Of a stretch of DNA of 64,000 nt, positions 1 to 64,000 are shown one piece after another. The notes beneath the pieces are model-generated. The model was not told where the DNA came from. It saw only the letters and a list, made by a program, of their open reading frames with translations, and made no database searches. Source of the DNA: Rhodoferax sp. TH121 (GTDB lineage: Bacteria > Pseudomonadota > Gammaproteobacteria > Burkholderiales > Burkholderiaceae_C). The number at the start of each line of letters is the position of its first letter. The stretch's first letter is position 1. The stretch is from contig NZ_NOXW01000019.1 in assembly GCF_002251855.1 (NCBI RefSeq), forward strand, positions 248,001 to 312,000, given 5' to 3'. Made by a program: the position numbers and the translations under genes.

Positions 1-577
1 GCACCGCCACCGGGATGCCGCGCAAGCTGGCTGCAGGCTTGGGGGCGTGGTCATGGCCAGCATGGGAGTGCCCGTGCCCATGGTCGTGGTCGTGTCCATG
101 GTGGTGTCCGCCATGGTGGCCACCGGTGGCATAGGCCCCGCTCTCGGGCTCGAAGGCCTCGTCCACGGCGTTCACGATCAGGTGCATGGCGCGTAGCATG
201 TCGGCCAGCACATGGTCGGGCTCGATCTTCAGGTGGTCGGGCTGAAGCTCGATGGGCACATGGCGGTTGCCCAAATGGTAGGCAGCGCGTATCAGGTCGA
301 AGGGCGTGCCGTGGTCGCTGCAGTGCGTAATCTTCAACACCGATTGGGGCGCTGCAATTACCTTGATCAGCGAGCCGTCTTCGGCCACCAGTACATCGCC
401 GCCACGCACTGTGGTGCCGCGGGGCAGAAACACGCCCAGCGTGCGGCCGGCGGAGTCGGTGGCGTCAAAGCGGCTTTTCTGGCGCACATCCCAGTCCAGC
501 TCGACGCTGCTGGCGCGCTTGAGCAGAACCGAAGCCAGACCTTGGCCTTGGGGGATGCATTTGGAGACTTGGAGCAT
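1..577 (-). CDS. ureE: Urease accessory protein UreE (3' end off the window)
   Basis: UreE is the cytosolic nickel metallochaperone that delivers Ni(II) to the UreDFG-apourease complex. Reading leftward from the ATG at 577, the protein opens MLQVSKCIPQGQG and continues through a UreE N-terminal fold and a metal-binding middle domain. It ends in a strongly His-rich tail (alternating HG, HD and HH pairs from about residue 150), as in Klebsiella-type UreE. The last visible residues follow that tail, so only the extreme C-terminus, if anything, is missing. It lies downstream of ureC and the acetyltransferase gene, and ureF and ureG probably follow outside the window. Identification is secure from the fold, the tail and the context. 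Confidence 0.93.
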   Translation of the reverse strand, partial: MLQVSKCIPQGQGLASVLLKRASSVELDWDVRQKSRFDATDSAGRTLGVFLPRGTTVRGGDVLVAEDGSLIKVIAAPQSVLKITHCSDHGTPFDLIRAAYHLGNRHVPIELQPDHLKIEPDHVLADMLRAMHLIVNAVDEAFEPESGAYATGGHHGGHHHGHDHDHGHGHSHAGHDHAPKPAASLRGIPVAV

Positions 578-633
578 AGGTATTCAGATGAACAAAGGAT
601 GCTGGCATTGTGGCCCAGGCGCGCAGGGGCAGG

Positions 634-1092
634 TCACAGCAGATGTTTGGTCATGAAGGTGCTGTAGGGGTCGAGTACATAGCCGGCAAACGGTCCACAC
701 TCCACAAAGCCTGCCCTGGCGTACAACGCGCGCGCTGCCGCAAACGGGGCATGGGAGCCGGTTTCCAGGCTGATCTGCCGCAGACCCAAAGCGCGTGCCT
801 CTGCTTCGATATGGTCCAGCATCTGGCGTGCAACACCTTTGCGCAGATGCGCGTCTGCGGTGCGCATGGACTTGAGCTCCCCATGCGCGGGCGTCAGTGT
901 TTTGAGGGCACCACAGCCCATGAGGTCCTCGCCGTCCCAGGCCGTCCAAAAGCGGATGCTGGGGTGCCGCAAGGCGTCCAGGTTGAGTGCGTGGACGCTA
1001 CCGGGGGGCGAGTGGGACTGGCTGGAGCGCAAGTGCGCTTCCAGCAAGTCTTGCACCCGCGGGTGCTCCAAACCGCCTGCGATGATCCGCAT
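634..1092 (-). CDS. GNAT-family N-acetyltransferase
   Basis: This is a GNAT acetyltransferase of about 152 residues. The acetyl-CoA binding motif A is visible as LRKGVARQML followed by an amphipathic helix, and a C-terminal ALYARAGF segment is typical of small-molecule or peptide acetylases. The substrate cannot be read from sequence. The ATG at 1092 lies 6 bp after the ureC stop; an alternative TTG at 1101 would overlap the ureC stop by 4 bp. Either way it is translationally close to ureC and sits inside the urease operon between ureC and ureE, where it is not a known urease assembly factor. Its role there is unknown. Confidence 0.88.
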   Translation of the reverse strand: MRIIAGGLEHPRVQDLLEAHLRSSQSHSPPGSVHALNLDALRHPSIRFWTAWDGEDLMGCGALKTLTPAHGELKSMRTADAHLRKGVARQMLDHIEAEARALGLRQISLETGSHAPFAAARALYARAGFVECGPFAGYVLDPYSTFMTKHLL

Positions 1093-1097
1093 CGCGC

Positions 1098-2816
1098 TCA
1101 AAACAGGAAGTACCGCTGCGCCAGCGCCAGCTTCACCGCGGGCTCGCAGGTCAGCAGTTGGCCATCGGCGCGCACGGTGTAGGTCTGCGGGTCAATCTCC
1201 ATCACCGGCAGGTAGCTGTTGTGCACCATGTGCTGCTTGCGCACGCCGCGGATGTTCTTCACGGCTGCCACATTCTTGGCCAGGCCAAAGCGCTCTTTCA
1301 CACCCGCGTTGAAACCGGCCTGCGACACAAAGGTGAACGAGCCCTTGTGCAACGCGCCACCGAACGAGCCGAACATGGGGCGGTAGTGCACCGGCTGGGG
1401 CGTGGGGATGGACGCATTCGGGTCGCCCATGGCCGCATGCGCGATGAAGCCGCCCTTCAAGATCAGCGCAGGCTTCACGCCAAAGAAGGCGGGCTTGTAG
1501 ATCACCAAGTCGGCCCACTTGCCCACTTCAATCGATCCCACCTCATGGCTGATGCCATGGGCAATCGCCGGGTTGATGGTGTACTTGGCCACATAACGCT
1601 TGGCGCGGAAGTTGTCGTTGCGCACGCTGTCTTCGGGCAAGCTGCCACGCTGGGCCTTCATCTTGTCGGCGGTTTGCCAGGTGCGGATGATGACTTCGCC
1701 CACGCGGCCCATGGCCTGGCTGTCGCTGCTCATCATGGAGATCGCGCCCATGTCGTGCAGGATGTCCTCAGCTGCAATGGTTTCCTTGCGGATGCGGCTC
1801 TCGGCAAAGGCCAGGTCTTCGGCAATGCCAGCGTCCAGGTGGTGGCACACCATCAGCATGTCCACATGCTCGTCCAGCGTGTTCTGGGTGTAGGGCATGG
1901 TGGGGTTGGTGGAGCTGGGCAAGAAGTTGTCCTGGCCCACCACCCGCAAGATGTCGGGCGCATGGCCGCCGCCCGCACCCTCGGTGTGGAAGGCGCACAG
2001 GCCGCGGCCCTTGGTCGCCGCAATGGTGTCTTCCACAAAGCCCGATTCGTTGAGCGTGTCGGAGTGGATGGCGACCTGCGTGTCGGTCTCGTCGGCCACG
2101 TCCAGGCAGTTGCTGATGGCGCTGGGCGTGGTGCCCCAGTCTTCGTGCAGCTTGAGGCCGATGACACCGGCGTTGATCTGCTCGTGCAGCGCCGCGGGCA
2201 GACTGGCGTTGCCCTTCCCAAGGAAACCGAGGTTCATGGGGAAGGCATCTGCTGCCTGCAGCATGCGCTCGATGTTCCAGGGGCCAGGTGTGCAGGTGGT
2301 GGCAAAGGTGCCGGTGGCCGGGCCGGTGCCGCCACCCAGCATGGTGGTTACGCCGCTGGACAGGGCCTCTTCGATTTGCTGCGGGCAAATGAAGTGAATG
2401 TGGCTGTCGATGCCGCCCGCGGTGACGATGTTGCCCTCGCAGCTGATGATCTCGGTGCCGGGGCCAATGATGATGTCCACACCGGGCTGCGTATCCGGGT
2501 TGCCGGCCTTGCCGATGGCGGCAATGCGGCCGCCTTTCAGGCCAATGTCGGCCTTGACGATGCCCCAGTGGTCCAGGATCAGTGCGTTGGTCAGCACACA
2601 GTCCATGGCGCCTTCGGCCCGCGTTTTCTGCGATTGGGCCATGCCGTCGCGGATGGTTTTGCCACCGCCAAACTTCACCTCTTCACCGTAGGCACCAGCC
2701 GCCAGGGTGTAGTCCTTCTCCACCTCGATGAGCAGGCCGGTGTCGGCCAAGCGCACGCGGTCACCGGTGGTGGGGCCAAAGATTTCCGCGTAGGCGCGGC
2801 GTCCGATAGTAGCCAT
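1098..2816 (-). CDS. ureC: Urease subunit alpha UreC
   Basis: This is the catalytic subunit of cytosolic urease, which hydrolyses urea to ammonia and carbamate. It has 572 residues, close to the family norm of about 570. Nickel ligands His139 and His141 are in [10 protein letters not shown], the lysine to be carbamylated is Lys222 in GLKLHEDWG, the mobile-flap catalytic His325 is in MVCHHLD, and an aspartate ligand lies in SSDSQAMG (about 365). All key residues are intact, so the enzyme should be active. It is separated from ureB by about 130 bp that hold a hairpin-rich dispersed repeat, unusual for normally tight ureBC spacing. Confidence 0.98.
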
Positions 2817-2823
2817 ATCAGTT

Positions 2824-2930
2824 CACCCCCAGGCTGCGGTGCTGCGCACTCTCCGCCACCCCCCTTGCCGGGGGCAATGCCAGTGGCCCGGCAAAGCCGG
2901 TTCCACGGCATCCTTGGGTTTGATGGGTTT
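2824..2930 (+). repeat. Dispersed repeat family 2, copy between ureB and ureC
   Basis: CCCCCTTGCCGGGGGCAA followed by GCCCGGCAAAGCCGGTTC forms nested hairpins. It shares about 35 of 45 core positions with the urtB-urtC element. It fills the spacer between two genes whose products are needed in equal amounts. Confidence 0.8.
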
Positions 2931-2949
2931 GCAAATGTGTGTGCATCAT

Positions 2950-3255
2950 TTAAAGATTCCCTTGGGTCAGGCCGCGAAAGCCGTAGACCACGCGGTCGCC
3001 AGCAAAGTCCACCAGCTCCACGGTGCGCTGCTGGCCGGGCTCGAAGCGCACGGCCGAGCCGGAGGCAATGTTCAGGCGCATGCCTTGGGCGGCGGCGCGG
3101 TCAAAGCCCAGCGCGCCGTTGACTTCGGCAAAGTGGTAGTGCGAGCCGACTTGGATGGGGCGGTCTGCAGTGTTTTGCACCACCACGGTCAGTGTGCGGC
3201 GGCCGGTATTGAGGGCGTGGTCGCCCTCGTCGGTGAGGATTTCGCCGGGGGTCAT
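2950..3255 (-). CDS. ureB: Urease subunit beta UreB
   Basis: This is the structural beta subunit of urease (101 residues from the ATG at 3255), assembling with UreA and UreC. It opens [11 protein letters not shown], the usual UreB start, and carries the conserved segments [15 protein letters not shown] and [12 protein letters not shown]. An in-frame upstream start at 3297 would add an unrelated 14-residue leader overlapping hupE/ureJ and is unlikely. Only 10 bp separate it from the upstream hupE/ureJ gene, so the two are cotranscribed. Confidence 0.97.
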
Positions 3256-3265
3256 GGGCTGGCCC

Positions 3266-3859
3266 TCAGACTTGGCTGAACAGGTACACGCCGGCAAAGC
3301 CTAGCGCCGTGCCCAGGCCGCCCAGCACCACACCGCTGCGTGCAGCCAGCTTGCGGCGGATGCCCAAGCCCAGGCCCACACCGCCCAAGTGCAGCACCGC
3401 GGTGGTCAGCAGGAAGCCTGCGGCATAGCCCGCAAAGCCGGTTGCGGGTGTTTCAGCGCCGTGGGCCAGGCCGTGCAGCGATGCGGCGGTGGCAATCAGG
3501 CCCAGGCCGAACGCCTTGGGAATGGGTTTGGCGGCGACGATGAGCATGGCGCCGAAGAGCACGACCGACAGGGCGATGGCGTGTTCCAGATAGGGAAGCG
3601 TCACGCCGCTGGCGCCCAGCACGGCGCTCAGGACCAGCGCCAGCAAGAAGGTGGCCGGACCTTGCCAGGCTTTGTGGGCGGGCAGGGCGCTCACAGACCA
3701 GACGCCCACTGCCACCATGGCCAGCAGGTGATCCAATCCGAAGGGGTGAACCAGTCCCTCCATCAGGCTTTCTGTTCCATGGCCAGTATGGGCGCTAGCC
3801 CCCGTAGTTATTGCGCAAGAAGCTATCAAAAGAAGAGCGTTTTTGGTGAAGGTTCGCAT
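3266..3859 (-). CDS. ureJ: HupE/UreJ family membrane protein (nickel-uptake type)
   Basis: HupE/UreJ proteins are small inner-membrane proteins linked to nickel uptake for urease or hydrogenase. This 197-residue copy has a signal peptide, the family signature [12 protein letters not shown] near residue 38, and about six hydrophobic segments. It lies between ureA and ureB, a common place for ureJ in beta-proteobacteria, so nickel supply to urease is the natural inference. Oddly, the coding sequence for its signal peptide (about residues 7-24) coincides with a copy of the dispersed ~60-bp repeat seen elsewhere in this window. Confidence 0.93.
3789..3840 (+). repeat. Dispersed repeat family 1, copy in the ureJ signal peptide
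   Basis: The plus strand reads GGCGCTAGCCCCCGTAGTTA, then TTGCGCAAGAAGCTATCAAA and AGAAGAGCG. It aligns with the copies at 11050, 29794, 43890, 49106 and 55317. The shared pattern is CTAG-n-CCCGT-n-TACTGCGC-n-AGCAGCT-n-ATAGC. The copy is contained in the N-terminal codons of ureJ and is read in frame on the opposite strand. Confidence 0.75.
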
Positions 3860-3874
3860 GGGTTCTCCGCGGGC

Positions 3875-4177
<303 letters not shown>

Positions 4178-4209
4178 GGCGTTGTTTGGTATTGGGGATT
4201 CAGCACTGT

Positions 4210-4226
4210 AAGCAATCCCTGTGCCT
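4210..4226 (-). promoter_or_regulatory. Candidate sigma-54 (RpoN) promoter of ureA
   Basis: On the minus strand the sequence is AGGCACAGGGATTGCTT, matching TGGCAC-N5-TTGC with GG and GC exactly ten bases apart. A start about 12 bases past the GC would give a leader of roughly 20-25 nt before ureA. Urease operons are often under nitrogen control, which supports the reading; no transcript data are available. Confidence 0.6.
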
Positions 4227-4255
4227 TCCTCCATACGCCAAACGTCCCAGGCTGG

Positions 4256-4271
4256 TGGCATGAAATCTGCA
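4256..4271 (+). promoter_or_regulatory. Candidate sigma-54 promoter of the transporter-kinase gene
   Basis: The plus strand reads TGGCATGAAATCTGCA, again with GG-N10-GC, differing from TGGCACG-N4-TTGCA at two positions. It diverges from the ureA candidate 30 bp away. Immediately downstream (4267-4290) is a cluster of NtrC-like half-sites (TGCACC, TGGTGC, TGCACCA) with non-canonical spacing. If transcription starts near 4282, the kinase start codon must lie further downstream. Confidence 0.5.
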
Positions 4272-4333
4272 CCCTTGGTGCTGTGCACCACGCTCCCCCC
4301 GCCCCCTCCACCGACGAAGCCCCCGCCCAGCGG

Positions 4334-7300
4334 GTGGTGAAAATCCGCCGTGACTACAACAACTGGGTGGCCAGCGAGACCATGGAAGACTACGCCCTGC
4401 GCTTCACGCCGCAGCGCTTTCGCAAGTGGTCCGAATGGCGCGTGGCCAACACCGCCTTCGGCGCGGCCTCTTTCCTCATTCTGGAGGCCGTGGGCGCCAC
4501 GCTGCTGGTGCAGTACGGTTTTGTCAATGCGCTCTGGGCCATCCTGGCCACGGGCCTGGTCATCTTTCTGGCCGGCCTGCCCATCAGTGTCTACGCCGCC
4601 CGCTATGGGGTGGACATGGATCTGCTGACCCGCGGCGCGGGCTTTGGCTACATCGGCTCCACGCTCACTTCGCTCATCTATGCGTCATTCACCTTCATCT
4701 TTTTTGCGCTGGAGGCTGCCGTCATGGCCTATGCGCTGGAGTTGGCGCTGGACATCCCGCCCACCTGGGGCTATCTGATCTGCGCGCTGGTGGTCATTCC
4801 GCTGGTGACCCACGGTGTCTCCACCATCAGCCGTCTGCAGATCTGGACCCAGCCGCTGTGGCTGGTCATGCTGGTGGTGCCGTTTGGCTTTGTTTTGGTG
4901 CGTGATCCGCAGGCGTTTGCCGGCATTACGCACTATGTTGGTGATCTTGGCGGCGCTGGTGGCTTTAGCTTGCACTTGTTTGGTGCCGCTTTAACGGTGG
5001 GCATTGCGCTGATTACCCAAATGGGGGAGCAGGCCGACTACCTGCGCTTCATGCCGGCCCACACCGCAGCCAACCGCGGCCGCTGGTGGCTGGGGGTGTT
5101 GGTGGGCGGGCCGGGCTGGGTGGTGCTGGGGGTCATCAAGATGCTGGGGGGCGCTTTTCTAGCTTACCTGGCGATTCAGCACAGCGTGCCTACTGACCGC
5201 GCGGTAGATCCCAACCAGATGTACCTGGCAGCCTATGAGTATGTGTTTCCCACGCTGGGCTGGGCCGTGGCGGCCACAGCGGTGTTTGTGGTGGTGTCGC
5301 AGCTCAAGATCAATGTGACCAATGCCTACGCAGGTTCGCTGGCCTGGAGCAATTTTTTCTCGCGCCTCACGCACAGCCACCCGGGACGCGTGGTGTGGGT
5401 GCTGTTCAACAGCGTGATCGCCTTCATGCTGATGGAGATGAATGTGTTCCAGGCGCTGGGCGATGTGCTGGGCCTGTACTCCAACATTGCCATCGCCTGG
5501 ATCATGGCGGTGGTGGCCGATCTGGTCATTAACAAACCGCTGGGCCTGTCGCCCAAGGGTATTGAGTTCAAGCGTGCCCATCTCTACGACATCAACCCCG
5601 TGGGCGTGGGCGCGATGGCGCTGGCGTCCCTGCTGTCCATTTCCGCCTACCTGGGGCTGTTTGGGGAGCTGGCCAAGGCCTTCTCGGCGGTAGTTGCCTT
5701 GGTGACGGCCATGGTGGCTTCACCGCTGATTGCATGGCTGACCAAGGGCAAGTACTACCTAGCCCGGCAGTCTGATGTCAGCGCCGCTTTTGGCAGCTAC
5801 CAGCGCTTGCAGTCCAGGCACTGTGTCATTTGCGAGCGCGAGTACGAGGGCCCGGACATGGCCCATTGCCCGGCTTACCAAGGGCCCATCTGCTCCTTGT
5901 GCTGCACGCTGGATGCGCGCTGTGGCGATATGTGCAAGCCGCACGCGAACCTGTCCACCCAGTGGTCGGCCGCGCTGCGCTGGCTGTTGCCCAAACCGGT
6001 GTGGCCGTATCTGGATACGGGCTTGGGCCATTTCATCCTGCTGATGCTCATCATCGTGCCACTGTTGGCCACGGTGTTTGGCATGTTCTATATGCAGGAG
6101 CTGGGTGCCTTAGCAGCGCTCGGCGACGCGCAGAGCGCCATGCAAGCCTCGCTGCGATCAGGCTTTAGCAAGGCGTTTGCGGCGCTCCTGCTGATGTCGG
6201 GCATCGTGGCCTGGTGGCTGGTGCTCGCGCACAAGAGCCGGCAGGTTGCACAGGAAGAATCGAACCGGCAAACCCATTTGCTGATGCGCGAAATCGAGTC
6301 GCACCGCCAGACCGACGAGGCCCTGCAAGATGCCAAGCTGCTGGCCGAGCGTGCCAAGCAGGCCGCTGAGGCCGCCAACCAGGCCAAGAGCCGCTACATC
6401 AGCGCCATCAGCCACGAGCTGCGCACGCCGCTCAACAGCATCCTGGGCTACGCGCAGCTCATGGGCGAAGACGCCTCCATCCCCGCGCACCGCAAGCAGG
6501 CGGTCAGCGTCATCAAGCGCGGTGGCGAGCATTTGCTCTCACTCATCGAGGGCACACTGGACATGGCGCATATCGAGAGCGGCAAGCTCACACTCAATGT
6601 GAAGCCCATGCAGTTCGCCAGCGGCATGCACGAGATGGCCAGCATGTTCGAGCTGCAGGCGGCGGCCAAGGGACTGCAGTTCCATTTTGAGGTGCAAGGA
6701 GCCATCCCCGAATGGGTGCGTGCGGACGAGAAACGTGTGCGCCAGATCTTCTTCAACCTGTTGGGCAATGCCATCAAGTTCACCCAGCAGGGCAGCGTGA
6801 CGCTGCGCCTGCGCTACGCGCGCGAGATGGCGCAGGTGGAGGTGTGCGACACCGGCCCCGGCATGGCGCAGGAAGACCTGGACCGCATCTTCGAACCCTT
6901 CACTCGCGGTGCCAGTGCTGCCGGGGGCTCGGCTGGCGGAACCACAGGCTCGGGCCTGGGCCTGACCATTGCCAAGATGCTCACCGACTTGATGGGCGGC
7001 GAATTGTCGGCATCGTCAGTGCCCGGGGAGGGCTCGGTCTTTCAGGTGCGCCTCTTCCTGCCAGAACTGCACCTGCCTGCCACTGCGCATGACAAGGTCA
7101 GCCCCGCTGCGGCACGCAAGCCGCGCCTTGGGTATGCGGGCGCGCGTCGCAAGGTGCTGGTGGTGGATAACGAAGAAGCTGACCGGGAACTGCTGGTCAG
7201 CCTGCTGGAACCGCTGGGTTTTGAGGTGCGCACCGCCGCCAGTGGCCATGACTGCCTGGACTTGTTGGCTGCGGGTCTGCAGCCCGACGTGGTCTTGCTG

Positions 7301-7798
7301 GACCTGGCCATGCCCGGCATCGACGGCTGGGAAACGCTGCGCCGTATCCGCGCCAACCCGGCCTTGGGCGGCATGCAGCCACAGGTGGCCATTGTGTCGG
7401 CCAATGCCTTTGACCGGGGGCTGGACAACGGCCTAGGCCTCCCGCCCGAAGATTTCATCGTCAAACCCGTGCGCCACACCGAACTGCTGGACTGGCTGGA
7501 GCGCAAGCTCGCGCTGGAATGGGTTGACACCTTGCGTGCCCCCGAGCCAGCGGCCGTGGCAGTGGTCGCGCCTGTCGAACTGGTGTGGCCCGCCGCGGCC
7601 GATTGCCAAGCCTTACTCGACTTGGTGCGCCTGGGCTTTTACCGCGGCATCGTCAACAAGCTCGACGCCATTGCTGCGGCCCAACCGCAGTGCCAGGCGT
7701 TTACCCAGTTCATGGGCGCGCTGGCGCGCCAGTACCAGTTCGAGGCCATGGCCACCCAATTGCAGAAAGCGCTGGATGCAAGCCCCACTTCTCTCTGA
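4334..7798 (+). CDS. NCS1-type transporter fused to hybrid sensor histidine kinase
   Basis: This is a roughly 1154-residue fusion. Residues about 15-470 are a multi-TM nucleobase:cation symporter-1 (purine/cytosine/allantoin) type transporter. About 494-535 is a Cys-rich segment ([20 protein letters not shown]). Two TM helices follow (about 560-630), then a coiled coil, a HisKA box [15 protein letters not shown], a HATPase ([25 protein letters not shown]), and a receiver with the phospho-acceptor in [13 protein letters not shown]. It probably senses a transported or bound nitrogen compound and signals to the overlapping downstream regulator. The start is uncertain: GTG at 4283 or 4334, or ATG at 4382. 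The conserved RRDYNNWV segment argues against 4382, and the promoter candidate argues against 4283. Confidence 0.85.
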
Positions 7799-8759
7799 CT
7801 CCGATGACACCCTGGACCGCGCCAACAGCGATGTGGTGCTCATCGTCGATGACGTGCCCGACAACCTGTCGGTGCTGCACGATGCACTCGATGAATCGGG
7901 CTACACCGTGCTCATCGCCACCTCGGGCGAGGCCGCGTTGCAGCGCGCCACCCAGGGCCTGCCGGATGTCATCTTGCTCGACGCGATGATGCCCGGCATG
8001 GATGGCTTTGAAGTGGCGCGCCGCCTGAAGGCCGCACCCAGCACCACCCATATTCCCATAATCTTCATGACCGGCCTGACCGAGACCGAGTACCTGGTGG
8101 CGGCCTTGGAGAGTGGTGGCGTGGACTATGTGACCAAGCCCATCAAGCCCAAGGAGGTGCTGGCGCGCATGGGCGTGCACCTGGCCGGCGCGCGCGAGCG
8201 GCGCCAGACGCGCAACGCGCTGGACGCCTTTGGTTACGCCACCATCACCGTGCGCGCGGCAGACGGGTGCCTCATGTGGCAAACCCCGCTGGCCCGCGAG
8301 CTGCTGGAGCGCTACTGCGGGACCCAAGCACCCCAGACCCCGCCCGAGGTGCTAGGCTGGTTGCAGGCCTGCTTGCCGACCGTGGCGCGCGGTGCCGAGC
8401 CCGGCAAGCTGAGCCTGGAGCGCGGCCCCAAGCGTCTGACTTTCCGCCTCCACCAGCAGATTGGCGACAGCGACGCCGGTGGCGACTGGCTCATCGTCAT
8501 GCGCGAGGTATCCGACACCGCCGTCATTGAAGCCATGAGCCTGTCTTTCAAGCTCACCGCCAAGGAGGCTGAGGTGCTGTACTGGGTCGTCAAGGGCAAG
8601 ACCAACAAGGACATCGGCGACATCCTGGGTAGCAGTCCCATGACGGTGAAGAAGCACCTGGAGCGCGTGTTCGTAAAGCTGGGCGTAGAGACGCGCACCG
8701 CTGCGGCTGGCATGGCGATGTCACGCATCCGGCAACTGCACCCGCAATTTGAAGGCTAG
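7776..8759 (+). CDS. LuxR-family response regulator (REC-HTH)
   Basis: This 327-residue regulator starts with ATG at 7776, overlapping the kinase end by 23 bp, so the two are translationally coupled partners. Residues about 15-135 are a receiver with acidic pair DD in LIVDDVP, phospho-acceptor Asp in DVILLDAMMPGMDG, Thr in FMTG and Lys in VTKPIKP, all intact. A middle region of about 110 residues has no family I can name. The C-terminus (about 260-315) is a LuxR helix-turn-helix (LTAKEAEVLYWVVKGKTNK, then MTVKKHLERVFVKLGV). Likely targets are nitrogen genes nearby, such as urease; this is inferred from position only. Confidence 0.92.
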   Translation: MQAPLLSDSDDTLDRANSDVVLIVDDVPDNLSVLHDALDESGYTVLIATSGEAALQRATQGLPDVILLDAMMPGMDGFEVARRLKAAPSTTHIPIIFMTGLTETEYLVAALESGGVDYVTKPIKPKEVLARMGVHLAGARERRQTRNALDAFGYATITVRAADGCLMWQTPLARELLERYCGTQAPQTPPEVLGWLQACLPTVARGAEPGKLSLERGPKRLTFRLHQQIGDSDAGGDWLIVMREVSDTAVIEAMSLSFKLTAKEAEVLYWVVKGKTNKDIGDILGSSPMTVKKHLERVFVKLGVETRTAAAGMAMSRIRQLHPQFEG

Positions 8760-8796
8760 CGCAGACCGCAGTGGCTGACACTGCGACAATGTCCGC

Positions 8797-9060
8797 ATGA
8801 GCACTGACGCCCCCAAGCCCGCACCTGCCAAGCAAGCCAACAACCCCCTGCACGGCAAAACGCTGGAGGCCATCGTGACCGAGTTGGCAGACTTTTACGG
8901 CTGGGAAGAGTTGGGTGAACGTATCCCGATTCGATGCTTCAACCTCGACCCCAGCGTGGCCTCCAGCCTCAAGTTTTTGCGCAAAACGCCCTGGGCGCGC
9001 GAGAAGGTCGAGGGCCTGTACCTGTTCATGTTGCGCGAGCAGCGCCGTTCAGGGCGTTAA
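8797..9060 (+). CDS. VF530 family (DUF2132) small DNA-binding protein
   Basis: This 87-residue protein matches the VF530/DUF2132 family. The conserved portion runs [16 protein letters not shown] through [31 protein letters not shown] and GLYLF. Family members fold as a small helical domain proposed to bind DNA; the physiological role is unknown. It has a Lys/Pro/Ala-rich N-terminal tail. It stands alone between the response regulator and the cytochrome b561 gene. Confidence 0.9.
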
Positions 9061-9189
9061 ATCGCGCCACTCGTCGTGCTATTGGGTTTCTGGTTGGTGA
9101 AATCGGGAACTTGTCCGTTCACAATATTTGAATCGGATCATCAATCCAATTCAAAATAGGGAAACCCGTGGCCCCCTAGACTTGCGGCC

Positions 9190-9768
9190 ATGGTTTCTTC
9201 CTCCACCTCCACATTCAAGGCGCCCGCAACGCGGTACAGCCGCACCGCGATCGTGTTGCACTGGGTGCTGGGCTTGGCCATTCTGGGCCTGTTCGGCGTT
9301 GGCCTGTACATGACCAGCCTGCCTTTCTCGCCAGCCCGTCTCAAGCTCTACAACTGGCACAAGTGGGCGGGTATCACGCTCTTGGCCCTGTCGGTCGTGC
9401 GTCTGCTGTGGCGCGCTACGCACCGTCCACCGGCGCTGCCTGACAGCATTGCCAAGGCCATGCCCGCCTGGCAGCACTGGGCCCACCACGGCACGCATTA
9501 CGCGATGTACGCCTTGTTCTTTCTGGTGCCGCTGATTGGCTGGGCCTACAGCTCGGCGGCAGGTTTCCCCATCGTGGTGTTTGGTGTGCTGCCCCTGCCG
9601 GACTTTGTGCCGGTGGACAAGGCGCTGGCAGAGCTTATCAAGCCCTTCCATGAACTAAGTGCGTTTGCCCTGGTCGGACTGGCGGGCTTGCACATTGCCG
9701 CAGTCCTGAAGCACCAGCTGGTGGACAAGGATGGCCTGATTGGCCGCATGTTGCCAGGTGGCCGCTAA
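9190..9768 (+). CDS. Cytochrome b561 family protein
   Basis: This is a di-heme b-type cytochrome of the bacterial b561 family, 192 residues with four TM helices in the inner membrane. Candidate heme-ligand histidines sit in IVLHWVLG (helix 1), YNWHKWAG (helix 2), HYAMYALFF (helix 3) and GLAGLHIAAVLKH (helix 4). It likely passes electrons between quinone and periplasmic acceptors. It is followed 31 bp later by two YceI genes, a frequent b561-YceI pairing thought to involve isoprenoid or quinone binding by YceI. Confidence 0.93.
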   Translation: MVSSSTSTFKAPATRYSRTAIVLHWVLGLAILGLFGVGLYMTSLPFSPARLKLYNWHKWAGITLLALSVVRLLWRATHRPPALPDSIAKAMPAWQHWAHHGTHYAMYALFFLVPLIGWAYSSAAGFPIVVFGVLPLPDFVPVDKALAELIKPFHELSAFALVGLAGLHIAAVLKHQLVDKDGLIGRMLPGGR

Positions 9769-9799
9769 CGCCTCATCGTATTTTTTTACAGGACTTTCC

Positions 9800-10372
9800 A
9801 TGACTGTTTCCCGTCTTCTTGTGTCTGCCCTCGTCGCCGCTTCGGCCCTTAGCTGCACCCTCGCGCTGGCCCAGCAAAAGCTGGTGCCCGCCCAAAGTGA
9901 AATCGTGTTTGTGAGCAAACAAATGGGCGTGCCCGTGGAAGGCCGCTTCAAGAAGTTTGACGCGCAAATCGCGTTTGACCCTGCCAAGCCTGACACCAGC
10001 AAAATCGCTTTCACGGTCGACATCGCCAGCGCCACCCTGGGCGCCCCCGAGAGCGATGCCGAACTGCCCAAGGCCACCTGGTTCAACACCGCCAAGTTCC
10101 CCCAGGCCACCTTCCAATCCACCAGCATCAAGGGCCTGGGCGGCGGCAAGTTTGATGTGAGCGGCAAGCTCAGCATCAAGGGCGCCAGCCGCGACGTGGT
10201 GGTGCCCGTGGTGCTGACCCAAAGCGGTGCCACCACCACCGCCACCGGCACCTTCCCCATCAAGCGCCTGGCCTTCAAGATTGGTGAAAACGAGTGGGCG
10301 GACACCTCCATGGTGGCCGATGACGTGCAAGTCAAGTTCAAGCTGGCACTGACCGGCGTGGGCAAGTTCTGA
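9800..10372 (+). CDS. YceI family periplasmic protein (first copy)
   Basis: This is a YceI lipocalin-like protein of 190 residues, probably a periplasmic polyisoprenoid carrier. The ATG at 9800 follows a CAGGA ribosome site and begins a signal peptide cleaved after about ALAQQ. The beta-barrel includes AQSEIVFVSKQMGVPVEGRF, near-repeats of the D-V-A-S-AT segment, and a C-terminal VQVKFKLALTGVGKF. It is shorter in the second strand than classic YceI. It is cotranscribed with cytochrome b561 and the next YceI. Confidence 0.93.
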   Translation: MTVSRLLVSALVAASALSCTLALAQQKLVPAQSEIVFVSKQMGVPVEGRFKKFDAQIAFDPAKPDTSKIAFTVDIASATLGAPESDAELPKATWFNTAKFPQATFQSTSIKGLGGGKFDVSGKLSIKGASRDVVVPVVLTQSGATTTATGTFPIKRLAFKIGENEWADTSMVADDVQVKFKLALTGVGKF

Positions 10373-10412
10373 TTGTTTGGTTTCCCTTTTCTTTTTTTAA
10401 CCTGGAGTATTT

Positions 10413-10988
10413 ATGCGTACGACGTTCATCGCTGCCGCTGTCGCGGCCCTGGCTTTTGCAGGCGCGGCCCAAGCCCAATCCGCCAACTACGGCATCGACC
10501 CCACCCACACCTTTGTGACCTTTGAAATCGGCCACTTCGGTGCCACCACCAACCGCGGTCGTTTCGACAAGAAAGAAGGCACCATCCAGCTGGACAAAGC
10601 TGGCAAGAGCGGCAAGGTAGACATCTCGGTGGACGTGACCTCCATCAACACCGGCACCCCCGGCTTTGACAAGCACCTGCAAAGCGCCGACCTGTTCGAC
10701 GCTGCCAAGCACCCCACCATCAAGTTCTCGTCCACCAAGTTCACCTTCAACGGCGACAAGGTCAGCGAAGTGGCTGGCAACCTGACCCTGCTGGGCAAAA
10801 CCCAGCCCGTGACCCTGAAGGCCACCCAGTTCAACTGCTACGAAAACCCCATGCTCAAGCGCGAAGTGTGCGGCGGCGACTTTGAAACCACCATCGACCG
10901 CACTGCCTTTGGCATGAACTACGGCGTGGACTGGGGCTTCCCCAAGAACGTGCGCCTGGTGATCCAGGTGGAAGCTGTCAAGCAGTAA
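10413..10988 (+). CDS. YceI family periplasmic protein (second copy)
   Basis: This 191-residue protein has a signal peptide ending AGAAQAQ and the classic YceI pattern: YGIDPTHTFVTFEIGHFG, GRFDKKEGTIQLD, FDKHLQSADLFDAAKHPTI, and C-terminal IDRTAFGMNYGVDWG. YceI proteins bind long isoprenoids in the periplasm. It is the last gene of the b561-yceI-yceI unit and is followed by a clear intrinsic terminator. It is diverged from its neighbour, so the pair is either an old duplication or two recruited subfamilies. Confidence 0.95.
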   Translation: MRTTFIAAAVAALAFAGAAQAQSANYGIDPTHTFVTFEIGHFGATTNRGRFDKKEGTIQLDKAGKSGKVDISVDVTSINTGTPGFDKHLQSADLFDAAKHPTIKFSSTKFTFNGDKVSEVAGNLTLLGKTQPVTLKATQFNCYENPMLKREVCGGDFETTIDRTAFGMNYGVDWGFPKNVRLVIQVEAVKQ

Positions 10989-11013
10989 TCTGCCCGACGC
11001 AGCCACAGCCAAA

Positions 11014-11038
11014 GCCAGCCCTTGGGGCTGGCTTTTTT
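11014..11038 (+). terminator. Rho-independent terminator after the yceI pair
   Basis: The stem GCCAGCCC-TTG-GGGCTGGC (8-bp arms, 3-nt loop) is followed directly by TTTTTT. It lies 25 bp after the second yceI stop and ends the cytochrome b561-YceI transcript. Confidence 0.92.
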
Positions 11039-11049
11039 ATGCGGTTTAG

Positions 11050-11116
11050 AGCCAAATTGGCCTCTAGGCGCCGTAGATACTGCGCGAGCAGCTCCTGTAT
11101 TTGTAGCAAAATAAGC
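11050..11116 (+). repeat. Dispersed repeat family 1, intergenic copy
   Basis: It reads GCCAAATTGGCCTCTAGGCG, then CCGTAGATACTGCGCGAGCA and GCTCCTGTATTTGTAGCAAA. It is the closest intergenic match to the intragenic copy at 55317, agreeing at about three-quarters of positions. It lies just after the terminator and before the ABC ATPase gene. Confidence 0.85.
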
Positions 11117-11141
11117 GCTCTTCGGCCACTGTCCTGCATCC

Positions 11142-11807
11142 ATGTCCCCTTCACCCACCGCGATCCTCAGCCCTACCAGCCCTGCATCTGCCTCTGTATT
11201 GAATGCCCGGGCCCTGCGCTGGGCCCCGGCGGGCACGCCCGTGTTGGACCTGCCAGCGCTGCAGATTCCGCCCGGTGTGAGCTGGGTGGGCGGCGGGGAA
11301 GGGCGGGGCAAAAGCAGCCTGCTGCGCTGCCTGGCCGGTGCGCTGCAGCTGCCCGGCAGCCACCTGCAGATAGGCAGCACGGTGCTGGCTGATCAGCCTG
11401 CTGCCTACCGCGCGCAGGTATTCTGGATGGATCCACGCACCAGCGCGCATGACCAGGTGCGCGGTGTGGATTTTTTGGCCCGCACCGCCGCGCGCCACCC
11501 CCACTGGGACGCCACGCTGCAGGCAGACTTGGCGGAGGCGCTGGACCTCACGCAGCACCTGGAGAAGCCGCTGTACATGCTGTCCACCGGCTCCAAGCGC
11601 AAGGTCTGGCTCTTGGCTGCGCTGGCCTCGGGCGCCGCACTCACCCTGCTGGACGAGCCTTTTGCCGCCGTGGACAAAACCTCCATCCGCTGCGTGCTGG
11701 ACTATTTGCAGGAGGCGGCCACCCACACCACGCGCGCCTGGGTGGTGGCCGACTACGAAGCCCCGGCCGGTGTGCCGCTGGCCCATACGATTGACCTGGG
11801 CGATTGA
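11142..11807 (+). CDS. Orphan ABC-type ATP-binding protein
   Basis: This is a single ABC ATPase domain of 221 residues. The Walker A is GGGEGRGKSS, the signature is atypical (MLSTGSKRKVWL), and the Walker B is LTLLDEPFAAVD. The overall shape resembles the CcmA-like short ATPases with a divergent P-loop. No permease or binding protein lies next to it; the downstream dioxygenase gene follows 33 bp later. The transported substrate, if any, is unknown, and a non-transport role is possible. The N-terminus is Pro/Ser-rich and the exact start is uncertain. Confidence 0.8.
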   Translation: MSPSPTAILSPTSPASASVLNARALRWAPAGTPVLDLPALQIPPGVSWVGGGEGRGKSSLLRCLAGALQLPGSHLQIGSTVLADQPAAYRAQVFWMDPRTSAHDQVRGVDFLARTAARHPHWDATLQADLAEALDLTQHLEKPLYMLSTGSKRKVWLLAALASGAALTLLDEPFAAVDKTSIRCVLDYLQEAATHTTRAWVVADYEAPAGVPLAHTIDLGD

Positions 11808-11840
11808 CTCCCGCCCGCCCCTTGTCTGAGGAGACCCTCC

Positions 11841-12656
11841 ATGTCCCCACCTGCGTCGTCCCGTCTGCCCACCTACTTCATCTCGCACGGCGGCGGCCCC
11901 TGGCCGTGGATGCCAGAGATGGCGGCTGCCATGCAGCCGCTGGCCCAGTCGCTCTCCGACATTCCGCGCCAACTGGGCCAAACGCCCAAGGCCGTGTTGA
12001 TGGTTACCGCGCACTGGGAGGCGCGTGCCTTCACGCTGGGCAGCAGCCCCGCGCCCGGTATGGTGTACGACTACGGCGGCTTTCCGCCCCACACCTACCA
12101 AATCCAATACCCCGCGCCCGGCGCCCCTGCGCTGGCACAGCGCGTGCAGGCGCTGCTGGAGGCGGCTGGCCTGCCCGTGGCGCAAGACGCGCAGCGCGGC
12201 TACGACCACGGCACCTTTGTGCCCCTGGCCGTGATGTACCCCCAGGCCGATGTGCCGGTGTTGCAAATGTCCCTGCGCGCTGGCTTGGACCCAGCCGAAC
12301 ACCTGGCCCTGGGCCGTGCGCTGGCGCCGCTGCGCGACGAGGGCGTGCTCATCGTCGGCAGTGGCCTGAGTTATCACAACCTGCGCGCCTTTGGCCGTGC
12401 GGGGCAGGCGCCTTCACAAGCGTTTGATGCCTGGTTGCAAACGGCCGTGGCTGCACCCGCCGCGCAGCGCACGCAGTACCTGCTGGACTGGGAGCAGGCC
12501 CCGGCGGCCCGCCTGTGCCACCCGCGCGAAGAGCACCTGCTGCCGCTGATGGTGGCCGTGGGCGCGGCCGAGGGTGACACGGCCAGCTGCGTCTACCACG
12601 AGGACGGCATCTTTGGTGGTGTGACAGCTTCCAGCTTCCGCTTCAGCGCGGCCTAG
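11841..12656 (+). CDS. DODA-type extradiol ring-opening dioxygenase (YgiD/LigB-like)
   Basis: This is a 271-residue class III extradiol dioxygenase of the 4,5-DOPA dioxygenase/YgiD type. Conserved metal and active-site histidines are in FISHGGGPW, VTAHWEA, YDHGTFVPL and GSGLSYHNLR. Family members open catechol rings; the E. coli homologue YgiD acts on L-DOPA in vitro. A GAGG ribosome site precedes the ATG at 11841. No aromatic pathway genes are adjacent, so the native substrate cannot be inferred. Confidence 0.92.
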   Translation: MSPPASSRLPTYFISHGGGPWPWMPEMAAAMQPLAQSLSDIPRQLGQTPKAVLMVTAHWEARAFTLGSSPAPGMVYDYGGFPPHTYQIQYPAPGAPALAQRVQALLEAAGLPVAQDAQRGYDHGTFVPLAVMYPQADVPVLQMSLRAGLDPAEHLALGRALAPLRDEGVLIVGSGLSYHNLRAFGRAGQAPSQAFDAWLQTAVAAPAAQRTQYLLDWEQAPAARLCHPREEHLLPLMVAVGAAEGDTASCVYHEDGIFGGVTASSFRFSAA

Positions 12657-12715
12657 TGGCTGCACCCGCAGGTGGTAAGCGCCTGCCTGTTGCCGTCGTT
12701 CAGTTAAAGTCCGTC

Positions 12716-12730
12716 CCCGCACGGTGCGGG
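12716..12730. repeat. Perfect inverted repeat upstream of the 12.8-kb gene
   Basis: CCCGCAC-G-GTGCGGG lies about 57 bp before the start codon at 12787. It has no T-tract, so it is more likely an operator or leader hairpin than a terminator. Confidence 0.4.
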
Positions 12731-12786
12731 TGGCCTGCGTCGCACACTGTGTGCCTCAGCTACATCGGAATGACAAGGAAAACGAC

Positions 12787-13200
12787 ATGCTGTTAACGGA
12801 TATCGCCGTCGAGCACACGATGACGCCCCTCAAGGGAGGCCCGCGTGTGACGGTGGCGCTGCACCCCTTCACCAACACCCAACGCGACTCACTGGGCAAA
12901 TTCGAGATCGTGCGTGGCGTCAGTGAGCCAGGGGGCAAAGAAGTGCGGCGGTCCACCTTTGTGTCGTTTCAGCAGCTGGCGGAGTTGTACGCGAAAGGCG
13001 TGCTCGACGAATTCGGGTTTTCCGTTCGCATGTGTGCTGCCGGCGGCAAGTACCCGGCGACGACGCCCATCAAGAAAGTACTGCCCAGCAACATCCAACC
13101 ACGCTCCCAGTTCGACCTGGCAGTGCAAGTCGTGGATGTGTCAAAACCCGCCAGCCGGGAGTTGAGAACAGCGCTGCTGCGCACCAGCGTCAAGCTTTGA
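12787..13200 (+). CDS. Hypothetical protein
   Basis: This 137-residue protein has no family that I recognise. It starts at the ATG at 12787 after an AAGGAAAACGAC leader. It has no signal peptide or TM segment. The C-terminal half contains a basic patch and an ordered run (QFDLAVQVVDVSK). It is bounded by inverted repeats on both sides (12716 and 13224) and begins a run of small stress-associated genes. Confidence 0.65.
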   Translation: MLLTDIAVEHTMTPLKGGPRVTVALHPFTNTQRDSLGKFEIVRGVSEPGGKEVRRSTFVSFQQLAELYAKGVLDEFGFSVRMCAAGGKYPATTPIKKVLPSNIQPRSQFDLAVQVVDVSKPASRELRTALLRTSVKL

Positions 13201-13223
13201 GGGGGCCGTGCTTTCCTTTGTTG

Positions 13224-13244
13224 GTCATGCCGATTCGGCATGAC
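13224..13244. repeat. Perfect 10-bp-arm inverted repeat
   Basis: GTCATGCCGA-T-TCGGCATGAC lies 24 bp after the hypothetical gene and about 175 bp before the Cys-repeat protein gene. No U-tract follows on either strand. It could be a hairpin ending the upstream transcript Rho-dependently, or an operator. Confidence 0.55.
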
Positions 13245-13419
13245 TGGGAAGCCGTCGTTGTCTCTGTACTCTGCCAGACAGACCATGGCAGGCCGGCTGC
13301 CTAAGCTGCAACCATCGGATCCAGAGGCAGCGATTTTCTTGCTGGTTTGGTGATGAACCGTGACAGCTGGCATGTGCAGTGCTGGTGTTACGTCGATGTT
13401 GTATTACCCAGGAGGCTTT

Positions 13420-13998
13420 ATGCCCAACTTCAAACTCCAATCGATTTTTCTTGCCGTGGGAATTGTCGCCAGCACCACGCTCCTGGCCCAGGGCTTGCCC
13501 AAGGCGGAGTACAAAGCGGGTCAGCAGGTCGTGGCAGATGACTACAAAGCGGCCAAGGCCCAATGTGATGCACTGTCGGGTAATGCCAAAGACATTTGCG
13601 TCGTCGATGCCAAAGCCGGACGCAATGTGGCCAAGGCCAATCTCGAGGCCAATTACCAGCCTACCGAGAAGAACCACTACAAAGCACGCTTGACCAAAGC
13701 GGAAGGTGACTACGACATGGCCAAAGAACGCTGCAGCGAGAAGGCTGGCAATGCCAAAGACGTGTGCGTCAAAGAAGCCAAGTCCCTAGAGGTAACAGCC
13801 AAGGCCGATGCCAAAGTCCAGATGCAGACCCGCGCCGCCAACAAGGAGTCCAGAGAAACCACCCAGGACGCCCGCAAAGACGCTGCTGAGGACAAAACCA
13901 CGGCGGCCTATGCGCTGGCCAAAGAAAAGTGCGATGCCATGGCAGGTGTCGCCAAAGACACCTGCGTGAGCGAAGCCAAAGTCAAGTTCGGCAAGTAA
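13420..13998 (+). CDS. Exported protein with three Cys-pair repeats
   Basis: This 192-residue protein begins at the ATG at 13420, 7 bp after a strong AGGAGG-like site, with a signal peptide ending at LLAQG. The mature part is Lys/Ala/Asp-rich and probably alpha-helical. It holds three copies of a Cys-x12-Cys unit: AKAQCDALSGNAKDICVVDA, AKERCSEKAGNAKDVCVKEA and AKEKCDAMAGVAKDTCVSEA. Each likely forms one disulfide in the periplasm. Similar proteins occur next to stress genes in beta-proteobacteria, but no function is established that I know of. Confidence 0.8.
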   Translation: MPNFKLQSIFLAVGIVASTTLLAQGLPKAEYKAGQQVVADDYKAAKAQCDALSGNAKDICVVDAKAGRNVAKANLEANYQPTEKNHYKARLTKAEGDYDMAKERCSEKAGNAKDVCVKEAKSLEVTAKADAKVQMQTRAANKESRETTQDARKDAAEDKTTAAYALAKEKCDAMAGVAKDTCVSEAKVKFGK

Positions 13999-14037
13999 TC
14001 ACTGTGCTGACCTTCCAATCATTTCAGGAGTAACACC

Positions 14038-14253
14038 ATGAACCCCATCACGAATGCCACTTACGCGGCCATTTACGCGGTCACATTTGCCAGCCTGTTT
14101 GGCTGTGCAGGCATGACAGCCCAAGAGAAGGGTACCGCTATTGGCGCAGGCGCCGGTGCCGTTGGCGGTGCGGTGCTGGGCGGCGGTCCCCTGGGCACCA
14201 TCGGTGGAGCCGCGGTCGGCGGCGTTATCGGCCACGAAGTGACCAAGCCGTGA
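14038..14253 (+). CDS. Glycine-zipper lipoprotein
   Basis: This 71-residue protein has an N-terminal signal ending in the lipobox-like FGCAG. A glycine-zipper double helix follows (GAGAGAVGGAVLGGG, then GGAAVGGVIGHE), typical of osmotically inducible small envelope lipoproteins. The start follows AGGAG. It is presumably anchored in the outer or inner membrane. It belongs to the run of small stress-type genes here. Confidence 0.85.
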   Translation: MNPITNATYAAIYAVTFASLFGCAGMTAQEKGTAIGAGAGAVGGAVLGGGPLGTIGGAAVGGVIGHEVTKP

Positions 14254-14304
14254 TTCGCCACACCTCAACCCGCCCCCCTTGTACCCACCCTTACGGAGCG
14301 CTCC

Positions 14305-14586
14305 ATGCTAATGTCCAATACCCCCCAGCCCACCGAACCCCTGAGTGACGGCCTTCTGCCCTTGATGACCGAGGCGGCTGAACAGGCTGATGCGCTCATG
14401 CACCGCGGCGGTGAGGCCTTGCGCCACACAGGCCAGAACTTGCAACAGCGGGCCACACACGCCCGCGAGGTGGCGAGCGACTATGTGCGCAATGAGCCAT
14501 TCAAGTCTCTGCTCATGGCTGCTGCCACTGGCGCAGTCCTGATGGGGCTGGCGAGTTTGCTAAGCCGCTCCCACACTCCGCGCTAA
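14305..14586 (+). CDS. DUF883/ElaB-like small membrane protein
   Basis: This is a 93-residue protein (91 if the ATG at 14311 is used). It has an amphipathic helical N-terminal region and a single C-terminal TM helix (SLLMAAATGAVLMGLASLLS). The pattern is that of YqjD/ElaB (DUF883) proteins, which tether ribosomes or other partners to the inner membrane in stationary phase in E. coli. The Shine-Dalgarno GGAG lies 7 bp before 14305. It is followed 4 bp later by another membrane protein gene. Confidence 0.75.
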   Translation: MLMSNTPQPTEPLSDGLLPLMTEAAEQADALMHRGGEALRHTGQNLQQRATHAREVASDYVRNEPFKSLLMAAATGAVLMGLASLLSRSHTPR

Positions 14587-14590
14587 GCAC

Positions 14591-14914
14591 ATGGCGACGC
14601 CACATGCCTTGCACAGCCGGCAGATGTTGCATTTGCTGGCTGTGTACTGGGGATACAAAGTCTTGTGTTACCTGGGGGCCGTGGTGTTAGCCGCCGTTGG
14701 GCTCGCTCTTGCGGGCGCCTCCACGATGCTATGGGACATTACGCCCCTGGCATCGCAGTGGGTACTCCTGGCAGTGCCCAGCATCGGGCTGTTGGCGTCG
14801 GCGGCCTGTTGGTTTGCGGCCCGCGCGGCGACTGACAACCCTGAGCTGGGCGAATGCCTGGAGTATTTGGAGGCCCACCAGCTCATGCTGTACGCGGGAT
14901 CGTCCGAGGCTTAA
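14591..14914 (+). CDS. Small integral membrane protein
   Basis: This 107-residue protein has two hydrophobic helices (about residues 28-45 and 58-78) and a short charged C-terminus. I do not recognise the family; it resembles the phage-holin-like or YqjE-type partners that often follow DUF883 genes. It is probably cotranscribed with the preceding gene (4-bp gap). Its stop codon lies in a palindrome shared with the convergent diguanylate cyclase gene. Confidence 0.7.
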   Translation: MATPHALHSRQMLHLLAVYWGYKVLCYLGAVVLAAVGLALAGASTMLWDITPLASQWVLLAVPSIGLLASAACWFAARAATDNPELGECLEYLEAHQLMLYAGSSEA

Positions 14915-14930
14915 AGCCCCCGGGCTTTAA
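14911..14930. repeat. Palindrome containing two convergent stop codons
   Basis: TTAAAGCCC-CC-GGGCTTTAA is a perfect 9-bp-arm inverted repeat. It contains the TAA of the plus-strand gene (14912-14914) and the TAA of the minus-strand cyclase (14929-14927). It may act as a compact bidirectional end point, though it lacks long U-tracts. Confidence 0.6.
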
Positions 14931-15787
14931 GCCCCCTGAGTGCATTCATCATAGAACGCATAACCGGTTCGCTGGCGTTTGGCGTGGTACATGGCGGCAT
15001 CCGCGTTTCTGAGCAGCGACTCTGGTGTCAGGCCATCACTGGGGCAAATCGCAATGCCGATGCTGGGGCGTACCGTCAGGTCGTGTGTACCTATCTTGCA
15101 GGGTGCCTTGACCGAGTCAAACAATTTTGCCGCCAGTTGGGTCAGTTGTTTGCGATTGCCCAAACCCCGCAGCAAGCAGGCAAATTCATCACCACCCAAG
15201 CGGCACACCACATCCTCCATGCGCACGGCTTGATTCAGGCGCGCTGCGACCACTCGCAACAACTCGTCACCCGCACCATGGCCTTGGGTGTCATTGACGG
15301 CCTTGAACTCATCCAGGTCCAGAAACAGGATCGCCAGACCCAGCTCGGAGGCATGGGGTTCGCCCATTGCGTGTTGCAGCTGGTTTTCAAAATAGCTGCG
15401 GTTGGGCAGCTGCGTCAGGCTGTCATGCTCGGCGCTGTGGCGTGCTCGCCGTTCGCCGGCGCGAGTGCCCAGCAACTCTTTGCGCGCTTGCAGCAGCGCA
15501 GACTGAGTTTCCAACATTTCGAGTTTGAGCAGGGCATTGCGATCCAATTCGCAGTCCAGGCGGGTTTGCAATGCGTCCAGCGATTCCACACATTCCAACA
15601 CGCTGATACAAAAGCGTGAAAGTACATGGTTGTCTGTCTGTCCATGTCCCTGTGCCGAGAGTTCGCCCACCGTCAGGTTCAGGCGTAGTTTCACTGCATT
15701 GAGCATGTGGTCCCAGTCGGGTGCAGCCACGGGCAATGCTGCAGTCTCCTTGCGGAGCAGGCCGTTGTACCCAGGTATCGCGCTCAT
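14927..15787 (-). CDS. Diguanylate cyclase (GGDEF)
   Basis: This 286-residue cytosolic protein has an N-terminal helical region of about 110 residues with no recognised sensor fold, then a GGDEF domain. The active site is intact (CRLGGDEFACLL) and an inhibitory I-site RMED lies five residues upstream. It should synthesise cyclic di-GMP and be product-inhibited. It has no TM segment. It is convergent with the small membrane protein gene and divergent from the Crp/Fnr regulator, suggesting local control of surface polymer or lifestyle. Confidence 0.93.
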   Translation of the reverse strand: MSAIPGYNGLLRKETAALPVAAPDWDHMLNAVKLRLNLTVGELSAQGHGQTDNHVLSRFCISVLECVESLDALQTRLDCELDRNALLKLEMLETQSALLQARKELLGTRAGERRARHSAEHDSLTQLPNRSYFENQLQHAMGEPHASELGLAILFLDLDEFKAVNDTQGHGAGDELLRVVAARLNQAVRMEDVVCRLGGDEFACLLRGLGNRKQLTQLAAKLFDSVKAPCKIGTHDLTVRPSIGIAICPSDGLTPESLLRNADAAMYHAKRQRTGYAFYDECTQGA

Positions 15788-15793
15788 GGCTGT

Positions 15794-15994
15794 TTAGCGC
15801 GTGTTGCGCGCAGTGGCCTGGGTTGGCTGCGCCCCATGTGGTGTTGCCGGGCGGCTAGGCAGATGCAGGGTTTCTTTATGGACCTGCGCCGTGGTGGCCT
15901 GTCGCAGTGCCACGGTGCTGTCTGGCATGCGCGCGTCCCGGCTGGTATCGCGGACGAGGTGTTTGTGGCTTTTGCTCATGGTGATGCGTGTCAT
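15794..15994 (-). CDS. Possible small basic protein upstream of the cyclase
   Basis: This is an open frame of 66 codons (or 61 from the ATG at 15979) that ends 6 bp before the cyclase start. The product is Thr/Arg/His-rich and disordered-looking, with no recognised family and no good ribosome site. It is the only coding candidate in the roughly 370-bp gap 15788-16160, which otherwise holds divergent upstream sequence of the cyclase and Crp/Fnr genes with no structure I can name. Confidence 0.22.
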   Translation of the reverse strand: MTRITMSKSHKHLVRDTSRDARMPDSTVALRQATTAQVHKETLHLPSRPATPHGAQPTQATARNTR

Positions 15995-16160
15995 GGGGCG
16001 TCCTTGGGATGTGGAAGCCTGGTTTTACCTAGGCGCTTCAGCACGGTCTGTACGCCAACGAACTACTGGTACGAGCTCTTTCGGACCATGGTGCCCCAGC
16101 GTACAGATGACCTCATTCTCCGGGGCCACACTGCCCTCCAGATACATTCCAAAGGACTCC

Positions 16161-16910
16161 ATGACTGCCGTCTCTGGCGCTCAGCCGCCCCATCCGTCCA
16201 CTGGCAATAACTTGCTGTTGAACCGTCTGACCCGCAAAGATCGCCTCCAAGTTTTGGCCCAGGCAGAACGGGTGGACCTGACCTTGCATCAGGTTCTTTG
16301 GGAGCCGGGGAATGTACTGGCGTACGTGTACTTTCCCTTGTGTGGGTATGTCTCCCTTATTGCGACCACTGATGGCGTACATGCCATCGAGGTCGGTATG
16401 GTGGGAGCCGAGGGCATGTTGGGAACGGCGCTGGGTCTCGGGGTGGCCCGCACCACCGTCCAGGCCTTGGTGCAAGAAAGTGGGCAGGCATTGCGGATAC
16501 GTGCTGCAGAGTTTTCTCGTTTGCTAGCCAGCTGTTCGTCCTTGTTGCAAGTAACCCGGCGGTTTACCTATCTGGCGATCGATCAGTTGGCAAATGGCTG
16601 TGCCTGTGTGCGCTTTCACCGGGTCGAGCAACGATTGGCCCGCTGGCTGCTCATGGGCCATGACCGCTCACCGGGTGATGTGTTTCCCATGACGCACGTT
16701 TTCTTGTCTGCCATGTTGGGTGTACGCAGGGTCAGTGTGACCAATGCCGCCACTGCCATGCATACCGCCGGGCTGATTGACTATCACCGCGGCGTAGTCC
16801 GCGTGCTGCACCGTGCAGGACTGGAGGCCGCGGCTTGCAGCTGCTACCAGCGCGATTGTGAAAGTTACAACGCGGTTTTTTCTATACCCACCCAAAGGAG
16901 TACGGCATGA
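16161..16910 (+). CDS. Crp/Fnr family transcriptional regulator (first)
   Basis: This 249-residue regulator starts at the ATG at 16161 after AAAGGA. Residues about 35-150 form a cNMP-binding-type beta-barrel (GNVLAYVYFPLCGYVSLI, EVGMVGAEGMLG). Residues about 165-230 hold a Crp-type HTH (MLGVRRVSVTNAATAMHTAG). It lacks the Fnr N-terminal cysteine cluster but has a C-terminal CSCYQRDC motif. Its stop overlaps the DUF3309 gene by ATGA. A second, related regulator lies in opposite orientation at 17069-17788. The ligand is unknown. Confidence 0.9.
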   Translation: MTAVSGAQPPHPSTGNNLLLNRLTRKDRLQVLAQAERVDLTLHQVLWEPGNVLAYVYFPLCGYVSLIATTDGVHAIEVGMVGAEGMLGTALGLGVARTTVQALVQESGQALRIRAAEFSRLLASCSSLLQVTRRFTYLAIDQLANGCACVRFHRVEQRLARWLLMGHDRSPGDVFPMTHVFLSAMLGVRRVSVTNAATAMHTAGLIDYHRGVVRVLHRAGLEAAACSCYQRDCESYNAVFSIPTQRSTA

Positions 16911-17065
16911 GCCTTGGCACACTGTTATTGATTGTTCTGGTTTTGATGTTGGTCGGGGTGTTTCCGGCTTGGCCGCACAGCCAGTCCTGGGGCTACGGGC
17001 CTACTGGTGGTCTGGGTCTGCTGGTGATCATTTTGCTGGTTCTGGTACTCACCGGGCGCTTCTGA
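16907..17065 (+). CDS. DUF3309 small membrane protein
   Basis: This 52-residue protein begins MSLGTLLLIVLVLMLVGVFP and continues WPHSQSWGYGPTGGLGL before a second hydrophobic helix. That is the full DUF3309 pattern: two TM helices joined by a W-P-x-S-x-x-W-G-Y loop. Function is unknown; the family is common near stress genes in proteobacteria. It overlaps the Crp/Fnr stop by 4 bp and has its own AAAGGAG site, so it is translationally coupled. Confidence 0.88.
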   Translation: MSLGTLLLIVLVLMLVGVFPAWPHSQSWGYGPTGGLGLLVIILLVLVLTGRF

Positions 17066-17068
17066 TTG

Positions 17069-17788
17069 TCAGGTCGCCTGCGCCTTGGGTAGCAGGCGTT
17101 CGTACTCGATTTTGACGACCTCGTAGCACTCACAAGTCCGGGCTTCCAGGCCTGCGCGGTCGATGACATTGATGTGTCCTCGTGCGTAGCTAATAAGGCC
17201 GGCACGCTGCAATTTGAGTGCTGCCTCGGTCACACCTTCGCGACGCACTCCCAACATGTTGGCAATCAGCTCTTGCGTCATGATGAGTTCGCTTCCGCGA
17301 AGACGGTCCAGGCTCAGCAGCAACCAGCGGCACAGCTGTTGGTCCAGCGAATGGTGGCGATTGCACACTGCGGTTTGTGACATCTGGGTGATTAATGCCT
17401 GGGTGTAACGCAGCATGAGGTGCATCACCGGACCGGATCGGTTGAATTCGTCTTTCATGGTGTGGGAGCTCAAGCGGTAACCCCTTCCCGCACTCTGCAC
17501 AACAGCACGGCTAGGGGTGGATCCACCGCCCATGAAAAGTGAGATTCCGACCACCCCTTCAAAACCTACGACCGCAATTTCTGCAGAGGCACCGTTTTCC
17601 AGCACATACAACAGGGACACGATGGCAGTGGTAGGGAAGTACACATGCCGCAGCACGGCGCCGGATTCGTACAGTACTTTGCCCAAGGGCAGGTCTACCT
17701 CTTCCAAAAGAGGTTGCCAGCGTGCCCACTCGACATCGGGCAGGCAGGCCAGCAGTTGATTGTGTTTGGGGTTGTTATCTGGGGGCAT
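17069..17788 (-). CDS. Crp/Fnr family transcriptional regulator (second)
   Basis: This 239-residue regulator starts at the ATG at 17788 with GAGG upstream; a GTG at 17794 is possible. It has an N-terminal effector barrel (GKVLYESGAVLRHVYFPTT, IAVVGFEGVVGI) and a C-terminal HTH (ANMLGVRREGVTEAALKLQ), then RTCECYEVV. It belongs to the same subfamily as the copy at 16161, sharing the YFP, VG-EG and C-x-C-Y features. It is divergent from the cyclic glucan synthase unit and probably acts on it or on the stress genes; that is inference. Confidence 0.92.
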   Translation of the reverse strand: MPPDNNPKHNQLLACLPDVEWARWQPLLEEVDLPLGKVLYESGAVLRHVYFPTTAIVSLLYVLENGASAEIAVVGFEGVVGISLFMGGGSTPSRAVVQSAGRGYRLSSHTMKDEFNRSGPVMHLMLRYTQALITQMSQTAVCNRHHSLDQQLCRWLLLSLDRLRGSELIMTQELIANMLGVRREGVTEAALKLQRAGLISYARGHINVIDRAGLEARTCECYEVVKIEYERLLPKAQAT

Positions 17789-17991
17789 GGACACCTCGGG
17801 TTGTTAGAGGGACGAGGTGCCAACCAGATAGATGGGTGGTTCGTACTGAAAGTCAGTGTAGTCCCGCACGTAGCGTTGTTATGTACGGTATCGCACCAAT
17901 CCAACCTTGCCGGTAAGTTGAATGGTGCGTTGGCGAACAGACTTGTCGGTGAAATTTGCGCAGGATGGTTCTCCACAAAAGGAGAAATCCA

Positions 17992-18099
17992 ATGGGACTA
18001 TTGACGATAGAGCGCAAAGCGAGGACGCCTACCCGGACGGGGTTCGGTTCCCTTCGGTTGAGTTGGTCCTATATGTCGAGGAAATCCCATGACGCCTGA
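17992..18099 (+). CDS. Possible 35-residue leader peptide
   Basis: An ATG at 17992 is preceded by a strong AAAGGAG and opens a frame MGLLTIERKARTPT that ends at 18099, overlapping the next candidate gene. The start resembles small DUF3309-like genes but the rest does not. It could be a leader peptide, a decayed small gene, or chance. Confidence 0.3.
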   Translation: MGLLTIERKARTPTRTGFGSLRLSWSYMSRKSHDA

Positions 18100-18337
18100 T
18101 GCTTCTCCCTCGCTCCCTTCGTGGAGTACAGCGGCTTTTGGGACGCCCCCCGATACATCTTCTATGGAGCTTGACGCCTTGTCCGGACATTTGCAGCTCT
18201 GCACTGCGCGGCGCAGCGGATCAATAGCGGTCCAGTTTGCCGCCGGATCAGTACTACGGTTTGTGTGGAGCCACTCTGTTACCAGCGCGGTGCTATTGGT
18301 GTTGCTGCTCAGTGCAGCTGCCTCTTTGGCCGCGTGA
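18089..18337 (+). CDS. Hypothetical small protein with C-terminal hydrophobic helix
   Basis: This 82-residue frame starts at the ATG at 18089 after GAGGAAATCCC. It has a polar, Ser/Pro-rich first half and a hydrophobic C-terminus (TSAVLLVLLLSAAASLAA) that could be a tail anchor. It ends 5 bp before the cyclic glucan synthase start, consistent with translational coupling. I recognise no family, and coding status is uncertain. Confidence 0.45.
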   Translation: MTPDASPSLPSWSTAAFGTPPDTSSMELDALSGHLQLCTARRSGSIAVQFAAGSVLRFVWSHSVTSAVLLVLLLSAAASLAA

Positions 18338-18342
18338 GATAC

Positions 18343-21300
18343 ATGCGATTGACAGCGCTAAACCACCTGTTTCCTGAGGCTCCAGCCATTCTCGCGCAGG
18401 TGTTGGATTTACAGGCTGGTCCACTGGAGTCGCCTGTGCGTTCTGAAGTGTTCGGTGAGGGGCGTTTCTCGCAGCACGGGCGCAGCCTGGGTATCAGCCA
18501 CCGATACACCAGTGTGGGCCAGCAGCGTGAGAGTTTCACCCCCCGTCTGCGCAATAACATCCAGCGCCTGCGCCTGGCCAACCTTTACATAGGCTCCCAA
18601 GCGCAAACTGGTTATGACATCAGCCCCGCCGCAGAGTGGTTGCTGGAAAACTTTCACTTGCTGGAGGCCCAATTCAAAGAGGTGTATGACGGGCTGCCGC
18701 GCTCGTACTTCCAGTCATTGCCCGTGCTGGTACAAGCGCCTTTGGAAGGTTTGCCCAGGGTGTACGGCGTTGCCTGGGCCTTTGTCGCCCACACCGATGG
18801 CGCCTTTGACGAAGACCTGCTGGTGAGGTTTCTGCGCGCCTACCAGGAGACTTGCGCACTGAACTTGAGCGAGTTGTGGGCGCTGCCAACCACCCTGCGT
18901 GTCGTGCTAATGGAAAACCTGCGCCGCTTGGCTGACCGGGTGGCTGCCAACAAGGCAGCCCGTGAATTGGCCAACATTTGCTGTGACGACCTCGACCGGC
19001 ATGATGTTGCGCAATTGAAGGCCTTGCTGGATCTGCTGCGCCCCCGGGGCGTGGGGGGGGTATTCCTGGCTCAAATGGCCTTGCGGATGCAGGCCACGGT
19101 GTTACACAGCAACACGGTCTACAAAGATTGGTTGTACATCACCATGCCCGATGTGGCTGAGATGTTGGTGCAGCAGCGTGCGGACCAGGCCGCTGACAAC
19201 GTCAGTGTGAGTAATTCTGTCACCTCCTTGCGGGCCATTGGGGATACCGACTGGGCCAGCGTGATTGGCCAGGTCGACATTGCCACCCGCTTGTTGCTGG
19301 AGAGTCCAGCCTTCCAGGCAGAGCATCCACTGACGCGCGAAGACACCCTGCATGCGGTGGAGGCGCTGGCCAAGCGCAGCGCCCGAAGCGAGGCTGAGGT
19401 GGCCAGGGCTTTGCTGGCTGCCATGGCCCAGGCGAACCCGGATCACCTGGCCAGTACGGTACCTGCCTACTGGCTGCAGGGAGAGGGCGCCCCCGCTTTG
19501 CGTCACGCTCTGGGCATGGGCGCGGCATACCAGGTCTATGGGCCGGATCTGATTCGGCGTATGGCGTTGCCGGTCTATCTGCTCACCATCGTCTGCAGCA
19601 CCGCAGGCCTAGTATGGTGGTTGCTGACCAAACATTGGGCACCCGGACTGGTTCCCCGTACCGTTTGGAGCTGGTTGGCCCTCGGGCTTTTGGGCATCTC
19701 AGCGTCAGAGGCTATGGTCGCGCTGGTCAACCGGCTGGTGAGTGAGTCTGTGCGGCCTGCACGGCTACCGCGGTTGGCCTTTTTGGAAGGCATCACCCCG
19801 GCGCACCGGGTGCTGGTGGTGATTCCTGGCATGCTGGTGAACTCGCAAGACATTGACACTTTGGTCCACCGTTTGCAGCTGCACTACCTGGCGAATACCG
19901 AAGAGCAAGCCCAGTTCGCCTTGTTGACCGACTGGCTAGATGCGCCAACCCACACGGTGTCAGGGGATGCCGGTTTGCTGGCGCACGCCCTGCAATGCAT
20001 CGTGGGATTGAACCAGAAGTACCCGCGAGCAGATGGCGAGAGCTGCCCACGCTTTGTGTTGTTACACCGTGAGAGGCGCTACAGTGAGTCCGAGCAGCGC
20101 TGGATTGGCTGGGAACGCAAACGGGGCAAGCTGGAGCAACTGATTGCGGCTCTGGCGCATGGAAACAACGCCGGTTTCGTGGACTTGGGACATGCCAGCT
20201 GCCTGCGAGCTGACACCCGCTATGTGTTGACGCTGGATGCCGATACACAGCTGCCCTCCGGGCGTCTGCGTTCGCTGGTGGGCATTGCCGCCCACCCCAT
20301 CAACCATCCGCGAGTGGACCCCGTTACGCGCACCGTGGTCGCAGGGTACGGCATCTTGCAACCACGGGTTGCCACACCGCTGCCAGCGCACAACATGCGC
20401 ACGCCTTACCACTGGCTGTTCTCCGGGCAGTACGGCATAGATCCCTACAGCGCGGCCAGCTCCGAGGTGTACCAGGACATTTTTGCGCAAGGCACCTTCA
20501 CCGGCAAAGGCTTGTTGCATGTGCAGGCTTTGTACCAGGTGCTGGCCGGGCGCCTTCCCGATGAACGGGTGCTCAGCCATGATCTGCTGGAAGGTGCCTT
20601 GGCGCGCTGTGCTGCCGTGACTGATGTGACCGTGTTGGAAGACGCTCCCCACCACCCGGACGTGGCGTATGCCCGCATCCACCGCTGGACACGCGGGGAT
20701 TGGCAGTTACTCCCCTTCATCCTGCGTGCCAGGCAGTACGGCATTACCGCTATCAATCTCTGGAAGATGCTGGACAACCTGCGCCGCTCGCTGGTGGCTC
20801 CCGCAGCCGTGGGCTTATTGTTGCTGTCGGTTTGCGGTGTGGGGCTGTCACCAGCATGGGCCTTGGGTTTGGTGTTTTCAGCTTATACGGCCGGGCCCCT
20901 CATGGGGGCTTTTGCAGGGCTGTTTCCCAGCCGGCCCCATGTGGCCCTGCGGTACTTTTATGCGCAGGCAGGCACTGAATTGTTGCGCGCCCTGTGCGTG
21001 GGGGCGTGGCAATTGGCACAGCTGCTGCGCCAATCGGCCCTGGGGCTAGATGCCATGGTGCGTGCGATGTACCGCATGCTGGTCAGTGGCCAAGGTTTGC
21101 TGGAGTGGACTACGGCCGCCTCGGCGCAGGCTTCTGCGAAGACCGGTTTGGCACCCTTGTTGCGACAACACTGGCCGGTATCTGCCATGAGTCTGGTGTT
21201 AGCGGCGGTGTTGGTGCGTCAGGTGGAGCACCCGGTGTATGCCTATGCGTTGTTCATGCTCTGGTGGGTATCTCCGGTGGGCACCTGGCTGGTCAGCCGT

Positions 21301-24300
21301 GTGCCGCAAGTCCGCACGGCGCAGAGTTTGTCCGAATCTGACCACCTGTACCTGGGCAGTGTGGCCCGGGATACTTGGCGTTTTTTCGAACGCTGTGTCA
21401 CTCGTGAGGACAACTACCTGCCGCCCGACAACCTGCAGGTGGTGCCCAGCGACCAGTTGGCCCACCGAACCTCGCCGACCAACATTGGCCTGTATCTACT
21501 GAGCACCGCTTGTGCCGCGGAGTTTGGCTGGATAGGCACAGGCAACATGCTGGACCGCATGGAGCAGACCCTGGCCACCCTGCGGACGCTGCAGCGTTAC
21601 CGCGGCCATTTTTTTAACTGGTATGACACCCAGACCCTGGCGCCCCTGTTGCCGGTCTACGTGTCCACCGTGGACAGTGGCAACCTCAGTGGTCATCTGC
21701 TTGCCAGTTCGCAAGCCTGTCTTGCCAGGGCGCGCATGCCGGATACGGCCAAACACAGGGTACGTTTGCAGGCACTGGCGCTGGCGCTGCAGGGCTTGGC
21801 GTGGGAAGCCGAGTATGGGTTTCTCTACAACGCCAAGCGGCGCCTGTTTCACATCGGGTACCGGGTTTTGGAGCAGGAGCTCGACGCCAGTTATTACGAC
21901 CTGTTGGCTTCGGAGTCGCGCTTGACGAGCCTGCTGGCCATCGCCAAAGGCGATGTTCCGGTGGTGCACTGGGCGGCCTTGGGTCGTATGCACTACGTGT
22001 CGGGTTTGCAGGTGGGGCTGCGTTCGTGGTCCGGCTCCATGTTCGAGTACCTTATGCCTTTGCTGGTGCTGGCCGAACCCATGAACAGTGTGCTGCAGGT
22101 GGCCAATGCCGCGGCTGTGCAGGCGCAGCAGGCTTACGGAACCTTGCGCGGTGTTCCCTGGGGCATTTCCGAGTCCGCCTATGCTGGGCGTGACAGTTCC
22201 CTGGCCTACCAGTACGCACCACAAGGTGCGCCGGCACTGGCATTGCGTCGCACACCTGCGCAGGAGCTGGTGGTGGCACCTTATGCCACGGCACTGGCCG
22301 CCTTGGTCGATCCGGTGGCTGCCGTGGCGAACCTGCGATGCCTGGAGGCGCTGGGTGCCCGTCAGGCCTGTGGCTTCATTGAAGCCTTGGACTACACGCC
22401 GGCGCGCCAGAGTGGATCCGAGCCCTTTACTCTCGTGGTCACCTACATGGCACACCACCAGGGCATGTGCATTGTGGCGTTGGCCAATGTGTTGATGGAT
22501 GGCGTGGTGCAGCGTTGGGGCATGGCTGACCCGCACCTGGAAGCCGCCTCAGCCTTGCTCCACGAACGTCTTCCCAAGGAGGTTTCGCAGTATCTGAGCT
22601 TGGCTGCTGGCTCACCGTTGCAGATGTTGCGCCACCGCGTGCCTGGTCTGTTGCGCAATATGCCCCCCGGCGCCACGGCAGTGGAACCTAGCCATTTGTT
22701 GTCCAACGGCAACTACAGCGTTGCGCTGCGCCCCAATGGAGCCGGCTGGAGCCGATGGAAGGGCGTGGGAGTCTCGCGCTGGCGCGACGATGCGCTGCGT
22801 GATGCCTACGGAACTTTCTTCTACCTGCGCACGTTGTCGGGACCGTTTGCCGATCAGCGCCATTCCCTGACCCAGCACCCGGTGCCCGACCCGCAAGCCG
22901 AATATGGTTGTACGTTCCATGCAGACCGGGTGGTGTTGTCTGCCCTCTGGCCACACCTGAGGGCGCAAATCACCGTGTGGGTAAGCCCGGAAGACGATAT
23001 CGAGTTCCGGCAAATCGAGATTTGTAATCTGGAGGACGAAAACGCTCTGTTGGAGCTGTCTTCGGCGCTGGAGATCACCTTGGCCCGCGCCGAAGCCGAT
23101 GCTGCACATCCCGCGTTCTCGAGCCTGTTCATCAACACGCAGTGGCTGGAGCCGCATCGCGCGCTGCTGATGGAGAGAAAAGCCCGCATTGCTAGCGAGG
23201 CTGCTGTCAGTGCAGTGCACTTTTTGGCGCATACCGATGCCAGCGTGCGCCAGGTGCGTGCTTGCGCGGACCGCCTGCAATGGGCCGGGCGTAACCGAAA
23301 GCCCGGGCATGACAGTGGCTGGAGCGACACTGCGGCGCCCCCGCACCCATATTTTCAGGACCCAGAGGTGGCGGCCAACGGCCTGGACCCGGTTGCTGCA
23401 CTGGTGGTGCGCATCCATCTCGCGCCCCATGCCAAAACGGTGTTGACCTTTGCCACGGCTGCAGCGCCGGATGCCCAGCTGTTGCATGCCTTGCTCGACA
23501 AGTACCAGCAGGCCAATCACTTGCAACGGGCGTCGCTGATGTCTGCGACCCTCACCGGCATTCGCTTGCGTGCCTTACGTATCAGTCCCGAAAACTATGC
23601 CGCAGTGCAATCTCTCACCACTGCGCTTTTGTTGGTGCTAAACAAGCCCCACATCGGTCGCGCATTTGCGACTCCTCCACCGGGCGTGGTGTGTGACAAA
23701 TCAGTGTTGTGGCGCTGGGGAATTTCGGGGGACCGCCCCATCATTCTGGTATCGATTGCGATCATTCAGGGGCTGGGTTTGGTGCGCGCGTTGGCCCAGG
23801 GGCTGCGGCTATGGGCCTGGGGTGGGGTGGACTGTGATCTGGTGGTGATCAACTCCGAGCCGGTGTCTTACCAGCAGCCGCTGCAGCGCGAATTGCTGGA
23901 GCAGGTGCAGCGGCTGCAGTCCGATTGCCCCCCGGGCCGTGCGTGGGGTTCCGCCCATTTTTTTGCGCTGCGCCATGATGTCCTGAGTGCTGATGAGCGC
24001 AGTACCCTGCATGTGCTGGCACGCATCCACATCGATTCCGATGGCCGTCCTTTGGCGCACCATGTGGCGGAGTGGGAGGCCTTGCACCAGCGCGATGCCT
24101 TGCTGCGCCAGCAGCGGCCCAGCCAGGCTGTAGGGCTGGCTGGGGCTCAGTTATCTGCGCAACAGGTCAGCGTTGGCAGTTTTGATACGGAGTCCGGAGA
24201 CTTTGCCTTTGAGGTGGCACATCACGTGCGCCCCTTGCGTCCTTGGGCCAATGTATTGGCCAATGCGGAGTTTGGCACGGTGCTGACCGAAACCGGCGGT

Positions 24301-26604
24301 GGCTACACCTGGGCGCGCAATAGCCGCATGAACCAGCTCACCCCCTGGTCGAACGACCCGGTGGCCGACCCGCCTGGTGAGTGGCTGATGCTGCAGGACC
24401 GTCGGACGCTGGAGACCTGGTCACTGGCACCGAACGCTTGGGGCGATATGCGGTCCGCATATACCGTGGTGCATGGGCCTGGTGGCACCCACATCACACA
24501 CCAACATGGCCCGTTGCATATCCATCTGCACTGGTGTGTGGATCCACACACGGCGGTCAAACAAATGCAGCTGCAAATCCACAACCGTGGTGAACGCCAA
24601 GTGGCGCTGCGCCTGGTGGCTCTGGTGGAGTGGGTGATGGGCGCGGTGCGGCAGGACCGGGCCAGCACTTTCACGTCCTGCCATCAGGAGACGCTGGTGG
24701 CGGGGCGCAACACGGTGTTGTTGTGCCACCAGCGTGAGCGTTCGGGAGGGCTGGGCGGGGGCACTGCATTTCTGGCGACCAAAGAGGTCAACCGCGGTGG
24801 TGCCCTGGAATGGACCTGTGACCGGCGGGAGTTTTTTGATGCCGGTGGCGGATTGGTCATGCCGACCCGGCTGGCGTCGCATGGGGGGGATGGACTCGAC
24901 CCCTGTGCAGCACTGTCCCAGAACTTAAGCTTGGAAGGCGGCGAACACACCGAGCGTGTGTTTTTGGTGGGGTATGCCCCGGACGCCACCTTGGCCCTGA
25001 ACCTGGCCCACAGTGCCCTGCGTGTGCCCGCTGCCAAACGCGGGGCTGCTGTGCAGACCTATTGGGAGGGGCTGCTTAACGCGACCCAGGTGCACACCCC
25101 TGACCCCTTGTTTGATGTGCTGGTCAACCGCTGGCTGCTGTACCAGGCCGTGGTATGTCGGCTGTATGCCAAGGCAGGCCTCTACCAGGCTGGCGGCGCC
25201 ACGGGTTACCGCGACCAGCTGCAAGACGCCATGGCGCTAACATGGGCGCAGCCGGAGTTGCTGCGCGCGCAGATCGAGTTGTGCGCCTCGCGCCAGTTTG
25301 AAGCGGGTGATGTGCAGCACTGGTGGCACAGCCCCCTGGGGGCCGGCGTGCGCACGCATATCTCGGACGACCTGTTATGGCTGCCCTTCGCTTGCAGCCG
25401 CTACCTGCATGCGACGGGGGATGCCGCACTGCTCGAGGCTCCGGTGGCTTTTCTGCAGGGGCAGGACATTCCCGCGGGGGCAGAAGATATCTACTTCACG
25501 CCCGGGGCCAGCGCAGAGCAGGCTGCGGTGTACGAACATGCTGCACGGGCGATTGATCACAGCCTCAGGCACGGCGCCCACGATTTGCCCCTGATGGGTG
25601 CTGGCGACTGGAACGATGGCATGAATGCCGTGGGTCCCTTGGGACGCGGCGAGTCGGTCTGGCTAGGGTGGTTTGTCTGCTACATCGTGCGCGACTGGGC
25701 ACCACGGGCCGAGCAACGCGGTGAGCTGGACCGCGCACAGCGTTGGCGTGAAGCGGCAGCCCGCTGGGAGCAGGCCTTGCATACCAGCGCATGGGACGGC
25801 GCCTGGTTTCACCGGGCCTACTTTGACGATGGCCAGGTTTTGGGGGCTAGCCACAATGTGGAGTGCCGCATCGACCTGATCGCCCAGGCCTGGGCAGTGT
25901 TGTCGGGGGTGGCAAGTCCGGAGCAGCAGGCCACAGCCATGGCATCGGCCCATACGGAGCTGGTGGACCCCCATTCGGGGCTGATCCGCTTGCTGACGCC
26001 GCCTTTGCAACACATGGTGCCCCGCGCGGGTTACATCCAGAGCTACCCACCCGGCGTGCGGGAGAACGGCGGGCAGTATTGCCATGCAGGGGTGTGGGCG
26101 CTGATGGCACAAGCGCGCTTGGCCTCAGCAGGCCACACGGACCTGCCCTATACCTACTTCACTTACCTGAGCCCTGCGCACCGCAGCCAAGACCCAGTGC
26201 ATGGCCCGGTATACGGCCTGGAGCCTTATGTGATGGCGGGCGATGTGTACGCCGCAGCACCCTATGTCGGGCGCGGTGGCTGGAGCTGGTACACGGGCTC
26301 TGCGGGGCTCATGCACCGTGCCGCCTTGGAGTCGATCATGGGCTTGCAACAGGGCGCGACCGAACTCTGGTTTATGCCCTGTTTACCCGCCCACTGGCCC
26401 GAGGCGAGCCTGCATTTGCAACGCGAGGGTTGCGACCTGCATTTCACTTTGCAGCGTCTGGACGATACCGAGATTGATGCGAGGGCGCTGGCATTAAACG
26501 CGACGGTTTTGCAGGTGGGCGAACGCTTGGCCTGGCGTGTGTTGGCAGGGCCCGCGCATTATCTGGTTCCCATCCGCAGGGTCATCAGTGCGCCAGCGCA
26601 CTGA
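18343..26604 (+). CDS. Cyclic beta-glucan synthase (NdvB/Cgs type, GT84-GH94)
   Basis: This is a giant inner-membrane enzyme of 2753 residues (Brucella Cgs is about 2870), which makes cyclic beta-glucans for the periplasm or export. The order is: N-terminal region; two TM helices (about 410-460); glycosyltransferase segment with YVLTLDADTQLPSG (about 630-640, D-x-D) and SGQYGIDPYSAASSEVYQD; more TM helices (about 815-1000); glucoamylase-like and carbohydrate-binding regions; and a C-terminal GH94 phosphorylase-like domain with GYRDQLQDAMAL and the catalytic-type GDWNDGMN (about 2420). The GH94 part normally sets ring size. No ndvA-like exporter is adjacent. The full length appears intact. Confidence 0.93.
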   Translation: MRLTALNHLFPEAPAILAQVLDLQAGPLESPVRSEVFGEGRFSQHGRSLGISHRYTSVGQQRESFTPRLRNNIQRLRLANLYIGSQAQTGYDISPAAEWLLENFHLLEAQFKEVYDGLPRSYFQSLPVLVQAPLEGLPRVYGVAWAFVAHTDGAFDEDLLVRFLRAYQETCALNLSELWALPTTLRVVLMENLRRLADRVAANKAARELANICCDDLDRHDVAQLKALLDLLRPRGVGGVFLAQMALRMQATVLHSNTVYKDWLYITMPDVAEMLVQQRADQAADNVSVSNSVTSLRAIGDTDWASVIGQVDIATRLLLESPAFQAEHPLTREDTLHAVEALAKRSARSEAEVARALLAAMAQANPDHLASTVPAYWLQGEGAPALRHALGMGAAYQVYGPDLIRRMALPVYLLTIVCSTAGLVWWLLTKHWAPGLVPRTVWSWLALGLLGISASEAMVALVNRLVSESVRPARLPRLAFLEGITPAHRVLVVIPGMLVNSQDIDTLVHRLQLHYLANTEEQAQFALLTDWLDAPTHTVSGDAGLLAHALQCIVGLNQKYPRADGESCPRFVLLHRERRYSESEQRWIGWERKRGKLEQLIAALAHGNNAGFVDLGHASCLRADTRYVLTLDADTQLPSGRLRSLVGIAAHPINHPRVDPVTRTVVAGYGILQPRVATPLPAHNMRTPYHWLFSGQYGIDPYSAASSEVYQDIFAQGTFTGKGLLHVQALYQVLAGRLPDERVLSHDLLEGALARCAAVTDVTVLEDAPHHPDVAYARIHRWTRGDWQLLPFILRARQYGITAINLWKMLDNLRRSLVAPAAVGLLLLSVCGVGLSPAWALGLVFSAYTAGPLMGAFAGLFPSRPHVALRYFYAQAGTELLRALCVGAWQLAQLLRQSALGLDAMVRAMYRMLVSGQGLLEWTTAASAQASAKTGLAPLLRQHWPVSAMSLVLAAVLVRQVEHPVYAYALFMLWWVSPVGTWLVSRVPQVRTAQSLSESDHLYLGSVARDTWRFFERCVTREDNYLPPDNLQVVPSDQLAHRTSPTNIGLYLLSTACAAEFGWIGTGNMLDRMEQTLATLRTLQRYRGHFFNWYDTQTLAPLLPVYVSTVDSGNLSGHLLASSQACLARARMPDTAKHRVRLQALALALQGLAWEAEYGFLYNAKRRLFHIGYRVLEQELDASYYDLLASESRLTSLLAIAKGDVPVVHWAALGRMHYVSGLQVGLRSWSGSMFEYLMPLLVLAEPMNSVLQVANAAAVQAQQAYGTLRGVPWGISESAYAGRDSSLAYQYAPQGAPALALRRTPAQELVVAPYATALAALVDPVAAVANLRCLEALGARQACGFIEALDYTPARQSGSEPFTLVVTYMAHHQGMCIVALANVLMDGVVQRWGMADPHLEAASALLHERLPKEVSQYLSLAAGSPLQMLRHRVPGLLRNMPPGATAVEPSHLLSNGNYSVALRPNGAGWSRWKGVGVSRWRDDALRDAYGTFFYLRTLSGPFADQRHSLTQHPVPDPQAEYGCTFHADRVVLSALWPHLRAQITVWVSPEDDIEFRQIEICNLEDENALLELSSALEITLARAEADAAHPAFSSLFINTQWLEPHRALLMERKARIASEAAVSAVHFLAHTDASVRQVRACADRLQWAGRNRKPGHDSGWSDTAAPPHPYFQDPEVAANGLDPVAALVVRIHLAPHAKTVLTFATAAAPDAQLLHALLDKYQQANHLQRASLMSATLTGIRLRALRISPENYAAVQSLTTALLLVLNKPHIGRAFATPPPGVVCDKSVLWRWGISGDRPIILVSIAIIQGLGLVRALAQGLRLWAWGGVDCDLVVINSEPVSYQQPLQRELLEQVQRLQSDCPPGRAWGSAHFFALRHDVLSADERSTLHVLARIHIDSDGRPLAHHVAEWEALHQRDALLRQQRPSQAVGLAGAQLSAQQVSVGSFDTESGDFAFEVAHHVRPLRPWANVLANAEFGTVLTETGGGYTWARNSRMNQLTPWSNDPVADPPGEWLMLQDRRTLETWSLAPNAWGDMRSAYTVVHGPGGTHITHQHGPLHIHLHWCVDPHTAVKQMQLQIHNRGERQVALRLVALVEWVMGAVRQDRASTFTSCHQETLVAGRNTVLLCHQRERSGGLGGGTAFLATKEVNRGGALEWTCDRREFFDAGGGLVMPTRLASHGGDGLDPCAALSQNLSLEGGEHTERVFLVGYAPDATLALNLAHSALRVPAAKRGAAVQTYWEGLLNATQVHTPDPLFDVLVNRWLLYQAVVCRLYAKAGLYQAGGATGYRDQLQDAMALTWAQPELLRAQIELCASRQFEAGDVQHWWHSPLGAGVRTHISDDLLWLPFACSRYLHATGDAALLEAPVAFLQGQDIPAGAEDIYFTPGASAEQAAVYEHAARAIDHSLRHGAHDLPLMGAGDWNDGMNAVGPLGRGESVWLGWFVCYIVRDWAPRAEQRGELDRAQRWREAAARWEQALHTSAWDGAWFHRAYFDDGQVLGASHNVECRIDLIAQAWAVLSGVASPEQQATAMASAHTELVDPHSGLIRLLTPPLQHMVPRAGYIQSYPPGVRENGGQYCHAGVWALMAQARLASAGHTDLPYTYFTYLSPAHRSQDPVHGPVYGLEPYVMAGDVYAAAPYVGRGGWSWYTGSAGLMHRAALESIMGLQQGATELWFMPCLPAHWPEASLHLQREGCDLHFTLQRLDDTEIDARALALNATVLQVGERLAWRVLAGPAHYLVPIRRVISAPAH

Positions 26605-26664
26605 CAGGTCCGGCGGCGGGTCCTACATTGGCTGCGTACCCATTCATCCCCTTTGGAGAACACC

Positions 26665-26979
26665 ATGAAAACCTTGTCCCGCCTCGCCAGTAGCGCCGTT
26701 CTTTTTGCTGTGCTTGCGTTCTCCGGCTGTGCCGTGCAGCGCGGCCAGGAAAGCATGGGGGCCTACATCGACGATTCCACCATCACCACCCAGGTCAAGA
26801 GCCGTTTTGTGGAGAGCAAATTGGTGGACGCCACAGCCATCAGCGTGGAAACCATGAAGGGCACCGTGATGCTGTCCGGCTTTGCCAAAAACGCCACCGA
26901 AAAAAGCACCGCAGAGAGCATCGCCCGTAAGGTCGGTGGTGTGACCTCGGTAAAGAACGAAATCACCGTGCGCCCTTGA
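26665..26979 (+). CDS. BON-domain lipoprotein
   Basis: This 104-residue protein starts at the ATG at 26665 after TTTGGAGAA. A signal peptide ends in the lipobox FSGC. One BON domain follows (DSTITTQVKSRFVESKLVDA, then VTSVKNEITVRP), a phospholipid or envelope-binding fold found in OsmY-like stress proteins. It is 60 bp after the cyclic glucan synthase gene and precedes CsbD and OmpA genes, forming an envelope-stress group. Confidence 0.92.
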   Translation: MKTLSRLASSAVLFAVLAFSGCAVQRGQESMGAYIDDSTITTQVKSRFVESKLVDATAISVETMKGTVMLSGFAKNATEKSTAESIARKVGGVTSVKNEITVRP

Positions 26980-27009
26980 ACCATGTCCCACGCTGAACAG
27001 GAGAACGTG

Positions 27010-27267
27010 ATGAAAGACGCCGCACGGTACTGGGCCCTGGTGGAGAGCAACTGGAAACAGCTGGCCGGCCAGGCCAAGGCGCAATGGGGAAAATTTACCG
27101 ATGAAGAACTGACTGCCATTGCCGGCAGGCGCGAGCAGTTCATGGGCAAATTACAAGAGCACTATGCCTTGAGCACTTTAGAAGTGGAACGCCAAATGGC
27201 GCAATGGGCGCGCAAAGCCAGCGAACCCTGGTTCAAAAAACCACCCGAGAAAGACACACCATCATGA
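27010..27267 (+). CDS. CsbD family stress protein
   Basis: This 85-residue protein starts at the ATG at 27010, which has AGGAG 8 bp upstream; an ATG at 26983 would add nine residues. The sequence has the CsbD core: ESNWKQLAGQAKAQWGKFTD followed by GRREQFMGKLQEHYALS. CsbD proteins are abundant general-stress proteins of unknown mechanism. The stop overlaps the OmpA-family gene start (ATGA). Confidence 0.88.
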   Translation: MKDAARYWALVESNWKQLAGQAKAQWGKFTDEELTAIAGRREQFMGKLQEHYALSTLEVERQMAQWARKASEPWFKKPPEKDTPS

Positions 27268-27953
27268 AAACACACTCCATCCTCTGGGCATCTTGTGGCG
27301 CCTTGCTGCTCGGAATTCCTTTCGGTATCCAGGCCCAAACCATCGCCAAACCCGGCTATTGGCTGGACGCTAGTGGTAAGTTCATTGGCTCTGCCACGCC
27401 GGGCCAATGCTGGCACAGCGGCGAGTGGACGCCGGCCCTGGCCGTCGCACCGTGTGATGGCGCCATTGTTGCGGTGGCGACGCCTCCCGTGCCAGCGCCG
27501 CCCGCCCAGCCTGCACCACCTCCTGTGGTTGCTGCGCCCATGCCGATTCCAGTGCCGTTGGCTCCCCAAAAAATGAGCTACTCCTCGGATGCCCTGTTTG
27601 CGTTTGATAAATCTGCGCTCAACAACGAAGGCATGAACATGCTGGACGAATTGGCCCTGCAGCTCCAAGGCGCCAGTTACGACGTCATCCAAGTGACGGG
27701 GCACACAGACCGCATGGGCACTGCCGCGTACAACCAAAAGCTGTCCCTGAAGCGGGCGACGGTGGTGGGCGACTATTTGGTGTCCCGCGGGGTGTCCGCC
27801 ACTGCAATCGACGCTATCGGTATGGGTGAAAAACAACCTGTAATTGCCGTTACAGATTGCTTGCGTGGCAACCGCAGCGTCAGGATCACCTGTCTAGCTC
27901 CAGATCGCCGTGTGGATGTAGAAGTCCAGGGCACCAAGCCAGCCACACCTTGA
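27264..27953 (+). CDS. OmpA-family outer-membrane/peptidoglycan-binding protein
   Basis: This 229-residue protein has a signal peptide ending GIQAQ, a short N-terminal domain with two cysteines, a Pro/Ala-rich linker (PPVPAPPAQPAPPP) and a C-terminal OmpA-like domain. The peptidoglycan-binding motif is visible as QVTGHTDRMGTAAYNQKLS followed by KRATVVGDYLVSRGV. It lacks an 8-strand OmpA barrel, so it is probably a periplasmic or lipid-free tether. It is translationally coupled to CsbD. Confidence 0.92.
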   Translation: MKTHSILWASCGALLLGIPFGIQAQTIAKPGYWLDASGKFIGSATPGQCWHSGEWTPALAVAPCDGAIVAVATPPVPAPPAQPAPPPVVAAPMPIPVPLAPQKMSYSSDALFAFDKSALNNEGMNMLDELALQLQGASYDVIQVTGHTDRMGTAAYNQKLSLKRATVVGDYLVSRGVSATAIDAIGMGEKQPVIAVTDCLRGNRSVRITCLAPDRRVDVEVQGTKPATP

Positions 27954-28010
27954 ATAAAAACTTCCTTGCACCAATTGGGTGGCGGTAACGCTCGGCGCAC
28001 CGCTGAGGTC

Positions 28011-28784
28011 TTACAAAAACATGCCACCCGAGGCCTCGATGCGTTGGGCGTTCACCCAGCGGTTAGCAGGGGTCAACAGTGAGGCGATCATGGCGCCAAT
28101 GTCGTCCGGCACACCGGTGCGTCCCAGTGCGGTGTTGGCCGCCACAAAGGCGTTGAGTTGGGCGTTGTCGCGCACAGCGCCGCCGCCAAAGTCCGTCTCA
28201 ATTGCGCCGGGCGCCACCACGTTGACGGCAATGCCGCGCGGCCCCAGCTCTTTGGCCATGTAGCGCGTCAGCGTCTCAATGGCGCCTTTCATCGCGCCAT
28301 AGGCGGCGTAGCCGGGTAGCGCAAAGCGGGCCAGGCCGCTGGAGATGTTGACGATGCGCCCGCCGTCGTTCATCAGCGGCAGCAGTTTCTGCGTGAGGAA
28401 GAAAACGCCTTTGAGGTGGATGTTCACCAGCGTGTCGAACTGCGCCTCGGTGGTTTCCATGATGCTGGCGTGGATGCCGATGCCGGCGTTGTTCACCAGG
28501 TGGTCCATGCGCTCGCGCTGCCAAGTGCTGGCCAGCGCAGCCTTCACTTGCGCGGCAAAGTCTGCAAAGCTGCTGCTGTCACCCACATCCAGTGGCAGGG
28601 CCACGGCGCGGCGGCCCAGGGCCGTGATCTCGGCCACCACCGCCTGCGCCTCAGAGGCTTGGCTGCGGTAGGTGAGGATGACGTCGCTGCCGTTGCGGGC
28701 CAGGTGCAGCGCGGTGTTTTTGCCCAGGCCGCGGCTGCCGCCGGTGACCAGTGCAATGGGGGTGGGGATGGTCGTGGAGTTCAT
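28011..28784 (-). CDS. Short-chain dehydrogenase/reductase
   Basis: This is a classical SDR of 257 residues. Cofactor motif TGGSRGLG (about 15-22), structural NNAG, catalytic Ser in NISSG and YGAMKG (Tyr-x3-Lys) are all present, so it should be an active NAD(P)-dependent oxidoreductase. The substrate is unknown; 3-oxoacyl-reductase-like annotation would be generic. It is divergent from a LysR gene that probably controls it. Confidence 0.92.
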   Translation of the reverse strand: MNSTTIPTPIALVTGGSRGLGKNTALHLARNGSDVILTYRSQASEAQAVVAEITALGRRAVALPLDVGDSSSFADFAAQVKAALASTWQRERMDHLVNNAGIGIHASIMETTEAQFDTLVNIHLKGVFFLTQKLLPLMNDGGRIVNISSGLARFALPGYAAYGAMKGAIETLTRYMAKELGPRGIAVNVVAPGAIETDFGGGAVRDNAQLNAFVAANTALGRTGVPDDIGAMIASLLTPANRWVNAQRIEASGGMFL

Positions 28785-28843
28785 GTTTGCTTCCTTGAGG
28801 GTTGGTGAGGGAAGCGAGTCTATTAAGCGGTTTGTTTTTGATA

Positions 28844-28857
28844 AATATGTAGATATT
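28844..28857. promoter_or_regulatory. Candidate LysR operator in the divergent SDR/LysR gap
   Basis: AATAT-GTAG-ATATT is a perfect inverted repeat in a distinctly AT-rich stretch between the divergent starts (28784 and 28885). LysR regulators usually bind such T-N11-A-type dyads near their own gene. Confidence 0.45.
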
Positions 28858-28884
28858 GATTAGTTTGTTCGTAATAATTAAACA

Positions 28885-29796
28885 ATGAGTACCCTGGATC
28901 GCATGTTGATCTTCACCCGTGTGGCCGAGCTGGCCAGCTTCACGCAGGCGGCCGATGCGCTGGGCTTGCCCAAAGCCAGCGTGTCTAACGCGGTGCAGCA
29001 GTTGGAGGCCACGCTGGGCACACGGCTTTTGCACCGTACTACGCGCAAGGTGCAGCCCACGCAGGATGGCCAGGCGTTTTACGAGCGCTGCAAGGACTTG
29101 CTGGCTGATGTGGATGAGGTGCAAACCATGTTCCAGCAGCAGGGGGCGCAGACCCTGTGCGGCCGCGTGCGCATCGACATGAGCACCAGCATGGCGCGCC
29201 ATGCGGTGATCCCCCGCCTGCCCGAGCTGCTGGCCCAGCACCCGCTGCTGGAGCTGGAGATCAGCAGCACCGAGCGCCGGGTGGACCTGGTGCGTGAGGG
29301 CTTTGACTGCGTGCTGCGCTCCGGTGCGGTGGGCGACTCCAGCCTAGTGGCGCGGCCGCTGGGGGCCATGCGCATGGTCAACTGCGCCAGCCCGGCCTAT
29401 CTGCAGCAGCGCGGCATGCCGCAGGGGCCAGCCGATCTGGCCGCCCACCACCTGGTGCACTACACCAACACCCTGGGCGCCAAGCCCGATGCGTTTGAGT
29501 ACCAGGACGCTGCGGGTGCGCGGGTGCTGGTGCCCATGCATGGGGCGGTGACGGTGAACAACGCCGAGGCCTATGTGGCCGCCTGCATGGCCGGGCTGGG
29601 CATCATCCAGGTGCCGTGTGTGGGCGTGCGCGAAGTGCTGCGCAGCGGCCAGTTGGCAGAGCTGTTGCCCCAGCATGTTGCGCCGCCCATGCCGCTGACG
29701 CTGGTGTACGCCAATCGGCGCAATCTGTCACAGCGCGTACGCGTGGTGATGGACTGGCTGGCCTTGGTGGTGGATGGATATTTACATGCCATTTAG
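28885..29796 (+). CDS. LysR-family transcriptional regulator
   Basis: This 303-residue regulator has an N-terminal HTH (FTQAADALGLPKASVSNAVQ) followed by LEATLGTRLLHRTTRKVQPT, and a type 2 periplasmic-binding effector domain. It resembles the CrgA/DsdC-like LysR group often paired with divergent SDR genes. The stop codon and last codons lie at the edge of a dispersed repeat copy, so the C-terminus (LHAI) may have been set by repeat insertion. Confidence 0.93.
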   Translation: MSTLDRMLIFTRVAELASFTQAADALGLPKASVSNAVQQLEATLGTRLLHRTTRKVQPTQDGQAFYERCKDLLADVDEVQTMFQQQGAQTLCGRVRIDMSTSMARHAVIPRLPELLAQHPLLELEISSTERRVDLVREGFDCVLRSGAVGDSSLVARPLGAMRMVNCASPAYLQQRGMPQGPADLAAHHLVHYTNTLGAKPDAFEYQDAAGARVLVPMHGAVTVNNAEAYVAACMAGLGIIQVPCVGVREVLRSGQLAELLPQHVAPPMPLTLVYANRRNLSQRVRVVMDWLALVVDGYLHAI

Positions 29797-29847
29797 GCCT
29801 CTAGACCTTATGAAATAAGCGCAAACAGCTATCAAATAAATAGCGTT
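29794..29847 (+). repeat. Dispersed repeat family 1, copy at the LysR stop codon
   Basis: TTAGGCCTCTAGACCTTATG, then AAATAAGCGCAAACAGCTAT and CAAATAAATAGCG, aligns with the other family copies. The TAG stop of the LysR gene is the first bases of the element. Confidence 0.75.
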
Positions 29848-29875
29848 TTGCATCTGCCCAGCACCGCATTGGGTG

Positions 29876-29891
29876 TACGCCACACGGCGTA
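29876..29891. promoter_or_regulatory. Inverted repeat in the urtA upstream region
   Basis: TACGCC-ACAC-GGCGTA lies about 115 bp before urtA. It may be an operator of the urea transporter operon. I found no sigma-54 GG-N10-GC motif in this gap (29848-30004), so the control here may differ from that of ureA. Confidence 0.35.
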
Positions 29892-30004
29892 TTTCGGTTT
29901 CTGCCGCGGGTCCCTAAAGTCACCTCATCGCATCCAGCAAGCGCTGTGGCAACACAGCACCGCTAGGGCGAGACAGATTTTTTAACCCCCACGGAGAAGC
30001 CCAC

Positions 30005-31267
30005 ATGCAACGTCGTTTTTCTTTGAAGGCACTGACCGCTGCGGTCGCCTTGACTACCCTGTCCGCACTGCCAGCCTACGCGGCCGACACCATCAAGGTC
30101 GGTATCTTGCACAGCCTGTCCGGCACCATGGCCATTTCAGAGACCGTGTTGAAAGACACCGTGCTGATGGCGATTGACGAAATCAACGCCAAGGGCGGCG
30201 TGTTGGGCAAGAAGCTCGAACCCGTGGTGGTGGACCCCGCTTCCAACTGGCCCCTGTTTGCTGAAAAGACCAAGCAACTGCTGACCCAAGACAAGGTCGA
30301 CGTGATCTTTGGCTGCTGGACGTCTGTGTCCCGCAAGTCCGTGTTGCCGGTGGTGGAAGAGCTCAACGGCCTGCTGTTCTACCCCGTGCAGTACGAAGGT
30401 GAAGAGCTGTCCAAAAACGTGTTCTACACCGGCGCAGCCCCCAACCAGCAAGCCATCCCCGCGGTGGACTACCTGATGAGCAAGGAAGGCGGCGGCGCCA
30501 AGCGTTGGGTACTGCTGGGTACTGACTATGTGTACCCCCGCACCACCAACAAGATCCTGCGCGCCTACCTCAAGAGCAAGGGCGTGAAAGAGTCTGACAT
30601 CGACGAAAAATACACACCGTTTGGCCACAGCGATTACCAAACCATCGTGGCTGACATCAAGAAGTTCAGCGCCGGCGGCAAGACCGCCGTGGTGTCCACC
30701 ATCAACGGTGACTCCAACGTGCCTTTCTACAAGGAACTGGGCAACGCCGGTCTGAAGGCCAAAGACGTGCCTGTGGTGGCCTTCTCCGTGGGTGAGGAAG
30801 AGTTGCGCGGAGTGGACACCAAACCTCTGGTCGGCCACCTGGCTGCCTGGAACTACTTCCAGTCCATTAAGAACCCCGCCAACACCGAGTTCATCAAGAA
30901 ATGGTCTGCCTATGCCAAGGCCAAGGGCATCGCTGGCCACAAGGACAAGCCTTTGACCAACGACCCGATGGAAGCCACTTACATCGGCATCAACATGTGG
31001 AAACAAGCGGTTGAGAAAGCCAAGTCCACCGAAGTTGACAAGGTGATCGCAGCGATGGCCGGCCAGACCTTCAAGGCACCGTCCGGTATCGTTTCCAAGA
31101 TGGACGAAAAGAACCACCACTTGCACAAGAGCGTGTTCATCGGCGAAATCAAGGCCGATGGCCAGTTCAACGTGGTGTGGAAGACACCCGGCCCTGTGAA
31201 GGCCAAGCCATGGTCTCCCTTCATCGAAGGCAACGACAAGAAGCCTGACGAGCCCGCAAAGAAATAA
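30005..31267 (+). CDS. urtA: Urea ABC transporter substrate-binding protein UrtA
   Basis: This is the periplasmic urea receptor of the high-affinity Urt transporter, 420 residues. The signal peptide (MQRRFSLKALTAAV, cleaved near AYA-AD) has a twin-arginine-like start. The mature protein shows DTIKVGILHSLSGTMAISE, FGCWTSVSRKSVLPVVEE and DYVYPRTTNKI, characteristic of UrtA rather than of amino-acid LivJ proteins. First gene of urtABCDE. Confidence 0.97.
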   Translation: MQRRFSLKALTAAVALTTLSALPAYAADTIKVGILHSLSGTMAISETVLKDTVLMAIDEINAKGGVLGKKLEPVVVDPASNWPLFAEKTKQLLTQDKVDVIFGCWTSVSRKSVLPVVEELNGLLFYPVQYEGEELSKNVFYTGAAPNQQAIPAVDYLMSKEGGGAKRWVLLGTDYVYPRTTNKILRAYLKSKGVKESDIDEKYTPFGHSDYQTIVADIKKFSAGGKTAVVSTINGDSNVPFYKELGNAGLKAKDVPVVAFSVGEEELRGVDTKPLVGHLAAWNYFQSIKNPANTEFIKKWSAYAKAKGIAGHKDKPLTNDPMEATYIGINMWKQAVEKAKSTEVDKVIAAMAGQTFKAPSGIVSKMDEKNHHLHKSVFIGEIKADGQFNVVWKTPGPVKAKPWSPFIEGNDKKPDEPAKK

Positions 31268-31361
31268 GGCGAAGGCAGGGAGAGGCTCACTGTGAGCCAG
31301 AGCCGCCACAGCCTTGCAAGGGGCGTGGCGGCTTGTTCCATTCAACCGGAGAGATTGGCGT

Positions 31362-32936
31362 ATGCCAAACAGATTCATCCATCTGCTATTGCTAGCTACG
31401 GTTTTTGTAGCAGGTAGCGCAAACGCGCTCACGGCCCAAGAGGCCAAAGCCATCACATCTGGCGAGAGCGATGCCCGCGTGGCGGCCTTGCAGGCCGCCG
31501 TGGCCAAAGCCGATGAACGCACCGTGCGTTTCATCCAGGCCCTGTCGGACGACAGCGTCAAATTGGTGGGCGATGTGCCCGTGGTGGTGGTGGACGGCAA
31601 GGGTGTTGACCCGGTCACCAATGCCGAGGTGGAGATCCCCGATACCGCTGAAGACGTGATGAACAACAACCGCATGCGCGGCGAGCTGGACAACGCGCTG
31701 GCCGCGGTCAAGCTGTTGTCGGCTGACGTGGCGGTGCGCCGCGCCGCCGTGGCCACGCTGCAGGGCAATGTGGACATGGACAAGCTGCCCCTGCTGGACC
31801 AGGCCCTGGCCGCCGAGACTGTGGCCGATATCAAGAGCCAACTCGCGCTGCTGCGCGCCTCGGCACTGTTGTCCAGCGAAGACCCGGCCAAACGCCTGGA
31901 GGCCGCCACCTTGTTGGGTGACAGTGGCTTGGCAGCCACCAAGACCCTGTTGACGGAGCGCCTGCAGGGCGAAACAGACAGTGCAGTGAAGGTAGCGCTG
32001 CAAAAAAGCCTGAGTGCAGTGGAGAGCCGCCTCGCTTGGGGTGACCGGCTGGGTGCCATGTTCAGTGGCATCAGCCTGGGGTCCATCCTGCTGCTGGTTG
32101 CACTGGGCCTGGCGATTACCTACGGCCTCATGGGCGTGATCAACATGGCCCATGGCGAACTGATGATGATCGGCGCCTACGCCACCTATGTGGTGCAAGG
32201 CCTGTTCCAGAAGTATTTGCCCGGTGCGTTTGACTGGTACTTGCTGGCCTCGGTGCCGGTAGCTTTCATGGCTTCGGCCTTGGTGGGTGCGGCACTGGAG
32301 CGCGGCGTGATCCGTTTCCTCTATGGCCGCCCGTTGGAGACGTTGCTGGCCACCTGGGGCATCAGCCTCATGCTGATGCAACTGGTGCGCACGATTTTTG
32401 GCGCGCAAAACGTGGGCGTGGAAAACCCGAGCTGGATGAGCGGTGGTGTGCAAGTGCTGGGCAATTTGTCCTTGCCCTACAACCGCCTCATCATCGTCGG
32501 CTTTGCGCTGGCGGTGCTGGCGGGCGTGGCCTTTCTGATCAGCAAGACGCGTCTGGGCCTGTTTGTGCGCGGCGTGACGCAGAACCGCCCCATTGCCAGC
32601 TGCATGGGCGTGAATACGGCACGCATTGATACCTACGCGTTTGCACTGGGTAGCGGGATTGCCGGTCTGGCCGGCTGCGCGCTGAGCCAGGTGGGCAACG
32701 TGGGGCCGGACCTGGGCCAGGGCTACATCGTCGATTCCTTCATGGTGGTTGTGCTGGGCGGTGTGGGCCAACTGGCCGGTACCGTGTACGCCGCGCTGGG
32801 CTTGGGCGTGCTCAACAAACTGCTCGAAGGCTGGACTGGCGCTGTGCTGGCCAAGATCGCCGTCCTCGTCTTCATCATCATCTTTATCCAGAAGCGCCCG
32901 CAAGGCATCTTTGCCATGAAGGGCCGAGAAGTATGA
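31362..32936 (+). CDS. urtB: Urea ABC transporter permease UrtB
   Basis: This is one of two membrane subunits of the urea importer, 524 residues. After a signal peptide comes a periplasmic helical domain of about 190 residues typical of UrtB, then eight or so TM helices of the LivH type (ITYGLMGVINMAHGELMMIG). The start at 31362 is preceded by GGAGAG. The signal-peptide core overlaps a sequence resembling the family 1 repeat. Confidence 0.96.
   Translation: MPNRFIHLLLLATVFVAGSANALTAQEAKAITSGESDARVAALQAAVAKADERTVRFIQALSDDSVKLVGDVPVVVVDGKGVDPVTNAEVEIPDTAEDVMNNNRMRGELDNALAAVKLLSADVAVRRAAVATLQGNVDMDKLPLLDQALAAETVADIKSQLALLRASALLSSEDPAKRLEAATLLGDSGLAATKTLLTERLQGETDSAVKVALQKSLSAVESRLAWGDRLGAMFSGISLGSILLLVALGLAITYGLMGVINMAHGELMMIGAYATYVVQGLFQKYLPGAFDWYLLASVPVAFMASALVGAALERGVIRFLYGRPLETLLATWGISLMLMQLVRTIFGAQNVGVENPSWMSGGVQVLGNLSLPYNRLIIVGFALAVLAGVAFLISKTRLGLFVRGVTQNRPIASCMGVNTARIDTYAFALGSGIAGLAGCALSQVGNVGPDLGQGYIVDSFMVVVLGGVGQLAGTVYAALGLGVLNKLLEGWTGAVLAKIAVLVFIIIFIQKRPQGIFAMKGREV
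31384..31424 (-). repeat. Possible fragment of repeat family 1 in the urtB signal peptide
   Basis: The plus strand TTTTTGTAGCAGGTAGCGCA resembles the reverse complement of the repeat core (TGCGC-n-AGCAGCTAC). It is weaker than the other copies and could be convergent signal-peptide composition. Confidence 0.4.
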
Positions 32937-32939
32937 ACA

Positions 32940-33060
32940 CCCCCCGGCTTGCCCACTGCGTGTGGCCGCTTTCCCCCTTGCAGGGGGCAACACCGGCAGC
33001 CCGGCCCAGCCGGTTCTGCGGTGTTTCTGGAACGGGCATCGCTTCGCTTGCCCCTGTCGT
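32940..33060 (+). repeat. Dispersed repeat family 2, copy between urtB and urtC
   Basis: The region has nested inverted repeats: CCCCCTTGCAGGGGGCAA, then GCCCGGCCCAGCCGGTTC. It matches the ureB-ureC gap element closely over about 55 bp and the 38850 element more loosely. It accounts for nearly all of the 144-bp urtB-urtC spacer. Confidence 0.8.
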
Positions 33061-33080
33061 TTGTTCTCGGAGCTTTTGAT

Positions 33081-34187
33081 ATGACTTCCGATTTTGTTTC
33101 GTACGCCAAGAGGCCCTTGCTCAGTGCAGTGGGCTGGGTTTCTTGGCTCGCAGCCTTGGTGCTTCTGTGTGCCCTGGTGCCAGTGCTCAATCTTTGGGTG
33201 CCAGAGGGCAGCGTCTTTCACCTCAGCGACTTCGCAGTCGCGCTGGTGGCCAAGATCATGTGCTACGCCATCTGCGCGCTGTCCATGGGTCTGATCTGGG
33301 GCTACACCGGTATCTTGAGTTTGGGCCATGGCCTGTTCTTCGCGCTGGGGGGCTATGCCATGGGCATGTACCTGATGCGCCAGATTGGGCTGGACGGCAA
33401 CTACAAGAGTGCGCTGCCGGATTTCATGGTGTTTCTGGATTGGAAAGAGCTGCCGTGGCATTGGGCGCTGTCGGACAGCTTTATCGCCACGCTAATCCTC
33501 GTGGTGGCCGTGCCGGGCATCGTGGCCTTTGTGTTTGGCTACTTCGCTTTCCGTTCGCGCATCAAGGGTGTGTACTTCTCCATCATCACCCAGGCCATGA
33601 CCTTTGCGGCCATGCTGCTGTTCTTCCGCAATGAAACCGGCTTTGGCGGCAATAACGGCTTCACCGACTTCAAACGCATCCTGGACATTCCGATTGCCAC
33701 CAGCAGCATGCGCATGACGTTGTTTGTGTTGACGGCGGCCACGCTGCTGGGCTTCTTCCTGCTGTCGCGCTGGCTGGTGGGCAGCAAGTTCGGCCGGGTG
33801 CTGCAAGCGGTGCGCGATGCAGAAACCCGCGTCATGTTCAGCGGCTACAACCCCATCGGCTTCAAGCTGACCATCTGGACCATCTCGGCCATGATGTGTG
33901 GTGTAGCTGGGGCGCTCTATGTCACACAGGTAGGCATCATCAACCCCAGCGAGATGAGCCCGGCCAACAGCATCGAGATCGCCATCTGGGCTGCGGTGGG
34001 CGGGCGTGCCACGCTGATTGGCCCGGTGGTGGGTGCGTTCATCGTCAACGGCGCCAAGAGCTGGCTCACCGTGACCTACCCGGAGTTTTGGCTGTACTTC
34101 TTGGGCGCGCTGTTCATTGGTGTGACCCTGTTCTTGCCTGATGGAGTGGTTGGCTTGATCAAGAAACTGAAGGGAGGCAAGGCATGA
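33081..34187 (+). CDS. urtC: Urea ABC transporter permease UrtC
   Basis: This is the second membrane subunit of the urea importer, 368 residues, about nine or ten TM helices. LivM-type signatures include MCYAICALSMGLIWGYTGIL and LSLGHGLFFALGGYAMGMY, and the cytoplasmic coupling region VLQAVRDAETRVMFSGYN is present. The ATG at 33081 follows the family 2 repeat. It overlaps urtD by 4 bp. Confidence 0.96.
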   Translation: MTSDFVSYAKRPLLSAVGWVSWLAALVLLCALVPVLNLWVPEGSVFHLSDFAVALVAKIMCYAICALSMGLIWGYTGILSLGHGLFFALGGYAMGMYLMRQIGLDGNYKSALPDFMVFLDWKELPWHWALSDSFIATLILVVAVPGIVAFVFGYFAFRSRIKGVYFSIITQAMTFAAMLLFFRNETGFGGNNGFTDFKRILDIPIATSSMRMTLFVLTAATLLGFFLLSRWLVGSKFGRVLQAVRDAETRVMFSGYNPIGFKLTIWTISAMMCGVAGALYVTQVGIINPSEMSPANSIEIAIWAAVGGRATLIGPVVGAFIVNGAKSWLTVTYPEFWLYFLGALFIGVTLFLPDGVVGLIKKLKGGKA

Positions 34188-35065
34188 CCCCCGACCTCCT
34201 CGAACAAGGCGCGCGCCGTGTGCAGGCGCATATGGAGGCGCTGGCCGCTGCCAGGGGCCAAACTGAATCCGGTGGTCGTGCCGCAGGTTTTTCGCGGGTA
34301 GCGAAGGCCGGCGAAGTGGATGTGACCCATGGCCGTATCCTCTACCTGGAAGACGTGAGCGTGAGCTTTGATGGCTTCAAGGCTATCAACAAGCTCAGCC
34401 TGGACATCGCACCCGGCGAGCTGCGCTGCATCATCGGCCCCAACGGCGCAGGCAAAACCACGATGATGGACATCATCACTGGCAAAACCCGGCCCGACGA
34501 AGGCACGGTGTTCTTCGGCAGCACCATCGACCTGCTGCGCTACAAGGAGGCGGAGATCGCCCAGCTGGGCATTGGCCGCAAGTTCCAGAAGCCCACAGTG
34601 TTCGAGCAGCTCACGGTGTTTGAAAACCTGGAGCTCGCCCTGAAGACCAACAAGGGCGTCAAGGCTTCGATGTTCTTCAAGCTCGACTCAGCACAATGCG
34701 ACCGCTTGGCAGAAATTCTGCACACCATCCACTTGGCCGACAGCGTGGGCCGATTGGCGGGAAACCTCAGCCATGGCCAGAAGCAGTGGCTGGAGATCGG
34801 CATGCTGCTCATGCAAGACCCCAAGTTGTTGTTGTTGGACGAACCTGTGGCCGGTATGACGGACGAGGAAACCGAGCGCACCGCCGAGCTGTTCCTTTCG
34901 CTCAAAGGCAAACATTCGCTGATGGTGGTAGAGCACGACATGAGCTTTATCCGCACCATCAGCGATATCGTTACCGTGCTGTGCGATGGCTCGGTGTTGG
35001 CACAAGGGACGCTGGATCAGGTGCAGGCCGATGAGCGGGTGATTGAGGTTTATCTGGGACGCTAA
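34184..35065 (+). CDS. urtD: Urea ABC transporter ATP-binding protein UrtD
   Basis: This is an ABC ATPase of 293 residues with an N-terminal extension of about 50 residues. Walker A is IGPNGAGKTTMMD, the signature is LSHGQKQWLEIGM, and Walker B is LLLLDEPVAGM. It is LivG-like and energises urea import with UrtE. It starts within the urtC stop (ATGA). Confidence 0.96.
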   Translation: MTPDLLEQGARRVQAHMEALAAARGQTESGGRAAGFSRVAKAGEVDVTHGRILYLEDVSVSFDGFKAINKLSLDIAPGELRCIIGPNGAGKTTMMDIITGKTRPDEGTVFFGSTIDLLRYKEAEIAQLGIGRKFQKPTVFEQLTVFENLELALKTNKGVKASMFFKLDSAQCDRLAEILHTIHLADSVGRLAGNLSHGQKQWLEIGMLLMQDPKLLLLDEPVAGMTDEETERTAELFLSLKGKHSLMVVEHDMSFIRTISDIVTVLCDGSVLAQGTLDQVQADERVIEVYLGR

Positions 35066-35067
35066 GC

Positions 35068-35760
35068 ATGCTGAAAATCAATAACGTCAACCAGTACTAC
35101 GGCGGCTCCCACATCCTGCGCGATGTGAGCCTGGAGGCCGAGATCGGCAAAGTCACGGTCATCTTGGGCCGCAATGGCGTGGGCAAGACCACGCTGCTCA
35201 AGTCCATGATGGGCCTGGTGCCCATCAAGTCTGGCAGCATCGAATTCGATGGCAAGCCCATCCATAAACTCACGCCGTACGAACGCGCGCGTATGGGTCT
35301 GGGCTTTGTGCCGCAGGGGCGTGAAATTTTTGCACGCCTGACGGTTGAAGAGAACTTGCGCATGGGCCTGGCGTACAAGAGCGCCGGTACGCCGATCCCG
35401 GCGGAGTTGTTCGAGTTGTTTCCGGTGCTCAAGCAGATGCTGAACCGCCGTGGCGGTGACTTGTCTGGTGGGCAGCAACAGCAACTCGCCATAGCACGAG
35501 CGCTGGCGGCCGGCCCCAAGGTGTTGATTCTGGACGAGCCGACGGAAGGCATCCAGCCCAGCATCATCAAGGACATTGGCCGCGTCATTCGCATGCTGGC
35601 CGACCGGGGCACCATGGCCATTGTGCTGGTGGAGCAGTACTACGACTTTGCCGAAGAACTGGCCGACCAGTATGTGGTGATGGAGCGCGGCGCAGTGCTG
35701 GCGCGCGGCATGGGCCAGAACATGGAGATTGACGGAGTGCGCGGACTGGTGGCGATTTAG
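35068..35760 (+). CDS. urtE: Urea ABC transporter ATP-binding protein UrtE
   Basis: This is the LivF-like second ATPase, 230 residues. Walker A is LGRNGVGKTTLLK, the signature is LSGGQQQQLAIARAL, and Walker B is VLILDEPTEGIQPS. It begins 2 bp after urtD and closes the urt operon. Its 3' end overlaps the convergent REC-TPR gene by 4 bp, so no terminator separates them. Confidence 0.97.
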   Translation: MLKINNVNQYYGGSHILRDVSLEAEIGKVTVILGRNGVGKTTLLKSMMGLVPIKSGSIEFDGKPIHKLTPYERARMGLGFVPQGREIFARLTVEENLRMGLAYKSAGTPIPAELFELFPVLKQMLNRRGGDLSGGQQQQLAIARALAAGPKVLILDEPTEGIQPSIIKDIGRVIRMLADRGTMAIVLVEQYYDFAEELADQYVVMERGAVLARGMGQNMEIDGVRGLVAI

Positions 35761-37418
35761 GCGGGGGCGCTGACCTCGGCAGTGGCCCGTTTGCCCGTGC
35801 GCAACGCCAGGCCACCGGCTTGGCGCTTTTGCTCGCCCAGCGATGCGCGGCTGACGGTGGGGCCGCACAGCCCGCGCAACTCCTCGACCGTGGCAGAGAG
35901 CGCCAACGCTTCTGACACCTTGGCCGCATGCTTTTGCAGCAGCTGGTAGGCGTTGTCGATGAGGCGCGAGTTCAGTGTCTCGCGGCCATGCAGGATGAGG
36001 TTTTTGACCGCTGCCGTAGGGTTGCCCGACATGCTTAGCGCCATGGCGGTTTCGGCGTACTCCAGCACCTGGGCTTGCGCGTTGCGGATGGTGTCGGCAT
36101 AGGGGGGGTAAGCGCTGGCGCTGGCGGCCAGCAGCTCGGTGAGCGAGCGATTGCTGCAAAACCGTTTCGCCAGCGTGCCCACGGTGGACTCCACTTCGTT
36201 GAGCTGAATGGCCTTGTTTGACAACTGCGCCAGAAGCGCCACCAGGTTGCATGCTGATTCAAAATCAAACAAGGGCTCGCGCACGGTTTTGGCCATATCC
36301 CGCACCGTCTCCACCGCACGTGCAAACTGGTGCTGCTGGATCAAGTTGAGGGCAGCCACGATACCTGACAGGCGTTGCAAGCGCGCATTGTCCGGGTCTT
36401 TGTCGATCAGGCGCATGAAGTCGTCATGGCAGCGCTGCAGGCCTTTGCGGTCTGCCAGCTCCAGCCGCACAAAGGCCAGCAGCACCAGTGTTTGCGCATC
36501 AAACATCTTGGACTCGAGGCCCAGGCGCACCGTCTTGTCGAGCAGCTTTTCGGCTTCTTCGTGGTCACCTGCGTAGTAGGTCATCATGGCCAGGTTTTGC
36601 AAGCGACTGATGGAGGCCGGCGTCAGTGTGGCGGCCATTTTGTAGGTCTCCAGCGCCTTGTCAAAACGCCCCAGCTCAAAGTGCGCGCGGCCCATTACAT
36701 CGTAGGCGTCGGCGTAGCTCGGGTCTTCGCTGATCAGTCGCTCCAGTGTGCTGGTGGCCTGGTTGATCTGCCCGGCCTCCAGCAAAGAGCGGGCTACGCC
36801 CAGCTTGGCCCAGGGCAGGGTCTTGGCGTCCACCACAGCCTTGTACAGGGTTTGCGCCTCGGCGCAGCGGCCAATGCGCAGCAACAGCTCGGCCCCCACG
36901 CGTGCGGCATAGAGCCAGAACATGCCTTTGCTCTCGAAGCGCTCCAGGCACAGCTTGGCGGCTTCTTCAAAACGTTCGTCTTCGATGGCGCTGAAGATCT
37001 CTTGCAACGACACCTTGCGGATGCGCGCAGCGACCAGTCGCTCCCCGAGTTGGGTGGCTTTGTGGGGCTTGAGCATGTAGCCATCCAGCGCCGACTCGGC
37101 CGCCTCGGCTACCTTGGCGTAGGTGGCCTCACCGGTGATCATGATGAAGATCGTGGAGAAAGGCAGCAGCTGGTTGCGGCGCAGGTCGTCCAGCAGGTCT
37201 TGGCCCGAGGTGTTGTCGCTGGGGAAGTGCTGCTCGCACAGCACAAAATCGAAAGACTTGAATTCGAGCTGTCGGCGCGCATCCACCGGGCGAGCTGCCT
37301 GGGCCACAGAGGCCACACCAAAATCGCGCAGCTGAGACACCAAAATCGAGCGCGAAGTGGGGTTGCCGTCCACAACCAGTGCGGAGCAGGCGGAGAAATC
37401 GTTTTCTAAGGCAGCCAT
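35757..37418 (-). CDS. Atypical receiver-TPR protein
   Basis: This 553-residue cytosolic protein has a receiver-like domain (about 12-135) followed by tetratricopeptide-type helices (about 150-480; for example SYADAYDVMGRAHFELGRFDKA). The receiver has Thr (MITG) and Lys (MLKPH), but the usual phospho-Asp position reads FVLCEQHFP and the acidic pair is VVDGN. It therefore probably cannot be phosphorylated normally. It has no DNA-binding domain. It is convergent with urtE and upstream of nothing obvious; a scaffold role is my inference. Confidence 0.9.
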   Translation of the reverse strand: MAALENDFSACSALVVDGNPTSRSILVSQLRDFGVASVAQAARPVDARRQLEFKSFDFVLCEQHFPSDNTSGQDLLDDLRRNQLLPFSTIFIMITGEATYAKVAEAAESALDGYMLKPHKATQLGERLVAARIRKVSLQEIFSAIEDERFEEAAKLCLERFESKGMFWLYAARVGAELLLRIGRCAEAQTLYKAVVDAKTLPWAKLGVARSLLEAGQINQATSTLERLISEDPSYADAYDVMGRAHFELGRFDKALETYKMAATLTPASISRLQNLAMMTYYAGDHEEAEKLLDKTVRLGLESKMFDAQTLVLLAFVRLELADRKGLQRCHDDFMRLIDKDPDNARLQRLSGIVAALNLIQQHQFARAVETVRDMAKTVREPLFDFESACNLVALLAQLSNKAIQLNEVESTVGTLAKRFCSNRSLTELLAASASAYPPYADTIRNAQAQVLEYAETAMALSMSGNPTAAVKNLILHGRETLNSRLIDNAYQLLQKHAAKVSEALALSATVEELRGLCGPTVSRASLGEQKRQAGGLALRTGKRATAEVSAPA

Positions 37419-37462
37419 CAGGAGTCTTGCCGGTGCGCCCGGCGGTGCGGGCGGTGGTCTAT

Positions 37463-37502
37463 CGATGGCGCATTATGGGCGCTGTGCTACCAAATAGATA
37501 GC
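37463..37502 (+). repeat. Possible fragment of repeat family 1 upstream of the REC-TPR gene
   Basis: GGGCGCTGTGCTACCAAATA followed by GATAGC resembles the 3' half of family 1 (AGCTATCAAATAGATAGC). It lies 4 bp past the ureD stop codon and upstream of the REC-TPR start. Confidence 0.45.
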
Positions 37503-37505
37503 CGT

Positions 37506-38336
37506 TCACATCGCCCAGATACGAGGGTCGGCCGCTTCCAGCGCCCACTGCTGGGCGCGCCAGGCACGCCGCACGCTGCGCAGCAGCTGCATGGCAGGCT
37601 CCACATGGGGAGCCAAGACCCGCAGCACCACCAGTTGGGGGTGTGGGCTGGTCACGCCTGCGGTGCCCGCCAAGGCATGACCTTGCAGGCAGGCACGGGC
37701 GGTGTCCAGCAGTGACTCTTTGCGCGTGCGCGGTAGTGGGCTGCCGGATGCGAAAAACAGGGTGGCCAGGCAGCGCTGCCCGGCCATGCCAGCGGCGCTG
37801 TTGAGCAGGCGCTGGTCTTGCCCGTCGATCAGTCCCCGCTCCAGCCAGACACCGGGAATCTCGATGTGTTGTTCCAGCTGGCCCTGGGTGAAGGGCAAGT
37901 GGGCCATGGGCAGGCCCAGCACCGTGGTGTCCCAGCCCAGGCATTCCGCGCCGGACTCCAGCGCCAGACGCAGCTGGTTGCGGGCCTGGCAGGCGTCGTA
38001 ACAAATGGCTTCCAGTGGCAACCACTCCAGGCGGGCGCCAGCCTCCAGGCTCAGGCGCGTGGTCTGGGTGGCCCAGGGGCCTTCGGATCGGTAAAAGCGC
38101 GTGGCGCCGGGTGTGGTGATGAGGCCGTGCGCACCGGCTCCCACGTGTACCCGCAGGTCCAGGGTGTCGCCGCCCACCAGGCCACCGGGCGGATGCACCA
38201 GCACGTTGTGGCAAATGCCATCGCCCTCGGGGTACAGGCTTTGCAAGATGCGCAGTGGGCCGCTGTGCTGGTGGCGTGCCACGCAGCGGTCGGTTTCCAG
38301 GCGGTAGTTCAGGTCTAACTGGGCGTGCCACACCAT
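37506..38336 (-). CDS. ureD: Urease accessory protein UreD (UreH)
   Basis: UreD binds apo-urease and, with UreF and UreG, helps carbamylate the active-site lysine and insert nickel. This 276-residue protein has GDTLDLRVHVGAGAHGLITT, PGATRFYRS and CYDACQARNQL-type segments typical of UreD. It lies about 33 kb from ureABC, as the last gene of the purine/ureide run, 27 bp after a deaminase. No other ureD is in the window. Confidence 0.95.
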   Translation of the reverse strand: MVWHAQLDLNYRLETDRCVARHQHSGPLRILQSLYPEGDGICHNVLVHPPGGLVGGDTLDLRVHVGAGAHGLITTPGATRFYRSEGPWATQTTRLSLEAGARLEWLPLEAICYDACQARNQLRLALESGAECLGWDTTVLGLPMAHLPFTQGQLEQHIEIPGVWLERGLIDGQDQRLLNSAAGMAGQRCLATLFFASGSPLPRTRKESLLDTARACLQGHALAGTAGVTSPHPQLVVLRVLAPHVEPAMQLLRSVRRAWRAQQWALEAADPRIWAM

Positions 38337-38363
38337 GGGGATTTGTCTGCCGAGGCGTGGGCC

Positions 38364-38837
38364 TCAGGGTTTCCAGAAGTTCAGGTGCAAGGCGGCAATG
38401 GCCTCTTCCACCGCGGGCACGGGCCCGATCACCGTCACCTGCTTTTGGCCTGCCGCCAGCACGGTGCGGCTCGGCAGATCCATAGTGGGGTTCTCGCTGT
38501 GGTTGCCGGTCAACTCCAGCAGGCGGCGTTCGGTCATGCCGAACACCAGCGTGCCGATGTTGGCCCAATACTGCGTGCCCGCACACATGGCGCAGGGCTC
38601 TACCGTGGTCACCAGCGTGCAGCCCCACAGGTAGTCGGCAGTGAAGTTGGTGGCGGCCGTGCGGGCCAAGGTGGACTCGGCATGGTTCACCGTGTCCACA
38701 TTGCCTTGTTCGGCCAGCACCGTTTCGCCATCCGGTGCTACCAAGATGGCGCCAAAAGGGTGCTTGCCCAAGCCGATGGCACGCTGTGCCACAGCGTTGG
38801 CGCGCAACAGATGGCGCTCGATTTGTTCAGGCGTCAT
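38364..38837 (-). CDS. CDA-fold nucleoside/nucleobase deaminase
   Basis: This 157-residue zinc enzyme has the deaminase active site HAE (His52, Glu54) and PCAMC (Cys82, Cys85). It starts at the ATG at 38837. The subfamily resembles cytosine/guanine-type deaminases and could be a guanine deaminase feeding xanthine into the purine pathway. Alternatives are tRNA-type or other small-base deaminases. Position between the ABC transporter and ureD favours purine catabolism. Confidence 0.85.
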   Translation of the reverse strand: MTPEQIERHLLRANAVAQRAIGLGKHPFGAILVAPDGETVLAEQGNVDTVNHAESTLARTAATNFTADYLWGCTLVTTVEPCAMCAGTQYWANIGTLVFGMTERRLLELTGNHSENPTMDLPSRTVLAAGQKQVTVIGPVPAVEEAIAALHLNFWKP

Positions 38838-38849
38838 CAGCAACCCGCC

Positions 38850-38922
38850 GCCGGGCCGCCCCAAGGCGGGTTAGCCCCCTCGGGGGGCAGCGCAGTACAC
38901 GTAGTGACGAGCGTGGGGGCCA
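38850..38922 (-). repeat. Dispersed repeat family 2, copy between the permease and deaminase genes
   Basis: CCGCCCCAAGGCGGG and CCCCCTCGGGGGG are nested hairpins, followed by CAGTACACGTAGTGACGAGC. The reverse complement aligns with the urtB-urtC element. It separates the ABC permease (stop at 38925) from the deaminase start. Confidence 0.8.
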
Positions 38923-38924
38923 TA

Positions 38925-39692
38925 TTACTGATTTTGCGAGCCGCGGTGGGCCCAACCGGTGGTGTGCTTTTCAATCGCGCTGAACAGCTCGTACATCACC
39001 ATGGCCATGGCGCCCACCACCACCAGGCCGGCAAAGGCCAGACCCATTTGCATGGCCGAGCCAGCGCTGATCAGCAGGTAGCCAATGCCTTCGTTGGCGG
39101 CGGTCATTTCAGACACCGTGGTACCCACAAAGGCCAGTGTGATGGCAACCTTGAGCGAACCATAGAAGTAAGGCATGGAGCGTGGCAGGCCGACCTTCAT
39201 CAGCACATCCCAGCGTTTGGCGCCCAGCACGCGCAACACGTCTTCCAGCTCGGGCTCCAAGGTGGCCAGGCCGGTGGCAATGTTCACCATGATGGGAAAG
39301 AAGCTGATGAGGAAGGCCGTCAGGATGGCCGGGCCCACGCCAATGCCAAACCACACCACCAAAATAGGCACAAAGGCCGCCTTGGGCAAGGCATTAAAAG
39401 CCGTCATCAGCGGGTACACCGCGGCATAGGCCAGGCGCGAACTGCCGATCACAAAACCCAGCAATACCCCCACCACAATGGCAATGCCAAAACCCGCCAT
39501 GGTGACCCAAAAGGTGCGCCACGCGTGCCCCGCGATGATGCCCTTGAACTCCCAGAACTGCGTCCAGATGCGCCAGGGGCTGGGGAAAATGAACTCAGAC
39601 ACTTCAAAGGCCGAGCACAGGATTTGCCAGAGCACGATGAAGCCCACCAGCAAGATCCAGGGAGCCCAAAACTCCACTTGTTTTTTGTTCAT
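38925..39692 (-). CDS. ABC transporter permease (SsuC/TauC type)
   Basis: This is a membrane subunit of an NMT1/taurine-type importer, 255 residues with about six TM helices. The EAA-type loop is GLPRSMPYFYGSLKVAI. It acts with the ATPase and binding protein just upstream. The operon position suggests a purine or ureide substrate, but nothing in the sequence proves it. Confidence 0.93.
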   Translation of the reverse strand: MNKKQVEFWAPWILLVGFIVLWQILCSAFEVSEFIFPSPWRIWTQFWEFKGIIAGHAWRTFWVTMAGFGIAIVVGVLLGFVIGSSRLAYAAVYPLMTAFNALPKAAFVPILVVWFGIGVGPAILTAFLISFFPIMVNIATGLATLEPELEDVLRVLGAKRWDVLMKVGLPRSMPYFYGSLKVAITLAFVGTTVSEMTAANEGIGYLLISAGSAMQMGLAFAGLVVVGAMAMVMYELFSAIEKHTTGWAHRGSQNQ

Positions 39693-39701
39693 GGCCTGGC
39701 C

Positions 39702-40529
39702 TTATTGGTTGATGGTCGCGCCAGTCTTGCGCATGGCACCAATGTGCCCGCGCAGCTCGTGCACGATGTCAGTGAATTCCTTGGTGTAGGTGATCTCCAG
39801 GTCGCGCGGGCGCGGCAGGTCGATCTCCTTTTTCACCACAAAACGGCCCGGGCTCTTGCTCATCACATACACCGTGTCGGCCAGAAACACCGATTCGCGC
39901 AAGTCGTGCGTGACCAAAATCACGTTGAATTGCTGCTCGGTCCACAGGTCGCGCAAGATGCACCACAGCTCTTCGCGCGTGAAGGCGTCGAGCGCGCCAA
40001 ACGGTTCGTCCAGCAGCAGCATCTTGGGTTCGTGGATCAGCGCGCGGCAAATGCTGGCGCGCTGCTGCATGCCGCCCGAGAGTTGCCAGGGGAACTTGTC
40101 CTCGTAGCCGGCCAAACCCACCTTCTGCAGCAGCTTGCGCGCACGCTCCTCATACTCCTTGCGCTTGGCCTTGAAGGTGGAGCGGTAGGGCTCCACGATC
40201 TCCAGCGGCAGCAGCACGTTGTCCACCGTGGTGCGCCAAGGAAGCAGTGAGGGCGCCTGGAAGGCCATGCCCGAAATCTTGAGCGGCCCCGTCACCGGCT
40301 GGTTGTCGATCAGGATCTTGCCCATGGAGGGCATCTTCAGGCCGGTGGTCAGCTTCATGAAGGTGGACTTGCCGCAGCCCGAGGGGCCGACGATGGCGAT
40401 GAACTCGCCCTTGCGCACCTTCAGGTCAATGGCCTCGACTGCAAAGTGGTTCTGCTTGAGCAGCTCCTCGTTGTAAGCGAGCCAGACATCCTGAAAATCG
40501 ACAAACCAGGGGGTGGCGGGTGCACTCAT
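39702..40529 (-). CDS. ABC transporter ATP-binding protein (SsuB/TauB type)
   Basis: This 275-residue ATPase has Walker A GPSGCGKSTFMK, signature LSGGMQQRASICRAL, Walker B MLLLDEPFGALD and H-loop VTHD. It powers the adjacent permease. It is 9 bp from the permease gene and 3 bp after the binding-protein gene, forming a tight three-gene unit. Confidence 0.95.
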   Translation of the reverse strand: MSAPATPWFVDFQDVWLAYNEELLKQNHFAVEAIDLKVRKGEFIAIVGPSGCGKSTFMKLTTGLKMPSMGKILIDNQPVTGPLKISGMAFQAPSLLPWRTTVDNVLLPLEIVEPYRSTFKAKRKEYEERARKLLQKVGLAGYEDKFPWQLSGGMQQRASICRALIHEPKMLLLDEPFGALDAFTREELWCILRDLWTEQQFNVILVTHDLRESVFLADTVYVMSKSPGRFVVKKEIDLPRPRDLEITYTKEFTDIVHELRGHIGAMRKTGATINQ

Positions 40530-40532
40530 GGT

Positions 40533-41561
40533 TTACTTCTTGGGCAACACGTCCAGCGCGGCCTTCGCGGGCAGGTAGCTGCCGTTCCACACCACATCGG
40601 GGTTCACGCGGCTCTTGGTATTGAAAGCATCCGACACTTGCGATGCCATCAGCGACAGGCGGGGACCATTGACCTGGCCAAAGCCTTCAGCACGTGCATT
40701 GGGGCTGTTGATGACAGTATCGATGGCCAGCTTGAGGCGACGGGTTTCGAGTTCCGCGTTAATGATGCCGTCACGCGCCTTCACATCGCCAATGGCCGCG
40801 GCCGGGTTGCCCATCACGTCCTTCATGCCCTTGGCAAAGGCTGCCAAAAAGGCTTTCACGGCTTCGGGGTTCTCTTTCAGGATCTTGGGCGAGGCGATGA
40901 TGGCGTTGCCATACAGCTTCACGCCGTATTGGGGGTAGGGCAGCACCACCACATCTTCGGCCTTCACGCCGCGGGCTTCCAGGTTCAGCAGCGAGGTGAA
41001 GGTGAAGCCGGTGATCGCGTCCACATCACCACGCGCCAGCATGGTTTCGCGCAGTGGGGGGTCCATGGCGGTCCACTGCACGCCGGTGACGTTGTTCGCT
41101 TTGGAGAAGATCGGGAAAGCACGGCGGCCCGCGTCAAACACGGGGGCGCCCAGCTTCTTGCCATTCAGGTCCGCCGGGGTTTTGATGCCGCTCTTCTTAA
41201 GCGCCATGACCGAGGCCGGCGTGTCGTTGTAAACCATCATGATGGCCACAGGCTTGTTGGGCGCATCCGCGTTGTTGGCGTGGAACTCCATCAGCGCCGC
41301 CATGTCGGCAAAACCCATGTCGTAGGCGCCAGACGCCACACGGGTCACCGTGCCGCCCGAACCGTTGCCTGCGTCGATGGTGACGTCCAGCTTGGCGTCT
41401 TTGAAATAGCCCTTGGCGGCGGGCGTCAAAAACAGGGCGGCCGGGCCTTCAAAGCGCCAGTCGAGCTGGAACTTGATGGGCGTGCTTTGGGCCATGGCAG
41501 AACCGGCCGCCACGGTGGCGGCAGCAAAAGCAATGGCGTGGAGAAACTGGCGCTTTTTCAT
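40533..41561 (-). CDS. NMT1/ThiY-like ABC substrate-binding protein
   Basis: This is a periplasmic binding protein of 342 residues with a signal peptide (ending GSAMAQ). The N-terminal lobe shows IKFQLDWRFEGPAALF, the NMT1/THI5-like hallmark of binders for pyrimidines, nitrate-like or sulfonate ligands. A TAGGAG site precedes the start. It is the first gene of the transporter unit and has a candidate sigma-54 promoter of its own. The ligand may be a ureide or purine, inferred from context. Confidence 0.92.
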   Translation of the reverse strand: MKKRQFLHAIAFAAATVAAGSAMAQSTPIKFQLDWRFEGPAALFLTPAAKGYFKDAKLDVTIDAGNGSGGTVTRVASGAYDMGFADMAALMEFHANNADAPNKPVAIMMVYNDTPASVMALKKSGIKTPADLNGKKLGAPVFDAGRRAFPIFSKANNVTGVQWTAMDPPLRETMLARGDVDAITGFTFTSLLNLEARGVKAEDVVVLPYPQYGVKLYGNAIIASPKILKENPEAVKAFLAAFAKGMKDVMGNPAAAIGDVKARDGIINAELETRRLKLAIDTVINSPNARAEGFGQVNGPRLSLMASQVSDAFNTKSRVNPDVVWNGSYLPAKAALDVLPKK

Positions 41562-41596
41562 GGGAACTCCTACAGGTTGTCAGATGGAAATGGCAA

Positions 41597-41613
41597 AGCA
41601 AGAAGAATGCCCA
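41597..41613 (-). promoter_or_regulatory. Candidate sigma-54 promoter of the NMT1 ABC unit
   Basis: The minus strand reads TGGGCATTCTTCTTGCT: GG-N10-GC, with CA after the GG and TT before the GC as in the consensus. It lies in the 74-bp gap before the binding-protein gene, and a predicted start near 41586 leaves a leader of about 25 nt. Confidence 0.5.
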
Positions 41614-41635
41614 AAAATGGGGCGCGTGGTCGTTG

Positions 41636-42868
41636 TCAGGGCCGCAGCAAATCCAGCAGGCTGCGCGCCACCACCTTGGTCGCCTTGCGCAAATCGTCCA
41701 GGCTCACGCGTTCATCGGCCCGCTTGGCGTGCGACTCCAGCACAGTGCGGGGGCCGGCGCCGTAGATGACGCCGGGAATGCCGCGCTCGGCGAACAGGCG
41801 CACATCGGTGTAGAGCGGCGTGCCCATGGCGGGGATGGGTTCGCCAAACAAGGCTTCGCCATGTTTTTGCAGCGCATCCACCAGTGGTTTGTTACCTGCC
41901 AGGGGGCGCATGGCGTTGGCCAGTAGCAAGCGCTTGATGTCTACCGTAATTCCGGGCACTTGGGCCGCGGCATCCGCAATCACTTTGCGGATAGAGGCTT
42001 CCACCTCGGTGGGGTTTTCCTCGGGGATCATGCGGCGGTCCAGCTTGAAGACCACTTTGCCGGGGACCACATTGGTGTTGGTGCCGCCTTCGATGCGGCC
42101 CACGTTCAGGTAGGGGTGGTTGATGCCGTCTACATCTGAAGTCACTTGTTTGTACAGCGTGTTCTGGGCGTACAGCGCGTTGAGAATGTGCACCGCGCCT
42201 TGCAGGGCGTCCACACCACTCTCGGGAATGGCCGCGTGGGCCATCTTGCCGTGCACGGTCACTTCCATTTGCAGGCAGCCGTTGTGCGCGGTAATCACTT
42301 GGTACGAAAAACCGGCCGCCAACAGCAGGTCGGGCTTGGTGATGCCCTTTTCCAGCAACCAGCCGGGGCCGAGTTCGCCGCCAAATTCTTCGTCGTAGGT
42401 GAACAGCAACTCCACACCACCCTTGAGCGGCAGGCCCAGCGATTCGAGCGCGCGCACGGCGAAGGTGTAGCTGGAGAAATCGCTTTTGCTGACCGCAGTG
42501 GCGCGGCCGTACATATTGCCGTCGGCAATCTCGCCGCCGTAGGGGTCATGCGTCCAGCCTTCGCCGGGGGGCACCACGTCACCGTGGGCGTTCAAGCCGA
42601 TGGTGAGCCCGCCTGCAGCGTAGGCGCGGCGCACCACCAGGTTGGTGATGCTCTGCATGCCGGCGGCCTGCACCTCGCTGGCGGGCACGCTGTGTTTGTC
42701 CGCCTGCAGGCCCATGGCGGCCAGCAGCTCGGCGGTGCGGTCTGCGTGGGGCGCGTTGTTGCCGGGCGGGGTGTCGGTGGGCACGCGCACCAGTTCTTGC
42801 AGAAAGCGCACTTGCTCGTCAAAGTGCGCGTCAATCCAGGCGTCGAGTTGTTCGTAGGGGGTGGTCAT
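41636..42868 (-). CDS. M20-family amidohydrolase/deacetylase
   Basis: This is a 410-residue metallohydrolase of the ArgE/DapE/CPG2 fold. Metal and catalytic residues are visible in GLNAHGDVVPPG, YDEEFGGELGPG and the C-terminal SHAKRADERV. It starts at the ATG at 42868, overlapping the upstream gene by 4 bp. In this operon it may hydrolyse a ureide or N-carbamoyl compound, but the family is broad and the substrate is not readable. Confidence 0.9.
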   Translation of the reverse strand: MTTPYEQLDAWIDAHFDEQVRFLQELVRVPTDTPPGNNAPHADRTAELLAAMGLQADKHSVPASEVQAAGMQSITNLVVRRAYAAGGLTIGLNAHGDVVPPGEGWTHDPYGGEIADGNMYGRATAVSKSDFSSYTFAVRALESLGLPLKGGVELLFTYDEEFGGELGPGWLLEKGITKPDLLLAAGFSYQVITAHNGCLQMEVTVHGKMAHAAIPESGVDALQGAVHILNALYAQNTLYKQVTSDVDGINHPYLNVGRIEGGTNTNVVPGKVVFKLDRRMIPEENPTEVEASIRKVIADAAAQVPGITVDIKRLLLANAMRPLAGNKPLVDALQKHGEALFGEPIPAMGTPLYTDVRLFAERGIPGVIYGAGPRTVLESHAKRADERVSLDDLRKATKVVARSLLDLLRP

Positions 42869-44694
42869 GGGTGTGTAGGTTCTTGGGCCAGTTGATGCAG
42901 CAGGTGGCTGAATGCATCTACGGCGAGTTGCATGTCGTCGCTGGTGGTGGATTCCAACGGGTTGTGGCTGATGCCGGAGTTCAGCCCGCGCACAAACAGC
43001 ATGGCCTGGGGCATGATTTCGTGGAGCTTCATGGCGTCGTGCCCGGCGCCGCTGGGCATGCGGTGCATGGGCACGCCCAGCGCGGTGACTGCTGCTTCCC
43101 AGCGCTGTTGCCATGCGGGCGCGCTCGGTGCGGCGCTGGCTTGCATGGTGCGGGTCAGGCTGTGGTGCAGGCCGCGGCGCTCGCAAATCATGCGCAGGCC
43201 GGTGAGCACTTTGGCTTCCAGCGCATCGCGCTGTGCGTCGGAAGGTGCGCGCAAATCCAGCGAAAACTGGCAGCGCCCGGGAATGACATTGATGGAGCCG
43301 CTGGGCACGTTCAACATGCCCACAGTGCCTACCGAGTCACCATCTTGCGTGGCGCAGTGCTCCACCAGCAAGATCAGCTCAGCCACGGCGGCGGCGGCGT
43401 CACGGCGCTGGCCCATGGGCGTGGTGCCGGCGTGGCTGGCCATGCCGGTGATTTCGCCCACATAACGCACGCTGGCGTTGATGGAGGTGACTACGCCCAG
43501 TGGAATGTCCAGCGCATTGAGTACCGGGCCTTGCTCGATGTGGACTTCCACAAAGCCTTGGTAGTCGGCGGGGTCGCGGCGGATGGCGGGGATGGCGTTC
43601 ACATCCAGCCCGGCCTTGGCCATAGCGTCTCGCATGGCAATGCCGTCTGCGTCCACTTGGTCCAGCCACGTGGGGTCAAAGTCGCCGGTGAGTGCGCCCG
43701 AGCCCAAAAAGGTGGCTTTGTAGCGCTGGCCTTCCTCTTCGGCAAAGCCCACGATCTCCAGTGCGAAAGGCAGGCGCTTGCCTTGCGCCTTGAGCGCCTG
43801 CACGCAGGCTAGCGGCACGTACAGTCCCAGGCGGCCGTCGTACTTGCCGCCGTTGCGCACGGTGTCGTAGTGGCTGCCGGTGAGTAGGGTTTTAGAGGTT
43901 TTTTCGGCTTTCAGGCCGTGGTTATTGCGCGAATAGCTATCACTTTCATAGCGACCAACCACATTGCCCACCGCGTCGATGGTGGCGCTGTCGCAGCCCG
44001 CGGCCAGCATGTCGGCCTGAATCTGCCGGGCGCAGGCTAGGTGCGCTTCGGTCAGGTAAGTGACGGTGAGTTGGCCCGTGCCTGCGTAGGCGGCGTCGGT
44101 GTGCTGGGCCAGTGCCTCTTGCCAGTCCCACACCTGGTGACCCTGCGTGGGCGTGTAGCCACACTTGTCGTTGAGGCGAATCTCGGCAATGCGGTGCACG
44201 TTGCGCAGGCACTCGGCCAACTCAAAGTCCGGGTGCCCTTGCACACGGCGCTCCAGCGTGGCAATGATCTCCGCTTTGGGCAGGCCTGTGCCGCGCGGGC
44301 CACGCACCGCCAGGATGAAAGGAAAGCCGAAGCGCGTGTTGTACTCCGCATTCAGGCGTTGAATCTTGTCGAACTCGGCAGGCGTGCAGTGGGTGAGGCC
44401 GGCTTTGCTTTGCTCATGGTTGCTCTCGGCGGTGAGGCTGTTGTCGACCATGGCTTTGCCCGCCAGCTCGGGGTGGGCCCGCAAAAGCGCGAGCTGCGGT
44501 TCGCGCCCCGCTGCAGCCACCACTTGCACCATGCGGTGTTTGAAGGCCGCCAGCGACACAAAAGGTCGTTGCTGCAAGGCCGTTTCCACAATCCAGGGCG
44601 AGTGTTCGTACAAGCCGTCCAGCCGCTGTGCAGCCTCCGCCAGCGGCAGGGTGTTGAGTAGTTCCAGCGTGAGCGGAGAGGATGGAGTACTCAT
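42865..44694 (-). CDS. Fusion of OHCU decarboxylase (UraD) and allantoate amidohydrolase
   Basis: This 609-residue bifunctional protein joins two purine steps. Residues about 1-165 are UraD: AAFKHRMVQVV, LRAHPELAGKA and NTRFGFPFILAVRG, which decarboxylates OHCU to S-allantoin. Residues about 185-605 are an M20-type allantoate amidohydrolase/ureidase with GSHYDTVRNGGKYDG, GFAEEEGQRY and VEVHIEQGPVL. A family 1 repeat is translated in frame at about residues 244-268, extending a loop before the GSHYDT metal site. Both active sites look intact. Confidence 0.95.
   Translation of the reverse strand: MSTPSSPLTLELLNTLPLAEAAQRLDGLYEHSPWIVETALQQRPFVSLAAFKHRMVQVVAAAGREPQLALLRAHPELAGKAMVDNSLTAESNHEQSKAGLTHCTPAEFDKIQRLNAEYNTRFGFPFILAVRGPRGTGLPKAEIIATLERRVQGHPDFELAECLRNVHRIAEIRLNDKCGYTPTQGHQVWDWQEALAQHTDAAYAGTGQLTVTYLTEAHLACARQIQADMLAAGCDSATIDAVGNVVGRYESDSYSRNNHGLKAEKTSKTLLTGSHYDTVRNGGKYDGRLGLYVPLACVQALKAQGKRLPFALEIVGFAEEEGQRYKATFLGSGALTGDFDPTWLDQVDADGIAMRDAMAKAGLDVNAIPAIRRDPADYQGFVEVHIEQGPVLNALDIPLGVVTSINASVRYVGEITGMASHAGTTPMGQRRDAAAAVAELILLVEHCATQDGDSVGTVGMLNVPSGSINVIPGRCQFSLDLRAPSDAQRDALEAKVLTGLRMICERRGLHHSLTRTMQASAAPSAPAWQQRWEAAVTALGVPMHRMPSGAGHDAMKLHEIMPQAMLFVRGLNSGISHNPLESTTSDDMQLAVDAFSHLLHQLAQEPTHP
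43890..43963 (+). repeat. Dispersed repeat family 1, in-frame copy in uraD-amidohydrolase
   Basis: The plus strand GGCTTTCAGGCCGTGGTTAT, then TGCGCGAATAGCTATCACTT and TCATAGCGACC, aligns with the family. It encodes a low-complexity loop with SYSRNNHGLKAEK and leaves the reading frame open. Confidence 0.8.
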
Positions 44695-44697
44695 GGC

Positions 44698-45648
44698 TCA
44701 GCCTTGGTAAGGATGCGTGGCTTTCCAGTGCCGCGCAATGTCGATGCGTCGTGCCACCCACACCTTGTCGTGTTGGCCGATGTGGTCCAGAAAGCGCTGC
44801 AGCGCCGTGATGCGGCCAGGGCGGCCCAGCAGGCGGCAGTGCATGCCGATGCTCATCATCTTGGGCGCGTTCTGGCCATCCGGGTCGCCTTCGGCGTAGA
44901 GCGCGTCGAAGGTATCCTTCATGTATTGGAAGAACGGGTCGGCATGCGAGTAGCCCTGGGGCAGGGCAAAGCGCATGTCGTTGCAATCCAGGGTGTAGGG
45001 CACGATGAGTTGGGGCACCACGCTGCCGTCGGTTTTCTGCACCTTCATCCAGAAGGGCAGGTCATCGCCGTAGTAGTCGCTGTCGTACTCAAAGCCGCCG
45101 TAGTCGGCCACCAAGCGGCGCGTGCGCGGGCTGTCGCGGCCGGTGTACCAACCCAGGGCGCGCTGTCCGGTGAGCTTCTCAATCGCGGCCATGCCCAGCT
45201 GCATGTGCTCGCGCTCCTGCGCTTCGTCCATGTTCTGGTAGTGGATCCAGCGGTGGCCGTGGCAGGCTATCTCGTGGCCCAACTCCACAAGTCGGCGGGT
45301 CAGCTCGGGGTAGCGCTCCAGTGCCATGCCCACGCCAAACACAGTCAGCGGCAGGCCACGTTTTTCGAACTCGCGCAGGATGCGCCACACACCGGCGCGC
45401 GAGCCGTATTCATAAATGCCCTCCATGCTAATGTGTCGGTCCGGGTAGCTGGCGGGGTTGAACATTTCGGAGAGGAATTGTTCAGAGCCCGCGTCGCCAT
45501 GGAGCACGCTGTTCTCGCCGCCTTCTTCGTAGTTGAGGACGAACTGGACCGCAATGCGGGCTTGGCCGGGCCACTGTGCGTGGGGCACATGTTCTCCGTA
45601 GCCAATCAGGTCGCGGGGATAGGGGAGGGTGCTGTCGTAGGTGGTCAT
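44698..45648 (-). CDS. puuE: Allantoinase PuuE (polysaccharide-deacetylase fold)
   Basis: PuuE hydrolyses allantoin to allantoate without being related to metal-dependent AllB amidohydrolases. The 316-residue protein begins PYPRDLIGYGEHVPHAQWPG and shows NYEEGGENS, the NodB-like core GHEIACHGHRWIHYQ and TGRDSPRTRRL. Together these are diagnostic of PuuE. It starts inside the GntR stop (ATGA) and sits just before the uraD fusion, fitting the pathway order. Confidence 0.95.
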   Translation of the reverse strand: MTTYDSTLPYPRDLIGYGEHVPHAQWPGQARIAVQFVLNYEEGGENSVLHGDAGSEQFLSEMFNPASYPDRHISMEGIYEYGSRAGVWRILREFEKRGLPLTVFGVGMALERYPELTRRLVELGHEIACHGHRWIHYQNMDEAQEREHMQLGMAAIEKLTGQRALGWYTGRDSPRTRRLVADYGGFEYDSDYYGDDLPFWMKVQKTDGSVVPQLIVPYTLDCNDMRFALPQGYSHADPFFQYMKDTFDALYAEGDPDGQNAPKMMSIGMHCRLLGRPGRITALQRFLDHIGQHDKVWVARRIDIARHWKATHPYQG

Positions 45649-46286
45649 GGGGTGTCTGCAGGGGTAAGCGTCAGGGTCGCTTCGACGTGGTGCAAGTGTT
45701 CATCCATCAGGCGCAGGGCCAGGCCTTCGTCACGTGCCTGGAGCGCGTCCACGATGGCGGTGTGTTCTTCGTGCGAATGGGCGGCTGCAGCGCTGGACTG
45801 GTACATCAGCGTGATCAGAGCGCAGCGCGAGAGCAGGTCCATCAGCATCAGGGCCAGCACCTCGTTGCCCATGAGCTGGGCCATGCGCACATGAAAGTCA
45901 CCCAGCAGCTCAGTGCGGCTGGTGACATTGCCGTCGCGCACGGCCTCTTGCTCTTGAACAATGTGCGCACGCAGTGCCTCAATGTGGTGGGGAGTGACCC
46001 CAGTTATGAATGCACGGACCATGCCCGCTTCGAGCATGCGGCGCACGGCGAACACCTGGCGCGCCTCGGCCACCGAGGGGGCCGACACAAAGGCGCCGCG
46101 TGCGGGCTCCATGCGGATGAGCCGGTTTTGCGAGAGCTGGAACAGGGCCTGGCGGATCAGCGTGCGGGAAACACCGAACTGGTCCGCCAGCTTTTGCTCG
46201 CCCAGCTTGGCGCCGGGGGCCAGCTGGTGTTCCACGATGGAGCGCGTGATGGCTTCGACGATGAAACTGGTGGTGGTGGGCTCCAT
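45645..46286 (-). CDS. GntR-family (FCD) regulator of purine genes
   Basis: This 213-residue regulator has an N-terminal winged HTH (LGEQKLADQFGVSRTLIRQA) and a C-terminal FCD effector domain with metal-type histidines (DFHVRMAQLMGN, SHEEHTAIVDAL). It heads the minus-strand puuE operon and is divergent from hiuH. The shared gap holds a perfect palindrome that is a likely operator. The ligand is probably a purine intermediate; this is inferred. Confidence 0.92.
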   Translation of the reverse strand: MEPTTTSFIVEAITRSIVEHQLAPGAKLGEQKLADQFGVSRTLIRQALFQLSQNRLIRMEPARGAFVSAPSVAEARQVFAVRRMLEAGMVRAFITGVTPHHIEALRAHIVQEQEAVRDGNVTSRTELLGDFHVRMAQLMGNEVLALMLMDLLSRCALITLMYQSSAAAAHSHEEHTAIVDALQARDEGLALRLMDEHLHHVEATLTLTPADTP

Positions 46287-46311
46287 GCGGCCATGATACC
46301 GACAATGCTCA

Positions 46312-46327
46312 AAAGTGTATACACTTT
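46312..46327. promoter_or_regulatory. Palindromic GntR-type operator between gntR and hiuH
   Basis: AAAGTGTATACACTTT is a perfect 16-bp palindrome with the TGTATACA core seen in FCD-type GntR operators. It sits 26 bp from each flanking start (46286 and 46354) and could control both directions. Confidence 0.75.
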
Positions 46328-46353
46328 GGATTTTTCAGCGAAAGGGCAGCGCC

Positions 46354-46707
46354 ATGGGCTTGAGCACACACGTACTGGACACCATGCACGGCACGCCCGC
46401 AGCGGGCATGGCGGTGGCGCTGTACACCACGCAGGGCGACACTGCCACGCTGGTGAAACGCTTTGTGCTCAACGCCGATGGCCGCAACCCGGACGGCCCG
46501 CTGTACGACAACGCCAGCCTGCGCGTGGGCACCTACCGGCTGGTATTTGATGTGGCCGGCTACTTCAAGGCCCGCAACGTGACCCTGCCCGAACCCAACT
46601 TTTTGAACCAGGTGAGCCTGGACTTTGGCGTGGCCCATGTGGACCAGCACTACCATGTGCCCCTGCTGGTGAGCCCATGGAGCTACTCCACCTACCGGGG
46701 CTCGTAA
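46354..46707 (+). CDS. hiuH: 5-hydroxyisourate hydrolase HiuH
   Basis: HiuH hydrolyses 5-hydroxyisourate to OHCU, the step before UraD. This 117-residue transthyretin-like protein starts MGLSTHVLDTMHGTPA and ends YSTYRGS, the C-terminal active-site signature of the family. His and Arg catalytic residues (THVLD, RVGTYRLVF) are present. A GTG/ATG upstream is possible but the 46354 start matches the family. It is the only cytosolic copy seen here. Confidence 0.96.
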   Translation: MGLSTHVLDTMHGTPAAGMAVALYTTQGDTATLVKRFVLNADGRNPDGPLYDNASLRVGTYRLVFDVAGYFKARNVTLPEPNFLNQVSLDFGVAHVDQHYHVPLLVSPWSYSTYRGS

Positions 46708-47235
46708 TCAGAGCTGTCCTTCGGTGAGAGTATCCAATTGAAACCGCCCGCTTTTGTGCCACAGCCAGGTGTCCGTGTAGGTCACCTTGCCCATGCGCAC
46801 GGGTGCGGGGAAAGGCGCTGCTGCGCGCACCGAGCGCTCGATGTCGGCCATCACTTCGGGGGCATGGCTGGGCGCGCGCATCCAGCGGATGTCGGTCACA
46901 AAGCCCATGCGGTCGATGTCGACCTGCAGCACCCCCACGGCGTAGAGCAGGGGCGGCAACTTGCCGGCAAAAATGCGCTGGGTGTTGCGGTCATAGAGGT
47001 GCTTGGCAGCGTCGCGGCGGTAATCCCGCGGCGTGGGTGCTTGCGAGGTATGGGTGGGCTGGGGCAGTGGGGGGGGCGCCACGGTTACGGGTGGCGGTGC
47101 CACCGGTGCGGTGGCGGCGGGGGGCGGCTTGGGTGGCGGGCTGGAGCAGCCGGCCAGCACGGCCAGCAGCCCTGCCAGAAAAGGCACATTCCAACGGGTG
47201 GGTGCGCAGCCGCGCACGGTCAAGAATTGCTGCAT
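46708..47235 (-). CDS. Putative lipoprotein with TonB-like C-terminus
   Basis: This 175-residue protein starts at the ATG at 47235. A signal peptide ends in the lipobox LAGC, followed by a long Pro-rich linker (PPKPPPAATAPVAPPP) and a C-terminal domain (VGVLQVDIDRMGFVTDIRWM) like the TonB C-terminal or energy-transducer fold. It lies convergent to hiuH with adjacent stops and divergent to xdhC. Its link to purine catabolism is unproven. Confidence 0.8.
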   Translation of the reverse strand: MQQFLTVRGCAPTRWNVPFLAGLLAVLAGCSSPPPKPPPAATAPVAPPPVTVAPPPLPQPTHTSQAPTPRDYRRDAAKHLYDRNTQRIFAGKLPPLLYAVGVLQVDIDRMGFVTDIRWMRAPSHAPEVMADIERSVRAAAPFPAPVRMGKVTYTDTWLWHKSGRFQLDTLTEGQL

Positions 47236-47324
47236 GGGTGGTCTCCGTTCGGTGCGTTGCCGATGTACTGTTGCGCAAATTATGGCCTGAGCCCGCAGCG
47301 CCTGGCTGCAAAAGGTATCCGATT

Positions 47325-48146
47325 GTGAAATGGCTTCCCCTCCTGGCGGTGCAACTGGCCCAGGCCGACGCGGTGCTGGTGCAGGTGCACAGCAGCCGCG
47401 GCTCCGTGCCGCGCGAAGCCGGGGCCTGGATGGCGGTGTTTGCCGACACGGTGCTGGGTACCGTAGGTGGTGGGCGGCTGGAGCTGGATGCCATCGCTGC
47501 GGCCCGCAATCATTTGTTGCAATTGGGCGCCACGCCATTTAGCCAGCGCTATGCCCTGGGCCCCAGCTTGGGTCAGTGTTGCGGCGGCGAGGTGCACTTG
47601 CAGTTTGAGCGCATCACGGCGCAAGACAGTGCGGAGGTGTTGCAGCGCCTACAGCCCCCACGTTTACCTGTTGCCCTGTTTGGTGGCGGCCATGTGGGCC
47701 AGGCGCTGGTGGATGTGCTGGGAACCTTGCCTTTTGCGGTGGAGTGGATCGACAGCCGCGACGGCATTTTTCCGGCTGCAGTGCCGGACAACGTGCACTG
47801 CGAACATTCTGACCCGGTGCAGGCGGCCGTTGCTAGCCTCGCACCACAGTCGCGCGTGCTGATCATGAGCTTCAGCCACGCCGAAGATTTGGACATTGTG
47901 GCCGCCTGTCTGGCCCGCCAGCGTGCGCAGGGCGATCTGCCCTACATCGGCCTGATTGGCAGCCAAACCAAGTGGGCCACCTTCCGCCACCGGCTGGAGG
48001 CGCGCGGTTTCAGCGCGGCCGAGCTGGCGCATATCACTTGCCCCATTGGCGTGCCCGGCATCCACGACAAGCGTCCCGAGGTGATTGCCGTGGCCGTGGC
48101 GGCCCAACTCTTGCAAGTGCCAACTGAACCCAAGGCTGCGGCCTGA
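47325..48146 (+). CDS. xdhC: Xanthine dehydrogenase accessory protein XdhC
   Basis: XdhC binds and sulfurates or inserts the molybdenum cofactor into xanthine dehydrogenase. This 273-residue protein has a GTG start at 47325 after AAAGG. It shows LVQVHSSRGSVPREAGAWM, GTVGGGRLE, CCGGEVHLQFE and the Rossmann-like ALFGGGHVGQAL. No xdhA or xdhB lies in the window, so the catalytic subunits must be elsewhere. It is followed 24 bp later by puuD. Confidence 0.95.
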   Translation: MKWLPLLAVQLAQADAVLVQVHSSRGSVPREAGAWMAVFADTVLGTVGGGRLELDAIAAARNHLLQLGATPFSQRYALGPSLGQCCGGEVHLQFERITAQDSAEVLQRLQPPRLPVALFGGGHVGQALVDVLGTLPFAVEWIDSRDGIFPAAVPDNVHCEHSDPVQAAVASLAPQSRVLIMSFSHAEDLDIVAACLARQRAQGDLPYIGLIGSQTKWATFRHRLEARGFSAAELAHITCPIGVPGIHDKRPEVIAVAVAAQLLQVPTEPKAAA

Positions 48147-48170
48147 CCTGAATCCTAGGAGAACCACCGC

Positions 48171-49403
48171 ATGGAAAGCTATTTACTCGACTGGGCCAAC
48201 CTGCTGCTGCGCTGGGTGCACGTCATCACCGCTATCGCCTGGATAGGCTCGTCGTTCTACTTCGTGTTTCTGGACAGCAGCCTCACCCCGCCCGAGGACG
48301 ACGACCTGAAGAAGCAAGGCGTGAGCGGCGAGCTGTGGGCCGTGCACGGCGGCGGCTTCTACCACCCGGTCAAGTTTGCCGGGGCGCCGCCCAAGTTGCC
48401 GGGCAATTTGCACTGGTTTTATTGGGAGAGCTACAGCACCTGGCTCACCGGTTTCTCGCTGTTCACCATTTCCTATTTGTGGAGTGCGGGCACTTACCTC
48501 ATCGACAAGTCGGTCATGGCTTGGCACCCGCACGCCGCCATTGCGGTGGCGCTGTCGTTCCTGGTGGTGTTCTGGTTGGCCTATGACGCGATTTGCCGCA
48601 TCTTTGGCCAGCGTAAAAACGGCGATGCCATCGTGGGCGTGCTGGTGGCGGTGCTGGTGTGTGTGGCCTCGTACCTGGCCTGCCATTGGTTTGCCGGGCG
48701 TGCGGCCTTTTTGCTGGTGGGCGCCATGATGGCCACCGCCATGAGTGCCAACGTGTTCTTCTGGATCATTCCCGGCCAGCGCACCATGGTGGCCGACATT
48801 GCAGCAGGTCGCCCGGTCGACCCCATCCATGGCAAGCGCGGAAAGCAGCGCAGTGTGCACAACACCTACTTCACGCTGCCCGTGTTGTTCGCCATGCTCA
48901 GCAACCACTACAGCTTCACCTACAGCCATCCGCAAAACTGGCTGGTGCTCATTGCCATGATGTTTGCGGGCGCCGCCATCCGCCAGTTCTTTGTGCTGCG
49001 CCACGGCTACAAGCTGGGCCGCAATAGCCACCCTTGGCCCTATGCGGCTGTGGGCGTGGTGGCCATCATCGGTCTGCTGGTCTGGCTCAAGCCAGCACCG
49101 CCAGCCCAAAGCGCTATTGATTCAGGAGCTGCTGGCGCAGTAGCCACGGGAACTACAGCCCCAATTGGCTATAAAGAATTGCAACCCATGCTGGCCCAGC
49201 GCTGCTATATGTGCCACGGCGAAGCCGTGCAGATGAAAAACGTGCGCCTGGACTCCCCCCAAGCCTTGGCCAGCCATGCGCAGGCCGTCTACCAGCAAGT
49301 CGTCGTCACCAAAATCATGCCCATGAGCAACTCCACCGGCATGACCGACGCCGAGCGGGCGATGGTGAAACAGTGGTTTGAGGCGGGGGCGAAGACTGAG
49401 TAA
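48171..49403 (+). CDS. puuD: Membrane urate hydroxylase PuuD with cytochrome c domain
   Basis: PuuD oxidises urate to 5-hydroxyisourate in the membrane and passes electrons to its C-terminal cytochrome c. The 410-residue protein has about eight TM helices (opening LLLRWVHVITAIAWIGSSFY) and a C-terminal heme site CYMCH with a distal Met near KIMPMSN. A family 1 repeat encodes the linker (about residues 312-334) between the membrane part and the cytochrome. Both halves look intact. Confidence 0.95.
   Translation: MESYLLDWANLLLRWVHVITAIAWIGSSFYFVFLDSSLTPPEDDDLKKQGVSGELWAVHGGGFYHPVKFAGAPPKLPGNLHWFYWESYSTWLTGFSLFTISYLWSAGTYLIDKSVMAWHPHAAIAVALSFLVVFWLAYDAICRIFGQRKNGDAIVGVLVAVLVCVASYLACHWFAGRAAFLLVGAMMATAMSANVFFWIIPGQRTMVADIAAGRPVDPIHGKRGKQRSVHNTYFTLPVLFAMLSNHYSFTYSHPQNWLVLIAMMFAGAAIRQFFVLRHGYKLGRNSHPWPYAAVGVVAIIGLLVWLKPAPPAQSAIDSGAAGAVATGTTAPIGYKELQPMLAQRCYMCHGEAVQMKNVRLDSPQALASHAQAVYQQVVVTKIMPMSNSTGMTDAERAMVKQWFEAGAKTE
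49106..49172 (-). repeat. Dispersed repeat family 1, in-frame copy in puuD
   Basis: The reverse complement reads GCCAATTGGGGCTGTAGTTC, then CCGTGGCTACTGCGCCAGCA and GCTCCTGAATCAATAGCGC, very close to the copies at 11050 and 55317. It encodes SAIDSGAAGAVATGTTAPIG in frame, a flexible linker. Confidence 0.9.
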
Positions 49404-49419
49404 TCCTCAGTCCTCCGGA

Positions 49420-50046
49420 TCAGCGCTGCGCCGTGGCTAGGCGCAGTGCCAGGCCCACAAATACCACACTGGCGATGCGGTTGAGTACGCGCTGGGCGCG
49501 TAGCGAGCGCTTGAAGACTTGGCCGAAGCCTGCCGCGAACCAGGCGATGGTGCTGAAAGTCAGCAGGGCGGCGGCGATGAAGACGGCGCCCAGGGCGATG
49601 ATCTGCAGTGCCACCGGGCCTCGGGCGGGGTCGGCGAACTGTGGCAAGAAGGCCAAGAAGAAGATGGCGACCTTGGGGTTGGTGATGTTCATGAGAACGC
49701 CGCGGCCATAGGTTTGCGCCGCACTCATGGGGGCGCTGCGGGCCTCATCGTGGATACCGACCGGCGCATTCCACGCGCCCCACGCCAGCCAGACCAGATA
49801 GGCCGCGCCCAACAGTTTGAGCACCGTGAAGGCGGCTGCCGATGCCGCAAACAAAGCGGCCAAGCCCAGCGCCACGGCGGCGGTGTGAAACAACAGGCCC
49901 GTGCACAACCCGAGCACCACCAGCAAGCCAGCACGCCGACCGTGCACCGCCGAATGCAGCAGTACGAATACATTGTCTGGCCCTGGCGAGAGGGCCAGGA
50001 GCACGGAAGTAGCGAAGAAGGTGAGGGTGATCTGCAGTGTCAGCAT
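49420..50046 (-). CDS. LysE/RhtB family exporter
   Basis: This is an inner-membrane amino-acid exporter type, 208 residues and about six TM helices. The N-terminal signature is LALSPGPDNVFVLLHSAVHG, followed by RAGLLVVLGLCTG. The substrate is unknown (LysE/RhtB members export lysine, homoserine or threonine). It lies between the purine and aldarate blocks, convergent with puuD, and has no clear partner. Confidence 0.92.
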   Translation of the reverse strand: MLTLQITLTFFATSVLLALSPGPDNVFVLLHSAVHGRRAGLLVVLGLCTGLLFHTAAVALGLAALFAASAAAFTVLKLLGAAYLVWLAWGAWNAPVGIHDEARSAPMSAAQTYGRGVLMNITNPKVAIFFLAFLPQFADPARGPVALQIIALGAVFIAAALLTFSTIAWFAAGFGQVFKRSLRAQRVLNRIASVVFVGLALRLATAQR

Positions 50047-50089
50047 GGAAGTGGAGGAATGGCGATCAGTCCCCCATCCTACCGTGGGC

Positions 50090-51688
50090 TCAGCGAAGGG
50101 TCAGCGCCAGTGGGCTGTTTCCGCCACCCTCGACTTTGAAGAAGTCCACAAGGCCGTTGAGCCGCTGTGTCTGCTGTTGAAGGCTTTCGGAGGTGGCTGC
50201 CACCTCCTCTACCAAGGCCGCGTTTTTTTGCGTCACATCGTCCAGGTCGCCCACAGCTTCACTCACCAAACCTGCTCGCGATTCCTGCTGGATCGAGTTG
50301 TCTGCGACGGTCTGGATCAACTGGGACACATTGGTCACCGCGCGCTGCAGTTCTGCCATGGTCTGGCCGGCGTTCTGCACCAAGGCCGTGCCAGAGTCCA
50401 CCTTTTCCACGCTGGAGCCAATCAGGTGCTTGATTTCCTTGGCCGCCTCGGCTGAGCGACTGGCCAAGGTGCGCACTTCGGTGGCCACCACGGCAAATCC
50501 GCGGCCCTGTTCTCCCGCACGGGCGGCTTCCACGGCAGCGTTCAGGGCCAGGATGTTGGTCTGGAAAGCGATGCCATCAATCACGGAAATGATGGCCTCG
50601 ATCTTTTTGGAGCTTTGCTCAATGTCTTGCATGGTGCGCACCACACCAGACACGACATCTGCACCCCGCGCCGCGACATCGGCCGCCGCAGCGGCCTCCT
50701 GACGGGCTTCTTGCGCCGTGCGCATGCCTTCGCGCAAGGTGGCAATCAGTTCATCGATTTCATGGGCCGCACGGTGTAGCTCTGAAGACATCCGCTCTGT
50801 CCGCGATGCCAAATCGTTGTTGCCGCTCGATATCTCGGTGGATGCGATGTGGATATTGCGTGATGCGTCACGCAAGTCGGTGACCGTGGCGCGCCAACGC
50901 TGGCGCATGGATTCCATGCTGCCCAGCACCTGCGCGATTTCATCGTGTGCCGTGCTGTGGATGGCCACGCGCAAATCACCTTCCGCCAGATGCTCAGAGC
51001 GTTCCAGGGCCAGCTGCAGTGGATGACGGATGGACCTGGTAATGAGCCAAGTGGCGCCGATCCCGAACAGAACTGCCACCACCACGGCAATGGCCAGTGC
51101 CACCAGGCCGCTCTGGTTTTGGCTGCGCGCTGCAAGTTGCTGTGTTTCGATCAATTGGGCGAGGTTGTCTTGCAGTGCCCGCATATCTTGCTGCCACTGG
51201 GCTTGCGCCTTGGCCCAGGTGGCTTGGTTGGAACGCACTTCCAGCCGGATGATGACGGCAGCAACTTCGGCTGTACCAGTAGGGCCAATCTTGGCAAGCA
51301 CCTCCCGGTAGTAGGCGGACGCGGCTTGGTAGCTGGTATCGAGACGCTTCAACAGGGCCACTGTGTCCGCGCTGCTCGCCATTTTCATGAGTTGGCTGGC
51401 ATTGCTTTCGTAGTTTTTATAGGCAGCCTTGAGCGAGCTGAATTCGCGGTCTACGTCTTCCGGCCCGGTAACGATGCCGATATTGCCCACCGCCGACAGA
51501 GCCTGTCCCACGGATTGGGCCATCTTGTTGGCGGCCTCCACCTGGGGTGCGATGTCCTCATTGATGGTTCCCAGCCGCTTGGACGTATCGCCCATGCTGT
51601 AGACCGCCATGCCTGCGATCAGCAGCAATTGCAGCAACAGAAGCCCAAAGCCCATGAGCAGGCGCTGGTGGATGGTGAAGCGGTTCAT
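50090..51688 (-). CDS. Methyl-accepting chemotaxis protein
   Basis: This is a 532-residue MCP. An N-terminal TM, a periplasmic helical sensor region of about 165 residues (4HB-like), a second TM (about 195-215), a HAMP region, and a cytosolic signalling domain are visible. The hairpin tip is [20 protein letters not shown] followed by [15 protein letters not shown]. It starts 12 bp after the preceding TRAP binding-protein gene, so it is probably the last gene of the aldarate operon and may sense those ligands directly or via the binding protein. Confidence 0.95.
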
Positions 51689-51700
51689 CGTCTATATACC

Positions 51701-52678
51701 TCAATTGCCGATGATGGTCAGCAGTTCTTCGCGGGTGCTCGGATCGGACATGTACTTGCCATACAGCGGCGACAGACGCCGGACCATGGGCGCGACGTCC
51801 TTCACACGGACGAACTGCACCCCCTGTTTGCCGGCCGTCTCGATGGCAGATGCCACACGCTTGTTCCACAGATCGCGCATGACCAATGCGGATTCAGCCC
51901 CAGCTTTTTGGAACGCCGCCTTGTCGGCCGGGCTCAGGCTGCTCCACAACTTGGTGGAGACGACCAGGGCTTCGGGCGAGATGACATGGTTGGTCACGTA
52001 CACCGATTTCGCAATCTTGTAGTGCCCCGTGGACTCAAACGAGGGCATGTTGTTCTCGGCGCAGTCCACTTCGCCCTTTTCCAGCGCGGAGAGTACGTCC
52101 TTGAAGGGCAGGGCCACGGGTGTGGCATCCATCAGCTTGACCATCTCCAGGTAAACCTCGGACTGCTGCACGCGGATGCGGGCGCCTGCCAGGTCTTTGA
52201 AACTGCCCACGCTGCGGCTGGCGCAATAGAAGGAGCGCGCGCCTCCGTCGTACCAACCCACCACCACAAAGCCCGCGGCCTGCAGCTTGGCCGCAAAGCG
52301 TTCGCCCAGCTTCCCGTCCAGGTGTTTGAACATGTGGGCGGAGTCGCTGAACAGGAAGGGCAGGTTCAGCGCTTTGAGGCCCGGCACCGCATCCGACAAG
52401 GGGCCGGAGCTGAACTCCGCCACATCGATGTCACCGGCCTTGAGCATTTGCACCGCCTTGGGCTGGTCGCCCAGGGTGGCGTTGGAGAAGATCTCGATTT
52501 GGTAGCGCCCACCAGTGCCTTGGGCCACCAGGCTGGCAAACCGTTTCATCGCCTCGGTGACGGGGTAGCCATCGGGGTGGATGTTCCAGGCGCGCAGCTT
52601 GGTTTGCGCGCCTGCGCTGGCACAGGCCAGGGCCAGCAGGCCCATGACGAACCAGCGGCTTACGGTGGGGGCTGCCAT
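51701..52678 (-). CDS. TRAP transporter substrate-binding protein DctP (second copy)
   Basis: This 325-residue periplasmic DctP has a signal peptide ending SAGAQ. The start at 52678 is 4 bp after garR. Family segments include PDGYPVTEAMKRFASLV, GDIDVAEFSSGPL and RVQQSEVYLEMVKLMDATP (the ligand-carboxylate Arg region). It has no DctQ/DctM of its own here; it may share the operon's DctQM or serve the adjacent chemoreceptor. Confidence 0.92.
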   Translation of the reverse strand: MAAPTVSRWFVMGLLALACASAGAQTKLRAWNIHPDGYPVTEAMKRFASLVAQGTGGRYQIEIFSNATLGDQPKAVQMLKAGDIDVAEFSSGPLSDAVPGLKALNLPFLFSDSAHMFKHLDGKLGERFAAKLQAAGFVVVGWYDGGARSFYCASRSVGSFKDLAGARIRVQQSEVYLEMVKLMDATPVALPFKDVLSALEKGEVDCAENNMPSFESTGHYKIAKSVYVTNHVISPEALVVSTKLWSSLSPADKAAFQKAGAESALVMRDLWNKRVASAIETAGKQGVQFVRVKDVAPMVRRLSPLYGKYMSDPSTREELLTIIGN

Positions 52679-52682
52679 GGCA

Positions 52683-53570
52683 TCAGGCCTTGGCGACTTC
52701 GTGGGCGCCCATGATTTCCAGGGCACGCACCAGGGCCGAGTGGTCCAAACCGGCCATGTCGTTGGCGGCACACACTTGCATGAGCTGTGCAGCACCGGCG
52801 GTTTGTGGCAGGGCCAAGCCCATGGCCTTGGCGCCGCTCAGGGCCAGGTTCAGGTCTTTCTGGTGCAGGCTGATGCGGAAGCCAGGGTTGAAGGTGCGTT
52901 TGACCATGCGCTCGCCATGCACTTCCAGAATGCGCGACGCGGCAAAACCGCCCATCAGGGCTTGGCGCACCTTGGCAGGGTCAGCGCCGGCCTTGCTGGC
53001 AAACAGCAGGGCTTCGCCCACGGCGGCAATGTTCAGCGCCACAATGATCTGGTTGGCCACTTTGGTGGTTTGGCCGTCGCCGTTGCCGCCCACCAGGGTG
53101 ATGTTCTTGCCCATGTGTTGCAGCAAGGGCAGCACGGTGTTGAATGTGGCTTCTTCGGCGCCCACCATGATGGTCAGGCTGGCGGCCTTGGCACCCACTT
53201 CGCCACCAGATACCGGGGCGTCCATGTACTGGCAGCCCAGCGCGTTGACCTTCTGGGCAAACACCTTGGTTTCCATCGGCGAGATGGAGCTCATGTCTAC
53301 CACTGTCTTGCCCGGCGTGAGTCCGGCGGCCACCCCGTTCTCTCCAAACAGCACGGCTTCTACATCTGGTGTGTCCGGCAACATCAGGAACACGATGTCA
53401 GCTTTCTGGGCTACTTCACGGGCACTGGCGCAGGCCTTTCCGCCGGCACGCAGCAGTTCTTCAGGGATGGCACTTTTGGTGTGCAGGTGTACGGTGTGGC
53501 CCGCAGCGATGAGGTGTCCGGCCATGGGTTTTCCCATGATGCCCAGTCCGATGAATCCAAGAGTTGTCAT
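52683..53570 (-). CDS. garR: Tartronate semialdehyde reductase GarR/GlxR
   Basis: This NAD(P)H enzyme reduces tartronate semialdehyde to glycerate, the last step of aldarate use. The 295-residue beta-hydroxyacid dehydrogenase shows GFIGLGIMGKPMAGHL, MLPDTPDVEAVLFGENGV, DMSSISPMETK, DAPVSGGEVGAK and catalytic-type Lys in KVANQIIVALNI. It is downstream of garL, the enzyme that produces its substrate. Confidence 0.93.
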   Translation of the reverse strand: MTTLGFIGLGIMGKPMAGHLIAAGHTVHLHTKSAIPEELLRAGGKACASAREVAQKADIVFLMLPDTPDVEAVLFGENGVAAGLTPGKTVVDMSSISPMETKVFAQKVNALGCQYMDAPVSGGEVGAKAASLTIMVGAEEATFNTVLPLLQHMGKNITLVGGNGDGQTTKVANQIIVALNIAAVGEALLFASKAGADPAKVRQALMGGFAASRILEVHGERMVKRTFNPGFRISLHQKDLNLALSGAKAMGLALPQTAGAAQLMQVCAANDMAGLDHSALVRALEIMGAHEVAKA

Positions 53571-53615
53571 AGCGTGTTTGTGTCAGAGAGTGATTGAAAA
53601 ATGAGGGGGCTGTCC

Positions 53616-54398
53616 TCAAGCCAGGTAGCGGTCACGCAGGGCTTGGGTGGCGTTGCGGAACACGCCCAAGTCGCTGCCTACGGCCACAAAGGTGGCGCCC
53701 ATGTCCATGTAGCGGCGGGCATCGGCCTCCACCGGCGCTAGGATTCCGGTGGGCTTGCCCTGGGCCTTGGCCTGGGCGAACACATGGGCAATGGCGGCCT
53801 GCACCTCGGGGTGCGCGGCATTGCCCAGGTGGCCGTAACCGGCCGCCAAGTCTGACGGGCCAACAAAAATGCAGTCCACTCCCGGCACGGCGGCAATCTC
53901 GCCACTGGCGGCCACGGCTTCGCGGCTTTCAATTTGCACGGCCACACACATGTGCTGGTTGGCTTCCTGGAAGTAGTTGGGCACCGAGCCATAGCGGTTG
54001 CTGCGCTGCGCCACCGACACGCCGCGCATGCCCTCGGGCGGGTAGCGGGTCGCGGACACGGCCTGGGCTGCCTCTTCGGCGTTTTGTACAAAGGGCACCA
54101 GGAAGTTGTAGAACCCCGCATCCAGCAGGCGCTTGATCTCGATGGGGTTGTTGCAGGTGGGGCGCACAAAGGGGGCGCTCACGCTGTCCTTGAGCGCCAT
54201 GAGCTGAGGCACAAAGGTCACCACATCGTTGGGCGAGTGTTCGCCATCCAACAAGATCCAGTCAAAGCCCGCCACACCCAGCACTTCGGCGGTGATGGGG
54301 CTGGCCAGGGATGCCCAGCAGCCAATCAGGCGCTTGCCGGCCAGCAGGTCCTTCTTGAACTGGTTGGGAAAAGGGCGGTAAGGGGTAGGGTAGGTCAT
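53616..54398 (-). CDS. garL: 5-keto-4-deoxy-D-glucarate aldolase GarL
   Basis: This is a class II HpcH/HpaI aldolase of 260 residues that splits 5-keto-4-deoxyglucarate (or the 2-keto isomer) to pyruvate and tartronate semialdehyde. Motifs include [50 protein letters not shown] and [11 protein letters not shown]. The start at 54398 is chosen because an upstream extension has no homology. Confidence 0.94.
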
Positions 54399-54439
54399 GG
54401 CAATACCTTCAGGAAATCGGGTTGTTCTTGTAGGGGCGG

Positions 54440-56059
54440 TCAGGTGATTGGGGCGGGGTTGAACAGCACCAGCGCGTTGTGCAGCTTCCATTGCTCAGCC
54501 CAGGTTTTTTTTCGGCCGCTGGCCACGTCCAGCATCAGGCGGAACAGCTCCCAGCCCAGGTCTTCAATGCTGGCTTCGCCATCCGCAATACGGCCGGCGT
54601 TCACGTCCATCAGGTCGTGCCAGCGACGGGCCAGGTCGGTGCGGGTGGCCACCTTGATCACAGGGCACTCGGCCAGGCCGTACGGCGTACCGCGGCCGGT
54701 GGTGAACACATGCAGGTTCATGCCCGCGGCGAGCTGTAGCGTGCCGCAGATGAAGTCGCTGGCGGGGGTGGCAGCGTAGTGCAGGCCCTTGTGCTGTAGC
54801 TTCTCACCCGGGGACAGCACGCCGCTGATGGGCGCGGTGCCGGATTTGATGATGGAGCCCATGGCCTTTTCAACAATATTCGACAGACCGCCGGCCTTGT
54901 TGCCGGGTGTGGTGTTGGCGCTGCGGTCGGCCTGGCCACGGCCCAGGTAGGCGTCGTACCAGGCCATCTCGCGGGCCATGGCATCGGCAATCTCGGGGGT
55001 GGTGGCGCGGGCCGTCATTTGGTCCACCGCGTCGCGTACTTCGGTGGTCTCCGAGAACATCACCGTGGCCCCGGCGCGCACCAGCAGGTCGGTGCAAAAG
55101 CCCACGGCGGGGTTGGCCGTCACACCAGAGAAGGCATCGCTGCCGCCGCACTGCACGCCCACCACCAGCTCGCTGGCAGGCACAGTTACGCGCTGGCGGG
55201 CGTTCAGGCGTTCGAGGTGGGGCACGGCAGATTCCAGCACCGAGTCGATCATGCTCATGAAGCCCACATGCTTCTCGGCCTGCAGGCACACCACATCGAG
55301 CGCAGGTTCTTTTTTTGCGTCAAATTGGCCTGTAGACCCCGTATCCACTGCGCCAGCAGCTACTGGTTTGATAGCAATACCCCCGGCGGGGAATAGGCGA
55401 TCGGGTTGCAACTTCTCGCAGCCCAAGCTCACCACCATCACTTCGCCGCCAAAGTTGGGATTCTTGGAGATGTTGCGCAGCGTGCGGATGGGGATGATGG
55501 CGTCGGGGGCGTCGATGGCCACACCGCAGCCATAGCTGTGTTCCAGGCCAATCACGTCGTCCACATTCGGGTAGCGTGGCAGCAGCTGCTCCTTGATGCG
55601 CTGCACCGCAAAGTCCACCACACCCGCCACACACTGCACCGTGGTGGTGATGGCCAGGATGTTGCGCGTGCCTACCGAGCCATCGGCGTTGCGGTAGCCC
55701 TCGAAGGTGTAACCCTCCAGTGGCTCGGCATTCCAGGCGCCTGCGGTTGAACGGGGCAGGTCCGCCAAGGAGCGGGCTGCGGGCATGTGCAACATGCGTT
55801 CGTGCACCCAGGCGCCCGCGGGAATGTCTTGCAGTGCGTAGCCAATGGGCACGTTGTAGCGCAGCACGGCTGCGTCTTTGGCAATCGGCACCAAGGCCAC
55901 CTTGTGGCCTTGCGGCACTCGGTCCACCAGCGTCAAACCGCTGGGCAACACAGTTCCGGCAGGCAGGCCGCCATCGTTGGCAACAATCGCCACGTTGTCG
56001 GCCGCATGCATGCGGATGGTAAGCGGTGGGCGTGGGTTGGGGGCAGACATGGCGTTCAA
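54440..56059 (-). CDS. garD: Galactarate dehydratase GarD (UxaA family)
   Basis: GarD removes water from galactarate to give 5-keto-4-deoxyglucarate. The 539-residue protein has the N-terminal SAF-like domain ([18 protein letters not shown]), then [28 protein letters not shown] and [16 protein letters not shown]. It overlaps the upstream gudD-like gene by 4 bp; a start at 56050 is also possible. A family 1 repeat is translated in frame at residues about 226-247. Confidence 0.93.
55317..55380 (+). repeat. Dispersed repeat family 1, in-frame copy in garD
   Basis: GTCAAATTGGCCTGTAGACC, then CCGTATCCACTGCGCCAGCA and GCTACTGGTTTGATAGCAAT, is nearly collinear with the intergenic copy at 11050 and with the reverse complement of the puuD copy. 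Within garD (opposite strand) it encodes [20 protein letters not shown]. Confidence 0.9.
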
Positions 56060-57321
56060 AACCTAGGTTTGATCTGTGTCCACTCGGGGCGGTAGCGCTG
56101 CATCTGGGCCACGTCGTTGCGGGTGCGGATGCGGCAGACCTTGAACGCCTCGTGCAGCTCGGCCAGCTTGTCCTGGTCCAGCTCCACGCCTAGGCCGGGC
56201 TTGTCGGTCAGGTGCACACAGCCGCCCACAATCGGCACCTTGCCGCCCACCAACACCTCGTCGCTCTGCCAGGGGTAGTGGGTGTCGCAGGCATAGCTCA
56301 GGTGTTGCACCGAGGCGGCCAAATGCGTCATCGCCATGAGGCTGATGCCCAGGTGGGAGTTGGAATGCATGGACAGACCCAGGCCAAAGGTTTGGCAAGT
56401 TTGTGCCAAGGCCTGCGTGGCACGCAGACCGCCCCAAAAATGGTGGTCGCTCAGCAAAATTTGCACGGCATTGAGTTCAATGCTGCGTTTCAGCTCCGCC
56501 CAGTTGGTGATGACCATATTGCTGGCCAGGGGCATGCCGGTCGCCTTGTGCAGCGCGGCCATGCCTTCCAGCGTGGGCGTGGGGTCTTCGTAATACTCCA
56601 GGCTGCCGCGCAGCTTGTCGGCCACTTTGAGGCTGGTGGCCATGCTCCAGTTGCTATTGGGGTCGATGCGCAGGGGCTGGTTGGGGAAGGCCGCCTTGAG
56701 TGCCAGAATCGCGTCCGCCTCTTGCATGGGGTCGAACACACCGGCCTTGAGCTTGATGCTCTCGAACCCATACTGACCAATCATCTGGCGCGCCTGCTGA
56801 ACAATTTGTTCCGCATTGATGGCTTCGCCATAGGGATCAGGGGCGTACTCGGGGTCTACCGAGGCATCCCATTTGTAAAACAGGTAGGCCGAATACGACA
56901 CTTTGTCGCGCACGGCGCCACCCAGCAGCTCCACCAAGGGGATGCCAAGGGTACGCGCCTGCAGGTCCATAAAGGCCACCTCAAACGCCGAGAACGCGCT
57001 GGTCACCAGGTTGCTCGCCAGTGAGCCGGGTGCAAGCTCCATTTCCACATGGCCGGTGGAGACTTGGGGCGCCAAGGCCTTGAGCCGTGCCAGCATGCCA
57101 TTGAGGTCAAAGGCCGACATGCCGACCAGGTGAGGTGCCGCACGGGTCAGCAGGCCCAGCACCGGCGCGTCGCCATAGGTTTCACCCAATCCCACCATGC
57201 CATTCGCCCCCACCACCTCGATGATGGATCGCAGGCCAAAGGGTTCGTGCACCCCCGCCGCGTTGAGCAAAGCGGGGTCTTTGATGGCGATCGGAGTGAC
57301 CCGAACTGCAGTGATCTTCAT
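56056..57321 (-). CDS. Glucarate dehydratase-family enolase-superfamily enzyme
   Basis: This 421-residue enolase-superfamily enzyme resembles glucarate dehydratases from actinobacteria and comamonads. Features include [20 protein letters not shown], the KLKAG catalytic-type lysine motif, metal ligands in RIDPNSNWS and YYEDP, and [12 protein letters not shown] for the His/Asp base. It is clearly different from the E. coli-type GudD at 62905. It probably dehydrates glucarate or a related aldarate; exact substrate specificity is uncertain. Confidence 0.9.
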
Positions 57322-57327
57322 GTCGGT

Positions 57328-58611
57328 TTACTTCAGCAACATGCCAGGCAGCCACAGGGACAGCGCAGGGATATAGGTCACGGCCATGAGCACCAGCAGC
57401 AAGGCACCGAAGAAGGGGAACAGGGCCTTCACCACTTTTTCAATCGGCAGCTTGGCGACCGCTGCACCAACGAATAGCACGCCACCCACGGGTGGGGTGA
57501 TCAGGCCCATGCCCAGGTTCACCATCATGATCATGCCGAAGTGCACGGGATCCACGCCCATGGTCTTGACGATGGGTAGCAGGATGGGCGTCATGATCAG
57601 GATCAGCGGCGCCATGTCCATCAGCGTGCCCAGCACCAGCAGCAAGATGTTGATCATCAGCAGGACGGTGTACTTGTTGTCCGAGATGCTGGTGAACAGA
57701 CCTGTGATCAGGGTGGGGATCTGCATCAGCGTCATGATGTAGCCGAAGCTGGCGGCAAAGCCGATCAGGATCATCACAATCGCCAGCGTCTTCACCGTGC
57801 GGTGCACCAGCTTGGGCAGCTCGGTCCATTTGTAGTCACGGTAGATAAACATCGTGACGAAGAAGGCCCACAGCACTGCGATGGCGGCAGATTCGGTCGC
57901 CGTGAACACGCCCGACAAAATGCCGCCCAGAATGATCACCATGGTCATCAAGCCCCACAGCGCGTCCACGCAGATGCGCAGCGCCTCCTTCATGGGGATG
58001 CTGCGGCCCTTGGGGAAGTTCTGCTTTTTTGCAATGAACAGGCACATGACGGCCAGCGTCAGGCCCAGTAACAGGCCGGGTAGCACGCCTGCTAGGAACA
58101 AGGCCGCAATCGACACCGAACCACCCGCTGCCAGCGAATAAATCACCGCGTTATGGCTGGGCGGGATCAGGATGGCTTGCACCGAACCGCTCACCGTCAC
58201 CGCAGTGGCAAAGTCACGCGGGTAGCCTTTTTTCTCCATCTCCGGAATCAGCACCGAGCCGATGGAGGCCGTGTCGGCCATGGACGAACCCGAGATGGCA
58301 CCAAAGAAGGTGGAGGCCAAGATGTTGACCAGCGAAAGACCGCCGCGCACAAAACCCACCAGCACTTCGGCAAACGCCACCAGCCGGCGTGACATGCCGC
58401 CTTCGGCCATGATGGCGCCGGCCAGCACGAAGAAGGGAATGGCCAGCAAAGAGAACTTGTTCACACCCCCTGCGATGGCAATCATCACAGCGTCGTAGGG
58501 CAGCTCAATCCACCAGGCACCAATCAGGGCCGACAGGCCCAGGGCATACGCCACGGGCATGCCAATAATCATGAGGACCAGAAACGATCCCAGCAGTACA
58601 AACGCGTCCAT
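57328..58611 (-). CDS. TRAP transporter large permease DctM
   Basis: This is the large membrane subunit of a TRAP uptake system, 427 residues and about 12 TM helices. Typical DctM segments are FVLAGAIMAEGGMSRRLVAF, FGAISGSSMADTASIGSVLI and PPVGGVLFVGAAVAKL. It overlaps dctQ by one base. The encoding operon suggests uronate or aldarate uptake powered by a sodium gradient. Confidence 0.96.
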   Translation of the reverse strand: MDAFVLLGSFLVLMIIGMPVAYALGLSALIGAWWIELPYDAVMIAIAGGVNKFSLLAIPFFVLAGAIMAEGGMSRRLVAFAEVLVGFVRGGLSLVNILASTFFGAISGSSMADTASIGSVLIPEMEKKGYPRDFATAVTVSGSVQAILIPPSHNAVIYSLAAGGSVSIAALFLAGVLPGLLLGLTLAVMCLFIAKKQNFPKGRSIPMKEALRICVDALWGLMTMVIILGGILSGVFTATESAAIAVLWAFFVTMFIYRDYKWTELPKLVHRTVKTLAIVMILIGFAASFGYIMTLMQIPTLITGLFTSISDNKYTVLLMINILLLVLGTLMDMAPLILIMTPILLPIVKTMGVDPVHFGMIMMVNLGMGLITPPVGGVLFVGAAVAKLPIEKVVKALFPFFGALLLVLMAVTYIPALSLWLPGMLLK

Positions 58612-59138
58612 CAGATGGCCTCCGGTTCATTCACAGCGTGGTCAAAGGTCACGATGGCACGTGCGTGCTGCGAGCCGAACGCCAGGTGTTCGGCAATAAA
58701 AATGAAAGTAATGATTCCGCCCAAGGGGACGGGCAGGTAGGTGGCACCCACTGGCATCCATGGGATTTCGCCAATGTTTTGGCCCCAGGTCTCGATGCAC
58801 AGCTTGGAGCCGTAAAACGCCATGAACAAGGCCACCACGACCATCAAGGCGTGTACTACATAGGCAGTTATTTGACGAACTGAACGTGGCAGGCGATCTG
58901 TCACCATGGCCACGGCAATGTGGGCGCCTGCCCGGTATGCGGCGGCTGCACCCAAAAAGGTAAACACCACCATCAGCAAAATGGAGATGGGCTCAGGCCA
59001 CTGAGAGCCCGTGCCGAGGACGTAGCGGGCGAAGATGCCCCAAGGAATGATCAGGGACATCAGGAAGATCGAACCTCCGGACAGCCAGATACAGGCGGAG
59101 TAGAGCGCATCGCTCCAACGCAATAGTGTGTTTTTCAT
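58611..59138 (-). CDS. TRAP transporter small permease DctQ
   Basis: This is the small membrane subunit of the TRAP transporter, 175 residues, four TM helices. Characteristic parts include LRWSDALYSACIWLSGGSIF, GIFARYVLGTGSQWPEPI and GQNIGEIPWMPVGATYLPVP. The ATG at 59138 gives a family-like N-terminus. It bridges DctP and DctM. Confidence 0.94.
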   Translation of the reverse strand: MKNTLLRWSDALYSACIWLSGGSIFLMSLIIPWGIFARYVLGTGSQWPEPISILLMVVFTFLGAAAAYRAGAHIAVAMVTDRLPRSVRQITAYVVHALMVVVALFMAFYGSKLCIETWGQNIGEIPWMPVGATYLPVPLGGIITFIFIAEHLAFGSQHARAIVTFDHAVNEPEAI

Positions 59139-59203
59139 GGGATTCCAGAAGGCAGGGCCAAGGGTGCCCGGCTCAGCGGGCACCCCATCCAAAGCGATTG
59201 GAT

Positions 59204-60187
59204 TTACTTGGTGGCGGCGATGCGTTGCATCAGGTCGGTAAATTTGGCGCCGTACTTGGCACGCACGGGTGCTGTGGCGTCAAAGAACAACTTTTGGTCC
59301 ACAGGCACAAATTCCACACCTGCGGCCTTCAGCTTGGCAGAGTAATCTGCCACGCTCTTGTCCCACAGTGTGCGCTGTTCCATCTGGGCTTCGCGGGCCA
59401 GCTTTTTCACCAGAGTCTTGTCGTCGGCGGACAGCTTGTCCCATGCCACTTTGGACATCACCAGCAGCTCGGGAATGATCAGGTGGTTGGTCTGGGCGTA
59501 GTACTTGGTGCCCGTGGTGTAGTGGTTGCTGGTGAACATGCTGGGCGGGTTGTTTTCCGCACCGTCAATCACACCCGTTTGCAGTGCGCTGAACACTTCA
59601 CCGTAGGCCATGGAGATACCGTTGCCGCCCATGGCATTCATGGTGTCCACAAAGAGGGGGTTGCCCATCATGCGCACTTTGACGCCCTTGAGGTCAGCCG
59701 GAGTCTTGACCAGCTTCTTGGTGTACAGGCTGCGTGCGCCGCCGTCCATCCAGCCCAGGCCCACCAGGCGTGCAGGGCTGGCGGTCACTTTGTCCAGCAG
59801 TTCGGCGCCGATGGGGCCGTCAATCACAGCGCGCATGTGGGCGATGTCGCGGAACACAAAGGGCATGTTGAACACGTCCACATCGGGCACCACGGGGCCG
59901 ACCACACCCAGCGAGATACGCACGATCTGGATCGCGCCGATCTGGGCTTGTTCTACGGCTTCTTTTTCCTGGCCCAGTACGGCGCCGGGGAACATTTGCA
60001 TCTTGATGCGGCCATTGGTGGCAGCTTCCAGTTTCTTGCCCATGCTTTCCACGGCCACCACAGTGGGGTAGCCGGCGGGGTGGGTATCCGTGGCCTTGAG
60101 CACGATGTTCTGGGCCTGCGCGCCCAGGGTGCTGCACAGCGCTACGGCAGCGATGGCTGAAGCCACAAAAGTTCTACGGAATGTCAT
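59204..60187 (-). CDS. TRAP transporter substrate-binding protein DctP (first copy)
   Basis: This 327-residue binding protein has a signal peptide ending LGAQAQ. It shows TDTHPAGYPTVVAVESMGKK, FVFRDIAHMRAVIDG and GVKVRMMGNPLFVDTMNAMG, the ligand-arginine region of DctP. It is the receptor for the adjacent DctQM. A uronate or aldarate ligand is inferred from udh, gud and gar neighbours. Confidence 0.95.
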   Translation of the reverse strand: MTFRRTFVASAIAAVALCSTLGAQAQNIVLKATDTHPAGYPTVVAVESMGKKLEAATNGRIKMQMFPGAVLGQEKEAVEQAQIGAIQIVRISLGVVGPVVPDVDVFNMPFVFRDIAHMRAVIDGPIGAELLDKVTASPARLVGLGWMDGGARSLYTKKLVKTPADLKGVKVRMMGNPLFVDTMNAMGGNGISMAYGEVFSALQTGVIDGAENNPPSMFTSNHYTTGTKYYAQTNHLIIPELLVMSKVAWDKLSADDKTLVKKLAREAQMEQRTLWDKSVADYSAKLKAAGVEFVPVDQKLFFDATAPVRAKYGAKFTDLMQRIAATK

Positions 60188-60228
60188 GCTTGTCTCCTCT
60201 ATGGGATGGTTGGTGGAAAGAACGAAAA

Positions 60229-61131
60229 CTAACGAACGGGAAACTGGGTAAACAGGGGCTCTGGTCGGCCTTGCACGCCGGGCTCCAACACCAGCACGGC
60301 GCCGTCCAGCGTGGCATCAAAGCCGGGTGCGGGTGTGGCGGGCTGGATGGATGTGACAAACAGGTGGCGCAGTTCGGGCCCGCCAAAGGCACACATGGCA
60401 GGTTTGCTCACAGGTACGGCAATCGACTGCAGCAGCACGCCGGCAGGGCTGAATCGGTGCACCTGGCCCGCGTCGTTGCCACAGATCCAGTAGCAGCCCT
60501 CAGCGTCCACGGCGGCGCCATCGGGGCGGCCGGGCAGGGGCTGCATGTCCACCCACGCGGTTTGTGGGCCCCAGGTGCCGGTGGCGGCGTCAAACGTGTG
60601 TTTCCAGATTTTTTGTACGCTGGGGTGCGAGTCTGAGAGGTAGGCGGTGGTGCCATCGGGGCTGAAGGCCATGCCGTTGGGCGTGATGTAACCGCTGAGC
60701 ACCGGGCCGCGCAGGCCCTGGGTGTCGAGGCAGTAAATGCCACCGGCAGCACTGGCCAGCGACATGTCGCGCACCATGGTGCTGATCCAGAAGCGGCCTT
60801 GCGCGTCGCAGCGGCCGTCGTTGAAGCGCATGCCGGGCTGCGGGTGGCTGATGGTGGCCAGGCATTTCACCCGGGCCATGGGCGGGTCTTGCAACTCCAC
60901 CTCAAAAATGCCGCTTTCCATGGCTGCAATCACGGTGCCACGGTTGCTCAGCGCAATACAACCCACCCGCTCGGCCAGGGCCCAACTGTGCTGTGCACGG
61001 CTAGCCCAATCCAGGCGGTGAATGCGCTGGCTTTCGATATCAACCCAATACAAGGCTTGTGTGGCGACCGACCACACGGGGGATTCGCCCACGCGGTCGC
61101 GGGCACTGCTGATGGGGAATAAGCTGGGCAT
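60229..61131 (-). CDS. SMP-30/gluconolactonase-family lactonase
   Basis: This six-bladed propeller lactonase (300 residues) has metal-site residues in GESPVW, NDGRCDAQGRFWISTM and FSPDGTTAYLSDSHP. In this pathway it would open the aldarolactone made by uronate dehydrogenase to glucarate or galactarate. It lies 8 bp after udh, consistent with that role. It is not secreted. Confidence 0.93.
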   Translation of the reverse strand: MPSLFPISSARDRVGESPVWSVATQALYWVDIESQRIHRLDWASRAQHSWALAERVGCIALSNRGTVIAAMESGIFEVELQDPPMARVKCLATISHPQPGMRFNDGRCDAQGRFWISTMVRDMSLASAAGGIYCLDTQGLRGPVLSGYITPNGMAFSPDGTTAYLSDSHPSVQKIWKHTFDAATGTWGPQTAWVDMQPLPGRPDGAAVDAEGCYWICGNDAGQVHRFSPAGVLLQSIAVPVSKPAMCAFGGPELRHLFVTSIQPATPAPGFDATLDGAVLVLEPGVQGRPEPLFTQFPVR

Positions 61132-61139
61132 CGGGTGCC

Positions 61140-61967
61140 TTACTTGCCAGCCTTGTGGGCGGTCATGGGCTCGCCCTGGAACAGGAAGCCACCGCCCTGG
61201 TAAATCGCGGCCGGATCGGTGATGTCGGGCTGCGGTGTGCGGGCATAGACCGCTTCACGGAACGGGTCTGAGCTGTCTTGCGGCACATAACCCACATGGC
61301 GGGCGGCGCTGTTGTCGTACCAAGTGACAGCGTTGTCGGACATGCCGAAGATGGGCGTATGGCCCAGGATGGGCGTAGTCAGGCAGGCAGTCACCAGGCG
61401 GTGCAAATCATCAAAGCTCAGCCAGCTCGCCAGCATGCGGCGGTCTTTGGGCTCGGCAAAGCTGGAGCCAATGCGCACGCAGGCGGTCTCAATGCCGTAG
61501 CGGTCGTAATACATGCGCGAGAGGTCTTCGCCAAAGGCCTTGCTCACGCCGTACAGGCTGTCGGGCCGGGCAGGGTGGTTCAGCGTGATGGTTTCGCTCT
61601 GCTTGTAGAAGCCGGTCACGTGGTTGGAGCTGGCAAACACCACACGCTTCACGCCAAACTTGCGCGCGGCTTCGTAGAGGTTGTAAACGCCCAGGATATT
61701 GGCCTGCAGGATGGGCTCGAAAGCCGCTTCCACCGAGATGCCACCAAAGTGCACGATGGCCTGGCAGCCTTGCACCATGGCGTCTACGGCGGCAGCATCG
61801 GCCAGGTCGGCCAGCACCACTTCTTCGCCAGCGCGGGCAGGTCCAAAATCGGCGCGATCGGAGAGGCGCAGCACCTCGCAATTGGCCTTGAGGCGGTCCC
61901 GCATGGCCGTGCCCAAACCGCCGGCGGCACCGGTCATCAGCAAAGTGTGGTGTACTTTGATCGTCAT
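61140..61967 (-). CDS. udh: Uronate dehydrogenase Udh
   Basis: Udh oxidises D-glucuronate and D-galacturonate with NAD to aldarolactones. The 275-residue SDR-extended enzyme shows LMTGAAGGLGTAM, the catalytic YGVSKAFGE (Tyr-x3-Lys), ASSNHVTGFY and RIGSSFAEPKDRRML. These match known uronate dehydrogenases. It is first in the minus-strand aldarate operon, right behind the proposed operators at 61972-62002. Confidence 0.93.
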   Translation of the reverse strand: MTIKVHHTLLMTGAAGGLGTAMRDRLKANCEVLRLSDRADFGPARAGEEVVLADLADAAAVDAMVQGCQAIVHFGGISVEAAFEPILQANILGVYNLYEAARKFGVKRVVFASSNHVTGFYKQSETITLNHPARPDSLYGVSKAFGEDLSRMYYDRYGIETACVRIGSSFAEPKDRRMLASWLSFDDLHRLVTACLTTPILGHTPIFGMSDNAVTWYDNSAARHVGYVPQDSSDPFREAVYARTPQPDITDPAAIYQGGGFLFQGEPMTAHKAGK

Positions 61968-61971
61968 GAAA

Positions 61972-62002
61972 TGTATGCTGTCTTGTCAGTTGTATGTTGT
62001 CT
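61972..62002 (+). promoter_or_regulatory. Tandem candidate GntR operators between udh and gntR
   Basis: TGTATGCTGTCT (61972-61983) and TGTATGTTGTCT (61991-62002) are 19 bp apart, close to two DNA turns. They lie 5-35 bp before udh and 50-80 bp before the divergent GntR gene. A third copy lies at 62833. Confidence 0.65.
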
Positions 62003-62051
62003 GATGTGTTAAATTGTCAACACCTGTTCCAACCGAGTCAAGGGCTTTTCC

Positions 62052-62831
62052 ATGGACCTAGTGCAAACCCCTAGAGCCTCTGTCGCACAACCGTTACCTG
62101 TCGAAATCGGGGAGGCTGCGCGCCCGCGTCGCGCCCGCGGTCTGGTGCAAGAGGTGGTGGAAAGTCTGGCGGCCAGCATCCGCGAAGGGGCCATCCAGCC
62201 CGGTTCCAAGCTGCCCACCGAATCCGAAATCATGGCCCGCTTTGAGGTGAGCCGCACCGTGGTGCGCGAAGCCATTTCGCGGCTGCAGGCCAACCGTCTG
62301 GTGGAGACGCGGCATGGCGTAGGCACCTTTGCGCTGGCGCCGCAAAGCAGCGGCAACTTCCAGATTGCCGATGTGGACTTTGCCACCGTAGCCGACGTGA
62401 TTGCCCTGCTGGAGCTGCGCATTTCGCTGGAGACCGAGGCCGCCGGCCTGGCCGCCCAGCGCCGTACCGAAGCCAATCTGCAAGCCATGCAAGCCATGCT
62501 CGATGCCTTCCAAACGTCCATTCAGGAAGACTCCGACGCCGTGCCGTCCGACTTCAGCTTCCACATGGAAGTGGCCAAGGCCACGGGCAACCGCCACTTC
62601 GCCGATCTGATGACCTACCTGGGCACCATGATCATTCCGCGCACCCGCATCAACACCGCCAGCAGCGCGCCAGAAGGGCGCTTGGCCTATTTGCGCCGGG
62701 TGCACGGCGAGCACGAATACATCTTCAACGCTATCCGCAACCAGGATGCTGATGCCGCCCGCGCGGCCATGCGCACACACTTGGCCAATAGCAAAGACCG
62801 GCTCAGAAAGTCCCAGCCTAACGCGGTTTAG
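62052..62831 (+). CDS. FadR-type GntR regulator of aldarate genes
   Basis: This 259-residue regulator has an N-terminal winged HTH (LPTESEIMARFEVSRTVVRE, AISRLQANRLV) and a C-terminal FCD domain (FSFHMEVAKATGN, HGEHEYIFNAI). It is divergent from udh and upstream of gudD, so it probably represses both directions in the absence of a uronate or aldarate inducer. The candidate operator motif occurs at both ends of the gene. Confidence 0.93.
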   Translation: MDLVQTPRASVAQPLPVEIGEAARPRRARGLVQEVVESLAASIREGAIQPGSKLPTESEIMARFEVSRTVVREAISRLQANRLVETRHGVGTFALAPQSSGNFQIADVDFATVADVIALLELRISLETEAAGLAAQRRTEANLQAMQAMLDAFQTSIQEDSDAVPSDFSFHMEVAKATGNRHFADLMTYLGTMIIPRTRINTASSAPEGRLAYLRRVHGEHEYIFNAIRNQDADAARAAMRTHLANSKDRLRKSQPNAV

Positions 62832-62832
62832 T

Positions 62833-62844
62833 TGTATGATGTCT
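62833..62844 (+). promoter_or_regulatory. Third candidate GntR operator, upstream of gudD
   Basis: TGTATGATGTCT begins 2 bp after the first T of the gntR stop triplet (62829-62831). The surrounding 21 bp (GTTGTATGATGTCTGATATG) match the second copy near udh at 17 of 20 positions or better. It would control gudD at 62905. Confidence 0.65.
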
Positions 62845-62904
62845 GATATGTAGGGGCGCCACCCATCCTTTTCTTCGTCTGAGCGCCCCACAGAGGAGAC
62901 TGAC

Positions 62905-64000
62905 ATGACCCCGTCTGAATCTGGCGCCGTGCGTGGCGCACCCACCGTCACCGCACTGCGTGTCATCCCCGTGGCGGGCCATGACGGCATGCTGATGAAC
63001 CTGAGCGGCGCGCATGCGCCGTTTTTCACGCGCAACATCGTCATCCTGACCGACAGCAGCGGCAATACCGGCGTGGGCGAAGTGCCCGGCGGCGAAAATA
63101 TCCGCCAGACGCTGGAGGACGCGGCCGCCTTGGTGGTGGGCCAATCCATCGGCAACTACAACGCGATCCTCAACCGCATGCGCGAAGCGTTTGCCGCGCG
63201 CGACAGCGGTGGCCGTGGCCTGCAAACCTTTGACCTGCGCATTGCCATCCACGCCGTCACCGCGGTGGAAAGCGCGCTGCTCGATTTGCTGGGCAAGTTT
63301 CTGGGCGTGCCGGTGGCGGCCCTCTTGGGCGATGGCCAGCAGCGCGACAGCGTGGCTGTGCTGGGCTACCTCTTCTATGTGGGCGACCGCAACAAGACCG
63401 ACTTGCCTTACATCAGCGAGCACGATGCCGAAGACGACTGGAAGCGCCTGCGCCACGAAAAAGCCATGGATGCCGACGGCGTGGTGCGCCTGGCCGAAGC
63501 GGCTTACGCGCGCTACGGATTTCAGGATTTCAAACTCAAGGGCGGCGTGCTGCGCGGTGAGGAAGAGGTCGAAGCCATCCGTGCGCTGCACGCACGCTTC
63601 CCCCAGGCCCGCATCACGCTGGACCCGAATGGCGGCTGGCTGCTCAAAGACGCCATTCGCCTGACCCGCGACCTGCATGGCGTGATGGCCTATGCCGAAG
63701 ACCCCTGCGGTGCCGAAGGCGTGTTCTCGGGCCGTGAGGTGGTGGCCGAATTCCGCCGCGCCACCGGCCTGCCCACGGCCACCAACATGATTGCGACCGA
63801 CTGGCGCGAGCTGGCACATTCGCTGGCCCTGCAGTCGGTGGACATTCCGCTGGCCGACCCGCATTTCTGGACCATGCAGGGGTCGGTGCGCGTGGCGCAG
63901 GTCTGCGAGACCTGGGGCCTGACCTGGGGCTCACATTCCAACAACCACTTCGATGTGTCGCTGGCCATGTTCACCCATGTGGCCGCCGCGGCGCCCGGCA
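62905..64000 (+). CDS. gudD: Glucarate dehydratase GudD (3' end off the window)
   Basis: This is the E. coli-type glucarate dehydratase; 365 codons are visible from the ATG at 62905, after GAGGAG. The N-terminus [20 protein letters not shown], then [27 protein letters not shown], catalytic FKLKGG, metal-ligand [19 protein letters not shown] and [19 protein letters not shown] are all as in GudD. The protein converts glucarate to 5-keto-4-deoxyglucarate. It is a second, distinct glucarate-dehydratase-family enzyme besides the one at 56056. Confidence 0.97.

Follow-up and report, generated by a model that had tools for sequence, protein, structure and literature searches.

A hybrid histidine kinase encoded divergently from the urease genes of Rhodoferax sp. 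TH121, in a window of 64 kb (the whole stretch of DNA analysed here), is in our proposal probably a transporter-derived receptor (transceptor) for urea or short amides, which would drive a LuxR-type regulator of the ure and urt genes. Sensing of small amides is likely because, in most of the relatives examined, the kinase gene lies near genes for the use of urea or of short amides such as formamide; for urea, the link is far stronger than could be seen from one window. We know of few bacterial membrane receptors that respond to external urea or formamide. If true, the proposal would point to a candidate regulator of many operons for urease/urt and formamidase, and would offer a natural experiment on the change from transporter to receptor, with two regulons served by one receptor.

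The kinase, its regulator and their neighbourhood

The open reading frame of the kinase covers 3389-7798 (+). Since the alignment of its homologues begins at codon 4337, translation probably starts at GTG 4334 or 4337, giving a protein of about 1153-1154 amino acids (Table 1). As read earlier from the letters, a HisKA/HATPase core and a receiver lie in one polypeptide: Pfam places HisKA at residues 684-750, HATPase_c at 798-909 and Response_reg at 941-1054 (counted from 4334), with the His and Asp residues of a hybrid histidine kinase, and H693 is unchanged in all 52 alignment rows. A homologue search with the kinase gave 7999 scored candidates (all E <= 0.001), the best 120 of which are 76-99% identical and have the same three kinase domains; the domain architecture is therefore not a product of chance. 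In these best 120 of 7999 homologues the sensor half is without a Pfam domain. Many named homologues are labelled "ATP-binding protein" by NCBI, and the JGI labels of several include "purine-cytosine permease-like protein".

The partner gene encodes a LuxR/NarL-type response regulator (Pfam Response_reg and GerE); a regulator gene follows that of the kinase in 76 of the 81 loci examined. The 23-bp overlap of the two genes, already described, was confirmed (7776-7798, the kinase stop ending at 7798). Pfam found no HPt domain in kinase or regulator, so that the regulator's Asp69 would receive phosphoryl from His693 either directly or via the internal receiver.

The urtABCDE genes lie on the same strand as the kinase gene, about 25.7 kb distant. 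An operator common to the upstream regions of ureA and urtA was searched for with gapped 5+5 dyads in 60 and 42 upstream sequences; the best dyad (7%, against 3% in one base shuffle) was rejected as noise. Genes for purine breakdown are also clustered in the window, at about 41.6-49.4 kb.

Table 1. Features of the locus, in window coordinates
Feature	Coordinates	Strand	Evidence or remark
ureC, urease alpha	1098..2816	-	PF00449; TIGR01792 over cut-off here
ureB, urease beta	2950..3297	-	homology
hupE/ureJ	3266..3859	-	PF04955
ureA, urease gamma	3875..4177	-	PF00547
Intergenic region between divergent ureA and kinase gene	4178..4333	.	no operator in common with urtA upstream found
Hybrid sensor kinase gene (NCS1-like, Cys module, two hydrophobic helices, HisKA, HATPase, REC)	4334..7798	+	ORF, Pfam, homologue alignment
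NCS1-like transporter-fold domain, residues 15-471 (from codon 4337)	4379..5749	+	
Eight-cysteine module, C496 to C533, possibly two-zinc finger	5822..5935	+	8 Cys in 80/80 named loci; weak fold matches
Two further hydrophobic helices between Cys module and kinase	6020..6226	+	sequence; helical in model
HisKA; phospho-acceptor His693 codon 6413-6415	6383..6583	+	Pfam
HATPase_c	6725..7060	+	Pfam
Receiver domain of kinase; Asp codon 7301-7303	7154..7495	+	Pfam
Response regulator, REC and LuxR-type (GerE) DNA-binding domain	7776..8759	+	ORF, Pfam; starts ATG 7776
urtABCDE, urea ABC transporter	30023..35760	+	UrtA, UrtD over NCBIfam cut-offs; UrtE homology; urtB, urtC position and by-eye sequence
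ureD	37506..38336	-	PF01774

Linkage to urea and amide genes

The sequence-only reading had linked the kinase to urease from position; the link recurs across Pseudomonadota. Among 80 named loci, which are the best-scoring of 576 and not a random draw, ure or UrtA genes were found near 63. In a survey of 300 genomes of the same order, 51 genomes proved to have strong kinase matches, at 53 loci in all (55 genomes matched; G063, G184, G244 and G316, with weak matches only, were dropped, as were weak second matches in other genomes before the count of 53). Of these 53 loci, 46 have a ureC or UrtA-family gene at a distance of 20 kb or less, where chance would give about 1-2 of 53 by a hand estimate. 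Across the same genomes, ureC is present in 48/51 with the kinase and 73/249 without it, and the UrtA family (called at E <= 1e-100, some calls being below the NCBIfam cut-off) in 48/51 and 71/249, respectively; the co-occurrence was evaluated with a Fisher statistic that ignores kinship among genomes, and the loci are related, so the counts are not independent. Beyond this order, 40 loci were examined: ure, UrtA-family or FmdA (formamidase) genes occur in about 20 kb at 38 of them, and the other two, L185 and L194, sit on a contig that is short or cut at its end.

Two contexts can be distinguished. The second consists of formamidase/amidase genes (fmdA, amiE) and a second UrtABCDE set; in one such locus, L114, FmdA, an aliphatic amidase and UrtA-E are over the NCBIfam cut-offs, and FmdA is over its cut-off in L118. 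By context, the 134 loci comprise 75 urea, 35 amide, 0 mixed and 24 neither, with author-chosen identity thresholds and with labels drawn from 64 kb for the window but from no more than about 22 kb for the remaining loci. None of the 35 amide-branch loci has urease nearby. Homologues free of any link to nitrogen genes had been named as the observation that would count against the idea: 110 of the 134 loci are linked to urea or amide genes and 24 to neither. Of the latter, two are L185 and L194, noted above for their contigs; L116, L117 and L125 form a separate long branch and L119 adjoins nif-like genes (by eye). This leaves 18 loci, most of them flanked fully on both sides, with the upstream flank missing in L066, L073 and L094 at least. 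The amide branch (fmdA, amiE, second UrtABCDE) was missing from the earlier picture of the locus.

On the kinase tree (FastTree, local support only, with a long-branch warning for L165/L121), the context switches between urea and amide about four times. Gene order also varies by lineage, as seen in Methylophilaceae (L102, L109) and Oxalobacteraceae (L098, L103), which suggests that the linkage of the kinase to urea or amide genes was formed or kept more than once.

The transporter-like sensor domain

The predicted structure of the sensor domain has the NCS1 fold, with CodB and Mhp1 as nearest structures, and spans nearly the whole of CodB. Its profile matched that of 30 standalone permeases (hhalign 99%, E 5.9e-18, 426 columns) and that of CodB plus Mhp1 (90%, E 1.6e-6, 207 columns), with CodB alone giving 36% over 152 columns. 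The NCS1-type membrane domain proposed earlier is thus borne out by fold and profile; its description as a complete NCS1 domain holds on the same two grounds but not by the Pfam model PF02133, which has no match in the kinase or in the whole genome, and for this reason we name the domain NCS1-like. PF02133 is present in 19 of the best 120 relatives of a standalone permease. Sequence searches of the PDB gave no match with the single domain sequence or with a standalone relative, and a profile search matched the kinase parts alone.

By alignment, the putative pocket carries F122 as the TM3 aromatic (Phe in 23 and Leu in 4 of 27 rows), E126 where Mhp1 has the substrate ligand Gln121, and N329 where it has Asn318. 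The aromatic sandwich (Trp in TM3 with Phe/Trp in TM6) is not seen in the alignment: the TM6 stacking position holds Gly, Ala, Ser, Ile or Leu. The register of TM6 is uncertain here, however, as a Phe stands one residue beyond this position in many rows of the amide branch. The two TM8 hydroxyls of the Na2 sodium site are also replaced, Lys-Ile/Val (K324 in the kinase) aligning to Ser312/Thr313 of Mhp1; against CodB the automatic alignment is gapped in this region, and an ungapped reading gives the same Lys. This Lys is found in 110/110 labelled rows, and standalone permeases have Arg there (30/30).

The altered sodium site bears on whether the domain could be a working urea/amide importer whose flux is read by the kinase (a true dual transceptor), which we consider unlikely even though it fares best among the alternatives. 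Its fold is nearly complete with respect to CodB, the Arg of the standalone permeases leaves room for transport by another ion, and CbrA, a kinase with an SSS domain, transports histidine in the account given in part of PMC7918813; but the Lys is invariant, and a dedicated Urt-type ABC transporter is often encoded nearby.

The two branches agree at the mapped pocket residues: K324, N326, N329, Q228, E231 and W388 are found in 110/110 urea and amide rows, and E126 in 109/110. There would thus be either one pocket for all small amides or a signal common to both branches, e.g. ammonium. Seven columns pass a loose test for tracking the amide-to-urea switches. The only one consistent in all four urea groups is position 291 (Asp in 70/75 urea rows, Glu in 29/35 amide rows); column 389, from a loosely drawn pocket set, has Leu in three small urea groups and Met/Ile in the large one. 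Urease, formamidase and amidase all yield ammonium, and the domain could sense it, or general nitrogen status, with the genes tuned down when it is plentiful. The identical pocket, the two conserved acidic residues (E126, E231) and the existence of an ammonium-transporter kinase of another family, Ks-Amt5 (PMC5764959, in part), would fit such a signal, but the kinases cluster with specific urea or amide gene sets and NCS1 transporters bind amide-bearing rings, as the available portions of PMC9379551 and PMC4195764 describe, so we rate this reading as rather unlikely.

The standalone permease relatives found adjoin genes for cyclic amides, namely HyuA/HyuB-type hydantoinase/oxoprolinase or LamB/YcsF and biotin-carboxylase genes (neighbours of L131 and L129 assigned by Pfam, others by eye). 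Some carry the name allantoin permease. Together with the binding of cytosine and hydantoins by CodB and Mhp1 and with the purine-breakdown cluster of the window, these neighbours and names would fit a domain that truly senses a nucleobase, hydantoin or allantoin and regulates urea genes since purine breakdown ends in urea. We regard this as improbable: inspection of the clustered neighbours by eye brought out no purine gene, the amide branch degrades formamide/acetamide-type compounds that are not purine-derived, and the aligned TM6 stacking position has no aromatic. The last point is tempered by the partial accounts in PMC9379551 and PMC4195764, in which changing the TM6 aromatic has little effect on Mhp1 uptake and in CodB a milder one than changing Trp108. 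The earlier suggestion of a sensor for a purine, allantoin or urea-related compound is hence retained for urea-related compounds, while purine sensing, like that of nickel, is disfavoured.

The eight-cysteine module

Between the transporter-like domain and the kinase lies a module of pattern C-x2-C-x11-C-x7-C-x2-CC-x5-C-x3-C. The segment of eight or more cysteines noted before proves to have eight, all present in 80/80 named loci and in 134/134 loci overall, 40 of which were found with the module as query and so have the module, but not the transporter domain, by selection. The best matches of a structural search include many zinc fingers, none significant among the families listed, which weakly suggests a structural zinc module; a cross-brace two-zinc finger of the RING/PHD/FYVE type, with eight ligands, is one candidate fold. 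That the module itself senses nickel, zinc or redox state, with the transporter domain a mere membrane anchor, is quite improbable: the eight Cys are invariant and urease requires nickel, but all eight are equally kept in the 35/35 amide-branch loci with no urease nearby (in several of these genomes ureC is present elsewhere, which weakens the case against nickel), and the transporter domain is highly conserved, mapped pocket residues included.

Proposed mechanism

In the transceptor reading that we prefer, the NCS1-like domain, with its predicted CodB/Mhp1 fold, would detect urea, and formamide-type short amides in sister branches. The small amide may bind between the bundle and hash domains; Na+-driven transport would be absent or altered, leaving the domain mainly a receptor. 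The eight-Cys module, possibly a cytoplasmic two-zinc finger, and the helix pair would relay movement to the kinase. Phosphoryl groups would then pass from His693 to the regulator by the routes given above, and the regulator may activate ure and urt, or fmdA, amiE and the second UrtABCDE in sister branches. More tentatively, and with somewhat more doubt than belief, we suggest that such kinases form a Pseudomonadota-wide group of transceptors (NCS1-like, with Lys for the sodium site, urea/short-amide receptor and two-zinc coupling) in which the regulon passed from formamide/acetamide to urea independently in about four lineages, with an unchanged receptor pocket.

Relation to known systems

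CbrA, CrbS (MxtR) and RpuS likewise fuse a LeuT-fold transporter to a histidine kinase; nutrient sensing, a response-regulator partner and, in some, a hybrid kinase are further points of likeness. The contrast drawn earlier with the SSS transporter family of CbrA is upheld, as Pfam found no SSS (SSF, PF00474) domain in the kinase. STAC was not among its Pfam matches either, from a model set that may not include STAC. CbrA-type kinases have SSS/SLC5 and a STAC linker in the parts of PMC13022988 and PMC7918813 available, whereas here we find a CodB/Mhp1-like domain, an eight-Cys module with two helices, and urea/amide neighbours. CbrA is termed a rare transporter-kinase "transceptor" in a 2026 preprint (PMC13022988, in part), and the present family, which is widespread, adds another transporter fold to this kind.

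With CodB and Mhp1 the domain shares the predicted fold and, in part, the TM3 aromatic and Asn/Gln-type ligand positions; it differs in the kinase fusion, in the TM6 and Na2 positions, and in lacking a PF02133 match. In Ks-Amt5, too, a transporter domain was fused to a kinase and turned receptor, with transport lost, but that protein has a trimeric Amt/Rh fold and no STAC, PAS or HAMP in the portion of PMC5764959 available, whereas ours is NCS1-like and hybrid; Pfam found no ammonium transporter domain in it.

A literature search (open-licence PMC papers, top matches) found no published description of an NCS1-kinase fusion, and the available part of PMC11109136 makes no mention of NCS1. The gene map in the accessible part of PMC13296017, which names no transporter domain or family, shows locus tags of an unnamed hybrid histidine kinase and a LuxR regulator in Ectopseudomonas guguanensis G3; these adjoin a second urtABCDE, with an fmdA tag on the other side, a likeness by gene position to the loci described here.

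Kinase-regulator gene pair

The sequence-only reading of this region, a hybrid histidine kinase with an overlapping LuxR-type regulator gene, was borne out by the Pfam domains of the two proteins (see table) and by an overlap of 23 bp, from the regulator ATG at 7776 to the kinase stop ending at 7798. Alignments of homologues begin at the codon at position 4337 in the kinase frame, and His693 and the receiver aspartates of both proteins are in place. Taking the window together with 80 named loci (the best-scoring of 576), 76 of these 81 have a response-regulator gene after the kinase, and two are cut. By motif search, no regulator was found immediately 3' of the kinase in three loci (L059, L077 and L109); tblastn does place one after the kinase in L109.

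All 7999 scored database candidates match at E <= 0.001, with 76-99% identity among the best 120 of them. The domain was found in 20 of 61 genomes (its own, the same genus and the same order), and 300 genomes of the Burkholderiales yielded 53 strong kinase loci, in 51 genomes. The 70-residue Cys module alone, used as query, gave matches in 55 of 398 genomes of the phylum (three of them weak), and the NCS1-like domain adjoins this module in all 40 loci fetched outside the order.

Genomic context: urea and amide genes

Among the 80 named loci, UreC is near the kinase in 48, UreA in 53, UrtA in 29 and the regulator in 76; urease or UrtA is near it in 63. These loci usually have ureABC divergent upstream, then the kinase-regulator pair, then urt genes downstream, an order from which Methylophilaceae and Oxalobacteraceae depart. 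In the order sample, ureC lies within 20 kb of the kinase in 27 of 53 loci, a UrtA-family gene in at least 42, and one or the other in at least 46. By raw genome counts, which ignore kinship, ureC is present in 48/51 kinase genomes versus 73/249 others, and the UrtA family in 48/51 versus 71/249.

Outside the order (40 loci), we found the UrtA family in 34, FmdA in 26, aliphatic amidase in 16 and ure genes in 5. Ure, UrtA-family or FmdA genes occur at 38 of these loci; of the remaining two (L185 and L194), one is truncated where its contig ends and the other sits on a 4.8-kb contig. FmdA, aliphatic amidase and UrtA-E all score above NCBIfam cut-offs in L114, and FmdA is present in L118. Labelling 134 loci by context gave 75 urea, 35 amide, none with both and 24 with neither, and these 24 count against the urea/amide link. 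The context has to change four times on a FastTree tree of the 110 labelled rows, which carries local support only and one long-branch warning.

The kinases of L118, L183 and L191 are shorter (open frames of about 890-950 aa), with fmdA still close by; no match covering half of the C-terminal query was found in L183 and L191, and a different-looking response-regulator gene, judged by eye, adjoins the kinase of L118. In L119 a urea-branch kinase adjoins nifHDK-like genes (by eye), and ureC and UrtA are on another contig of that genome. A GNAT gene lies within the urease operon of the window, overlapping ureC by 4 bp and preceding a frame truncated at the start of the window and ureE-like by eye; a GNAT match was seen in 6 of the 80 named loci.

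Predicted pocket and signal

Kinase residues were mapped by alignment onto CodB and Mhp1 sites taken from PMC9379551 and PMC4195764. Phe takes the place of the TM3 Trp in 23 of the 27 kinase rows, and the TM6 aromatic is absent from its aligned position. All 27 rows have Glu at the Mhp1 Gln121 position, Asn at Asn318, and Lys at the Na2 hydroxyl position (Mhp1 Ser312), which is Arg in 30/30 rows of standalone permeases. K324, N326, N329, Q228, E231 and W388 are each kept in 110/110 labelled rows, E126 in 109 and F122 in 100, and the mapped residues are alike in urea and amide contexts. The simplest reading of this alignment is that the pocket would recognise H2N-C=O, the group common to urea and formamide. 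Alternatively, the signal may be one common to both contexts, such as ammonium. A long separate kinase branch (L116, L117 and L125) has neither urea nor amide genes close by and possibly has a different ligand; in L117 a nicotinamide-nucleotide adenylyltransferase gene adjoins the kinase.

With the kinase domain as query we also retrieved standalone NCS1-like permeases, beside hydantoinase A/B-type genes in L127, L128, L130 and L131 (by Pfam in L131, by eye in the others) and beside LamB/YcsF and biotin carboxylase genes, assigned by Pfam, in L129.

Ligand binding would probably shift the bundle and hash helices, the Cys module and two helices would relay the movement to the kinase, and the phosphoryl group would pass to the LuxR-type regulator, which would activate the neighbouring genes. 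Pfam detected no HPt domain in kinase or regulator; phosphotransfer would therefore be direct or via the internal receiver.

Relation to known systems

The working principle is similar to that of the SSS-STAC kinase CbrA and of Ks-Amt5, as described in PMC13022988 and PMC7918813 and in PMC5764959, respectively; by domain test the kinase fits neither type. We found no description of an NCS1-type kinase fusion in the literature searched. In a 2026 genome paper (PMC13296017), an unnamed HK and LuxR pair is listed beside a second urtABCDE set, and fmdA has an adjoining locus tag. A urtABCDE-amiE-fmdA-fmdB cluster has been tied to a formamide-growing strain, and the excerpt available names no kinase (PMC13209695).

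Other features of the window

The window also carries a purine-breakdown cluster and a very long open frame.

Coordinates and assignments of features in the window
Feature	Position	Assignment
GNAT acetyltransferase gene	634-1101	Pfam
Open frame holding kinase gene	3389-7798	
Kinase gene (+)	4334-7798 (probable start GTG 4334 or 4337)	Pfam: HisKA, HATPase_c, Response_reg
Regulator gene (+)	7776-8759	Pfam: Response_reg, GerE
2718-aa frame	18448-26604	By eye, like giant cyclic beta-glucan synthase-type proteins
Purine-breakdown cluster	41636-49403	
OHCU decarboxylase domain fused to allantoate-amidohydrolase-type domain	42865-44694	NCBIfam
Allantoinase PuuE	44698-45648	NCBIfam
Hydroxyisourate hydrolase	46354-46707	NCBIfam
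XdhC	47238-48146	NCBIfam
Membrane protein	at 48171	Urate hydroxylase-like by eye; no NCBIfam match
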